DNA of 64,000 nucleotides, taken from assembly GCA_021442155.1 (NCBI GenBank), contig CM038216.1:154281009-154345008 (forward strand), written 5' to 3'. Position numbers and translations under genes: made by a program. Origin of the DNA: Cymbidium sinense. Its lineage: Eukaryota > Streptophyta > Magnoliopsida > Asparagales > Orchidaceae. The notes below the pieces were generated by a model. It saw nothing but the letters and a program-made list of their open reading frames with translations, was not told the DNA's origin and searched no databases. Shown one piece after another: positions 1 to 64,000 of the stretch. Position 1 is the first letter of the stretch. Each line of letters opens with the position of its first letter.

Positions 1-3000
1 GCCTCGTATTCCCAGGATGTCCAGAATATATACTTATCATCATTCAAACACATGTAAATCCATATATGAACATAGGAAAGAAAGCTTCACATTCACATGC
101 TTAAGCTATCAACACATGCAAATCCTATATGTATTCATAACTACTATCATTCCAAATATTGTTATCAACTTATAGTTTTTTAAAAATAAATTTGGATTGA
201 TTAGTGATTATAGCCACACATATGATAAAATTAAGCCAACACATGCAAGCTTACATAAGTAAATTCCATTTGATTCATTTGAATTTTAAAACATGAATAC
301 ATGAAATCACATGACATGCAATATTTTAAAGTGATTGAAAAGGAATAACCAAACATAACCATATAATTCATTCAACTACACTAATTTCTAAGGACAATCA
401 CATTAAATGAAATAATTTAAAGAAAACCAAAGCTTCTTATTAATTTGGATTTTGGATTTTTGAATTGAACTTAAAGAGGATAAATTTATTATTTTAATCT
501 CATTCCCATGCTGGTAATCTTAATTTGTTTAAGGAAAGATAATTAATTGAATTTTATAATTTGATTAAGTTAAATCATTAAGCAATCCATTTAATTACCC
601 TTTCCTATGCTTCTTTACTTTAATTAATCATTTAATCATGAGCCATAAATGACATGAACATGAGGGATAATAAAATTACAATGTTCCAATGCTCCTATAG
701 AACTTAATGCAATTGGCTCTTGATTAGAGATTAATTATGTTAAAGAGTCTAATTAAGTAATTCATAATTTTCCCAAACTTATGAGTTTATCATAATTTTC
801 TTAAGGAACTTTATGCTATTTAACACATAAAGAGGAACCCTTGATTTCATTGTTAATTATTTGAAGTGATTAGCATTTTAATTTGATTTGATTTAATCAT
901 TGGTTGGTTACTTAATCTCTTAATTAAACCTCACATTAATTAACTCTCTTTAATGAAATGAATTTGGTAGAGTAATTAGAAAAAAAAGGTCATAATCACT
1001 CTTCCTTATCATCTTACTATTAATTTATGATTAATGAAGTTAAATTAATTAATTTTTATTATTTAGAATATTAATTAATCGCCAAATTTATTCAGAGAGT
1101 AACTAAGGTTTCAATTCAAATTTTTCTAATTACATAGCTAATAAACCCCAATAAAATCATGGGAGGTAGATGTCATCCCTTTAATTCAACATGCTAAGTT
1201 TGAGATTGATTGCCCAAGTAATTAAGGCTTAATTAAGCTAATTAAGAAAACATGCAAACCCTAATAAGCTTTAATCATTGTTTAAAATCAAATGAAATCA
1301 TTTCTATTCAATTCTCCTCTATTTTTCCTTTCCAAAGAGTGTTTATTTGCATTATTTTATTTTTGTACAATTAGTTATTATTTTAAGAAATTGCAACCAT
1401 CAAAACACATTTTGAAGCCTAATCTAATCCCAGCACGCGGACGACATGGGTGGCTTTCCACATGGCATCATGGGATTTGCCACTTAAATGGTCCGACGCA
1501 GCACTGATGTAGCAGTGGTGAATGTGCTTTCATCCACACCATCTGATCTAAGATTAGACGGTGGGGAATAATCTCACGATTCTTATAGAATTAAATCAAG
1601 ATTATCTAGCAGCTTAAATCATGATCATCCATTCCAATCACGTAGAACATATGAAGAATGATCCTTCATTCCCCGAGTAATGGAAGACAGACACTGTCCG
1701 CCCACCCCCGCTTGATCTGAGCTAGCCAGAGCCCATGGAGGCTTGGGATCAATCCCAAAACATTCATGGATGGGATCTAAAGGGATCCTATGATGGGATT
1801 TGCACAAAATCAAACTTTCTTTCATAAAGGCCTAGAAAATTTTGAGAAAATGTCAGTTTCCTAGAAAATACCTCCTTGAAGCGCAAAACTGGTAGTTAAC
1901 TAACCAAGGTAACTTCATCTTAAAGAGATGAAGCCCCGCTGAGACACGTACACCTTGCCTCCTTGTCAATGGCTCTGTGGATCAAATGTCACCAAAAAAC
2001 TCATAAAAGTTAGGCTTGAGTGGTCTCTGATTCTCAAATCAATCGGGAATCGATTTGTTTCTCCTCATCGGAGCTCAATGTAGGTGTAGGTAAAATTAAT
2101 TTGAAAATGGTGGAGTTTGGAGGAGGTTGGATGAATATTGGCTTTGTCCTATCTTGGGCTTGGTGTTTCCCATAATGGGAAGACTCAAGAAGCTCAAGAA
2201 AAATATTGAGGAGGTCATCTTGAGTTGCTAAAGCTCTGAGGATGTTCTATGTCTAGATTGAGATAATACCCTCCTCCCATCCAAACTAACGATTGAATCT
2301 ACCATGGCAAATGTCCCCCAAGGCCATGGGGTTGGGAGGTGCTGAGGTGGCTTGATTTAAGTGGCCAATTAAGGGCAGTGGACTGTCAAAGGCTGAGGTG
2401 GCTTTTCCTTGGATTCCAAGTGTTCCAATGAGGAGAAGTGGGTTAGCTCACCTCCACTTGCCACATGGATAACACAAACGGCTTTGGGTCTGGTGAACCA
2501 GTAGTCATCATGTTCATTTGGAGCTTAGGGTGGCTACCAAGGGGAGGAGAGTGGGTTTGACCATCCAAGAATGCATTTTATCTCATTTGGAGAGCTTTAC
2601 CCATTGGGTAATGGGTCAAATAGGGTTGGACTTGGGTTGGGTTGGGTTGGATTTGGGTTGACCCATGGTGACCGAAGGATAGGTCATGCCAAGTTTGAAT
2701 GGGTTTGGGGTTGGTTTGAATGGATTGGGCTCAATTTGACTCATGTAGGTTAAATTGGGCTAGGTTGGGTTAGGTTGACCAATTGGAGGCTTGAGTCAAG
2801 CTCAAATGAGTATTTATGATAATTTGGTTCAATTGATTTGGTTTGGTTTGCATTGGATTTTAATTTGACTCATATGGGCTCATATGGGTTAAATGGGCTA
2901 TTGACCAATTTTGTCAAATTGTCAAAATTGGCTTGGGTTAGGTATTTATTTAGGTTCAGTTGATCATTTGAAGATGATTGTAGGCTTTGATTTCAATCAA

Positions 3001-4165
3001 TTTGGATTTTGGAATGTGTTAGACCAATTTGACCCTTTAGGTCAAATTGGGCTAAATGGGTCAATTTGGTTCAATTGATCAAATTGGGTTCAACCAAGGG
3101 TTTGATCATATTCAATAATCAATTTGAAGTGGATTTGAGTCATTAGTTGCAATCAATTTAGATTAGATCTTGATTTGACCCAATTTGACCTAAAAGGTCA
3201 AATTGGGTCAACTTGGGTCAGGAGGCCAATTGGACTTGGTTTCGATCAGTTGATTGTCAAGTCATGTTCCAAGATCAATTTGAAGTTGGTTAGAATCATT
3301 GATTGCAATCAATTTGATGTAGCATGGAGTTTGGTTCAATTTGGCTCATGTAGACTAAAAGGGTCAACTTGATCAAATGACCAAATTGACTTGGTTTGAC
3401 CCAAGTGATTGCAATTAATCAATCAAGGGTGATCAAAAGTCATTGTAGGAGGTTTTGGATAGGTTCGTTCAATCCAATTTGGTTTGGATTGGAATTTGGT
3501 TTAAATGGGTCCTTTAGGTCACTTTGAGTCAAGTGAGCCCAATGGGTCAATTGGCTTGACTTTAGGTTGAATTGAATTTGATTGAGTTTGATAATTGATT
3601 TAGGATTGATTTGTGGATTTGGTTGTAATTGATTTTGGTTTAATTCAGTTTTGGCTCATTTGGACATTTTGTGTTCAAATGGGCTAACTTGGGTTAATTG
3701 AATTGATTTTGGCCAATGGGTACGTTTGGCTTGATTGTAGAATTTGGAAAGATGATTGAAGGGTTTAGGAAAATCAATTGAGTTTGGCTTGACTGGAGGA
3801 GGTTTGGATTAAGTCCATATGACAAGTTTATGATTAGGATGGGTTTGATTTTGGCTTGGAGTTCAGATATGAGATTGGATTCAATTGATATTGGTTTGAT
3901 TTGAGGCTTGGTTTTACATTGATTTGAAGTTAGTTTTGTACTTAAGGTCAGGCATAAGTCATAGGTTAGGCCATAGGGTTGGTAGGTTTCCTTGGTCCTA
4001 AGTCATAGCCTAATCCTATGGTGAATCCTCCTAAGTCCCTAGGTTTGGGTTAAGTGTTCACTTAGTCACTATAAATATCCTATGATTAGGGAAGTCTTAG
4101 TGTCTAGAAGACTCCTAAATCTAAGATGGAGAGATTGAATCCTCATTCTAAAAGTGAGGTCAACA
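1..4165 (-). mobile_element. Partial LTR (5' portion) of the giant Ogre-like family, inverted
   Basis: Read on the minus strand, this starts at 4165 with TGTTGACCTCAC, the LTR start shared with the copies at 17703 and 23472. It then follows the usual LTR order: a block rich in TTGACC/GGTCAA words (about 2.56-3.9 kb), a GC-richer block with CpGs (about 1.43-2.1 kb), and an AT-rich stretch. It runs off the window edge inside a ~250-bp subrepeat (the first 60 bases match 12.74 and 13.26 kb). No coding region is convincing. It abuts a plus-strand LTR fragment at 4166, so it probably inserted into, or was rearranged against, that copy. Confidence 0.75.
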
Positions 4166-6700
4166 TAAGTCAAAGAAATTAAAAGAACCTAAAATGCTAA
4201 ATGGATTAACTTAAAGAGAAAACCAAATTAAATCATAATAGTAAATAGATTAAATTAATTGAAACCAAATCATAATATTATTAAAAAAGAAATTTAAAAC
4301 AAAATGAAATAAATTGTACTAAGTCAAGCACCCTAAATTCAAGTTCAATCAAAATTCTTAATATTTTAGTTATAGTTTTATGATAAATCTTTACCTTAGA
4401 ATAAAAATATCATATTAGGACTTAGGATGTTGAATGGAATAGGCTCCAGTCAAAATGGAATCTATTGTATTTTCCATTCTTAAAAACCTAATCTAATTTT
4501 AACATAATAAAATATGCCTAAAATGAAGACAAAAATCTTTAAAGAATTTGAATAGAAATCATCCAAAGGTAAATAAACCAACAATCAAAACTAAATAAAC
4601 AAAAATTGAAATCTTAAAGCCTAATAATGTCTTATCACACAAACCTTTTTCTTCACCCACTAGAGTTATAGTCACAGACCCTAAACTTAGATTAGGACAT
4701 TCTATGATTTTTTGTGATTTCTGTCATGTTGTGAGGAGAATTATTTTTATTATTTTGTGGTGTATTGTTTTAAACTAGATAGCTAGAATTGATTGTCATT
4801 AGTCTGGATGGTAGGATGGTACTTTTAAAACTAATATTGTCTTCTATAGGGGGCTGTGTTAAAGGGACTATTGTCATAAAAAATTATAAAATTATAATTT
4901 GCTTCCATGTGCTAAATAGTCCTTTAGCATAGTCCATAGAATAGGTGGGCTTGGCAAGCAACTAATGCTAAGCCCATATGCTTATAAAAAGTAATTATTG
5001 TGTGATGTTTGCATTTCCTAACATTTATTTTGTAAGGCTTAGGATTTATTTTTTAATTTAAAAATGTAAATTTGAGCTTAGAATTAGGTTAGGATCTATG
5101 GGATTTAGGATTAATAGGAGCTGACTTTACCAGGAGATGGTATAGAGGTCACCTGTGAAGCTCAATGGAGGTCCTTGGAGAATGAGACAATCCTAAAAAA
5201 AGACCCATAGATCTAGACTTGTAGTTCTAGGTTGAGCTAAATAAGGGCAGAGCTCGACTACCCATTTTCATTTCTTATGAGGTGTGTAGTGGTACCCGGC
5301 CACATTGGCCTGTTTTATAAATTTAAATTAGTTTGGTTTATTTTGGGTGCATAATAGAATCAACCTACTTTTCTAGGTTTTTTTATGTGTTGTGTCTGTG
5401 ATGAATGCCTAGATGTAGGGTCATAGAAAAAATTTAAATCTTCTACCCAATTAAATATAATCAATTCAAATATAAAAATAATATAATTCTAAACCTCATA
5501 TAAATTAAATCCCTAGGGAATAACTTAAAATCAAATAGAAACCAATTAACTTTTAAAAATAATGAAATCATATTGTTTCACTCCTTGAATTTGGCAACTT
5601 CTTCAATTGCACATAAGAGACATCTAATTTGTAAAGATGATTGCCTTCTTGGAGAAATATGTCTTCTGTTATTGCTTTGGCCCATAACCCATTCCTAAAT
5701 GCATGGCATATATACATAAATTGCATACTCATGGCCTAAAATGATTACCAAGTCAAAATCTATAAAAATCTAAAAACTCTGCATTAATTAAAGGCATTGC
5801 ATACCTTACATTATTTTAAGGATTAGGGAGTGAATCTAGAATTCTTAGATTTCTTTCTTAGAAATGCAACAGCCCTGCCATCTTGCATTCATAATACTTA
5901 GTGTCATGAATTTAAAATGTGCTTAGGTGGTGTGAGCTGACAACCTTCTCTAGGTAGATTGTAAGTCCAAAAGAGTCAAGAATAGATTACTTCCCCTCAA
6001 GTGAGAGGAATAGCCGATAATTACCAAAATGAAATTAGGTCGAGCATCTGACATGTCTCACAAGCATTTGTAGTCTAGTTCTAAAGCATTCTTTTTAGGA
6101 GTAACTCTTCAAACCTAGGCATTTCTACAATCTTGTGGTACTAGAATCTAAGTCCTAGACTTTTAAGAAAATGCCAATTCAAAATTTAATTTAAATTCCA
6201 AAATTTAAATTCTAATTATAGGATAGTTGAAATGTCTACTGGGCAACCTAATATCAATAGGCATGTCCTACTTCATCTGGCTTGGATTTTGAAAATAAGT
6301 CTTTCCACTTTGAACTAATTCCAATTAAAATTTTAAAGATCAATCCTTTGAAAAGTATCTTAGAAATCTATTGGAATAATAACTTATTTCTTTAATTGAG
6401 AGTATTCTTAGGAAGAAACTATTCTTAAGTTGTAATTAACTATAAGTGCATTCTCTTATAAACAATCATGAACCCAGTTTAAAGTAAACTTGTTCTATTT
6501 ATCATGTAGTTTAGGGAAAACTCTCTAGTACACGAAAGATCCATTAGCCTTAAGAGTCATTTATTAAATCGAATCTATTATAAGAACACATGTTTATCCT
6601 TTAGGATAATATGTTTATTCCTTAATGTCGCATTTGATCATCCAAATAAAAAACTCCTAAACTCTATGTGATGCCATAACATTTTCTCATCAATATGCAT
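4166..6700 (+). mobile_element. 3' portion of an LTR of the same family, plus orientation
   Basis: The order of landmarks matches 34.4-36.7 kb: a block with 'ataggtgggcttgg' (about 4.95 kb), a 'gggatttaggattaatagg' block (about 5.10 kb), 'gagctcgactaccc' with 'gtggtacccggccac' (about 5.25-5.30 kb), and the U5-like end (5.9-6.66 kb). The first part of the LTR is missing on the left. The right end meets minus-strand LTR sequence near 6700; the junction is approximate. No genes. Confidence 0.65.
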
Positions 6701-7850
6701 ACACATAAATGAAATTAAGCATACATGTCATTGTTAAATCAGATAAGTGAGATTATCTAAGGCCTCCTTGGGGCTACTTAAAGCCTCATGTTCTTGGGAT
6801 GTCAAGGATATATACTTGTAATTGAAATACATGAATACATAAGTATGAACATAGGAATAAAACCATCAATTATCATCTTTTGATTACAAAAAATGAACAT
6901 TTTATTCTCACACAATTAATTATTTATAATGAGCATTGATTTATGCTTCAAATTATTTAATTCATAATTAGCATATAGTTTCAAAATAGTTTGAGAATTA
7001 CTAATGATAATAGTCACACCATATAATTGCATTTATCCAACTCATGCAATTTCTTCATTAGAACCTAAAGATAATCAATTTAAATAAACATCTCTTAAGT
7101 CTAATTAAAGCTTCTTTAAAGTTTAATTTATTGATCAAGTTGTTGAAACCTAAAGAAAAGAAATGATACTTAGAATTCACCCCCTCCCAAGTTGGTTACT
7201 TGATATGTTAAAGGAAATTAAAAGTATTTTATAGATTACTTAAGTTCAATTTATTAATTATATCAATTTAATCACCCTTCCCAAGTCTCTTTAATTTAAT
7301 TAATCACTTAAACATGAGCCTTCAATAATATGCTTCAAAAAAAATAAAATTTGTAATGCACCTACAGAGATCTAACATAATTAGGATCATACTTAATAAT
7401 TAATTAAATTAAAGAATGAAAAAATCAAAGATAAATACTCTGATTTTCCCACACCAATAGGAAAATCGTAATTTCTTTGACGACCTTATGCTATTAAACA
7501 CATAAAGGGATTAATGGGTTGCACTTGAGTTATTTAATTTGATTTCATCTGAATTTCACTATTATTTTTTCTTAATTTATCCTTAATTATTAAACACATT
7601 AATTAATCCCATTAAGAAAATACATTTGGAAGAAATTAAGAGAGAGGGGTCCTAATTAATTCCCATATTATCCCCACTATTTATATTAATTAATCAACAT
7701 TAATTATTTAATTTTACTATTCATCAATTTTAATAATTATTAAATCATTTAAAGAGGGTAATTAGAATTGAAAATATGGAATTTATCAAACCACGTGGCA
7801 AATAATTCCAAGAAAAATATGGGAGGCATCTTTGATGAGGTTAACGTCAG
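6701..7850 (-). mobile_element. Internal LTR fragment, minus orientation
   Basis: It contains one copy of the ~250-bp subrepeat (core 'ccttggggctacttaaagcc' near 6768) and the AT-rich block normally next to it. At about 7850 it joins protease/RT-linker sequence of the same orientation. In an intact element these parts are many kilobases apart, so this is a deletion or recombination junction. Confidence 0.6.
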
Positions 7851-10066
7851 GCTATATTGCAAGTTTATGAACTGTGACTTCAGGAGCTAATCCGAGCATT
7901 TCTTCATAGTTCCATGCAAAGAAAATCTTAAACTTAGTGAGTAGTTGAACTAAGTCATTGGTTTCTGATTCATTCAATGAGAAACTGATGTATGTTGGCT
8001 GTGGATTATCTTCAATGCTCAAGTTGATTTCTTTGAGCTTGTCGATAGTTGATTTGATTTCTTCTTCAAATTCTAAGGGTTCATCTTTAACTTGAAGATC
8101 ATCTGAAGTTTCTAAACACACCCCCTTCATATGAGTTAATGTGATTTGAGATGAACATATCAGATTCCAGATGATTGGTGATGAATAAGAAGTAATCATC
8201 ATCATCTATTGGGCCCACTATGTCGAAGCCTAGCTCTGGTCTTGATTGAGAGTTTTGCATTTATTATTTCACAGCTTTTTAAAGTACTCCAACATTTGCT
8301 TAGACCATGCATATGGAATTAATCCTTTCTTTACTAAATTGAAAACATAAGGCGAGTACCAATAAAATGGCAATTTTATTAACTCTTTGAATGATTCACC
8401 CTCAAGTTTTACATTAACTTCTTAGCTGGAAGAAGCTGCTCCTAGATAAAACCTCTTAGCCTTAGCATTTATTTATATTTTGGGAGCTTCCTTAATTACC
8501 AAACTCTAAACTTTTTTCTAGGAAACTGGGGTTAGAGCTAAGGTGCTCACATTTTTTCTGATAGTTTCACATAAAGAGGACTCAGATACACTCATGCTTT
8601 GCTTGGGACCCGATCTTCATTATTGTCGGGTTCTAGTGACACCTCCAATAGGGTCTACTAAAGTAGAGAGGTAGTTGGTGTTCTCACTATATAAGATGCA
8701 TCATCTGAACTAGATTCTAAGTCAAATTAAATGGCAGGTGTACTTCTAGATGTTGGAAGTAGGTGGTATGGAGGTACCACCTTTGGGATTCCCATGTACT
8801 ATCTCTCTTTCTCTTGGTGGAGGTTAGGTCATCCCCACCCCACTGAATGGAGTGACAAATTGTGAGTGGAATCTAATCTCAAGCTCTATTTTCTTTCTAA
8901 TGTCTTCTTCTAGCTCCCTTTTCTTTCCTTTTTTTTTCATTTCCTTTCTTTTTCTTTTCTTTTTTTTTCTTTTCTTACTTTTTCTTTTTCATTTTGGTTA
9001 AGTTCATGAGAAAAGTCATTTTATTTCTTAGGGAGATAATAGGCAGCATCCTCATAAATCCTGACCTCATGTATTGCAAAAGGCTTAAGATTCCCTTTAA
9101 CACAATATTCAATCTCATCCCGAATGAACTTGATGCACAAATGTAAGGCTGAAGGAACCATGTTGTTCTCGTGAATCCAAGGTCACCATAACAAAGCTTT
9201 AAAAATTTATATCGAGTCTATTATATGAAAATTGGCCTCAATCATCCAATCATATATCTCCAATGGTAACATTATGGAGCCTAAGGCACTTTCACCTTGT
9301 TCATTAAATCCTTTCAACATCGTCTTTTCAGATTGAATTTTAAAGATTTCAATCTTCAAGTAGGCAAGGGTTCTTAGAGTCATAATGTTCACTGATGCAT
9401 CCAGGTCAAACTAACACTCTGGATAACCTAAACTTTCCAACATCCACAATGTAGATGGGATGGTTGTGTCTTTTTTCCTAGTGGTAGGTCTTCATCGAGA
9501 AGGTGACTCTTAAGACTTTTGAAAACATGCCTCCTCTTCAACCGTGGATCTATAAACCAACCGAGCATGTCGTGGTCAAGTAATGCTTTGTTTAGTGACT
9601 CACTCATTTATTTGGATAAAACATGAGCGTCGTATGTACTTAGCTTAACTAGAAACTTTCTAAGATGCACCTGAACATTGTAGTCAACTTTAGGCTGATC
9701 CTCCACAAGCATATCCAAGGGCGGAGCATTTCATGGAGGGGCTATCTGCTCACTAGAACCAAAGACCTATTACCAATATCTTGAGGTATTACCCTAGGAG
9801 GTAGAACTTTGCCACTATATAGGCTAACTTTAATGATTTTTTGTGATAAGGAGCTTGTGAAAAGTTCTACCTACTCATCAGGTATACCTACAACTTTTCT
9901 TAATGGATCATCGGAGTCAGATGACTCTAAAATTGTCTCAAGTGATGAACCCTAAAGATTCAAAAAAGGGTAACATATTTCTAAATCAGAATGGAATTGA
10001 TCAAACTTATTTAAACTATTATTATCATGACTTGGAGAGCTATTAATGGGAATGAAATCATCGAGG
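7851..10066 (-). pseudogene. Ogre-like pol fragment: protease and protease-RT linker (broken)
   Basis: Minus strand, collinear with 42.07-44.29 kb of the plus-strand element. It reads: start of the pol region (from 10066), protease (about 9.48-9.17 kb, including the FNEQGESALGS stretch), a lysine-rich linker seen as a polypyrimidine tract near 8.92-8.99 kb, and the linker up to the RT border (8205-7852, ending LAPEVTVHKLAI). The protease catalytic position is lost: a TGA stands where Asp is expected before Pro-Gly (near 9400). RT, RNase H and integrase are absent because the fragment is cut at 7850. Its upstream gag continues at 17709 beyond the solo LTR. The assignment is firm; exact domain edges are not. 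Confidence 0.8.
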
Positions 10067-10071
10067 TCATC
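10067..10071. repeat. Target-site duplication, left copy (TCATC)
   Basis: TCATC here and at 17704-17708 exactly bracket the solo LTR. The uninterrupted site is visible in the related element as GATGA at 42070-42074. Confidence 0.85.
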
Positions 10072-12298
10072 TATGGTGTTTATTTTTGGATGTGTGTGTG
10101 TGTTGGAGGGGAGACACCACTGATTTTAGGGGTACTTATTGAAATCAAGTATGATATTGAGGTATGACATAATATCTCAAAAGATAGAGACACCCTTCAA
10201 TGGACCTAATCACATAATAAGGACTCTAAAGGCATGATGGGTCTAAAATGTACCATTTTTTTCCCCTTCTTTACATGGATGAATAAAGCAAGGTTTATAC
10301 TAAACTAGGTTCTAAAGTTCCCTATGGGGGCAAGCCCCCATAGTTAATTACATCCTAAAGAAGGTGAATTCCTTAGGTATACTCTCGATTAAAGTAGGCA
10401 ATTATTGTCTCCAAAGATTTCAAGGATAGACTATCAATAAATTAGCAATGTTGGAAAATCAAGTGGGAAAGATCATGGAGAAGACTTATTTTGGAAGCCA
10501 AAGGGAATAAGTAGGAAATTCCTACAATACTAGGAAGTTTGGTGAGCATTCCAATCTACCCTATAATTGGGCTTTATATGTTTGAAAGTGAGGAGATTTA
10601 TTTTGTTTGAGTTAAAATTTTATTAGAAAGTTAAGACTTATAATCCAATAATACAATATTATGGGAATGCCTACGAGGTGAGGATTTATTCTAGTAGACC
10701 AAAGGAAATAGAAACCTTGGATCCTACATCTAAGGAGCTTTAGCATAAGCCAAAGTACGACCTAAGTCTAAGTGAAGATGGGTATATGATTTACCTCCAC
10801 AAGAGAGGATAAACCACTCGACTGTTGAACTTACAATCGCCTAGAGTGGTAGCCAGCAAACTCCTCCTATGCTTTAAAACCATGTACGCAAGCATATGAT
10901 TTTGCAAGATAGTTATGTTGTTATTATTTAGAAAGAGACTAAATTCCTTAAACCCACTTCCTAAAGAGACTAGAGCATGAGTGGTATGAGTAATAACTTA
11001 ATCTACAAATGCAAATCTTTTCAAGTTTTATTTGATTTTTGACTCTTCATTTTGACAAAGGTCATAGGATTTCTTATGCCTAAATGCATGTTGAAATGAG
11101 ATTATGGGCTAAATCAGAGAAAGAGTGAGCTTTCCACCACGAGGAAACCCTCAAAGGTCAAGTCTTCTCTATCATGCAAGGATGGAAACCCTCTTAACAA
11201 GAGAGTGAGACAATATGAATGCATGATATTAAATATACAACATTCAACTAAGGGGTTGCTAAATCTTTTAATTATCTTGATTTAACACCTAAGCTTTATG
11301 TGAGGTTATGAATTATTTAAAACTTTAATTATGAGTTGTGGTTGGGTAAAAGAGTTATTTTTCTCTAAGAGCCTAATCGGATCTAGGCCACACATTAAAT
11401 CATCATTCATAAAGAAACTATAGAAATGCATGCCATGTTAATTATATAATTTAAACAAATCATTAATCAATTTTATAAAACTAGCAAAAAAAGAATAAGA
11501 ATTGCGGTCTCTACAACCCAAAAAGAGAAATGTAGTAGCTCTACCCTTATACAACCAAATATGAAAGAATAATCATAATTTATAAATGAATAAATGTTAT
11601 GGGGTATTCTTTTCTTCATGTCTTCATGTCTTTATGTATCTTCCTCTTTCTTTGATTTGGTTTGCTCCACTTCAAAGACATCACAAGGCCTCCTAAGACA
11701 AAGCCTTCTAGTCACTGCTCATCATAATCTCCCATAGCACTGAACTGAATTCCTAATACAAGATTACATTAAAAGAATAGAAAAAATAAATCTAACTATG
11801 CCTGTAAAATAAGTGTTAGCTAAACATACATACAACCCAAGTAGTTATATTTATAATTTAGACTTAAGCACCCTACATATGGGTAACCAAGCCCACCTGT
11901 CCTAACTTAGATTATGCTTAGGGGCTTAAGCAACCTGCAAATAGAGCATTTATATTTATATTTAGGTGGCCCCTTAAGCATAATCCCTTGCAGAAAATAT
12001 GATTAGCTAATCATGGCCTACCATCTACTATGAAACATACACTAACATCTTAAAACATTACATCAAAAATAAAACATACACCATCCTATTTTAGGACTAG
12101 AAGTGGTGACTTAGCTCTAATGTGTGTGTTAAGGCTTGTGTGGTATGTCTTACTAGGCATTAAGGTTATGTTTTTCTAAGTGTGAAAGGAATTCAATTTA
12201 ACCATAAATGATGATTTCACTTCAAGTTGTTTAATTGATTTGAGAATTTTAATTTGTGTTTTATTTTGTTTCATATGATTTATACTTAGCAACTAAGT

Positions 12299-12306
12299 GT
12301 TATAAA
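12299..12306 (-). promoter_or_regulatory. Candidate LTR TATA box (solo LTR)
   Basis: Minus strand reads CTCTTTATAACAC directly after a pyrimidine-rich run and just before an ACTTAG/CTAAGT inverted repeat. The same arrangement is found at 34578 and, less well kept, at 28155 and about 55.45 kb. Function is inferred from conservation and layout only. Confidence 0.4.
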
Positions 12307-12719
12307 GAGAGGAAAGAGAATTTCTCTCTTTCATCCCTACCCTAAGCCATTTTCTAAAGCATGTTAATTTGATTTAGTTCTCTTTAATGAATGGTTTATT
12401 AAATTATTTAATTAATCATAAGTTTAGGTTCACCTTAAATGATTTCATTCAATATGAAATACCTCTTAAGATTAACTCAATTGAATTACTATCATATAAC
12501 ATATATCAAATTATTCATTTCCATCATATGTAGGATGCATATGATGTAATTCTAAGTATGACTATACATGCAACATATTTCTTTTAGGATGCTTTAAATG
12601 AAAGATGCATATTTATATTTTGTAGAAAAGGAGATTTTCATTCATTAGCTACATGTACATACAAGTGTATAAAAGTTTTAAATGGATACGCCATTGTTAA
12701 ACCAAGGGAGTGAAGTAAA

Positions 12720-13300
12720 ACTTCCTTGGGGCTACTTAAAGCCTCATCTCTAGAATGTCCATATTAGATATACCCACTATTCTTAAATATACATGAATGT
12801 ACAAATGACTACAAAAAAATTATGCAAAAGTTGTATTTCTTTCAATTGAATTATTTATGCATGTGAGTTAAAATTAAAAAGGAGATTTACATTCATTAGC
12901 TAAATGCACATACAAGTGTATAAAAGTTTTAAGCAAGTACTTTGCCATTGTTAACCATGGGAGTGAGACAAACACATCCTTGGGCCTACTTAAAGCCTCA
13001 CATCCCCAAAATGTTCAGACTAGATATGGCCACTATTCTTGAATACACATCAATGTATAAATGACTACAATAATGAAAAATCATGCAAAAGTTGTATTTC
13101 TTTCAATTAAATTATTTATAAATGTGAGCTAAAGTTGAAAAAGAGATTTTCATTCATTAGCTAAATGTACATACAAGTGTATAAAAGTTTTAAAGTGAAT
13201 ACTTCACCATTGTTAACCAGGGGAGTGAGCTAAAGACATCCTTGGGGCTACTTAAAGCCTCACATCTCCGGAATGTCTAGACTAGATATACCCACTATTC
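12720..13300 (-). repeat. Three ~255-bp LTR subrepeats
   Basis: Cores 'ccttggggctacttaaagcc' begin near 12724, 12978 (one base different) and 13240. Each is followed by a degenerate 'gaatgtcc...tagatat' block. The equivalent plus-strand arrays are at 27.41-27.75, 33.52-34.10 and 54.32-54.95 kb. Confidence 0.75.
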
Positions 13301-16300
13301 TTGAATACACATGAATGTACAAATGTGTACAAGAAGGAAAATGATGCAAAAGTTGTATTTCTTTTAATTAAATTATTTATACATGTGAGATAAAGTTCTA
13401 TCTAAATTCTAACTTAGAGATACATAAGAATGAATTCAAACAAATGTTGTGTCCTTTTCAAATGGACTATACACTTGTTAACATCCAAACTTTATGTAAC
13501 TCCATGTAGACTGGAGAAAGAGAACTCCATATCACATGTTCTAAGCCATAAACACATGCAAGCTTATAAATATTTATAACTATTATTACTCCAAATATTG
13601 TAGTTGATTTGTAAATTTTTGAAAATAGATTTTGATTTAATAGTGAAAAAATAGCCACACATATATTAAGTTAATCAACACATGCAAGCTTTACATAAAG
13701 GAAAATCATTTGATTTAATTAATTTTAAAAGGCATAGATGAATGATTCAAGTGACATACAACATCTAACATGATTGGAAAGGAATTACTAAATATAAACA
13801 CATTATTTCATTCAACTAAGTTAATTACTAAGGATAATCATCTCAAATAAAAGCATTTAATGAAAACCAGAGCTTTTTAATTAATTTATGATTTAAGATT
13901 TTGATTAAGTTTGAAGAGGAGAGGAATTATTTGTTGTTATGATCCCATTCCCATATTGGTAATTTATTTGGTTTAAGAAAATATCATTAAGTGAATTTTA
14001 TGAATTAATTAAGTTGATTCTTAATTAAATTAATTAACCTTACTGCTTCTTGTTAATTTGATTAACCACTTAATTATATGAGTCAAAATGACATGAATAT
14101 GTGAGGAAATAAAATTTCAATGTTCCTACAGGGACCTAATACAAATGGCTCATAATTAAGTGTTAATTAAATTAAAGAACCTAATTAAGTACTTTTATGA
14201 TTTTCCCATACTTATGGGCTAATCATAATTTCCTCAAAAGGTCTTTATGTCATTAAACACATATAAGAGGACCCTTAATTTCATTCTTAATTATATGATG
14301 TGATTATAATTTTAGTTTTATTAGTTAAGCCACTTAATTAGTTAATTAACCCTTAATTAATCTTCATATTATTTAATTTTCTTTCAAAATGAAGTGGACT
14401 TAGGGGAAGAAGCTAAGAAATGGGTCCCAACTCCCTGTCCATTCACTATTGGATAATGATTAGTGAGTTTAATTAATTAATTTGTTACTTTATGTATTAA
14501 TTAGCCATTAAGTTGATTAAGAGAGTAATTAGGCTTAAATGATCAATTCCCCTAATTAACTAAGCAATGAATCCCAAGAACATTATCGGAGATAGAGGTC
14601 ATCCCATTAAACCAACACATAAAATTTAGGATTAATTACTTAAGTAATTAGGGCTTAATTAATAATTAAATTTTTATTTAAACCTTAATTAAGCCTTAAT
14701 CACTATTCAAAATTAATTGGAATCAATTTTAATTGAATCTCCTCTAAAATATATTTAGAATGAATATTTATATACATTTTTATGTTTTTCCTATGATTTG
14801 TTCTGGTTTTCCAAAGCTTCAACTGATTTAAATGATTTTTCATGATTTTTATAAAGTCCATTAACTTATTTTTTGATAAATAAAGACTATTTGAGCTTCA
14901 ATACAAATATCCCAATCAAAAAATTATTTTGACTTGAAAGTTTTATGGTAGGTGTATTTTAACTTCATTATCAATCCCTAAAAAATTTCAAACCACTCTG
15001 TGTGTATTTTTGGTTTAATTAATCAAATTTGATTTTCATTAAAACTCAAATTAAACTCAAACTATTCAGAAATTTAGATTTTAGGTTCATTGGATTTCTC
15101 AAAATACAAATCCAACAAGATCTTTATTTATAATTTTTAAAGTATTTTTTTTTATGAATTTTGAAGTTCCTAGTGATTTTAATAATTTTTAAAATCAGAA
15201 AATGGTCAAATTTCGACTTAACCCACAACACCATGTACATGTGGGCAATGCAAGCCATGCATGATTGAGCTACGCATGGCACATGGTCGCGGATGATTGG
15301 ACTATCCGCGCAACAAAGCTTTTGAGTGAGAAATCACGCAGACGCTGATTCAATCGCATTGTCCGATTGCAGATCAGATCTGTGATCTAAAGGGTGAAAA
15401 ATGTGTGGATCTAGCATGAAATCACAGTCGTTCATTCCCTAACTATAGGATCAAACGGCTGTTGCTTCCCAACCATTGAAAGTGACCGATGAACAGTAAA
15501 CCAAGAGAGGAAAATGGGATTTTCAAGAAATCAATGAATTTCTCATCCAAATAGTTTGATTTCATGTTAATTCTCACGAGAACTCTATTTCATTGGTATT
15601 ATATAAAATGAAGAATGCAAGGGTTTTCTAAGGAAAATTTCTAAAATCATGCAAAATCCAACACAAACAAAAGAACTTATAACCGGCTAAAGGATTTGAA
15701 AATCACCTCACTGGGGATGATTTTCGGTGATGTTGATTGAACATGCTCCTGGATGCAAGAAGAAGTTTTGGGATGGACCTTGGCTCTTCCTTTGGAATGA
15801 TGTATCCACCAAGAGTCGCCGCTTCAAAATCGCTTGATTTTGTGTTTTTAGCGAAAGTAGGGGGATGAATGCTGGTTGCTTGGGGAGCTCTTGGAGAGTG
15901 AAATGAGAGTAGGTGAGTGATTTTGGAAGCCTTTATTCCCTTGTGCCCAAAGGTGGCAGAAAATCCCCTATCATGGTGATTTTTGGTTCCTAGTGGATGT
16001 CTTATGGATTGGGGTGGTTAGGAATGGCAAGGAATCATCCTAGGTGGCTTAGTTTGGTTGGTCAAGAGGAATTAGTGGGTGTCATAGCAAGGGGAAGTGG
16101 AGGTCCTTGATGCCAAGTGTTCTAATAGGGGAGGTGAGATGAATTCACCTCCCCATGAGTCATGGCTGATGCAAAAACCTCTTGGGTCAAGTTGGTCAGT
16201 GTCTTTGGAGCCTAGGTGGACCAATGAATGAGTGTCAAGTGGCCATGGAAGAGAAATGACCATTTACATGGGTATTTTGTCTTATTTGATACCCTTAGCC

Positions 16301-17703
16301 CAAGGGTAGGGTGATCATTCGACATTGAATTTGATTTGAACAGATTTAAAATGAGTCAAAAATGAGTTGGGCCAAATTTCATGTCATTTGGAGTTCATTT
16401 GGTTCAATTTAACTCAATTTGACCCATACGGGTCAAATTGGGTCAAATTGGGTTAAGTTAACCAATTGGTCAAATTGGGTCAAACCAAGAGTTGGGTCAA
16501 GTTCATATGACCATTTGGAGTGTAGGTGTCTGGTTTGATTTAATTTGGATTTAATTTGGGTTTAGTCTAATTTGACCCTTTATGTCAATTTGAGCTAAGT
16601 GGGTCAATTTCAAATTGGCCAAATTGGATTCAATGGTGGCTTGGTCAAGTTCAACAATCAATTCAAAATAAACTAGAGCCATTGGTTACAATCAACTTGG
16701 GTTGATTTTTATTTGACCCATCTTGGCCATTTAGGTCAATTCGGTCAACAAGAGGGCCAATTTGGTTGGGTTAATTGAAGGCCCAAGTCATGTTTAAGTA
16801 TTGATTTTGGATTGGTATGAATCATTGGTTTCAAAAGATTTGGCTTAAGTTGTAATTTGTCTAGTTTTGGTTCATTTGGGTTAAAGGGATGACTTGGTCA
16901 AAGAGTTAAGTTGACTTGGTTTGACTTAATTTATATCAATTGATCATCCTAAGGTGATCAACAATTATGTCATTAAATTTGGATTGGCTTAATTAACCTT
17001 GATTTAGATTAAATTGGATTTTTGTTCAAACAGGCCAAATTGGTCACTTTGGGTCAAGTGAGCCGATTGGGTTTAGTTGGCTTGATTTTGGGTTGAATTT
17101 AATTTAATTGAGTTTATATATGGATTAGGGATTGATATATAAATCCAATTGCAATTGGTTTGGATTCAAATGAGTTTTGGTTCATTTGAATATTTCAAGC
17201 CAAAATGGGCTAAGTTGGGTTTGATTTGGGTTTATTTTGATTTGGCTTGATGATTATAGATTTCATTTATATTTGGAATGGTGATTGAAGGGATGATTGA
17301 TTTATGAGAAAATCAGTTGAAATTGGTTTGATTTGGATGTCATTTGGTTAATGCTAAGTCCATAAGATAAATCATAGGGCTTAAGAAGGATTTTGATTTT
17401 GGATTCGATCATGGGCTTCAATCATTTGATTTGGATATGAATTTAGATTTTTGATATTTGAATTGAATTTGGGGTTTGGTTTGAGAAGGTGAACATAGGT
17501 TGAATTTAGCTATAGAGTAGGTGAGTCTCCTTAATCCTTAAGGCATAGCCTAATTATGATTAACCTTTCTAAGTCTCTAAGTTTAGGTTAAGTGTTCACC
17601 TAATCACTAGAAGTGTCTTATGACTAAGGAAGTCTTAGTGTCTAGAAAATCCCTAGGTCTAAGATGAGGAGATTAAGAACTCACTCCAAAAGTGAGGTCA
17701 ACA

Positions 17704-17708
17704 TCATC
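17704..17708. repeat. Target-site duplication, right copy (TCATC)
   Basis: Exact partner of 10067-10071. Confidence 0.85.
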
Positions 17709-20700
17709 AAAAGTAGACAAGATGTAAGTAAAATTATTCTTCTTTATTGATTTCTTCAGTTTAGGAGGTACATAATAAAAGTCAAGTAAAGTAAGCGACT
17801 TGAGTGGTTCAATGCCCCCATCTATGGATACAAAGCTTATGTTGATAGTGATGGAGCTAGTAGATGTGGTGGTTGCAATGGTGGAAGAAAGAATGTTGGA
17901 CTAGGACGGTGATGGTATTATGAAACTACCAGCAAGTATCTACGGTGGATATTGGTGTTATATTAGTGTGAGGTGGCCTTTGTGGTGGCTGAGGTAGTGG
18001 AAGAGGAGGTGGGAGTGGAGGCTAAAGCTCAAGACCTCTCAAACTATACTTTCACTAGTCGATTCCCCATCCAAACGCCACTAATACCCTTATTTTTTTT
18101 TCAAATACTTTCTAAGACTTAGCTTGCATGATTGGTCTGAGAAGGTAACTCCTCTTTTCTCTTGTAGATTAGTAGTCTTGCTAATTAGTCAAATATCTTA
18201 ATAGTGATGCCCTTATGCATAAAGCAACTGAGCCATGAATATTCTTGAGAAGAATTTCAATGGCATGTTGTTCTAAGCTATAGTTCACATTTCATACTCA
18301 AGTTTTATCACTTTAGAATATAATCAAGGACTCATTGGGTTTTATTTTTCTACAACAAAGTCCCCTACAATCACTCTTTGCTAGGCTTTTTTTAATCTCT
18401 TGATGAAAAGTTGTTCTAATTCTACAAAAACTTCACCAAACTATTAGGCTTTGACTAATTAATAAAAGAGACTCCAAAAGGCCAACAAGAATTGTTTGAA
18501 AAGTAGGCATCACTATCACTATTGCAACAACTAGCCATGAAGTGTGTTATATACCTAGGGTTCCCACTACCATCAAATACCTTGAAGGATGGTACAAAAC
18601 CCTTAGTGCAGTAGTGTATCATCTCTTCCACTAAGATATAGTTGTATCACCTCTTTAGAGCAACCAGAGTTGAGCTCCCTTCGGCCTATGCCAATGCCTA
18701 CTTTACTTATTGCTCTACCACCTACTTAATATCTTTTCATGAATGGAGGTACTATTGGCTATCTTCTTATGTAGGCTATTGGTATCTTCATCTATTGGAG
18801 TATTCTCTGAGCCTAGTGTACCAATTCGTATGTCGACTACATAGGAATGGGCTAGGACAATTCAATGCTAACACTGCCATCAAGTCCTCCACTTTCCTCT
18901 CCATTTTATTAATTTGGTCATCCTTGAGTTTAATTTATTGGAGAAGGCATTTAGTTTGATGCCTCCCTTTCTCAACTACCCCTAAGCTTCTTACCTTGGT
19001 CGCTCTCAAGGACCTTCGTGTATCAACCATATGGACCTCACGTCACTAGAGATCATCCTCATTAAAATCTACCATGCCATCCTCTTGATCAAAATGATCA
19101 TCCCGACCATCTATCACAGGACCTCATATGTCATCTAGAGATTGTCACCCTACTAGGGATGACTCGCTACTAGCTTATGCTCTAAAGAGGTGATACACTA
19201 CATGTCTTGGGCAGAAGAGGTGCCAACCATGATTAGGTTGACAACCATAGGGGCCAACTCAGAACTCCCTTCTTTCTCCTTCTCTTATTGGGATGGTGGA
19301 ACAAAGATGACAATCTTGGGCTAACACTCCTTCCTCTCCACCATTGAGGAAAGAGGTCAAGCTAGAGAGCTCAGCCTTGTATCAACTTGTAGGGTGGATT
19401 AAATGTGGTCCATTGGAAATAACTTTATCACCAAGGGGGATGACTTTTCTCCATATGTTGATTTTTGGTATTTGGTAGGAACTTCAGATGGCGGGACATG
19501 AACTAGTGATGGTGATTAGCGAGTGGAGCGGTGTGGTGGTGATGACACTGGCTGCCTCTTCATCAAAAATCTCCTCCTTAGGCTAAAACTAGTAAGGACT
19601 ATTTAGTCTGAATGATTGGTTCTATCATCGAGGGTTGTCAATCAATGAGAGTCAACCCTGAAAACCTCCTCATATCTCTTTTGCCGCTCTTGGCCTCTCT
19701 GTGTCTCACTCTCAAAATTTGTTCCCTAACACTCTTATGGATAACTTGTCCAAGTCATGCGTGACTCAAATCAACCATGTGCTCTCCCAACTCTCCTAAG
19801 AATAGACCTAAGGCCAGCATAGGGTCTCCTCCCATCCCTATCTGTTGTCTCATACTCGACAGGGCATGGGGGTGATGTAGTTATCTTTTAACATTCTCCT
19901 ATCCTTCTGCAACTAAGAGAGGATGAAACTCACTACCACTAAGAAGGGGAGAGGTCTCACGAATAGATCCCTCTTCAGCTACATCAGAAGCTTCCTCACC
20001 CTCCTTGGCTATGCACTCATAATAACTCTTAATCTTTCTATTCTTACTGCAACACTGAATCTTGATCAAGGGCACATGATGGGAGCTAATACCAACCTCA
20101 AAAGCAAGAGGAAAGAACCCCAAATGCTAAGACAGACTTCCCCTCAAAGACTAGGGTCAGTAGAAGTACTAGTCTTAGTAGAGACTGCTTGTGACGTAGA
20201 ACCAAGGCCTTTCTCTTCAATGATGGGAACTCAATATTGACTAAAGATCAAACTACAAAAGTGTCTTCCTATTGATCACCTCCTCCCTACTCACTATACT
20301 AAGGGAAAAACAATCACAAGTGATCTTAAAAAGCTCAAATCCAAGGCAAAACTTGATGACTGGTGCAGAGGTGAGTATGGCCTAATCCATGGCTAAATCC
20401 ACACTCGTGAAGAAAATAAGCTTCAAGACCGATTGCTTGAAAGAAGAAAAATGGGGCTTTCTTTTGTTGTTGGAGAAGAAGGGCACAGAATTAGATTTTG
20501 CTTTGGTTGTTGTTCTTTTGATTTGACTTTGAATTGAAACCCTCATGTAACAAAGTTATGTTATATGGGATTTATTTATTTAATTATTTATTATTTTGGA
20601 GAGATTTGTAATTTTGAGAAGGAATGTTTTGTTTAATTTGAACTTCACTAAGAGTGAGTTCAAATGGATTTTGAGATGGGGGATAAACCTTACTTTGCCA

Positions 20701-20982
20701 TGCTTGTGGCGAGAGGTTCTTAAATGTTTTGAGTTGAGTTCGTTTAATTTATTTGGATACTTTCTTCGGCTGGTTATTTTTGCCTATTGGAGGTCCAATA
20801 AGTATTTTAGAACTTACTAGAGTGAGGTTCTAAAACTTAAAGGACGTTGGCTAAACTTGCCCAAATATGAAATAGTTGAGGTGACCAACAAAAAGAATGC
20901 TCATCTTGGACTTATATAAAAGTATAAGTCCATTATTGATGCTTGGAAATAATGATTGACTACTAAAGATGGAGAGGGGAAT
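17709..20982 (-). pseudogene. Ogre-like leader and gag (broken), minus strand
   Basis: Reading leftwards from the primer site at 21002: leader (about 20.98-20.7 kb, collinear with 36.79-36.99 kb), divergent N-terminal gag (about 20.4-19.0 kb), and the capsid-like region (about 18.64-18.15 kb). The last begins with a FDGSGNP-type stretch shared with the plus-strand copy at 40.75 kb. It ends in a Pro-rich tail (about 18.05-17.75 kb). A stretch near 19.02-19.06 kb matches 40.27-40.30 kb closely ('acatggttgatac'). Many stops and frameshifts; no usable reading frame. The leader lacks the long stem-loop array of the other copy but keeps two of its hairpins. Pol continues at 10066 beyond the solo LTR. 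Confidence 0.75.
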
Positions 20983-21002
20983 GATCCCCAGTGGAGTCGC
21001 CA
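20983..21002 (-). promoter_or_regulatory. Primer-binding site for tRNA-Arg
   Basis: Minus strand reads TGGCGACTCCACTGGGGATC. This is complementary to the 3' end of a plant tRNA-Arg (CCA tail, GGAGTCG acceptor, CCCAG T-arm) with one difference. A tRNA-Arg primer is a known trait of Ogre elements. It lies about 10 nt inside the LTR end (ATACCA). Confidence 0.75.
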
Positions 21003-22000
21003 GAAAAATTTTTGGTATTTTAATTTGAGTTGTAAGGACACCACATAGATCTTAGTAAGTATGATGTATTATCTCGAAAGATAGAAACATCACCCTATAA
21101 TGGACTTAATCACCTAATAATGACTCTTAAGGCAGATGGGTCTTTGTACATACTAGAGATCTTTCCCCCCTTTACATGGATAAAGTAAGCATGGTTTATT
21201 TTAAGCTGAGGTTTTTAGTTCCCTATGGAAGCAAGCCCCCATAGTTAATTAAATCCTATAAAATGGAAGCTTCCTAAAACACTCTCAATTAAATTAGTCA
21301 ATAAATATCTCCAAATATTTCAAGGCAAGAATATCAAAGAATTGGTTATTTTTGAAAACAAACAAGATAGTTTCAAATGGAAAGACTTTTTCTCGGATTT
21401 TAAAGGAAGATAAGTAGGGAACATTCGAAATACTATGAGGCCTAGTGAAAGCTCCAACCTATCCTATAATGAGGCTTTATATTTTTAAAGGGGAGAATTT
21501 ATTTTGTTTAAGTTGAAATTTTATTAGAGTATTAGGACTTATAACCCAACAACACAAGATTATGAAAATGTCCTAAGAAGTGAGGACTTATACTCATAGC
21601 AAAAGAGAAACAAACTACCTCGTAACTAAGTCTAAAATGCTTTGAAAGAAGCATGACATAAGTTTAATCGAGGAGAATGGGATATAGTGGTTCACCTCCA
21701 CAAGAGAGAATGAACACATCCCAACTCTTTGGACTTATAACCACAATGGGCTACCTAACTCCTCCTGCGCTTTAAAAACATGTAGGCTAGTCTTATATAG
21801 ATGCAAGATAGTTAGGCTATTATTTAATTAGGAAGGAAGCTAGAATCCTAAACTCACTCCCTAAGAGACTAGGTAATGCTTGGTATGCAAACATGACTTA
21901 GACTAAAGTTAAAAATTTACAAGTTTTTGGATCACTTTGACCCATTTATCTTGGACCAAGGCTTAGGATTAATCATAGGTATTAGAAATAATTAGTTTAA
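21003..22000 (-). mobile_element. 3' end (U5-like part) of the 5' LTR, minus strand
   Basis: It continues from the primer site into sequence collinear with 11.1-10.1 kb and 36.7-35.8 kb: 'ccctatggaagcaagccccc', 'cacctccacaagagaga', and 'ctaagagactaggtaatgc'. It is the remnant of the 5' LTR of the minus-strand host element. The upstream U3 part is missing; homology fades near 22000. Confidence 0.7.
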
Positions 22001-22400
22001 TATAATTTAAACTTAACCTTAAATCAATTGAGAAAATAAGACTCATTTGACTCAACCTAAGTTAATTTAGGTTAAGTTAAGTCAACTCAAGTCATAACCC
22101 AAAATGAGTTCACTCACCTCCCTATACACCAAATCCATTCAAAATTTTAGATCTAATAAAAAAGGGCATGCCAAACACAAGGGAGTAAAGAAAGAGGGAT
22201 GTGAGCATGAGGAGAAAACATTTTTTTTCTTCACATGGGAGGGCATGAAGAAAAAAAGGGAGTTTTCTACACACCCCTTTTCTTTTCATGATAACATACC
22301 AAAAAATGCACACACACATCTCCTCCCAACTAGAGGAAAACCCTTCTCCTCACCTCTTGTGCTCTCTAAGTCCAAAAGCCACTAATTTCTAACAACGTGT
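22001..22400. other. Unassigned segment between two LTR pieces
   Basis: This stretch does not match the LTR or internal blocks seen elsewhere in the window. It has open frames on both strands (22104-22385 plus, 22122-22319 minus), but both are rich in homopolymer runs and resemble no protein I recognise. It could be filler DNA or a divergent part of the element. Confidence 0.35.
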
Positions 22401-23471
22401 GGTGGTGCACTGGAGCATTTCATAGGAGGCAATAGAGAATATCTAAGGTTATTATATGCTTTAATTATCACAAATTTGTATTCATATGTTCATACATTCA
22501 TGTTTTAAATTTAAAAGAATATATTGCATTTAATTTCATGATTTGGAAAGATATAAATATATGACATAGCTATTATCACTAATAAATTTTAAATTATTTT
22601 CTCTCTTTAAAAAATAATCATCTATCAATTATTAATAAATGCTTAAGAGATTGTTGTAATAATAATAAAACATAAATGCTTTTGCTTGTAGGGTTTACTT
22701 AAATCCCTAAGCATCATCCATTAGGATATGTAGGCTTTGTTACCCATAGGTAGGGTGCTAAGTCAAATGTATGAAATATAACAGCTTAGTTTGCATGCTT
22801 ATTAAGCTAATCTTTATTTTATAGGTGTAGTTAGCTTTTTATTTTGCAAAAATGTAATTTTGAAATAGGATTATTGATTAGTATTATGGGGTTTAGGATG
22901 AGTTATGGCTAGAAGGCATAGACCTAGGATGCCCTATAAAGCCTGGAGTACTCCAACCCAAAAAGTGAAAATGAAGACTAAGATTGAAGACCCCTATAGC
23001 TTTATTTTCATTATAAATTATAATCTAGAATATATAAGGGTATAGCTCGGCTACCTTTTTTTTCCTTTTCTGGGGTGTACGGTGGTACCCAGCTACATCC
23101 TTTTATCTGATTAATGTTTAGTTGTTGTGTTTACATTGATTGCATAATAAAAATGGCATGCTTTTTATAGGTTTCTTAAAATGTGAATGTTTGATGTATG
23201 ACCTGGATATGTTAGGTACTTCAAAAAAAATTAAATCTTTTACCCTAATTTAATAACTCTAACTAAAATTTATGCAACTCATAACTTCACCATAAAGCCT
23301 AGGATTTTAATTAAGAAAAATAAAATATTTAGTAACCCTTTAATTCTATGGTTGTATACTATAATATCATGCATGCATATTATTTTGTTGTTGCAAATAA
23401 GGGATCTCCACTCTTGCACGATAGGGGACAGGCTTGACTTGTGAGAGCAATCCCTTGTGGTGGAGAACACA
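22401..23471 (+). mobile_element. LTR fragment, plus strand, internally deleted
   Basis: It holds the AT-rich block (22.45-22.65 kb, 'gctattatcactaataaa'), then skips the subrepeats and TATA region. It resumes at 'cattaggatatgtaggctttgttaccc' (22.72 kb) and continues through the 'agctcggctacc'/'ggtggtacccagc' block (23.04-23.10 kb) and part of the U5-like region. At 23472 a new LTR start (TGTTGATC) interrupts it. Confidence 0.65.
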
Positions 23472-25980
23472 TGTTGATCTCACTTTTGGAGTGAGGACTC
23501 ATCCTTCTCATCTTAGACTTAGGTACCTTCTAGGCACTTAGATTTCCCTAGTAATAGGATACTTCTAGTAACTAAGGGAACACTAAACCCAAGCCTAAAG
23601 ACATAGGAAGGCATACCGTAAGCTTAAGATATGCCTTAAGACAAATAGGTCTTACATATTATATAGCCTAAACCAACCCATGCTTGTAGCTCATCCAAAA
23701 CCAACCGCAAGCCAACACAACAAACCTTAATTAAATTTTATTTCTCATCCAAGCTCCAAGCCAAATTGACATAGGCCCTAACCTAAGTTATCTCCATCAT
23801 GATCCTTTGATCCAACTTAAAGCCCGTTCAAGTAAACCAAATCTATTTGATTTTCATATAAGCACTCTAACCATTCAATAGATCATTTCAAACTCTTCCA
23901 AAACTTGCAATCAAACTAATTGAACCAAATAAATCCAATCAACCTGAGCTAGCCCATTTGACCCAAAAGGTCCAAATGAGCCAAAATCCAATCAAACACA
24001 AATCAATTATAATCAAGGCTACTAATCAACCCTAAATCTATCATTGAACTCTTCTCAATGCCCAATTCCACCAATTCAACTCAATCAACCTAATTGGTCC
24101 ACTTAACCCAAAGTGACCTAAATGACCAATTTGACTCAAACATCAATTTAACCCAAGTTGGATTGAATCAACCCATACAATCCCTTCCATAATGATTATT
24201 GATCATCTTGGACAGCCCAATTGCAATCAATTGAATCAAACCAAACCAATTTGACCAATTAACCCAAGTTGACCAAATTTGACCTAAAAGGGCAAATTGG
24301 GCCAAATCTGATTCCAACTCTAATTGATTAAATCTAATGCCTCTAATCAATCATAAATTGATTATTAAATATGATCCAACCTTCAATTGAACCTAATTTG
24401 GTCAACCTAACCCAATTGACCACTTTAGCCCAAATTGACCTAAAGGGTCCAATTGTACAAAATCCTTCCCAAATCCAAATTGATTCAAACCAACTAATCA
24501 TTCTCAAATGATCAATTGTACCAAAACCAACCCTCCACCTTAATTTAGATTTGACCAAATTGGTCAATCGCTCATTTGGCCTAAATGAACCCATATGAGC
24601 CAAAATCAAATTCACTTCAAATTAATCCAAATCAATTACATTCCAAATAAATAATTGAACATACCCAAACCCTTGGTTTTTAATTTGACCAATTGGTCAA
24701 CCTAATACATAATTGAACCCAATTTAACCCATATGGGTCAAATTGAGCCAAATTCATCCAAACCATGTCCAAACCCAACCAAACTTGGCATGACTCATCC
24801 TTGGGTCACCATAGACCTGCCTAAATGGACCCAACCCATGGTGAACCTATTTTGGGTCAAAACCCTTGAACCAACCCACCCAAATTGGACAAAATCCCCA
24901 TTTAGATGGGTTATCCCATTGCCCAAGCCTTGGAAGTCACCTTTGGCCCTCCTTGGATATGTGGACCACTGACCCAATCTAACCCAAGGCTATTGGGTTC
25001 AGCCTTTGGCCATGAGCTGGTGAGCTCACCCTTGGCATGTCACTGGTCCACTTGGAGGAGGTGGCATACCCCATGCCAACCCATGCCACTGCCTCAACCT
25101 CTCAAGCACCTCCACCTCATCAATCCCACTGTCCTGCCACCTACCTCCTAGATGGCAAAGGTTGAGCCAATCTCGGCTTGTTCACTTTGGGAGGAGAGGT
25201 TACTCCTCCCCATCCATTCAAACTTTACAAAGAGTTTTTCTCATGGCATTCCGAGCAGTCCAAGACCCTTCCCTAAATCTCTAGTGCACTTCATTGTCGG
25301 CGAGACCAACCACCGAGTGAAACTGAGAGCCTCATCCATCCAACTTCACCAAATCCAAATTAACTCTCCCCACACCTTCCCCTCACTCCGGTGAGTGAAA
25401 ATGAATCGATCCCCGATCGATTTGATCACAGGAAGGCACTCTAAGAACAACTTTTATGAGCTTTGTGGTGGCACTTAGTCCACCGAGGAGGTAGCTCGAG
25501 ATCTTCTCAACATGGATTTATCTCTTCAAGATGAAGCTACCTCAGCCAACAGACTGCCAGTCTTTAGCTCCAATGAGACAAAAATCTCAGCAATCATAGA
25601 TTTTCCCATTAGGCGTTGGTATTTTATGAAATGAATTGTGATCTTACACAATTTTCATCGTAGGATCTCCATAGATCTCTTCCCCAAACATTTTGGAGTC
25701 GATCTCGCCATCCCATGAAATCTAGTGAGCTCTAATCAAGCGGTGGAAGGTGGATGGTGTCCATCTTCTTGCGCTTCAGGGATGACGGATCATAAGTCGT
25801 CCGATTCACATGATTAGAATAGACAGTCATGATTTAATATGCTAAATTTCTCAATTTATTCCTTTAGATACCTCGAGATTAATCTTGGTCATCCGATCTG
25901 AGATCGAATGGTGGGGATGAAATCGTGTCTGTCGTCGCTGAGTCAGCTATCACATCAGACATTTTAAATAACCTATCCCA

Positions 25981-26026
25981 TGGCGCCACATGGAAAGCAT
26001 TATTACATTAGCTTTCACATGGCGCC
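25981..26026. repeat. CpG-rich inverted repeat in the LTR
   Basis: GGCGCC near the left end pairs with GGCGCC near the right end, and GAAAGC pairs with GCTTTC inside them. The ACATG between is mismatched. Similar 'catg(t)gaaaagcgc' words occur in the same LTR position at 31.93 and 52.71 kb. Confidence 0.5.
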
Positions 26027-28154
26027 GACAGTTTAGGAGGCTAATTAAGCATTAAAAATAAGACTAAATGGCCATAACTTTAAAAATTCATAATTAATTG
26101 TATAAAATTGTAAACAGAATACAAATAAACCCATTTTGGAAGGTTAAATAGAGGAGAATTTAATAAACATAAATTCTTCAATGTTTGAACAATGAATAAT
26201 GCTTAATTAAGATTTTAAGTTTAGGCTAATTACCTAATTAAGGCTTAATTACTTGGCCAATTGATTTTAAATTTGATAGGTCGATTCTATGTGATGTCAT
26301 CTACCTCTCAAAAAAATTTTGGAATTTATCAGCCATTTAATTTAAAGAATTTGAAACTTCAATCCAAAATTACCCTCCTTAGTCAATTTTATGTTTATTA
26401 AAATTGCTAAATAGTAAAAATTAAATGGTTAATGATGATTAATCACTGATTAATAGTGGGAATTGTGAGAGGAAATAATTAGGACCCCTTTCTTAATTAT
26501 TTTTCTAAATGTATTTCTATAAGTGGGTTAATTAAATAGAATAATTAGACACTAATTAAGGAGAATTAATGATCAAATAAAAAATCAAATTAAACTAATA
26601 ATGGGTTCAAATAATTCAAAATTAATTTAATAATCCTCCCTTTATCTGTTTAATAGCATAAAGTCCTTAAGAGAATTATGGTTAACCCATAAGTGTGGAA
26701 AAATCATAAGAGTACTTAGCAAAATTTCTTCCTTTAATCTAATTAACTTTCCCTTAGGAGCATTGCAAATTTTAATTTCTCATAAGCATACCATCAGAGG
26801 CTCATGGTTAGATGGTTAATTAAATTAAAGAAGCTTAGGGAAGGATAATTAAATTGATTGCTTAATGATTTGAACTGAAGTGATACATAAAATTTACTTA
26901 ATCATTCTCTTTAAACACATTAAGTAACCAATGTGAGATGGGGTAAACACCAAGTGTCTTTTCTCCTCTTTAAGTTTCAATAATTCAAACACCAAAATCA
27001 AACTTCATGAAACAACTTCGATTAATCTTAAGGAATATTTATTTGACTTGATTGTCCTTAAGAATTAATGTGGTTGAATGTTATGTGGCAATGTTTAGTT
27101 ATTTCTTTTTTATCATTATAAATTTGCATGCCACTTGTATCATGTATTCATATTTTCAAATAAAAGAATCAAATGAATATGATTATGTATACATGTAATT
27201 GTGTGTGTTGAATTAATCTTATTATATGGTGTATTATTATCACTAATAAATCTCAAATTATTTTCAAAATTATAAATCAATAATGAAAGTCTAAGAAAAT
27301 GTTAGCTATAAATACCTATGAAATTTACACTTATAGTTTAAACATGTCAAAGGAATGTTCTATTTTTATAATTCATGTGTATGTTTACATGTGTTTGAAT
27401 GTTAGCAAGTATATAGTTTGGACATCCAATGAATATAGGCTTTATGTAACCCCAAGGAGGTCTTAGATTACCTCACTTCCTAGGTTTAATAATGGCCCGT
27501 ACTTGCTTAATTTCATTCACATGTGTACATGTATTATAATTTGGATAGAACTTTTTTTACATGAATAAATAATTGGTCATAATACAATCTTTGCACAATT
27601 TTCATTCATACACTTGTGTATAGATTCATATATATTTAAGATAATAAGTATATAGTCTGGACATCCTGAGAAAATGAGGCTTTAAGTAGCTTCAAGGAGG
27701 TCTTAGATTACCTAACTTCCATGGTTTAACAACGGCACGTACTTGCTTAAATCTCTAATATATGTGTATGTATACTTAGTTAAGGAATGAAATCTCTCTT
27801 TTCTATGAAAATACATGCTTTAATAATCATTTAAGTATGCCAAGAACACATATATAATTGCATGCATAGATATGTTAAATTAAATATCACAAGTAATAAA
27901 AATGAAAGAATATGCACATTATTAATGATGAAAAGGAATGATGAAATGTTACCCATGTGATAGTGATTCAATCTCATTAATCTTAAGATGTCTTTCATGT
28001 TTGAATAGGATTCTTTAAGATTAACCCAAACTTAGGATTAATAAAATGTTTAATAAATCATTTACTAAGAGAAACTAAAACCATAATATAATAATATATT
28101 TTTACAAAGTAACTTAGGATATGGATGAAGAAGGCCAAAACTATTTCCTCTCTT

Positions 28155-28163
28155 TATAAAAAC
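28155..28163 (+). promoter_or_regulatory. Candidate LTR TATA box
   Basis: CTCTTTATAAAAAC follows a pyrimidine-rich run, at the same LTR position as the sites at 12299 and 34578. Confidence 0.35.
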
Positions 28164-28198
28164 TAGATGTTAAGTAAATATCAGAAACAAAATATCAT

Positions 28199-28323
<125 letters not shown>

Positions 28324-30421
28324 AATTAACAAATTGAAAACTCCACTAATTTGTAACTTGAACATTCCAAACTTTAGATAATCACAATTTTAAGGCCTAA
28401 TCAAGACATATCACACCAAACCATATCGCACACATTAGAATACTAAGTCACTAATTCTAGCTTAGGTTAGGCCGGTGTATGTTGTAATTTTATGTTCTAT
28501 TTTGTGATGTAATATTTTATACTGGATGTTAGGATATTTTTTGTAGGGGATTGTGCTAAAGGGGCAACTGAAATAATAAATAAATATAAATGTTCTTACT
28601 TGCAAGTTTCTTATGCCCCTAAGCATAATCCAATTAGGATAGGTGGGCTTGTTACTATTGACCTCACTTTTGGAGTGAGCTCTCAACTTTCTCATCGTAG
28701 ATATAGGACTCTTGTAGACACTAAGAGCTCCTTAATCCTAAGACACTTCTAGAGATTAGGTGAACACTTAACCTAAGCCTAGAGACTTAGAAGGATTAGC
28801 CATGGGAATAGGTCATGCCTTAGGGATTTAGAAAGACTTGTCTATCCTATAGCCTTAAACCCAATACATGCTTCCTTCCTCAAACCAAATCTCAAATTCA
28901 AATCTAAATTCTAAATCAATTCCAAATCAAAGAATTGAAGCCCATGATCAAATTCAAATTCCAAAACCCTTCATAAGCCCTTTGATTTTATCTTATGGAG
29001 TTAGCCTTTATCAAATTCAAATCATCCTCAATTCAATTGATATTCTCGAATACCAATTCAATCTCAAATCAAACTCTCACCCCAATTCCAAATCAAATGA
29101 TTGAAACCCAAGATCAAATTCAAATATCAAAATCCCTTCCTAAGCCATATGAACCACCTTCATATGCTTAGCCAAAACCCCCCTCCAAACCAAATCAAAC
29201 TTGGTTGATTTCTTTATAAATCAATCATTCCTTCATTTATATTCACAAATATAAATGAAATCTAAATTTGAACCATTCAAATCAAATCAAACTAAATCAA
29301 ACCAAATCAAGACCTTTCTTAAGCCCTATGGACTTACCTCCATAAGCTTAATAAAATCTCAACCCAAATTAACTCAAACTCAATTGATTTCTCTATAAAT
29401 CACTTATTCCTTCATTTATATTTACAAATATAAATGAAACTCACCCTTCAATGACCAAAAATAAATAAACTAAATCAATCCCTACTTAAGCCCTTTTGAC
29501 CTATATCCTTAAACTTGGTCAAATTTACATCCAAATCACTCCAAACTTAAGTGATTTTCTCTTAACCCATTTATATCTTCATTTATATTCCCAAATATAA
29601 ATGAAATATAAATCTAAATAGTCAAAACCAAGCCCAAATCAAATCAAATTTCAAATTTTAGCCTTTTTAGCCAATTTCTTGAACTTGGCTAAATGATACC
29701 CAAATCAATTCAAAACCCATGGATTTCTTCATGAATCAATCATTCCTTCAATCACTTACCCAAATATAAACATAAACTACAATTACAAACCAAATCAAGT
29801 CAACCCAAGTCAAGCCCATGTTGACTTTTGACTTGAAATTTTCAAATGAACCAAAATCCATTTGGCTCCAAACCAATTGCAATTGGATTTATATTTCAAT
29901 CCTAGACTCATATGTGACTTCAACTAAATTTAAATCAGGCCAAAACCAAACTAATTGACCCATTTAGATCCACTTGACCCAAAGTTACCTAAAGACTCGT
30001 TTTGAGCCAAGTTCTAATCCAACCCAAATTGGATTGAATTAAGCCCATCCAAATTTCATACCATGATCAACAATCATCCTAGGGTGATCAACTATCTTGA
30101 AATGGGTCAAACCAAGTCAACTTGGTCCTTTGACCAAGTCAACTTAACCTTTTGACCAATCAACTAGCCAAATGAAACTTAAACAAGCCAAAAACCATAT
30201 ACCAAATTGATTGAAACCATCGACTCAAAACCATTCATCATGACCAAACCCCCAATTGAGCCAAACCAAGTCCAATTCACCATTTGACTAAGTTGACCCA
30301 AATTGGTCTAAAAAGCCAAAATATGTCAAATCATGATTTGATCCAAATTGATTGCAACCAATGGCTCAAGTTCATTCCAAATCATTTATTGAACTTGACC
30401 AAAGCCATGATTGAGCTCAAT

Positions 30422-30437
30422 TTGACCAATTGGTCAA
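30422..30437. repeat. 16-bp palindrome TTGACCAATTGGTCAA
   Basis: Perfect palindrome, also at 24685-24700, 30733-30748 and 51097-51112. It is the most regular part of a long block dense in TTGACC and GGTCAA words. TTGACC is the W-box core recognised by WRKY transcription factors; a role here is inference. Confidence 0.6.
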
Positions 30438-33400
30438 CTTGACCCAACCTAACCCAAATTGACCTAAAAGGTCAAATTGGCCAAAATCTAAATTAATTTC
30501 AAATTAAACCAAACTAAAGCCTACAATCATTTTCAATTAACCAATTGAATATGAACCAACACCTAACCCAACCCAATTTGGTCAAATTGGTCAAATTGGT
30601 CAACTTAGCCCATTTGCCTATTTGAATCCAAATGAGCCAAAATCAAACCTAAGCCAAATTAATCAAAACCACTTGAACCAAAAATCTTCAAATCATCATT
30701 TAAACCTAACCCAAGTCTTGGTTTGACCTAATTTGACCAATTGGTCAACCCAACCTAACCCAAATGAAGGCAAATCTTGCAAAACCAACCTATGGGACCC
30801 TAATGGCGGCCAAACTTGACCAAACTAGCCTTCATTCCCAAATAAGCCCAAATCCATAGTGGGCCCAAACAATGGACCAATGGACACACCCTCTTTTCAT
30901 TGGATTTCTCCTTTAACAAAAGTCCACTCCCCATCACCATGGCCACCAAAGCACAAGTGAGGTTTCCCAACCCATCCTAGGTCATGGACCAAGGGAGTTC
31001 ACCTCTCCTCCTCAAGCCAAAATTAAAACCCATGGATTCAAGCCAGAGGTCTTTGCACCACCCGACCTCCTACTACCTTCTCCACTCAAGTTGAGCCACA
31101 TGGAGTTGGATGTGACCCTGATGGCATCCGATGATCTTTGGTGAAATAAATAGCCCATCCTGTCCATCAACATGATTTGGGGTATACTCCCACATTTGAG
31201 CAATGTGACAATTCTGAGTTCCCTAAGCCATTTTGAACTCCTCAGCTTTCCAAGCATCCCAAAGCTCCCTCGATCAACCATTGCTCTTTGTGTGTGAAAT
31301 TGAAATAGCAGAGCCCTCCCTTAATTCAAACTCCTCCTCCACTCAACGAAATCTCAATTAAATTTACACACACCTTCACCACACCTAATCAAAGCCAACT
31401 AATTCATTTCCCAAGCATCTAAGTTATCGAAGATTGAACTTTGATCAAGACAAAATGCCAAATCGAAGGAGCTTGGTCCAACTAATTCATTTCTACCAAA
31501 TGAAGGTAACTCAGTTGATCCCATTGTCAGACATTAGCTCATGTGAGGTAATTCCTCAAAACTGTAGCTTAAGTGAATTTTCTGTGGGTCTTTGTGAAGA
31601 GAATTTTCATGTGGGTCATCTTGACTGTTGGAAGTTTTTATCTCTTTCTTTTGATGGTGTGGGATCGATTTAAGCCCAATTCGAGCTTTGGTGAGCTCGG
31701 ATCGAATGGAGAAAGATGGACAGTATCCGTCTTTCGCCATTCGCGAAGGAGACATATCACAAGCCATCCATTTCATGTGATCAAAATGGATGGTCCTGAT
31801 CTGATCATGCTAAATCTATCTCTTTCTCTCCACGATCATCATGGCCATCAGACTGGATGGTCCTGAAAGCATTTCTACCATGAGTCACCTCGATTTGACA
31901 ACTTAAATACCTATTCAATTGCACCATGAAAAGCGCTCGGCGACCATGGCATCGATGGGATTAGATTAGTGGATGTTTTAATTAATTTTTTTGAATCTTC
32001 TAAAATTATAACTAATTCTAGAAAAATCAAAAAAATATAAATGAGGGCTTATTTTGAAGATATTTCAAAGTAGAATCTATTAAAATTATTATTAATTAAT
32101 TTTAAATAGTAATTTCTACTTAATTAAGGTTTAATTAAAAATTTAATTAGCCAAATTACTCTCTGATTAGTTGTCCAACTAATTTCAAATTTTCTAGAGA
32201 TATTTGGGGGGATGACCTATGCCTCTCCTTTTTTTTAAATTTATTGGATAGTTAATTAGGAAAATCAATGATTAAGCCTTAATTACTCTCTAATTTTAAT
32301 TAGTGATAATTAAGTAAATGAACAATTAAATGATGGTTAATAATTGATTAAGCTTATTACTAATAGTGGGAAGCCTTAGGGAAGTGGTTTGGGTTTACTC
32401 CCTATAACCATTTCATTAAGCCTCCTAATTTATTTCAAATTAATTAAAGCTTAATTAATTTATTGAACCACTTAATTAATCAATTAAAATAGAAATGATA
32501 TCTAATTATTTTAGAGCCTCATTGGATGATTGAAATGACTTAGGGATTGGGATTGAGGTCGCTTCCTGATCTCTTTCACTAAGTTAATTTCATCATCCTA
32601 ATTAAAAGACATAATCAAAGATTTAATTAACCAATTAAAGGCTTAATGAAATTAATTTAAAATCCATTCATTCAAACCTAATATTCTTTAATTAATCTTT
32701 GGGTAGCTCTTTGGGTGTTCAATAACATAATGAGAGAGCTAATGAAATTATGGTTAGCTCACATGTGTGAGAAAACCATAAAAGTAATTAAGTGAGCTCC
32801 TTAAGCTTAATTAATTATTAATTATGAGCCAATTGCATTAGGCCCCTTTCATTTCTTAGGAGCATTACCAATTTACTTTTCATGTGGTTTGCATCTCATG
32901 TTGGCTCATCATTATTCAGTTAATTAACTTAAGGTGATATAGGTAAGGGTTTAATTAATGGATTTATTTTATACCTTAACCTAACCAAGACATAAAATCA
33001 ACCTAATTACTCTTCATTAATTCAAATTAACTCACATATGGGGAATGGGATTAGGATTATCAAACTCTTTCATATTTCCTAAATCAAATCAAACATAAGG
33101 ATCAAAAATAGTTTTAAGAAACTTTGCTTATTTTAAATGAGCTTGTTTAATATGATTGTTCTTAGGACTTAGTTGGATTGAATAAAATTACATGCTTGTC
33201 TTTCTTTATTTCTTTTCAATCATGTTAAAATGTTATTTCCACTTGTAATCATGCATTCATTTCTTTCAAATTAATAAACTGAAAATGATTTCTTTTATGT
33301 CAATTTGCATGTGTTGAGTTAATTAGAAATATGTGTGGCTATTATCATTATTAAATCTCAAATATATTTTCAAAAAAAAGTTTATTAATAAAATATAATA

Positions 33401-33520
33401 TTATATTATGACTTTAGTTACATATACAAACGAGATTCAAGTGAATATAAGCTTAGTGTATGAAATGAAGCTTCTTTTTTTCATTCATGTGTTGATTTGC
33501 ATAAGTTTGAATGTTAATGG

Positions 33521-34100
33521 GTATATTAGTCTGGACATTCTGGGACACGACTTTAAGTAGCCCCAAGGAGGTTCCTACCTCACTCCCCTGGTGTAGAATA
33601 ATTGTGATGTACTCATTTGATTTCATTCTTATTCATTTGAACATTAAAATTTAGATAGGGCTCTAATTCACTTACACCAATAATTCATATTTAATTAAAC
33701 TCTACCTTTGCATAGTTTTTCTATTATTGTAGTTACTTATATATTCATATGTATTTAAGAATAGCGGATATATTAGTCTAGACATCCCAGGGGTGCACGA
33801 CTTTAAGTAGCCCTAAGGAGGTTCCTACCTCACTCCCTTAGTGCAGAACAATGGCGACGTACTTGCTTAAAGGTTTCATACATTTGAATGTGTATTTACC
33901 TAATGAATGAAAATCCCATGTTTCTATTAAAAAGACATCATTCATATTTTGTTCAAATGGTGCATACTTTTTATTCTTGTATTTGTTTATACATCCATAT
34001 ATATTTATGAATAGCTAAATTAGTTGACATTAGACTTTAAGTAGCCTAAAAGGTTCTATTCTTTTGCTTTAATATGGCATGTACTTATTTAAAACTTTCT
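33521..34100 (+). repeat. ~247-bp LTR subrepeats
   Basis: Two clear copies (33521 and about 33767) and a decayed third (about 34017). They share the core 'ctttaagtagcccyaaggagg' and a downstream 'cctcactccc'. Confidence 0.75.
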
Positions 34101-34577
34101 TACATTTGAATGTGTATTTAGCTAATGAATAAAATCCCATATTTCTATTAAATACATGGATTATATTTTGTTTAAATGTTGGATTGATTAGTCATATGAT
34201 TTAGAGCTCTTTTCTTATCCTTTGCATAAGAATTTGATGCTTTAAAATATGATAAAATAATTCAACCAAATACATCAATCTAAGTGCATTTGCTTACATT
34301 CATCATTTAAGTGTGCTAAGATCAAATTGCATGTAGTTACATTTAGGACATAATCATATGCATGCTATATGATGATGAACAAACATGTATGTGATAGTAA
34401 CTAAGTCCAATTAATTATAAAGATGTCTTTATTATTGAATGAGATTATTTAAAATAAACCTAAACATTGGATTAATTAAAACACATAATAAGTCATTCAC
34501 TAAAGAATTGATTAATTAATTTGCTTTATATGTGATTTAAGGTAGGGATGAAGAGAGTGATCTCTCTTTCTTCTCTT

Positions 34578-34598
34578 TATAACACTTAGTACTAAGTG
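34578..34598 (+). promoter_or_regulatory. Candidate LTR TATA box with adjoining palindrome
   Basis: TTCTCTTTATAAC is followed at 34583-34598 by the perfect palindrome CACTTAGTACTAAGTG. The copies at 12.28-12.30 and 55.45-55.47 kb keep the palindrome arms with a different centre (CTTAG ttg/ctg CTAAG). Placement suggests the U3/R border, so the palindrome would lie at or near the start of the transcript. Confidence 0.4.
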
Positions 34599-36076
34599 TA
34601 AGCCAAGATGAAACAAAAAAACATCAAGTAAAATTTATATTAACTAAGCCACTTAGTGAAACCTCCTTTAAAATTAAATCTCTTCATACTTACAAAATCT
34701 TACTCTAAAACCTAGCTAGAACATACCACACAAGCCATAACACACATAATATATTAAGTCACCACTTTTACCTTTATGTTAGGGCGGTGCATGGTTTGAT
34801 GTATACTTATTTTTTGTATTGTTGTAGATGGATGTTAGGGTGTATGCTCATAGGTGGATGTTAGCGTGATTAGCTAATCATATTTTCTATAGAATTATGC
34901 TTAAGGGTGCTTAAAATAAATATAAATATTCTCTTTCACAGGTTGCTTAACCCCTAAGCATAATCTAGATTAGGATAGGTGGACTTGGTTACCCATGTAC
35001 AGGGTGCTAAGTCCAAATTTTACATAAAATTGCTTGGGTTGTATGGTATATTTAGCTAACACTTATCATGCATGTGTAGTTAGATTTTCTTTTACTATTT
35101 TTAATATAATTCTGCATTAGGAATTAGGAAGTGTTATGGGGATTAGGATGAGCATTGGCTAGAAGGCTTTGTCTTGAGGCCCAGTGACACTTTGAAAGCA
35201 AATCAAATGAAGAAATGGAGCAAAGACATAAAGACATGAAGATATGAAGAATGAAGACCCCCCCATCATTTGTAAAAATTATAATTATTCTTTCATATAC
35301 TGGATGTATAAGGGTAGAGCTTCATACCCATTTTTTTTTTTTATGCGGTGCAACTACCCACCGCCTATTATTCTTTCACGTTGAGTTTATAAATTGTTTG
35401 ATGCTTTATTTACAATTGTGCAATAGAAATGACATGTATTTTCCTAGTTTCTTTATCTATGATGATTTAATGTATGGCCTGGTTCCGTTTTGGCTCTTAG
35501 GAAAAAATAAGCTTTTTACCCCAATCATAACTCATAACTAAATTTTCTAAAATAACTCACAACCTCATTTAAAGCCTAGGCATTAAATCAAGATAATAAA
35601 ATTTAGCAACCCTTAGCTAAATGTTGTATGTCTAATATAATGCATGCATCTTCTACCACTCTTGTAAAATGAGGGCCATTCACTATAGGGAAACTTGACC
35701 TATGAGAGCAACTCTCTTGATGAGACACCCTCTTCTTCTTGATTTGGCCATAACTTATTTCAACATGCATTTAGGCATATAAAATCTTATGGCATGTCAA
35801 AATAAAGAGTCAAAATCAAATAAAATTTGATAAGTTTGCATTAGACTAAGTCATTATTCATACCACTCATGCTCTAGTCTCTTAGGAGTGGGTTTAAGAC
35901 TTTAGTTTCTTTCTAAATAATAACATCCTAACCATCTTGCAAAACATATGACTTGACCACATGGTTTTAAAATGTAGGAGTTAGGCTTGCCACTCAAGTA
36001 GTTATAAGTCCGTCGGGGTTTACCCTCTCTTGTGGAGGTAAACAATATACCCATTTTTACCTTAGATTTAGGACAT

Positions 36077-36096
36077 GCTTTGGCCCTTGCCAAAGC
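36077..36096 (+). repeat. Hairpin in the U5-like region
   Basis: GCTTTGGC, loop CCTT, GCCAAAGC: a perfect 8-bp stem. The minus-strand solo LTR has CTTTGGC/GCTAAAG in the same place (about 10.74-10.76 kb), still pairable through one G-U. Confidence 0.55.
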
Positions 36097-36767
36097 TCCC
36101 TAGATTTAGGATCTAAGGTTTCTATTTCTCTTTGGGCTACAAGCATAAATCCTCACCTCTTAGGCATTTTCACAATCTTGTTGTGATTATAAGTCCTAAC
36201 TTTCAATAAAATTTCAACTCAACATATAATTTATCCTTAATTTCAAACATATAAAGCCTAACCATAAGATAGTTTGAATGCTCACTAGGTTTCCTAATAT
36301 CATGAGCATCCCTACTCATCTCCTTTGGATCCGATAATAAGTCTCTTTTGATCTATCCCACTTGATCTTCCAAACATACCAATTTATTGATAGTCCTATC
36401 TTTGAATTCTTTGGAGACAACAATTGCCTACTTTAATTGAGAGAGTATTCCTAAGGAACTCACCTTCCTTAGATGTAATTAACTATGGGGCTTTCCCCAT
36501 AAGCTTTAGAACTATTTAAATAAACCCTACTTTATTCATCCATGTAAAGTAGGAAAAATCTCATATTTGAAGACCATCATGCCTTAAGAGTCCTTATTAG
36601 GTGATTAGTCCATTGTAGGGTAGTGATTTCTATCTTTCAAGATAGTGCACTATTCCTCAATGTCATACCCAATCACCTCCAATAAGTACACCTCAAATCG
36701 GTGTCTCCCCATACATACACACACACATATATAAAATACATCAAAAAAAATAAACACCATGATTTTT

Positions 36768-36784
36768 TGGTGACTCTGGGATGG
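36768..36784 (+). promoter_or_regulatory. Decayed tRNA-Arg primer-binding site
   Basis: TGGTGACTCTGGGATGG aligns with the better-kept site TGGCGACTCCACTGGGGATC at 20983-21002 (minus) with substitutions and a deletion. It lies about 7 nt after the LTR end. Confidence 0.65.
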
Positions 36785-36911
36785 TTCCTCTCTCCATCTC
36801 TAGTAGACAATTATTGTCTCCAAGCATCGATAGTGGACTTGTATTTCATATGAGTCCAAGACTATCTTTCCTTCCATTAGCACTTAGCTTATTTCATTCT
36901 TAAGCAAAGCT

Positions 36912-36983
36912 AGCCAACATCCTCTAGGTTTTAGGACCTCACTCCTTGTAGGTCTTAAAGCCCCTATTGGGTTTCCCAATAGG
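36912..36983 (+). ncRNA. Two leader stem-loops upstream of the array
   Basis: First: TTTAGGACCT pairs with AGGTCTTAAA (one G-U). Second: CCTATTGGG (36963-36971), loop TTT, CCCAATAGG (36975-36983), perfect. Both have partners in the minus-strand leader: 20805-20813/20827-20835, and 'ctattgg aggtccaatag' near 20783-20800. Stem bases differ there in a compensating way. No transcript evidence. Confidence 0.5.
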
Positions 36984-37215
36984 TAAAAAATAATAATAAA
37001 CAACATTAACACATGAAAGGAGATGACCAAAAATTTAGAATCTCCTCACCACTAGCTTGGTGAGGCAAGGTTCATCCGATATTTAAGAAAATAAACTCTT
37101 TTGCAAAATGTCACTTTTCAAAAGGACCTTTTCAAAATTCACATAATAAAAGATTTTGCACAAAATTCATAAGAAACTTTCAAAAAGTACAAAACTATAC
37201 AACCAAACCCTATTT

Positions 37216-38606
37216 AACAATCCCCATGATTGTTACATGGAGGTTCTTTTCAAAATCACCTTTTTGAAAACTACCTTCATTCAACATACCCAAATTTATT
37301 GAATGAAGAATCTATTTTTAAATAAAATCATAAGCATAAAATTGAAACTCCACTTAACATATTTCACATATGCTAAAGTTGGAGTTTTCCTCTTTTTCAA
37401 AAGCACATTTTTGAAAATAGTTATCTCTATTAAACATACTCAAATTTATTGAATGAAGATTCTATTTTCAAATAAAATCATAGCACAAAAATTGAGATTC
37501 CATTTAGCATGTTCCACATATGCTAAGGTTGGAATTTCCCCTTCTCAAAAAGCAAGAAATCACACACAAAATTAAGACATATTTTGAACTTTTCATACCC
37601 AAATTTGTCAAATGAATTCTCTTCTTTAAAAATCAAATAATGAATTCTATTTTAACACCATATTTGTCAAATAGGTTCTCCTTTTCAAAGTCTTGAAAAT
37701 TAAAATACATATGGACTTCATTTAACATACCAAATTTGTTAAATGAAGGTCCCATTTTCAAAATTAATACATTGAACCCTACTTAACATACCAAATTTGT
37801 TAAGTAGATCTCATTTCAAAAATCATAAATATAGTTGACTCCTACTTAACATACCAAATTTATTAATTAAGGGTCTCATTTTCAAATCATAACACAATTG
37901 ATTCCTACTTAACATACCAAATTTGTTAAGTAAGAATCTCATTTTCAAAATATATTACATTTGGCTTTCACTTAACATACCAAATTTGTTAAGTGAGGGT
38001 CTCAACTTCAAAACACAAATCATATTACATTTGACTTTCAATATATCAAATTTGTTAAGTGAGAGTGGTATTTTCAAAAAGAAAATCATAAACACATTTT
38101 GACCCCCACTTAACATACCAAATTTGTTAAGTGAGAGTCTCATTCTCAAACACAAATCAAATCACATTTGGTTCTTACTTGACATACCAAATTTGTTAAG
38201 TAAGAGCCTTATTTTCAAATTAAACAAGCACATATCAAGCAACATTTGGCCTCTACTTAACATACCCAATTTGTTAAGTAAGAAGCCCCACTTTCAAATC
38301 ACATCAACATATATCACACACATAACCAATCATCACAAGCAAAGATTTTTTACAAAATTTTCAAAATATATAATCAAAACTTTTCATTAGCATACCTAAA
38401 TTTCCTAAGTAATGTTTTTCAAAATTTTCAAACAAGATACACAACACAAACATCTTCAAAGGTCTCTCCAAATATATGAACCCTGCCTAACCTACTTAAA
38501 TTAGTTGAGTATGGGTTCTAAATCAAAATCAATTAGAAAAGACTCTCACATATCAAAATCTCTCTAATGATCCACACTTAGCATAACTAAATTTGTTGAG
38601 TGTAGG
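37216..38606 (+). repeat. Tandem array of about 18 stem-loops with covarying stems (element leader)
   Basis: Array lies between the primer site and gag. Units are about 60-110 bp apart. The well-kept units have a stem, the 11-nt loop ATACCAAATTT (or close), and the return arm. Spacers often carry 'ctcattttcaaa'. Clear stems: 37275-37284/37299-37308 (CTTCATTCAA/TTGAATGAAG), 37716-37726/37738-37748 (CTTCATTTAAC/GTTAAATGAAG), 37779-37787/37799-37807, 37900-37913/37925-37938 (one mismatch), 37968-37976/37988-37996, 38107-38114/38126-38133, 38170-38183/38195-38208 (G-U pairs), 38254-38261/38273-38280, 38574-38582/38595-38603 (two G-U). Smaller hairpins precede them: 37216-37222/37228-37234 and 37247-37255/37262-37270. 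Units near 37348, 37420, 37504, 37580, 37647, 37842, 38034, 38385 and 38478 are weaker or have different loops. The minus-strand leader lacks the array, so it expanded in, or was lost from, one lineage. Confidence 0.85.
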
Positions 38607-38739
38607 TTCAAATTTTTAAATCATATTCTAGAAGTTATTTCTGAAGTTGAATACCAAAGCAAGGGATTGATTCAATTATGTTTTCAACAAATGCAAAGTT
38701 TTAGTTCAGTCAATTTTTGTTCAGTTTAGTTCGGTACAC

Positions 38740-41700
38740 ATGGCTCCTAGCAAGTTTGTGTTCTCCTTCCCGTCAGATGTTGACTTGGCCCTGGATCAGG
38801 CCGAGCTCACCTCAACCACTATGCATCTAATTTAGTTTGGTCCTGAATTTGAGGCTGTGCGAGTCACATGTGAGGGGACAATCCTCATGATAGCCCGTAG
38901 GGAGGAGGTGGCGGGACAGACGCAGCCTATTCACTTTGACATGCCTTCTGCACCTGATTTTCCTCCACTGAAGAGGAAGGTAGTAAAGGTCCCTAGAGTG
39001 AGTTCAGCTTGACATGATAGTGGTAGCACTAGTGTCGGCTTCCACTGCTATTCCATCTTGTTCACCTGTACCCATGAGGGCTGACACCTCCTCGTTACTC
39101 CCCTCAAAGGGGAAGGCTATCTTGGCCTCCGAGATAGTCTCCCCTAACTTCGAGGTAGGTTCCAGCTCCCACCCCACTCAACTCACCTCACACCACAACA
39201 AGAAAAGGTGGTGACATAAGGGGGTAGCATCCATATTATAGGGAGGGTTCACCGAGGTTTCCCCCTTACTTAGTGTTAGATTCTCCTCTGCTGATGGAGA
39301 GAGGATTACAGAAGGTGCATCACCTCCACCACCAACATATTATGAGGTACCAGCTAGGGAGAGGAAGAGACCCTACGTTGGATTATGCTTAGTCATTCGC
39401 CAGATAGGCATAGCTCACAGACGCTTGGAGTCTAGTGCATTGTTTGACTTGAGGTCTTTGATCCTTAAGAGCATCAGGGATCAGGTACATAAAGCCCAAT
39501 ACACAGAAGCTTGAGTAGTAGTGCAAGCAGATAGGAGAGAGAGGAAGAGGTATGCCTGACAGTCGGCAGCCTCCGCTCTTATGAATTTCCTAGGTTGGCA
39601 GCTACTAGAGCCGACCATACTGAGAGTATAGTACTTATGGGCATGGTTAATCATAGGAGAAGAGTTCCTGCTGAGTGACAATCGGTGTCTCCACCACACT
39701 GCACTGCTCATCACCCACCTTCACTAGTGCATGTTCTAGCATCTCCTATGCCAGCCAAGGTGCATATGTCTGCATCGGGGGAGAAAAGAGCCCCGTTAGT
39801 GATCCGATTATGGCCTTAGGGTCCCATTCCATCTACTCCACCCATTGAGGTGAGGTTGAGCTCTCCTTCTCTACCTTCCACTTCAACTATGGTGAAGAAG
39901 GAATGGCAACCTAAGAGCGCCATAGTCATTCCACCACCTCCACCATAGTTGGCAGTAGCAGTAGTAGAGGTGGAGGGAGACAATTCAAAGTTCCCATGGC
40001 AGTAGATCTCCCCAAAGGCAGCACTCCACTGGTAGTCAGTCATGAGCATGTATCTTCTAGCGAGCATAGTCCTTCCAGAGGTAGCACTCTAGTGGCGATG
40101 TTAGATGCATTTCGTGTGAGCATAATCTACTACCGGTCGGCTATTTGTTTGCACGGTTAGATCATTCCTTAGATGACATTCTAGCATATTTTATGAAGAA
40201 GAGAAATCAGAAGCGTGATCATTGAGGAGGAAATGTCAATTTTGACCCTAATGAGAATGATTTGTTGGGGGACTGAGGTCTACATGGTTGATACTAGGAG
40301 CTCCCTCCATAGAGACCAACAGAGCCAAGAAGGTATTATGGTTGAAGAGGATGATATCGTCCATTCAACTCAGCACCTCCTCCAATAGCTTAGATAGAGA
40401 GATGATCATATTGACAAGATGGGGAAGAAAATTGAGGAGTTGATGGTAGTAGTTTTAGCATTGTAGAACTCACCCCATTTGCCTTCTCCATAGAATATGA
40501 GAGTTGAGTTGGCATACTTTAGATCATCCTAGATGCATTCACAGAGGAAGATAGTGGTATCTTGCATAGGAAGGTGGTAGATAGTGCCTCCATGCATGAG
40601 AAAGATATCAAACACATGGTGGAACATCAAGTGAGAGAAGCGCTGGCGCAAGCCTGAGGTTGCTCATCAGTTTCAAAAGGTAGAACCTACCCAGAGGAAT
40701 TTGATGCAGTTCAATATCCGAACGATTTTGTGCCTCATTCTTTCAAAATCTTTGATGGTAGTGGGAACCCTCACCAACATTTTCACATTTAGGGCATTGT
40801 TTACCTGGGAGGTATGATGCCCTTCTTTTCAAATTGTTTGTTAGCAGTCTAGTGGGTGTTGCATTTGATTGGTATACTGAACTACCCAATGGTTCGGTAA
40901 AGACATTTGCTAAGTTGGAGCACCTCTTCTTCAAGAGGTTTGTTGGAGCTCAGCAAAAGGTTATTGTAGGCGACCTCACAGTAGCAAAGCAAAATCCCAA
41001 CTAGTCCTTTGTTGATCATTACATTCTCGGTGGAAACAGTATGAAATGCAAACCATATCGAATAACACCATAGAGATTCTCCAGAAGAACATCCATGGCC
41101 GATCACTTTCATGCTTAAGGGTTTACAATCAAAACCTTTGATAATCAACAAGTAGTCTACAAGAGGAAGCCTTGCCTTTCCAGACCAATCAACCAAGCCC
41201 AAACCTCAGAAGGAATTTGAGAAGAAGCTAGTGATAGTCATAGAAGTCGATAATGGGAAGCAGCTAGCTTGGGTTCAATCAGATAGGCCTCGATCTCAAC
41301 AGCCTCTTCTGCCACCACCTCGATCGTCATACCAGCCACATCAGTTGCCATAGTAGCCACCACTACTGCCTCCTCATCGGCATCCTGTAGCGTATTCTAC
41401 CACCAGTAGCTATTACCTACTCTTCGATAGATTGAATAACCATATTTATTCAAAGAGGTAGTCGAAGATCTTTAAGAATCTTAAAGAAGCGATTTGATTC
41501 TAGAGCTAGAGAGGAGGAGGAAGTGGGCAAGAGTCATGATCCAAACTACCGCATGTTAGGCCATGTATTAGAAGATTGTATTACCTTTAAGGACTAGCTT
41601 GAGCGTAGCTATAAGTCGGGTACCATCATCATACCAAAGGAATACCTATTAGAACAACCTTCTGGTTCTATAAGAGTAATCCCCTGAGAAACATGCGATC
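38740..41700 (+). pseudogene. gag: Ogre-like gag (broken)
   Basis: First ATG in a readable frame is at 38740 (MAPSKFVFSFPSDVD...). That frame carries a TAG at codon 32 and ends at 39010-39012. Further downstream the reading frame shifts several times. The capsid-type region is recognisable at about 40.74-41.22 kb: IFDGSGNP, then WYTELPNGSVKTFAKLE, then FFKRFVGAQQK, the usual order of a plant retrotransposon gag domain. A Pro/Gln-rich stretch follows (41.29-41.42 kb) and a Cys/His stretch (HVLEDC, about 41.57 kb) that resembles a gag zinc knuckle region. In life Gag would form the particle that packages element RNA. Many stops are TAG in Gln-rich context, for example two in a row after LP at about 41.35 kb. 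Domain calls are by eye. Confidence 0.8.
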
Positions 41701-42392
41701 CACTTAAGATGAAGGAAAGTTGGGATATCTTCATATCCCGAACTTCCAAGAAAATCATTTCTAAGATCAGGAAATTACCCTTGCAGTGCCGGCTCAAACC
41801 TCCAACTCAAGGAAGGTTTGCAAGTTATTAAGGATAACTTGAGGGAGGTAGGAAGAGCGGCAGAGCCTCCACTTACCAGATAGTATAGTAGTGCAACCAC
41901 CGACCGTTCCACTCTTTCCACATTGCACTATAGTTCCTCCAGCTCTTCTTCTAGCAATATTGTATGGGAGTGCCAAATCCTTACTCACTTCTTTACTTGA
42001 TTTCTACTTTGTACCTCCATCCAAATCTAAGAAATCAATGAATAAAGTTTATTCCTTACATTTGTCACTGATGATCTTTGAGTTTATTCCTTTAGCTCTC
42101 AAGTTTAATTAATAATAACTCTAGTTCGATCACTCTTCTTCTGATTTAAAAATGGATTATCCATTCTAATCATTCGGGTTCACCATTGAGATTGATTTAG
42201 TCATCCACTCGATGATCCTATGGGAGAAGTTGTAGGTGAACCTGAGGTAGAACCACTAAACCATCTCATGAAATCACTGAAGTCAACCTCCATAGTGGGA
42301 AAGTTCTACCTCCTAGGGTAGCACCTCAGGATAAGGGTAAGCAAGTCATTGGTTCAAGTGATCAAGTAGCCCCTCCACAGGATGCTTGGTCT

Positions 42393-43017
42393 ATGAATAT
42401 ACTTGTGGAGGACCAGCCTAAAGTTGACTACAATGTCCTCGTTCACCTAAGAAAGTTGCTAGCTAAGCTATGCATATATGATGCTTTTATCTTATCCAAA
42501 GAGATAAGAGAGTCATTGATCAAGGCCCTTCTTGACCCAGAAATATGCTTAGCTCAACTGTCCACTATTGGAGAGGAGGTATGTTATTCAAGAGAAGCCT
42601 GTCACTGATGAAGACCTTCTTTCAAGGGCAATTGAGCATAATCGTCCCCTCTACATCATAGTGGGTAAGGGCATATTCAGACTTTATAGGGTGTTAGTTA
42701 ATCCAGGTGCATTAATGAACATTATAAGTCTAAAGACCCTTATCTACCTAAGGATTGACATATCTAAACTTTGAGAAGATCGGATGATGTTAAGAGGATT
42801 CAATGAGCAAGGCAAAAAGGCTTTAGGCTTTATAGTGTTATCACTAGAGATAGATGACTGGAAGATAGAAGCCAAGTTCTACATAATTGATTCAGATACA
42901 TCTTTCACTGTATTGCTCAATATGCCTTGGATACATATGAACAAGATGATTCCATTCTCTTTACATCAGTGTATATAGTTTTGAAGAGGTGGAATCAAAT
43001 ACTGTGTCAAAGAAGAC
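42393..43017 (+). pseudogene. pol: Ogre-like protease region of pol (broken)
   Basis: An aspartic protease normally cleaves the Gag-Pol polyprotein. Readable pieces: LLSRAIEHNRPLYI (about 42.61 kb), RVLVNPGALMNIISLKTL (about 42.69-42.74 kb), FNEQGKKALGFIVLSLEI (42.80-42.86 kb), and LLNMPWIHMNKMIPFSLHQC (42.91-42.98 kb). The last is the PWIH motif seen after the protease in Ogre/TatIV-type elements. The catalytic Asp is replaced by Asn (NPG in place of D-x-G), and a stop separates the two halves near 42774. The minus-strand copy also has Pro-Gly here, so Pro after the catalytic residue may be a family trait. Inactive as it stands. Confidence 0.8.
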
Positions 43018-44330
43018 TTGAAGCCATTTTCAATTAGAGAGATTGAGATTTATGAGGACACAACCTACTATCTTCCTCAAAATCAAAAATTCTATTCTCG
43101 CAAACTTCATGAAAGTTCAAAAATAAAAGCAAAAAAAGAAGAAAAAGTAAAAGAAAAAAATGAAAAAAAGAAAATAAAATTACAAGTGAGTAAGAATTAG
43201 ACATCGAGGAAGAAGTAGAGCAAGATATTAAATTCCGCCCACAGTTCATTCCACCATATGAACACATGGGTAGGATGACTGGACCCCCACCAAGAAGAGG
43301 AAGAGGTAGATCAAGAGGTACTTCCAGGGGTGGAAGACCTCCTTGCTAGTGGCCAGCCAGCAGGAGCTATGTTCTAGCTCACAAGAGTACCTCCACTGTA
43401 CACATAGACTTAAAGTCCAGTTCGAAGGATGAGTCTCATATGGTTAGCCCGCTAATCAACCCCTCTTAGTGGTCCCTTAGGAGGTGACATTCAAGATAGA
43501 CAGCGATGAAGACCAGCCCTCCAATCAAAGCATGAATGTATCCAAATCAGCATTATGTAGAATAGTCAGGCAGCAATTGGGAACCTTAGCTCTAACCCCA
43601 CTTTCTTCCCAAAAAGTTGAGGGTTTACGAGTTAAGGAGGCCCCAGGTCATCCACAGATGTCAAGCCAAAGAAGTTTTTTTTGGAGCATCATCCTCAAGT
43701 CAGGAGGCCAATGTAGGACTTGAGGCAGATTCATATAATGATTTAATACAATTGCCTTTTGATTAGTATTCGCTTTGCATTCTTAACTTAGCAAAGAAGG
43801 GATTAATCCCACATACTTGGTCTAAACATAAGTTGTATTACTTTGAAAGACTCTGGGATAACCAAAGTAGATATCCTCAATCAAGACCTGGACTAGGATT
43901 TGACATAGTGGGTCCAGTCAATGATGATAACTATTGCCTCATCATCACCAATCATTTGGAGTCTGTTAGGTTCTTTTCAAATCATGCTAACTCATATGAG
44001 GAGGTGTGTTTAGAAACTTCAGATGAGCCAAATGATCTTGAAGTCAAGGATGCACTGCTAGAGTTTGAAGAAGAAATCAGATCAACCATTGACGAACTCA
44101 AAGAAATCAACTTAAGAGCAAAAGAAGATCCATGCCCAATATTCATTAGTTCTTTATTGAATGAAGAAGAAACCAATGACTTAGTTAGGCTATTGATTGA
44201 GTTTAAGGACTGGTTTGTATGGAGTTATGAAGAAATTCCTGGTTTATCTCCTAACGTAGCAATCCAAAAACTAGCAATAGAACCTAATGCTAACACTATC
44301 AAACAAGCTCCAGATGCATGCAATTAGATA
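43018..44330 (+). pseudogene. pol: Protease-RT linker of pol (broken)
   Basis: It contains a Lys/Glu-rich stretch (43.10-43.19 kb), an Arg/Gly-rich stretch (PPPRRGRGRSRG, about 43.29 kb) and, at 43833-44327, an open 164-codon segment. That segment has an acidic stretch and ends ...WSYEEIPGLSPNVAIQKLAI, the segment that precedes RT in Tat-type elements. In Ogre elements this interval is known to carry an intron; I cannot place splice sites here. Collinear with 7.85-9.1 kb on the minus strand. Confidence 0.7.
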
Positions 44331-45060
44331 TTGAGCAGCAGGTCATTTCTAAAATCAAGAAACTGATCGATGATGATTTTATCATGAAAGAAAAATATTC
44401 TACCTAGTTGGCTAGTGTCATCCCAGTTAAGAAAAAGAATGGCCAAATTTGCATATGCATCGATTTTAGGGATCTGAATAAGGCATGTCTAAAAAATGAA
44501 TTTCCACTTCCTATACCAGAGATGATGGTGGAGATTGTCTCATCTCATACAGTATTCTCTTTCATGGATGGGTCATCTGGCAATAACCAAATTAAGATTG
44601 CCCCCATAGGACAAGAAAAATACTATCTTTTGAACCCCCGATCGAAATCTATTATTATAAGGTCATTCCTTTCAGCCTTAAAAATACTGATGCATCATAC
44701 CAACGGGCCATAACTTAAATCTTCGATGATCTTATAGTCAAAAGTAAAGAAAATAAAAACCACCTCTTTCACCTAAGAGTAATTTTGAATGGTTAAGATA
44801 ATTTAACCTTGAAATGAATCCCCTGAAGTGTCCATTTGGAGCAACTTCAAGAAAATTCCTTAGGTTTGCTGTCCGACACCAAGGAATAGAAATCAATTTA
44901 GAGAATATCAAGGCTATCTTAGAAATGCCACCCTCTAAAAGCCTAACTCAACTTAGATCATTTTAAGAGCATTTGGTGTATCTAAGATGCTTCATTTTCA
45001 ACTTATCAGGAAGATGCAAGCCATTTTCAACACTTGTCAAAAAGAATGTTAAGTTCAAGT
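44331..45060 (+). pseudogene. pol: Reverse transcriptase domain of pol (broken)
   Basis: It would copy element RNA to DNA. Recognisable: VIPVKKKNGQICICIDFRDLN (about 44.42-44.48 kb), FPLPIPEMM, and motif A as FSFMDGSSGNNQIKIAP with the catalytic Asp (about 44.56 kb). Then comes a damaged stretch. At 44719-44730 the sequence runs directly IFDD, followed by LIVKSKENKNH, so the residues expected just before the YxDD catalytic pair, including Tyr, are deleted. Downstream FLRFAVRHQGIEINLENIKAILEMP (44.86-44.93 kb) is the usual C-terminal part. Stops include TAG at 44406. Family assignment is firm; the enzyme is dead. Confidence 0.88.
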
Positions 45061-45089
45061 GGGATGACAAGTGTTAGCATGCTTTTGAA

Positions 45090-45390
45090 GATATCAAGCA
45101 CTACCTAATGATGCTGCCAGTTCTAGCAGCCCCTATCCCAGGCAAGCCATTGATACTATATATTATTGCATTAGATGACTCCCTTGGTGCTTTGTTGGCT
45201 CAAAACTAATGACAAAGGGAAAGAGAATGTACTCTACTATCTTAGTCATTGTCTAATCCCTGTCGAGGCAACCTACTTGCCTATTAAAAAGCACTGCCTA
45301 GCTTTAATCTTTACATCCCAAAAGCTATGGCATTACATGCTTTCTCATAAGGTGAATCTAATCTCTAGGATCAATCCACTATAATATCAC
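45090..45390 (+). pseudogene. pol: First RNase H domain of pol (broken)
   Basis: Reads LYIIALDDSLGALL, then NDKGKENVLYYLSHCL, then YLPIKKHCLALIFTSQKLWHYMLSH. These are the hallmarks of the gypsy RNase H that directly follows RT. A short disruption lies near 45205. It would degrade RNA in RNA-DNA hybrids during reverse transcription. Confidence 0.85.
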
Positions 45391-45559
45391 AAGACACGGT
45401 CGACGCTATTCGAATAGTTGGCACGTTGGTCCATATTTTGTCATAGTTTGATATTACTTTCGTGCCCCTCCATGCAGTGAAAGGACAAGCACTAGTGAAT
45501 TTCTTAGCATCACACCCACTTCTTGCTGATTCCCCACTTAGCGATGACCTCCCCAACAA

Positions 45560-46060
45560 ACAAATTATGAACTTAGGGGAAACTAGAATTTTCCATTGGG
45601 AGATGTATTTTGATGGTGCAGCTTCTTTTCAAAAGGGAGAATAACCACAATCTACTCTTTTAGGGAAGGCAGGGGCGGGAATAGTTCTCCTAACTTTGGA
45701 CCGTGATGTGATGAGATTCTCATGTCATATGTCCAATCCATGCACCAACAACGAAGCTGAATATGAGGCTCTGATTATCGATCTGGAGTTAGTCATTATA
45801 CTATGTGTCTAGAGCATCAACATCTTTCAGAATTCTCAATTAGTCTTCAACCAAATTATTGTCTTACAAAGTCCTAAAGCCTAAGTTCCATCATTACCAC
45901 AAGTATACCATGGAGCTGCTGGCCCAAATCCTAGAGGTTACCATCTATAAGATTCCTCGAGGAGAGAATGCAGTAGCGGATGCATTAGCTAAGCTTGCTA
46001 AAGAGTTGGCATGTCTGGAAGATTAGTCCATACCAATAAAGGTCTAAAATAGACAAGCCT
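45560..46060 (+). pseudogene. pol: Second (plant-type/archaeal-like) RNase H domain of pol (broken)
   Basis: Reads WEMYFDGAASFQKG (about 45.6 kb), GAGIVLLTLDRDVMRFSC, then NNEAEYEALIIDLEL (about 45.75-45.79 kb). This extra RNase H between the first RNase H and integrase is a known mark of the Tat lineage. A stop follows QKG, and frame breaks lie after 45.83 kb. Confidence 0.85.
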
Positions 46061-46212
46061 TGTCCCTTATTGATGCTGAACTCATCGAGAGACTCTCTCT
46101 TGAAGGGGAGGTTATCATTTTCAAAAAGGATAACAAGACAGATTGGAGGCAACCATTCATAGATTACCTAAATATAGGCAAACTACCTTAAGAGAAGTCA
46201 TTAGCCCATCAG

Positions 46213-47372
46213 GTGAAGCAGAGAGCCCTCTCATACACACTCAAGGATGGCACCTTCTATCGACAGTCCTTCGATCATATGTGGTTATGTTGTTTAGATA
46301 GACACAAAGCCCAGAAGATCATGATCAAGGTACACTTAAGTTTATGTAGAGCTCACCAATCCAGTCTGAAGATGAAAGCAAAGATCAAGAGACTAGGATA
46401 CTACTTGCCCTCAATGATCATAAACTGCATAGATATCATTAAGAGATGCCACAAATGTCAGGTGCATGGTGTGGTCATACACCAACCACCCAACATTCTA
46501 CATTTGGCCTTATGGTCATTTGAGTGTTGGGTTACCGACATAGTGGGTCCGATTGAACCTTCTTCTTCTAAGAGTCATTAGTTCACTCTAGCTGCCACCG
46601 ACTACTTTTCCAAGTGGGTGGAGGCAATCCCACTTAGAGAGGTCACAGCTCAGCATGTGCTCCAATTTTTCAGGAACCATATCGTATATAGGTTCGGGAT
46701 GCCTCGACAAATTATATCTGATAATGGTAGTGCATTCAAGAGCACTAAAATCAACAGCTTTTCTTGGAGACACAGCATAGATTAGAGATATTCTACCATA
46801 TATTACCCAAGGGAAAATGGCTTAGTAGAAGTCTTCAATAAAAATTCTCATCCATATATTAAAGAAGACACTGATTACAACAAGTGGAAGTGGCATGAGC
46901 AGTTAGTTGAAGCCTTATGGGCTTACCACACGACATATAGGACTCCAACTCAATTTACCCCTTTCTCCTTACTATATGGGTCTGAAGTAGGTCTGACTCC
47001 CATCATTAAGGATAATTCTGGGTAGTAAAATCACAATAGAGCATAATGCTAAGTTGCGATTAGAAGAGCTAGAAGGTTTGGAGGAGAGACATCTCTGGGC
47101 ATGCCAGAACCTCGAGTTGTACAAAGCTAAAATGATTCAAGCTCATAACGAGTTAGTCCTTCTAGAGCTTTTCAAGTAGGAAAGCTTATTTTAGTTCTAA
47201 GGAGACCAATTGTTGCCCGTCGAAAGATGGGAGGCAAGTTTGAACCCACTTGGGAAGGCCCCTTCTCTATAAAAAGGCCTACTAAGGAGGATCTTATCAG
47301 CTTATAAATTATAAGGGAGAGCGCCCTATGCTTCCAATCAATAGGCTCTACTTAAAAAAATATTATCCATAA
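46213..47372 (+). pseudogene. pol: Integrase domain and C-terminal tail of pol (broken)
   Basis: It would insert the DNA copy into the genome. Zinc-binding N-terminus: LCRAHQSS then RCHKCQ (about 46.34-46.46 kb). Catalytic core: Asp in CWVTDIVGP (46537-46539), Asp in IISDNGSAFKS (46720-46722), and Glu in NGLVEVFNK (46828-46830), all in one frame and spaced D-60-D-35-E as in active integrases. In-frame TAGs interrupt at 46579 and later. The tail includes GGKFEPTWEGPFSI and ends KKYYP-stop at 47370-47372, the usual end of Tat-type pol. It is the best preserved domain of the element. Confidence 0.9.
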
Positions 47373-48475
47373 ATCTTATTTAAAAATAATCATCAATAAA
47401 ACTCCTTTTCATCTCAAATTCTATCTCTTCATATTGGTTAGAAATATCTTTTCTTGGGAATCCACCATGATGTGTTTAGGTTAGGTGTAAGGAACCCAAG
47501 TAGTGTTCTATACTTTGGCAACACAACACCCACATAAACTGCACACAACCACATAAAATAAACATATATCTTTTATCCTGGGCTATTTTGATGTGGGATA
47601 AAGCCCCCTATGGCACTCACTCATTAGCTGCTCTAGGTCAGGCTAATATGCTACCTTGCTAGTGTGTCACCCCAATGGTCACTTGTCTAGCAGATGTAAG
47701 TCTAAAGGCTTTCTTCCTAACTTGACAATTTCAAACTGATGAGTGCCTTATTAATTTGATAGGCCTTACTGTGCAGCCGGTAAGCTACCCCATGGTGACT
47801 TTGTTTAAGGGGATGTAAGCCTACATGCTTTCTTCTTGGACTAACCATCATGCACTGACTGGGTCAAGTACATTTGAGGTTTAGGATAAGTCCCCTAGTG
47901 GCTCCTTTCCTCATGACTACTTCAAGCTTGGGTCTAACCCTTACACGGGACTCCTCACTTAGTAGTCACCCTAGGTTGGATAGCATCTGTCTCCCCAATG
48001 ACAGACTATCCCGATGAACATTTTTGTTTGTGAGGATGTAAGTCTACAAGCCTTCTTCTCAGATTGATTGCCTCACACCGACAAACACCTTAGGTTGGTT
48101 ACTTATCGCCATGCTAACGGTGACCCACCCGATAGATACACCACTCATGGCAGATGTATGTCCACAAGCTTTCTCCTTTAGTTGGCCATCATATACCTAT
48201 AGGCTTTCTTATACAGGGTCCTGGATAAATCCCCTAGCGGAACCTCCCATGTCGGAACTATATTTGGATTACATCCTTAGCGACCCCATTTAGACACTAC
48301 CTTAGTTACTCTTGGATTGGGCAACCCCCCTTTCCTAGTAGCCACCCTTGTGGTTGGACAATTTATCTTCATGTATGATTCTACCTTGGTCGTAAGTCAG
48401 ATAGACTAAGTGATATAAGCTCCTTCTTAGTGGTCCATCGCACCATTGGTCCACATAAATATATAAATAAAAAAA

Positions 48476-48537
<62 letters not shown>

Positions 48538-49517
48538 TAGGATCGTGAGCAAAACCCCCCGATACCTTTTCCCAAGCATGCATCCTATCTTTAGGATGTG
48601 TAAAACCCTATAGGAATCACCGACTACTTTTGAGTTGAGATAAGTCCTGCAAGACTCTCAAGAATTTCAGTTTGATTTATTGTCACCTGGTTGCTTTAGA
48701 AGATGTATTACGCATCTCCAAAGATGACTATTGCACACTAAAAGGCACCCATTAGGTTGGTTAACTCTACCTCATGGTCGGTAGACTATTCGTTTGGATT
48801 TGTAAATCTAAGATAGGACTAGGAAGATATTAGCCCCTTCTTAGTGGATCCATCACACACTGATAGGATCCATCTTAAATTAAAATAAAATTAATTCTGA
48901 CTATCTTTGAGTTGGTATGAGTCCACAGTGGCATTCACTCAATAGTCTCCTTAGGTCAGGATCAATTTATTGCACTAGTAACTGATCACCCTAGTAGTTC
49001 CTCATTTAGGAAGTTGTAAGTCTACAAGCCTTCTTCCTGACCTGACCACTGCACACCAAATGGAAACCCTTATGTTGGTTAGCTCTATCTGATGGTCAGT
49101 AGACTATCCCTTTGAATTTGTAAATTCAAGATAGGATTAGGCTGATATTAGCCCCTTCTTAGTGGATCCATTTTATCAAAATCACATCTTCTCTCTAGTG
49201 GAGTCTCAAATCATAAACAAATTCCCATCCCTAGTGGATACCTTAGACCTGCTTCCCTAGTGAAAGATTCATGCACTCATCTCCAGCAGATTTTCTCTAC
49301 CTAAATTAAATCACATTCCTCTACGATGAAGCACAAACTATATCCTCCCCTCAATGGAGCACCACATGATCAAACCAAATCAAATTCTTTATCCCCAGTG
49401 GATAATATGAACCTGCTCCCTTAGTGGAAGGTTACATGCTTGATCCCTCAGTGGATCCTTCCTTCCTCTCTTATGCCCTTGGCATAAGTTGAGTTGCATT
49501 GCATTAAGATCTTGACT
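47373..49517 (+). repeat. Repeat-rich region between pol and 3' LTR
   Basis: No gene seen. Diverged direct repeats share a 'gatgtaagtctacaagccttcttcctgac'-like word near 47.69, 47.82, 48.03, 48.15 and 49.01 kb. A longer duplication pairs 47.58-47.80 with 48.90-49.10 kb ('ggcactcactcattag'/'ggcattcactcaatag'). At 49.18-49.46 kb a shorter repeat with 'ccctagtggata' or 'ccagtggataat' recurs several times. A TA microsatellite lies at 48479-48535. Satellite-like repeats in this position are known in Ogre elements. No clear polypurine tract is visible before the LTR. Confidence 0.65.
48479..48535. repeat. (TA)n microsatellite
   Basis: About 28 TA dinucleotides; the open frame across it has no meaning. 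Confidence 0.95.
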
Positions 49518-52500
49518 TGTCTATCCTATAGCCATAAACCCAAACCATGCTTCCTTCCTCAAACCAAACCTTAAATTAAAATCCAAATTCTAAATCAAAT
49601 AATTGAAGCCCATGATCAAATTCAAATTCCAAAAACCCTTCCTAAGCCCTTTATTTTTATCTTATGGACTTAGCCTTTATCAAATTCAAATCAACCTCTA
49701 TTCAATTGGTATTCTCAAATACCAATTCAATCTCAAATCAAATTCCAACCCCAATTCCAAATCTAATGATTGAAACCCATGATCAAATTCAAATATCAAA
49801 ATCCCTTCCTAAGCCATATGAACCACCTTCATATGCTTAGCCAAAACCCCCTCCAAACCAAATCAAACTTGGTTTATTTCTTTATAAATCAATCATTCCT
49901 TCATTTATAATCACAAATATAAATAAAATCTAAATTTAAACCATTCAAATCAAATCAAACTAAATCAAACTAAATCAAGACCTTTCTTAAGCCCTATAGA
50001 CTTACCTCTATAAGCTAAATCAAATCTCAATGCAAATTAACCCAAACTCAATTGATTTTTTTATAAATCAATTATTCCTTCATTTATATTTACAAATATA
50101 AATGAAACCCACCCTCCAATAACCAAAAATAAATTAATCTAAATCAATCCCGACTTAAGCCCTTTTGACCTACATCCTTAAACATGGTTAAATTTGCTTT
50201 CAAATCACTCCAAGCTCAAGTGATTTTCTCATGAACATTTATATCTTCATTTATATTCCCAAATATAAATGAAATATAAATACAAATAGCCAAAACCAAG
50301 CCCAAATCAAACCAAATTCCCAAGTTTAGCCTTTTTAGCCAATTTCTTGAACTTGGCTAAATGATACCCAAATCAATTCAAAACCCATGGATTTCTTCAT
50401 GAATCAATCATTCCTTTAACCATTTACCCAAATATAAACATAAACTACAATTACCAAACCAAACTCAAGTCAACCCAAGTCAAGCCATGTTGACCCCTTT
50501 TGACTTGAAATTGTCATATGAACAAAAATCCATTTGGCTCCAAACTAATTGCTATTGGATTTATATTTTAAGCCTAGGCTCATATGTGAGTTCAACTAAA
50601 TTTAAATCGGGGCAAAACCTAACCAATTAACCTATTTAGGTCCACTTGACCCAAAGTGATCTAAAGACCCTTTTTGAGCCAAGTTCTAATCCAACCCAAA
50701 TTGGATTGAACTAAGCCCATCCAACCCTCATACCATGATCAACAATCATCCTAGGGTGATCAACTATCTTGAAATGGGTCAAACGAAGTCAACTTGGCCC
50801 TTTGACCAAGTCAACTTTAGCCCAAATGAAACTTAAATAAGCTGAAACCCACTATATACCAAATTGATTGAAACCATTGACTCAAACTCATTCATAATCA
50901 ATGATTGAACATGACCAACCCCCCAATTGAGCCAATTGAGCTAAACCAAGTCCATTGACCATTTGACCTAAGTTGACCCAAATTGGCCTAAAAAGCCAAA
51001 ATAGGTCAAATCATGATTTGATCCAATTACAACCAATGGCTCAAGTTCATTCCAAATCATTTATTGAACTTGACCAAAGCCGTGATTGAGCTCAATTTGA
51101 CCAATTGGTCAACTTGACCCAACCAAGCCCAAATTGACCTAAAAGATCAAATTGGCCAAAATCCAAATTAATTCTAAATTAAACCAAACCAAAGCCTACA
51201 ATCATTTTCAATTAACCAATTGAATATGAACCAACACCTAACTCAACCCAAATTGGTCAAATTAGTCAAATTGGTCAACTTACCCCATTTGACCTATTTG
51301 AATCCAAATGAGCCAACATCAAACCTAAGCCAAATTAATCAAAACCACTTGAACCAAAACTCTTCAAATCATCATTTAAACCTAACAAATCTTGGTTTGA
51401 CCCAATTTGACCAATTGATCAACCCAACCCAACCTAACTCAAATGAACCCATTTTATCTAAAAGAAGGCAAATCACGCAAAACCAACCTATGGGACCCTA
51501 ATGGCTGGCCAAACCCAACTTGAACTAGCCTTCAATTATTCCCAAATCAGCCCAAATCCATAGTAGGCCCCACCCAAGCAATGGACCATTGGACACACCC
51601 TCTTTCCATTGGATTTATCCTTTAATAAGCAAGGTCAACTCCCCCATCACCATGGCAACCCCCAAGCACTCAAGTGAGGCTCCCTCTGACCCACCTAGCT
51701 CACCTAACCCATCCTAGTTTGACCAAGGACCAAGGGGAGTTCACCTCTTCCACACTCAAGCCAAAACCAAAAACCCATGGATTCAAGCCAAAGGTCTTTG
51801 CACACCAACCCTTGGGCAACCTCCCACTGCCTTCTCCACTCAAGTCGAGCCACATGGAGTTAGATGTGACCACTCTGATGCCCTAATGGTGGCCTACCAT
51901 CTATAATATGCCAGCCCATCCCATCCATCCATCAAGCACAATTTTGAGGTATACTCCACCAGTGATAATTCACATCAGAGTTTCCACATTTTCAAAACTC
52001 CTGAGCTTCCAAGCATCCAAATCTCCTCAATCGCCATTGATCTCGGTTCAAAACAAAATAAGGGAACCTCCTTATTCAAACCTCCTCCACTCAATCAAAT
52101 CTCAATTAAATTTACACACACCTTCACCACACCTAATCGAAGCCAACCAATTATTTCCCAATCTTCCAAGCTGTCGGAGAGAGGACTTCAATCAAGACCA
52201 AACACCAAATCAAATGAGCTTGGTCCATATAGAAAACCACCTCAAATTAAGGCTCGTGCAGCTCAACGGGACTTCATTTCTACAAAATGAAGCTACCTTA
52301 TGCAATCCCACTGCTAGACATTAGCTCCAGTGAGGTAATTCCTCAAAACCATAGCTTAGGTGAATTTTTCGTGGGCCTTTGTGAAGAGAATTTTCATGTG
52401 GGTCGATCTTCATCGTTGGATGTGCTCATCTCCTTCTCCTAATTGTGTGGGATCTATTTGATCCCAATCTGAGCTATGGTGAGCTCGGATCGAATGGAGA

Positions 52501-55500
52501 AAGGCAGACGGTATCCATCTTTCACCATTCGTGAAGGAGATAGATCATGGTCTGATCGAATATGGCCTTGATCTAATCACAAAAGATCCATCTCTATTTC
52601 ATCCCTAACCACAAGATTTGATCATGGCCATCTGATCTTAGATCGGACGGTCCACGAGAAAGCGCGTCCATCGTAATCAAGATTTGATAACTTAAATACC
52701 ATATCGCCGCCATGTAAAAGCGCACGCCACGCCGATGCCGTCGCATGGCGTGATTAGGGATTAATTAGGGTTGTTTTAATTAATTTTTAAGGTTGAATTT
52801 TTTTAAAATAATAACTAATTTTAGAATAATCCAAAAAAATACAAATAATGGCTCATTTTGAAGATATTTTATAGTAGAATCTATTAAAATTATTATTAAT
52901 TAATTTTGAATTATAATTTTTGCTTAATTAAGATTTAATTAAAATTTTAATTAGCCTAATTACTCTATGATTAGTTGTTCAATTAATTTCAAATTTTTTA
53001 GAGATGTTTAGAGAGATGACCTCTACCTGCCTTACTTTTCTTGGAATTTATTGGATAGTTAATTAGGGAAATCAATGGATTAAGCATTAATTACTCTCCA
53101 ACTTTAATTAGTGATAATTAATCAAATGATTAGTGGTTTAATTAATTGATTAAGCTATTGTCCTCTGTTAATAAGAGTCTTAAGGAAGTGGTTTGGGTTT
53201 ACCCTAACCATTTCATTAAGCCTCTATTTATTTCAAATTAATTAAAAAGCTTAAATTAATTAAACCACTTAATTAATCAATTAAAATAGAAATGATATCT
53301 AATTATTTTAGAGCCTCATTTGATGATTGAAATGACTTAGGGATTGGGATTGAGGCCTCTTCCTTGATCTCTTTCTCAAAGTTAATTTCATCATCCTAAT
53401 TAAAAGATATAATTAAGAGATTTAATTAACTAATTAAAGGCTTAATGAAATTAATTTAAAATCCATTCATTCACAACCTAATCTTCCTTAATTAATCCTT
53501 GGGTAGCTCTTTGAGTGTTCAATAATCTAAAGAGAGAGCTAATGAAATTATGGTTAGCTCACATGTGTGAGAAAACCATAAAGTAATTAAGTGAGCTCCT
53601 TAAGCTTAATAAACTATTAATTATGAGCCAATTGCATTATACCCCTTTCATTTTTTATTAGTTTTACGAATTTACTTTTCATGTGATTGCATCTCATGTT
53701 TCCTCATCATTATTCAGTTAATTAACTTAAGGTGATATAGGTAAGGATTTAATTAATGGATTTAATTCGTACCTTAACCTAACTAAGATATAAATCAATC
53801 TAATTGCTCTTCATTAAATCAAATTAACTCACATATGAGTAATGGGATTAGGATTAGCAAACCTCTTTCAATTTATTAAATCAAATCAAACATAAAGATT
53901 AAAAATGGTTTTAAGAAACTTTAGCTTGTTTTAAATGAGCTTGTTTAATATGATTATTCTTAGGACTTAGTTAGATTGAATGAAATTACATGCTTGTGTT
54001 TCTTTATTTCTTTCCAATCATGTTAAAATGTTATTATCACTTGTAATCATGCATTCATTTCTTTCAAATTAATTAAATGAAAATAATTTCTTTTATGTCA
54101 ATTTGCATATGTTGACTTAATTAAAAATATGTGTGGCTATTATCATTATTAAATCTCAAATATATTTTCAAAAAAAAAGTTTATTAATGAAAAATAATAT
54201 TATATGTTATGACTTTAGTTACATATACATAGGAGATGAATGTGAATATAAGCTTAGTGTATGAAATGAAGTCTCTTTCTTTCATTCATGTGTTGATTTG
54301 CATAAGTTTGAATGTTAATGGGTATATTAGTCTAAACATTCCGGGAATGCACAGCTTTAAGTAGCCACAAGGAGGTTCCTACCTCACTCCCCTGGTGCAG
54401 AACAATGGTGACATACTCATTTGATTTCAATCTTATGCATTTTAATATTAGAATTTAGATAGGGCTCTAATTCACTTACACAAATAAATCATATTTAATT
54501 AAACTCAACCTTTGCATGGTTTTTCTATTCTTGTAGTTGCTTATACATCCATATGTATTTAAGAATAGCGGGTATATTAGTCTAGACATTATAGGGATGC
54601 ATGGCTTTAAGTAGCCCTAAGGAGGTTCCTACCTCACTCTCTTGGTGCAGAACAATGGTGACGTACTTGCTTAAAACTTCAATACATTTGAATGTGTATT
54701 TAGCTAATGAATGAAAATCTCATATTTATATTAAAAAGACATGCATTCATATTTTGTTCAAATGGTGCATGCTTTTCTATTCTTGTAGTTGCTTATACAT
54801 CTATATGTATTTAAGAATAATGAATATATTAGTCTGGACATCCCAGGGATGCACGGCTTTAAGTAGCCCTAAGGAGGTTCCTAACTCACTCCTTTGGTAT
54901 AGAATAATGGCACTATACTTGCTTAAAATATTCATACATTTGAATGTGTATTTAGCTAATGAATGAAAATCTTATTTTTCTATTAAAAAGACATGCATTC
55001 TTTTTTTGTTTAAATGTTTGGATTGAATAGTCATATGATTTAGAGTTCTTTTCTTATCCTTTTGCATAAGAATTTAGATAGAGCTTTAAATTAATATAAT
55101 GAAATAATTCAACCAAATAAAACATCAATTCTAAGTGCATTTGCTTACATTCATCATTTAAGGGTGCTAAGATACAAATTGCATGTATAGTTACATTTAG
55201 GACCTAATCATATGCATACTATATATGATGCAAAGAAATGAATGAACATGTGTTATGTGATAGTAATTAAGTCCAATTAATCTTAAGATGTCTTTCTTAT
55301 TGAATGGGATTATTTAAAATAAACCTAAACCTATGATTAATTAAAAACACATAGTAAGTCATTCACTATAGGGAATTGATTAATTAATTTGCTTTAGATG
55401 TGATTTAAGGCAGGGATGAAAAAGAGTGATCCTCTCTTTTCTTCTCTTCATAATACTTAGCTGCTAAGTGTAAGCCAAGATGAAACAAAAGAAAACATCA

Positions 55501-56540
55501 AGTAAAATTCATAAATTAACTAAGCCACATAAAGTGAAACCCTCCTTTAAAACTAAATCTCTTCATACTTAGAAAATCTTAACTCTAAAACCTAGCTAGG
55601 ACATACCACACAAGCCTTAGCACTCACGTTAGATTAACTCACCACTTCTAACTTTATGTTAGGGCAGTGCATGATTTGATGTACACTTATTTTGTGATGT
55701 ATTATTATAGATTAGATGTTAGGGTGTATATGTTAGGCCGTGATTAGCCTAATCATATTTTCTTCAAAAGATTATGCTGAAAAGGTGCTTAAAATAAATA
55801 TAAATGTTCTCTTTTGCACATTGCTTAACCCTAATATATTAGACAGTGGACTTACCCATGGTACTAAGTCCAAATTTTACATATAACTACTTAGGTTGTA
55901 TGATATGTTTAGCTAACACTTGTTTTGTAGGTGTAGTTAGATTTACTTCTCCTATTTTTAATATAATTTTGCATTAGAAATTAGGATTAGTGTTATGGGG
56001 GGATTAGGATGAGCGGTGGCTAGAAGTCTTTGTCCTGAGAGGCCTCGTGGCGCCTTTGAAACAAGCAAATCCAAATTAATAAATGGAGCAAAGACATGAA
56101 GACATGATGATATGAAGAATGAAGACCCACATAGCATTTATTTATAAAAAGTTGTAATTATTCTGTCATATATTGGGATGTATAAGGGTAGAGCTCGGCT
56201 ACCCACATTTCTTTTCGGGTTGTATGGCGGTACCCGACCGCATCGGCCTATTCTTCTTTCACGTTGAGTTTATAAAGTGTTTGATCCTTTGTTTATAATT
56301 GTGCAATAGAAACGGCATGTATTTTCCTAGCTTCTTTATCTATGATGATTTAATGTATGGCTTGTACTTGATTAGGCTCTTAGGGAAAAATAAGCTTTTT
56401 ACCCCAATCACAACTCATAACTAAATTTTCTAAAGTAACTCATAGCCTCGCATAAAGCCTAGGCATTAAATTAAGATAAATAAAAGATTTAGCAACCCCT
56501 TAGCTAAATGTTGTATGTCTAATATCATGTATGCATCTTT
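49518..56540 (+). mobile_element. 3' LTR of the near full-length element, both ends missing
   Basis: Collinear and highly similar to 28839-35655. Compared with its partner it lacks the first ~180 bp (starting at 'tgtctatcctatagcc') and the last ~1.1 kb (U5-like end). It contains the TTGACC/GGTCAA block (50.5-51.5 kb; palindrome 51097-51112), the GC-richer block (51.5-52.75 kb), the AT-rich block (52.75-54.3 kb), three ~250-bp subrepeats (54321, 54571, about 54824), a decayed TATA region with a CTTAG/CTAAG palindrome (about 55.45 kb), and the 'gtataagggtagagctcggctaccc' block (56.19 kb). Open frames at 51.22-52.32 kb are LTR sequence, not genes. Confidence 0.85.
54321..54950 (+). repeat. Three ~250-bp LTR subrepeats
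   Basis: Starts near 54321, 54571 and 54824. Core 'ctttaagtagccctaaggagg' (one base different in the first). Confidence 0.8.
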
Positions 56541-57700
56541 TTGGACTCTGAAAATTCGCCATTGATCTCTCGACAATTATTTGTGTTGATTGAGAGTGTG
56601 ATTTAAAATATCAGTGTAATTTTCAGGAGGTAGATGGAATAGTAGATAAGACACTATCCAGATATTTCACCCTCATTTTGCGAGGACTTTAGATCTGGTT
56701 CCAGGTTTCCTATAGGCATAAGCCACTATAGTTAATTACCCCTCTCAATAAGTGAGAGAGAACTTTAGATTAAGGCTATTCTCTTACGCAGCATAGTAGT
56801 ACATATGGAGTTTAATTTAAGATATGAAATTCATCATTTTAGCTTAAACTAGATGGTTGGGGGAATGATAATGTGCCTAATCTAGATCCCATGGTTCCAT
56901 CATCCTGAGCAGTCACGGTCCCTAGTTACTTAGTCAGAGGAGGTAGGCAACCCAACTTGACAGAAGGATCCTCATCAGCAACACATGGGTTACGTCATCC
57001 AAGAAATCCTTGTAGACCTAGGATGATATTTGTCTAAGGAGATAGGCTTAAGTCTACCTTAGCTGACAGAGGGTTGTTTTCCCTATCAAGTATACCCTAT
57101 GATTCATAACTCAAAGAGCAGAGCCATTGGGGAGCATATGGCTACGATCATGATCATAATATAATGGAGCCAGACTGGCCAAATCACTCGATCAGAGGAC
57201 TCTGGTCGTAACTACTTCATATGTGGAGCCTATTGGCCAAGCCACGCAGTCAGAGGACACGGGCCACATCCTTACTGGCATGAGATTGATTGAGAGTGAA
57301 CATAGCAGAATACTTGATTTGACATTAGCTCCTTTGTGAGCTAGAGTTTTCTTAATTTATCACCCCCGACAAATAGTTATGAAAGGTGGATAGATCGGGT
57401 TTCATTTAAGTTTTTAATGATAGAATTCTATTTAAGTAGTTTCATATTGTTACTTAATTTGATTTGAAAAAAATGATTAATTTGAGTATGTTTAAGAGTT
57501 TTAGATCCTTTCAACTCTGTTTAGCTATTAATAGAGGATTAGATCTACTATCACCTGACATAATCAATTTTTTGGATATTTCACTGATTTGAAACTCTTA
57601 TTATAAGTTTTTAGGTTTTGTTAACCCAGACCTAGTCCTATGACTAAACCGGGATCAACCAGTGCAGCATCCTCAAACACTTAAATTTAAGCATTTAGTA
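56541..57700. other. Unassigned LTR-like segment
   Basis: No gene. The minus strand of 56.62-56.85 kb resembles the U5-like end of the giant LTR ('gtaattaactatag'). A ~59-bp direct duplication lies at 57166-57212 and 57225-57271 (ggagcc...ggccaa...cagaggac). It is followed by a primer-site-like sequence at 57701, so it could be the LTR of another, more diverged element. Confidence 0.35.
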
Positions 57701-57718
57701 TGGTGTCGGAGCTCATGC
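57701..57718 (+). promoter_or_regulatory. Possible tRNA-iMet-type primer-binding site
   Basis: TGGTGTCGGAGCTCATGC differs at two of the first 12 positions from the common plant retrotransposon primer site TGGTATCAGAGC. The word 'gtccgagctcatg' recurs near 57850, which weakens the call. Confidence 0.35.
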
Positions 57719-58600
57719 AGGTGTATTTAAGACTTTATGTAGTGTTTATTTCTGAATTATGAGATTGATTTTAAATTTTTTTTATTTAATTCCAACTTAG
57801 CCTGCGCAGCCTTTTCAGACATTAAAATTTGCACTTGAAATCTCTATGTCCGAGCTCATGTAGGTATTTATAGCTTAGCTAATCTCATCTAATTAATATA
57901 ATCATTAATCTTGAAAATCATAATTAGGATGAAATTCCTTAATTTTTGATTAAAAGAAAGCTCCATAATTTTTGTAGCTGTCTGTTTGTACAAAGAGTTG
58001 CAGATCTGGTGACGAGGAAGGCATTTTGATTTAGATTGAAGTTTAAAATATTACTTTCACTTAGTTTACTTGTTGAATTTTTGTAATTCTCCCAATTGAA
58101 TTATGTTCAATTTACATCGCTTTTGATAAGTTATGCCGATTTCAGTATTTATTTTTTTAGCCTTACTCATGCTTATTAGCTAGCATAGTAATTACCTCCA
58201 TATTCATATAAGAGTTATTAAACCTAATTTGGATTCATCCTTAGATTTTAAGTTTATTGCAAATTTGTTATGAGTTTGGTATTAATACCCCCAAATTCTT
58301 ATTAAAGCTTGTTTAATTTTGAAGAATTTACAAGAAAGGATAACTCACTCATTACTTCAATTTAAGCCATAGAGAATCACTATTAGAGTTTGTGAGTTCA
58401 ATATTAGCTTCCCCTAAATTTCACTTAGATTTTAAATGAATGTTCTATTCTTTCCCAAAATTTTCTTTAAAGGCTCCCCCCTTCTTCTTGTTTAACGCTT
58501 TTAGTTTAAACTTAGCTGCAGGTTTTCCTACTTAGCATTCTTAAGTCAACTCATTTCACTCTCCTCTTTATTCTAAGTCAAAAAATTTGACACACATAGC
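57719..58600. other. AT-rich DNA without visible genes
   Basis: No reading frame, RNA gene or repeat that I recognise. Confidence 0.5.
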
Positions 58601-58624
58601 CTCCCATCATCCCCGTGGTGTCAG

Positions 58625-58945
58625 ATCGGGTGTTTTGGCTTACTAGCCTGTTGAGTAATGAAGGTGTCTTGTGATACCACGCCTATTTTTTTCTTCACAC
58701 CTCAGCACGATAAGGTCTTTAGACCTAAAAGAAGACATGCAATGCAAGATATATTCATCCCCTTCTCCCCTTTTATGTCTAGAAATTAGACAAAATTTTA
58801 AAGATTTCGCCTAGGGAGTTTACATCTAACAAGTGTTGGCTTACTCTGACATCCTGTTGAAGGTGAGCTGGCTGACACACAATTTTTTCATCTCATCGCG
58901 CCCTGCTGAGCACAACGAGGTCTTCAAATCTACAAAGAAACATAA
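58625..58945 (+). repeat. Two diverged ~110-bp direct repeats
   Basis: 58625-58735 and 58835-58945 share, in order, 'ggcttact', 'cctgttga', a 'tctt/ttttc' run, 'agcac(a)acga(t)aaggtctt' and 'agacctaaa/aaatctac'. Confidence 0.5.

Positions 58946-58979
<34 letters not shown>
58946..58979. repeat. (AT)n microsatellite
   Basis: About 17 AT units; the isoleucine/tyrosine runs in open frames here are artefacts of it. Confidence 0.95.
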
Positions 58980-58982
<3 letters not shown>

Positions 58983-59400
58983 CCAACACACAAGTGGGAT
59001 ATGAACACATGGGTTATAATGGAAAACCCGTTAAGTGGAAAACCACCTGGCCTTGCCCACCTCAGAACTTTCACTATGTGTTCAAAAGATACGTGTCCTC
59101 GCGCTAGTTCTGAGAAGAAGGTATTTGCTGTGGGGCGGAAACAATATTCCGAAAGTGTAGAAAAATACAATCGGCCGACTCCAACCCAAGGGAGAAGTTT
59201 CCCAAAAGCGGCAGAACGATCTTCCTGGGAGCAACCTCGATCTTCGGAGAAAGGAGAGGAACCTGGTCCTTTCTAGTCCTCCGGATCTCCTATGAAGCCC
59301 CGATCTTCGTGCACCATGGTGGCACTGGTGATAGATCCAAGGTCGACCGGTGGTTCTCGAGCTCCGGTCTTCAAATCGATTCCTGGCCCTTAGTGAGAAT
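58980..59400 (-). other. Possible transcribed/U5-like region downstream of a minus-strand TATA box
   Basis: Lies directly downstream (leftwards) of the TATA box at 59407-59416. It is GC-richer than the DNA to its left, with open frames on both strands (58833-59276 plus, 59082-59480 minus). None resembles a known protein, and the long minus frame runs through the TATA box, so it is not convincing as coding. It may be the R-U5 part of an LTR or a 5' untranslated region. Confidence 0.35.
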
Positions 59401-59406
59401 GAAACT

Positions 59407-59416
59407 CTATTTATAG
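59407..59416 (-). promoter_or_regulatory. TATA box, minus strand
   Basis: Minus strand reads CTATAAATAG, a perfect plant TATA box, preceded by 'aaggccactcccaaaat'. It could drive an LTR or a gene to the left. Confidence 0.55.
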
Positions 59417-59649
59417 ATTTTGGGAGTGGCCTTGTAAATTCGTGGAAAACTCCAACCACTCCCATAACCACTGACGGCAAGGATCCCCGATGACGGTGTA
59501 TTTTGATGATCCGGGTGCCTTAATGATGTCAATTGGGTGATCTCTGATTCGCTGGATTCGCCTTGACGCCGCCGATCGACGATTATAAATATGTCGCTTT
59601 GTGACCATTTACGGATCGATCCATTTTCATGTTAGCTTGATCTAAGTCG

Positions 59650-60430
59650 ACTCGATGACGCATTCACTGTTGCTATGTTCGCTCTCCAGACGCCGGCTTG
59701 ACCGTAAGCTTGAAATCGGTGATTGATCAAGCATTGAAAATGCCTTGAGATTCGCGGTTGATCGATTAATTTTCTCGAGGACGACGTTCCTATTTTGGGT
59801 GACATTATCTCAATCATCCAAAATATATATGTCAAATACTTGAAAATAGCAAATTCTTCAATGAAATTTGAGAGTCCATCAACCGCGATTTTGAGAGAAT
59901 GATCTTCATGGAGCACAAGATTATGACTATGGAAGCTGCAGGTCGCAAATGTGTATGTATGCGCGCGAGATTTGATTTGATCGATCCGGAGAACAGAGCT
60001 CGCGTGGCGCTCATGGTGCCATGCTGGGGCGGCGCCACGCGCGCGCACGCCAATGACTGGCTATGGCTGAAGATTGGCGCCAGACGACCAACGGACTGCT
60101 CTGGGGTCGGGACGACGCTGGGTCGAACGGTCGATGCGTCGGGTTTGAAGTCCGCGATCGGTCGAATCGACGCCGGCGGTCGCTGGGCGGGCGTTGTGGC
60201 GAAGGTCATGGTCGGCTTGCGGTCACAGCTGCTGGTTGGTCTCCGCTGATGGTCGGCGGATGGCTGGCGAGCTGCTTCACCAGAAGCGCCACCACGGACG
60301 CTGAAGCTGACCCATGGCGGCCAGGATGCTGCTGGCACATGGAAGCAAATGGCTGCTGTCATGCTGGCCAACGCCACGGCCCACGGGTCTGGTTTTGACT
60401 CTTTTGAGCGGTTTTACGCTTTTGCCCCTA
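59650..60430. other. CpG-rich block between two divergent TATA boxes
   Basis: Dense in CG dinucleotides (for example 'ggcggcgccacgcgcgcgc' near 60.03 kb), in contrast to the CpG-poor left 56 kb. Long frames are open in several phases on both strands (the largest 59832-60377 minus), as expected for high GC. None shows a recognisable domain. Confidence 0.5.
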
Positions 60431-60438
60431 GAATGGTC

Positions 60439-60445
60439 TATAAAA
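60439..60445 (+). promoter_or_regulatory. TATA box, plus strand
   Basis: CTATAAAACCCC, followed about 30 nt later by a pyrimidine-rich 'tctcatctccttctcc' that would suit a transcription start. Typical of an LTR U3/R border or a gene promoter. Confidence 0.55.
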
Positions 60446-60492
60446 CCCCAGGTTAAGAGGAAAGGCACATTTTTCTCATCTCCTTCTCCTTA

Positions 60493-60640
60493 GAGTGCAT
60501 AGCCTCCCCGGGGAGTTTGGGCACTGATCTCCCTTCTTCTTAGAGTGCATGCCTCCCCGTGGGAGTTTGGGCACTCTGGATCAACCTCTACCTTCATCTC
60601 CACCAAGCCGAGTGCCCTCCCCGGTGGGAGTTTGGGCACC
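60493..60640 (+). repeat. Three short direct repeats with inverted ends
   Basis: Units at about 60493-60535, 60543-60577 and 60609-60640 share 'cctccccg..gggagtttgggcac'. Each is closed by an inverted pair (AGTGC/GCACT; AGAGTGC/GCACTCT; GTGCCC/GGGCAC). They lie just downstream of the plus-strand TATA box, so they would be in the 5' part of its transcript. Confidence 0.65.
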
Positions 60641-60689
60641 TCCTGGAATAATTTTCATCTCGAAGAGGCCAACCCCTGGCTGCACCGTC

Positions 60690-61065
60690 CGGGTTGGAGG
60701 CTGAAGGAGATGATAACCGAGACGGGGTCAATCCATGACGACATGGTGGTGCCTGGCGACGATCGATGGTGACCGCCGTAATGGCGATGATGATGGTGGT
60801 GACCGCAAGATCGCCGGGGGTCGGCGGATGACCGCCGACGAGTCGCGGACAATGGTTGACGCCAACGGGTGTGGTCGCAATGGCAACCGAGACGAGTCGG
60901 CCTGCGGGCGGCCGATAGTGAAGATTGCCGCGATGGTCACGGCAGGACCGTGACCAGATTCGGCGGTGGCGACCGCCGGTACGCGATGACCGCGAGCAAT
61001 GGTGATGACCGCAAGATTGCGCGGGCCGCGGGTAGGACCGGCACAGTCTACGGTGGTTAGCGGCC
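60690..61065 (+). repeat. GC-rich degenerate repeats around 'gatgaccgc'
   Basis: Words such as 'ggtgaccgcaagatcgc' (about 60.80 kb) and 'gatgaccgcaagattgc' (about 61.00 kb) recur. Open frames in several phases, none recognisable. Confidence 0.5.
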
Positions 61066-62285
61066 GACGGGATCTTTGACCTATCCGGTCGCTTGTCGAA
61101 AGTAAGGCTGACGCAACTGTGGCGGAATTGAATTCCAGGTGATCTTTGACCCGTCCGAGGTTGTTTGTCGAGTATTTGCTCGATGACGCCTGCGGGAGTG
61201 TATAAAGTTTTGACCTAGGGTTGTTTGTCGGTGTCGGCGACGTTAACCCGTTATGGAAAAGTTGTGCGCATAGAGGATTGCCAACTTATCCAAGGTTGTT
61301 TATCGAACGCTGACCACGGGCGCGCGACGCGGATCGGCTGGCTGGTCGGGTGGACAATCGGCGACGGTAGTCGACGACGGCGGGTTAGCTACGGGATCTT
61401 TGACCTATCCGGGTCTTTGTCGAAAGTGTGTGCTCGACGCACGTGGAAGAGGTTGAATTGAACCAGGATTTTGACCTATCCGGTTGTGTCGAGCGCGACT
61501 CGACGTTAACTGTATGGAAGAGGTCGAGTTGAATGCTAGGATTTTGACCTATCCGGTTGTTTGTCGAGCGCGACTCGGCGACGCTAACTCATGGAAAAGG
61601 TCGAAGTCCATGGGGATTTTGACCTATCCAGGTTGTTTATCTGAGCGCTTACTCGATGAAGTTAACCCGTTATGGAGAAAGTTGCAGGCGCGCCTATAGA
61701 GGATTGCCAACTTATCCAAGGTTGTTTATCGTGCGTGACGATGTTAACCTCATGGAAGAGGTCGGGAAGTCCACTAAGGACCTTTTGACCTATCCGAGGT
61801 TGTTTATCGGAGCGTTTACTCGATGATGTTAACCTGTTATGGAGAAAGTTGTAGGTAGTCTATAGAGGATTGCCAACTTATCCAAGGTTGTTTATCGAAG
61901 CTGCTACTCGACGATGTTAACCTCAGATGGAAGAGGTCGGAAGTCCACTAAGGACCTTTGACCTATCCGAGGTTGTTTATCGAGCGCACTCGATGATGTT
62001 AACCTCGTTATGGAGAAAGTTGTAGGCGCCTATAGAGGATTGCCAACTTATCCAAGGTTGTTTATCGAGTGTTACTGATGTTAACCGTATGGAAGAGGTC
62101 GGGAAGTCCACTGGACCTTGACCTATCCGAGGTTGTTTATCTGAGCGCTACTCGATGATGTTAACTGCTATGGAGAAAGTTGAAGTGCCTATAGGATTGC
62201 CAACTTATCCAAGGTTGTTTATCGAAGCTAATGATGTTAACCTGTATGGAAGAGGTGGGAAGTCCACTAAGGACCTTTTGACCTA
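61066..62285 (+). repeat. Tandem array with a dimeric ~160-170-bp higher-order unit
   Basis: Basic ~80-bp units carry 'gacctatccgaggttgtttatcgag...gatgttaacc'. From about 61.6 kb two unit types alternate: one with 'ggagaaagttg...gattgccaacttatccaagg', the other with 'ggaagaggtcgggaagtccactaaggacc'. The 'gattgccaac' word starts at 61276, 61702, 61868, 62038 and 62195, so the regular part has spacings of 166, 170 and 157 bp. The left part (61.07-61.6 kb) is less regular. Open frames inside are not conserved between units. The array meets a broken reverse transcriptase at about 62285. Confidence 0.85.
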
Positions 62286-62620
62286 TCCGGGTTGTGATTG
62301 CAGTGCATCCATGAAGCTCAACATCTGATGTCCCATGTCGCATCAACTAGTTGGTCGACAATGCAAGGGGGGAAGCTATCTTTTGGGCATGCACGCATCA
62401 AGGTCGCGTCGATGCACATTCTCCAGAACTGCTTTTCGACTAACACTACGCTAGTCAACCGTGTGGGTAGACTTCTCGAATGAACTTGACTTAAGTTTGG
62501 TGATTTCTTGTTCTATGACCGCAATCGCTCGGCGTGAAGGTTCTTTTTTTTGTATCACCGGCCAGGTTGAGTCAACTTTGAGGGAGTGCGTAATGACTTC
62601 CCGTCAATGCCCGTAATATC
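62285..62620 (-). pseudogene. pol: Second Tat-type gypsy element: start of reverse transcriptase
   Basis: Minus strand shows the order RPVIQKKR, then FIREVYPHG with LA following, then a damaged VLV..K stretch, then ACPKDSFP in one frame and MLSFMDA (motif A with catalytic Asp) in another. This is the N-terminal half of a gypsy RT. It stops after motif A where the tandem array begins, so the YxDD part, RNase H and integrase are missing. Frameshifts and stops are present. Confidence 0.75.
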
Positions 62621-63500
62621 GATGCGCCTGCAAAGATATCTTGATTTTACGCAAAAAATCTATTCGATTAGTAGACAAAGAACGATCCCACCTTCACCTT
62701 CGCGATGGATCAACTTCGAGATAGGAAGACAAATTACATCTTCAACCGGAGAAGCCCTTTCGTGAGGCATCCTCATCTCGTAGGTCGAAGTTCTCGATGT
62801 TGAGGGTTACTGACGTAAATGGTCGCTTGTTGATATAGACGCCATCTGGTTGATTCCCACTTACCATGCCGATGCCACCGGTGTCGGAATTTCATCTTGA
62901 GGTGAGGCAATGTATGTGATTACCAATATAGACCGGAGAGGTCTCCCAAATATTGCATTGTACACGACTGCACTTGACTACAATAAATTGTATCAAGTGG
63001 GTCGGGAAATTCTCCAAGAGTTACGGAAGACCGATTGTCCCTTCCACTAATGGTCGACATCAAATCCATACGGACCGCCGCTGGTTGAAGCTTCTCTTTC
63101 TATACCCATGCTAAGGAAAGTGGAGTAAAAAAGAACATCAACCAACTCCCATTGTCGATCAATATCCTTTAATATTGAAGCATGGATCACCACGCATCGA
63201 TGACAAGGGGATCTTGATGTGGGATAAGCCCTCTAGATCTAAATCATCAAAGGTGATAGAATGGTCAACCCGAGACTTCTTCGCTCGCTTTGAAGCAATG
63301 AATATTTGGCTGATAACACCCCTCCCGCAATTATTTCTATCTCTCCACCGCCATTCCTTCAGCTGGTTGCCCTCAAAGATTTGTCGGACGAAGGTTGGTT
63401 TTGTATAAACGCCTAGATACCGACGACGCCTTTCAATCTCTTCGGGCAGCGGCCACGAAAGTGGCGTAATTTCTCTTGATTTCCACCTGTTTTAAAGGTC
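62621..63500 (-). pseudogene. pol: Second Tat-type gypsy element: protease and linker (broken)
   Basis: Minus strand: SITFDDLDLEGLSHIKIPL (about 63.27-63.20 kb), the protease active site RILIDNGSW (Asp codon at 63154-63156), then VVYNAIFGRPL (about 62.97-62.94 kb), the AYNxILGRP motif that follows the protease in Tat-type elements. After it comes the linker with ERASPVEDVI (about 62.75 kb). Its active site is D-N-G rather than the N-P-G of the left element, so this is a different family. Several frameshifts. Confidence 0.78.
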
Positions 63501-64000
63501 GCCACTGACGCTATCCTCTTCCCAAAGAGGATGTTCGCGCATGACGGTTGAGAGTCAGATATTTCCTCTCGATTAAGTCATCCGAGGTCGCCGAGAGGAG
63601 GTTTTGGGGAGGTTGTCGCTCTCTTTTTTCGAGATGTTTGAACATCACCTTTGGGAACCTTCTTCGCGCAGGTTCAAACTGCTGTCGATGAGCACCGATA
63701 GCCGGAGATTTGTGCTCTATTCTGGACGGACCAAAGAATGGACCTGCTCCGTGACATTATGATGAAGTATCCCGGAGTCCTCCGAGAAGCACGCCTCAAA
63801 AGTTCGATCTACGGTATCTTCGCTTCGAGGAGAACCTCTCGAAGTATTCTTGAGGGACTCTCCATCGCTCGCGATTCGAGAGATGTGATGAATCCGATGA
63901 TTCTCTTGTTCGCCAGAACTATTCTACAAAAATCATGAAGCTCTCCAAATGATCTGACGGACCCTTAAGCAATAGAACCAAGTACCAGCCTGCCCTTGAG
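63501..64000 (-). pseudogene. gag: Second Tat-type gypsy element: gag C-terminal part (broken)
   Basis: Minus strand, running in from the right edge: a SFGELHDF/FW stretch, then SSHLSNRERWRVPQEYFERF (about 63.87-63.82 kb). This is the usual SHLLxIKQxxxESLRxYxxRF stretch of a retrotransposon gag domain, followed by lower-similarity sequence to the protease. Partial because the window ends. Confidence 0.68.

Follow-up and report, generated by a model that had tools for sequence, protein, structure and literature searches.

Are the paired stems of a hairpin array in a plant retrotransposon leader kept by selection on a folded RNA, or does some other process make the two arms of each stem agree? 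The question is raised by the window analysed here, the whole stretch of 64,000 nucleotides of Cymbidium sinense DNA. A sequence-only reading of this stretch had described about 18 stem-loops with a constant loop and covarying stems, placed between a primer site and gag, and had attributed the pairing to selection on RNA.

The element that carries the array

The recognisable parts of the element are listed in order.

28835..35652, + strand: 5' LTR, matched part (self-BLAST to 49514-56539), probably extending to about 36767
36768..36784, + strand: primer-binding-site-like sequence TGGTGACTCTGGGATGG, read from the sequence
36793..38740, + strand: leader, 1.95 kb in this copy
37275..38608, + strand: hairpin array, 16 constant-loop units and two second-class units
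40762..41004, + strand: gag-like frame piece (PF03732, E=1.7e-4, 22.2 bits, just under the cut-off of 24.1)
44408..44713, + strand: Ty3-like reverse-transcriptase frame piece (PF00078 only at E=0.035)
46192..46581, + strand: integrase zinc-binding frame piece (PF17921, E=3.3e-6, exceeding the cut-off)
46786..47025, + strand: weak integrase-core-like frame piece (matches to solved integrases start at E=0.0037; Pfam without a hit up to E=0.05)
49514..56539, + strand: 3' LTR, matched part (self-BLAST partner of 28835-35652)

The two long direct terminal repeats were 84.2% identical when gaps were counted, and substitutions accounted for 639/6675 aligned bases (9.6%) in the self-BLAST. Their divergence was uneven, at 12-19% in 30875-32436 and 6-11% in the remaining 500-base steps. 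The coding region of this copy has decayed into short frames. Among solved structures, the reverse-transcriptase piece had just two matches at E of 0.1 or below, both of them Ty3 proteins: reverse transcriptase/RNase H (4ol8, E=4.4e-9) and Gag-Pol (7q5b, E=1.7e-8). For the integrase piece the analysis turned up one relative, 223 aa long and located on an ENA contig of 750 bases, and an NCBIfam search with the three pol pieces gave no match. The order of the pieces, gag-like, reverse transcriptase, integrase, is the gypsy order. A Ty1/copia host element of the Sirevirus type was ruled out, because the reverse-transcriptase piece is Ty3-like and lies before the integrase piece. Judged by frame order and terminal repeats, the array-bearing element is a decayed Ty3/gypsy-type LTR retrotransposon. 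The marks of the Ogre/Tat lineage include an extra frame before gag. The described position of the array was confirmed: it lies between gag and the primer-binding-site-like sequence, whose letters we take to resemble a sequence complementary to the 3' end of a plant tRNA.

Related elements seem to be nested in this region, with further LTR-related stretches in both orientations at 2748-4174, 16416-17711 and 23471-24838. A 250-260 bp tandem repeat was present in two to three copies at 12625-13397, 33519-34184 and 54320-55016, twice inside the LTRs listed above. A separate 75-170 bp tandem array at 61394-62295 lies in or adjoins a GC-rich stretch (GC 0.56 in 60-62 kb vs 0.27-0.46 in the remaining 2 kb steps).

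The array in the focal copy

Eight sites within three mismatches of CTTAACATACCAAATTTGTTAAG were found at 37721-38278, compared with a mean of 0.00 over 100 shuffles, and Tandem Repeats Finder returned a 63/66/126 bp array at 37696-38219. The typical unit has a loop of 9-10 nt, UAC(Y)YAAAUU, on an inner stem of 9 bp, which is followed by an outer stem of 5-6 bp. Between the two stems there is often a conserved A.C mismatch or a single base bulged on the 3' side. The second class of hairpin has the loop TTCAC/TCCAC and longer arms than the constant-loop class. The second-class hairpins and the best preserved or otherwise informative units are the following.

37344..37388, + strand: second-class hairpin, first copy
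37494..37538, + strand: second-class hairpin, second copy
37716..37748, + strand: unit U7, perfect 12 bp stem
37900..37938, + strand: unit U10, 14 bp, one A.C mismatch
37963..38001, + strand: unit U11, 15 pairs, three G.U among them
38101..38139, + strand: unit U13, 13 bp, two A.C mismatches
38170..38208, + strand: unit U14, 15 pairs, two G.U among them
38569..38608, + strand: unit U18, the last of the array, two-G.U stem

On folding, nine focal hairpins (eight of the first class and one of the second) gave -8.1 to -19.7 kcal/mol, with z of -3.8 to -7.8. The array of about 18 units is real, although six units are partly broken in this copy (near 37423, 37592, 37647, 37837, 38028 and 38385). 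The stems that the sequence-only reading had listed exist, including the two-G.U stems of U14 and U18, but its list left out the A.C mismatches, which are nearly as many as the G.U pairs (16 G.U vs 13 A.C over the 19 units U0-U18; 21 vs 20 over the 16 constant-loop units).

A plasmid collection held no match to the array. Two viral-contig matches to the core pattern were set aside as chance; these contigs look alike, and the stretches inspected held no array. Pairing of the loop elsewhere on the same strand of the element was also rejected, as AATTTGGTA had 0 occurrences in 28835-56539.

The array in other copies of the family

We searched the 3.53 Gb assembly with 510 bases of the array, and 40 of the 4568 first-look candidates were scored. 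The search gave 80 matching stretches, which were joined by hand into at least 40 places including the focal copy, all in one genome. Two of these, L040 and L011, resemble L039 and L008 in position or sequence and were counted as duplicates of them, without alignment in full, leaving 38 copies to be treated as independent. Beside the array, the primer-site region was matched in 37/40 places, the first part of the leader in 37/40 and the start of gag in 33/40. A profile search recovered 775 units in the 40 places. The 38 copies taken as independent carried 11-35 units each (median 19.5), and half of the adjacent units were spaced 65-95 bases apart. From the 775 unit rows, 745 were used for clustering, 560 or 543 had full stems, and 426 distinct units entered the calibrated tree simulation. 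Groups of fewer than nine units were omitted from the group-majority, G.U/A.C and arm-swap analyses.

Clustering by sequence context gave 11 groups with at least eight units, nine of which had exactly one member per copy, in 14-36 copies. Orthologous units retain their own stems and the common loop. The array is therefore common to many copies, with its orthologous units recognisable, and its pairing persists in these family members, whose stems are not freely mismatched.

The loop read TA(C/T)(C/T)AAATT in 15/16 group majorities, and its commonest forms were TACCAAATT (407 units), TACTAAATT (73), TATCAAATT (54) and TATTAAATT (36). In one orthologous group (32 copies) the loop carries AAATTG and is closed by C-G, whereas the others are closed by A-T; this C-G pair marks the edge of the loop. 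Conservation was 0.938 in the loop, and the 5' spacer was as constant (0.925), so constancy alone does not single out the loop. Pair 12-40 (model columns) was a conserved C.A mismatch in 387/747 units. The second-class hairpin, found 88 times in the array family, also has a conserved A.C mismatch (71/86 readable copies), together with compensated pairs (C-G 52, T-A 11; C-G 76, T-A 4).

Covariation between the stem arms

The focal alignment comprised all 16 constant-loop units, broken ones included, with the two second-class units left outside. It contained 27 two-sided cells vs 13.6 after shuffling, and 80.9% paired cells vs 74.6% (0/500 shuffles for both). The short units themselves supplied the trees, which leaves exact probabilities rough: under a strand-symmetric model at scale 1, simulation on the focal tree gave 63.6 +- 6.7% paired cells (1/300 reached 80.9) and 10.6 +- 4.0 two-sided cells against the observed 27 (0/300). 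When the tree was set to half length, the percentage paired alone was reached in 13% of simulations and the number of two-sided cells in none.

The 426 distinct units were compared with a tree-aware simulation in which the rate was calibrated for each column. Watson-Crick cells made up 77.3% vs 61.0 +- 5.7 in the simulations (largest of 40: 70.8), and two-sided Watson-Crick cells numbered 543 vs 141 +- 57 (largest of 40: 280). When the partner was slid by one column, the Watson-Crick cells fell to 30-34%. The partner column had the highest mutual information in 7/15 stem columns, where one was expected. Each unit's own 3' arm paired better than that of the next unit in 287/505 comparisons, equally in 129 and worse in 89. 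Among majority stems of the 14 of 16 groups that were gap-free, own arms formed 11.9 of 15 pairs vs 9.5 when swapped (0/10000 permutations), and the own arm was best, jointly in some cases, in 9/14 groups.

These results show that the arms covary beyond shared descent. The claim that both arms change together around a constant loop thus held for the focal units and for the 426 distinct units alike; covariation exceeds phylogeny-aware nulls and relatives keep their pairing, the two points on which the sequence-only reading had proposed that it could fail. Covariation drawn from the focal leader and the window's second copy alone was discarded, two sequences being too few and double transitions preserving pairing by themselves.

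Hairpins elsewhere in the leader and in the LTRs

Upstream of the array, the leader contains further hairpins.

36828..36866, + strand: leader hairpin A
36927..36962, + strand: leader hairpin B
36963..36983, + strand: leader hairpin C
37044..37065, + strand: leader hairpin D
37210..37240, + strand: altered unit U0, directly upstream of the array, at the site of the single array-type unit of a sister subfamily

Hairpins with at least eight net pairs numbered 13 in the leader, compared with a mean of 2.3 (largest 4) in 20 dinucleotide shuffles. The hairpin chain assigned to 37275-38606 is present, but dense hairpins also occupy the whole leader (36.79-38.74 kb) and the 5' part of both LTRs. Stem-loops are thus located between primer site and gag, as in a packaging or dimerisation leader of the retroviral type. 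Of 28 leaders taken, one had length 0, and 27 with both flanks found were folded and measured; they ranged from 1.78 to 2.94 kb. A search of 36600-38900 against Rfam gave nothing above the gathering score, the only hit being mir-964 on the minus strand (24.8 bits, cut-off 100, E=0.059).

Depletion of AUG for scanning or shunting was rejected, as the signal was weak (10.1 AUG per kb of leader vs 12.6 predicted by base composition). The minus strand folded more stably than the plus strand in 27/27 leaders; it is G-rich, so this bias yields no conclusion on strand, and the choice of strand by folding energy was dropped.

A second set of hairpins, in repeats of about 167 bp, occupies the 5' part of both LTRs (28835-30800 and 49514-51500); one example, TTCATTTATATT/AATATAAATGAA, occurs three times in the 5' LTR. 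On the majority string of 22 copies, this part of the LTR had eight hairpins scoring at least 9 vs 3.4 in 60 shuffles (largest 6). No pair in these LTR hairpins had two Watson-Crick types each in at least three of the 22 copies.

Timing and origin of the array

For stem types found in two or more copies, the ratio of two-sided Watson-Crick to one-sided changes was 5:69, compared with 14:581 in private types (odds ratio 3.0, p 0.049). For types shared by at least three copies, the odds ratio rose to 6.1 to 13.4, with p 0.009 to 0.0009. The numbers before insertion are small, and the comparison skipped tree edges and private units more than six changes apart. Assigning units to the nearest type may add to the private double changes and so would lessen the contrast. 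These observations suggest that pairing was kept up before insertion, in the active phase, rather than during replication of the dead copies.

A sister subfamily occupies at least 40 places in the same genome, and the window has its own copy.

20490..20985, - strand: sister-subfamily leader with a single array-type unit

The leader of this copy, read by eye, is about 0.6 kb long. The majority sequence of 28 sister copies has hairpins homologous to those upstream of the array and one array-type unit, with a 15 bp stem, one bulged A and the loop UAACCAAGUU. Given the one unit in the sister and an altered unit at the same place (U0) in the array family, the chain would most simply be an amplification of a single leader unit in one lineage. 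It is possible that units were instead lost in the sister subfamily.

G.U and A.C states in the stems

A stem that is selected as RNA is expected to prefer G.U over A.C. Under strand-symmetric pairing rules, G.U and A.C states were about equally frequent in all sets: 71 vs 73 among states shared by at least three copies, 105 vs 123 among private states and 18 vs 20 among majority states, summed. A preference of the sense strand for G.U was thus absent from shared and private states, and the argument that G-U-preserving changes point to RNA did not stand.

The upstream hairpins had seemed to carry an excess of G.U (17 positions vs 4 of A.C; pseudo-pairs 10.1 vs 11.7). It vanished with symmetric picking, most of these hairpins having come from a finder biased towards G.U. 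A symmetric finder gave 15 G.U vs 12 A.C in the upstream hairpins of the array family and 19 vs 24 in those of the sister subfamily. The array groups had 30 vs 33 (pseudo-pairs 36 vs 57.5), a faint preference at best. Where a stem type occurred in two or more copies, G.U exceeded A.C by 63 vs 21 without pair 12-40 and by 63 vs 53 with it. One-sided events on the shared-type tree gave G.U:A.C ratios of 33:26, 22:15, 16:9 and 11:6 with this pair (p 0.23 to 0.43) and 33:20, 22:12, 16:6 and 11:3 without it (p 0.05 to 0.12); no version of the count brought the lead of G.U below p 0.05. Pairing itself is therefore shown to be upheld, and the form that was selected may have been RNA, most simply the genomic RNA of the element, or DNA.

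Explanations for the paired stems

Our preferred explanation, to which we would give an even chance, is that a Ty3/gypsy-type family amplified one leader hairpin to about twenty and that pairing was selected while the element was active. In one retrotransposon lineage, a single hairpin would have been multiplied into the chain, and selection would have acted on the hairpins during the active phase, most simply in the genomic RNA. A loop-reading protein may bind each of the repeated units. The likeliest such protein would be Gag or nucleocapsid, for packaging or assembly, because the chain sits between primer site and gag. The position, the constant loop in one orientation, the variable but paired stems and the variable unit number all fit a repeated site on genomic RNA. 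We tentatively extend this to a multivalent scaffold on the genomic RNA, formed by tandem packaging or assembly hairpins of tunable number; how many units there are, rather than their sequence, would set how strongly it binds in competition with relatives. Each unit of such a scaffold would keep the loop that is read while its stem drifts through compensated changes.

The strongest rival to the RNA-hairpin reading, though we think it rather unlikely, is template switching at palindromes. Reverse transcriptase, the most likely agent, would copy one arm onto the other during transposition, and covariation would arise without selection on folding. Template switching has been reported to create and maintain hairpins (PMC8794818); that paper concerns DNA replication, and the version with reverse transcriptase is an extension of it. 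A process blind to strand predicts G.U equal to A.C, as observed; the LTR 5' part has a hairpin excess too, and more compensation before than after insertion suits a process linked to transposition. However, template switching also predicts inverted loops, and no true one was found: three near matches were two ordinary units and one second-class hairpin, against 471 matches of the ordinary form, so that the loop is conserved in a single orientation. Arm copying would moreover erase the A.C mismatch inside the stem, which persists in both hairpin classes, and the LTR hairpins lack the recurrent pairs of two Watson-Crick types.

It is less probable still that the palindromes are sites at the DNA level, bound by a dimeric host factor or serving as recombination or chromatin signals in the manner of Sirevirus boxes. 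The strand symmetry of the mismatches and the Sirevirus precedent, as excerpted from PMC2829016, agree with such sites. The arms, which would be the half-sites, are variable (0.66-0.84) and the loop is constant (0.94), the reverse of a palindromic binding site.

We hold it very improbable that one palindromic unit simply grew into an ordinary tandem repeat without function, in which covariation reflects only the shared descent of unit types. A unit number of 11 to 35, the descent groups and the frequency of tandem arrays in plant Retand elements (available text of PMC11963269) are what such a repeat would show, but it was already disfavoured by tree-aware nulls that stay below the observed pairing and by the worse fit of neighbouring arms.

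The least probable of these explanations is kissing loops, in which AAAUUU or CAAAUUUG palindromes would join two units, or two genomes, in dimerisation, as proposed for the start of Ty1 RNA dimerisation (PMC5454406, in part): AAATTT is present in 626/769 units, but this share (0.81) is about what column conservation alone gives, another six-base palindrome occurs in 1/769 units only and the 32-copy group with the C-G closing pair has AAATTG, so a self-complementary loop kept by selection was rejected.

Dozens of insertions allow the array to be read one unit after another, and a one-unit sister stands alongside, so that selection on pairing can be compared with neutral decay in one genome. 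With clear covariation and no G.U signal of the RNA type, it is a test case for separating RNA selection from template switching.

Comparison with known systems

The array combines known kinds of structure, leader stem-loops and retrotransposon tandem arrays, and the covarying chain itself seems undescribed: a search of the open-licence PMC literature found no account of a plant LTR retrotransposon whose leader carries covarying hairpins in a chain. BARE of barley is a Ty1/copia element. Like the array family, it is a plant LTR retrotransposon, said to carry conserved dimerisation and packaging signals; the excerpted description (PMC3735527) is without a tandem hairpin chain, unlike the array here.

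The packaging and dimerisation stem-loops of retroviruses and Ty1 also lie in 5' genomic RNA, in the 5' UTR and sometimes into gag. They are a few distinct hairpins, as far as the available parts of PMC5454406 and PMC4588261 describe them, whereas the present array has 11-35 related tandem units and is known from sequence alone. Retand (PMC11963269) and retrotransposon-derived satellites (PMC7004042) likewise form tandem arrays that are specific to a family, vary in length and lie in non-coding internal DNA. In Retand the arrays are placed after pol and ahead of the 3' LTR, unlike the leader array here, and the words 'hairpin' and 'inverted repeat' have 0 occurrences in the main text of PMC11963269.

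The RM boxes of Sirevirus, repeated palindromic motifs, are found within the LTRs and ahead of the envelope gene, most of them with a CGG-CCG core (PMC2829016, in excerpt), a core that is absent from the array group majorities as read by eye. Both systems place many copies of a palindromic motif in the non-coding DNA of a plant LTR retrotransposon. Unlike the boxes of Sirevirus (Ty1/copia), the array units lie in a Ty3/gypsy-type leader, are A+T-rich and longer, and covary around a constant loop. In the Sirevirus boxes, as far as that excerpt describes them, the palindrome is the constant part; in the array, it is the variable part.
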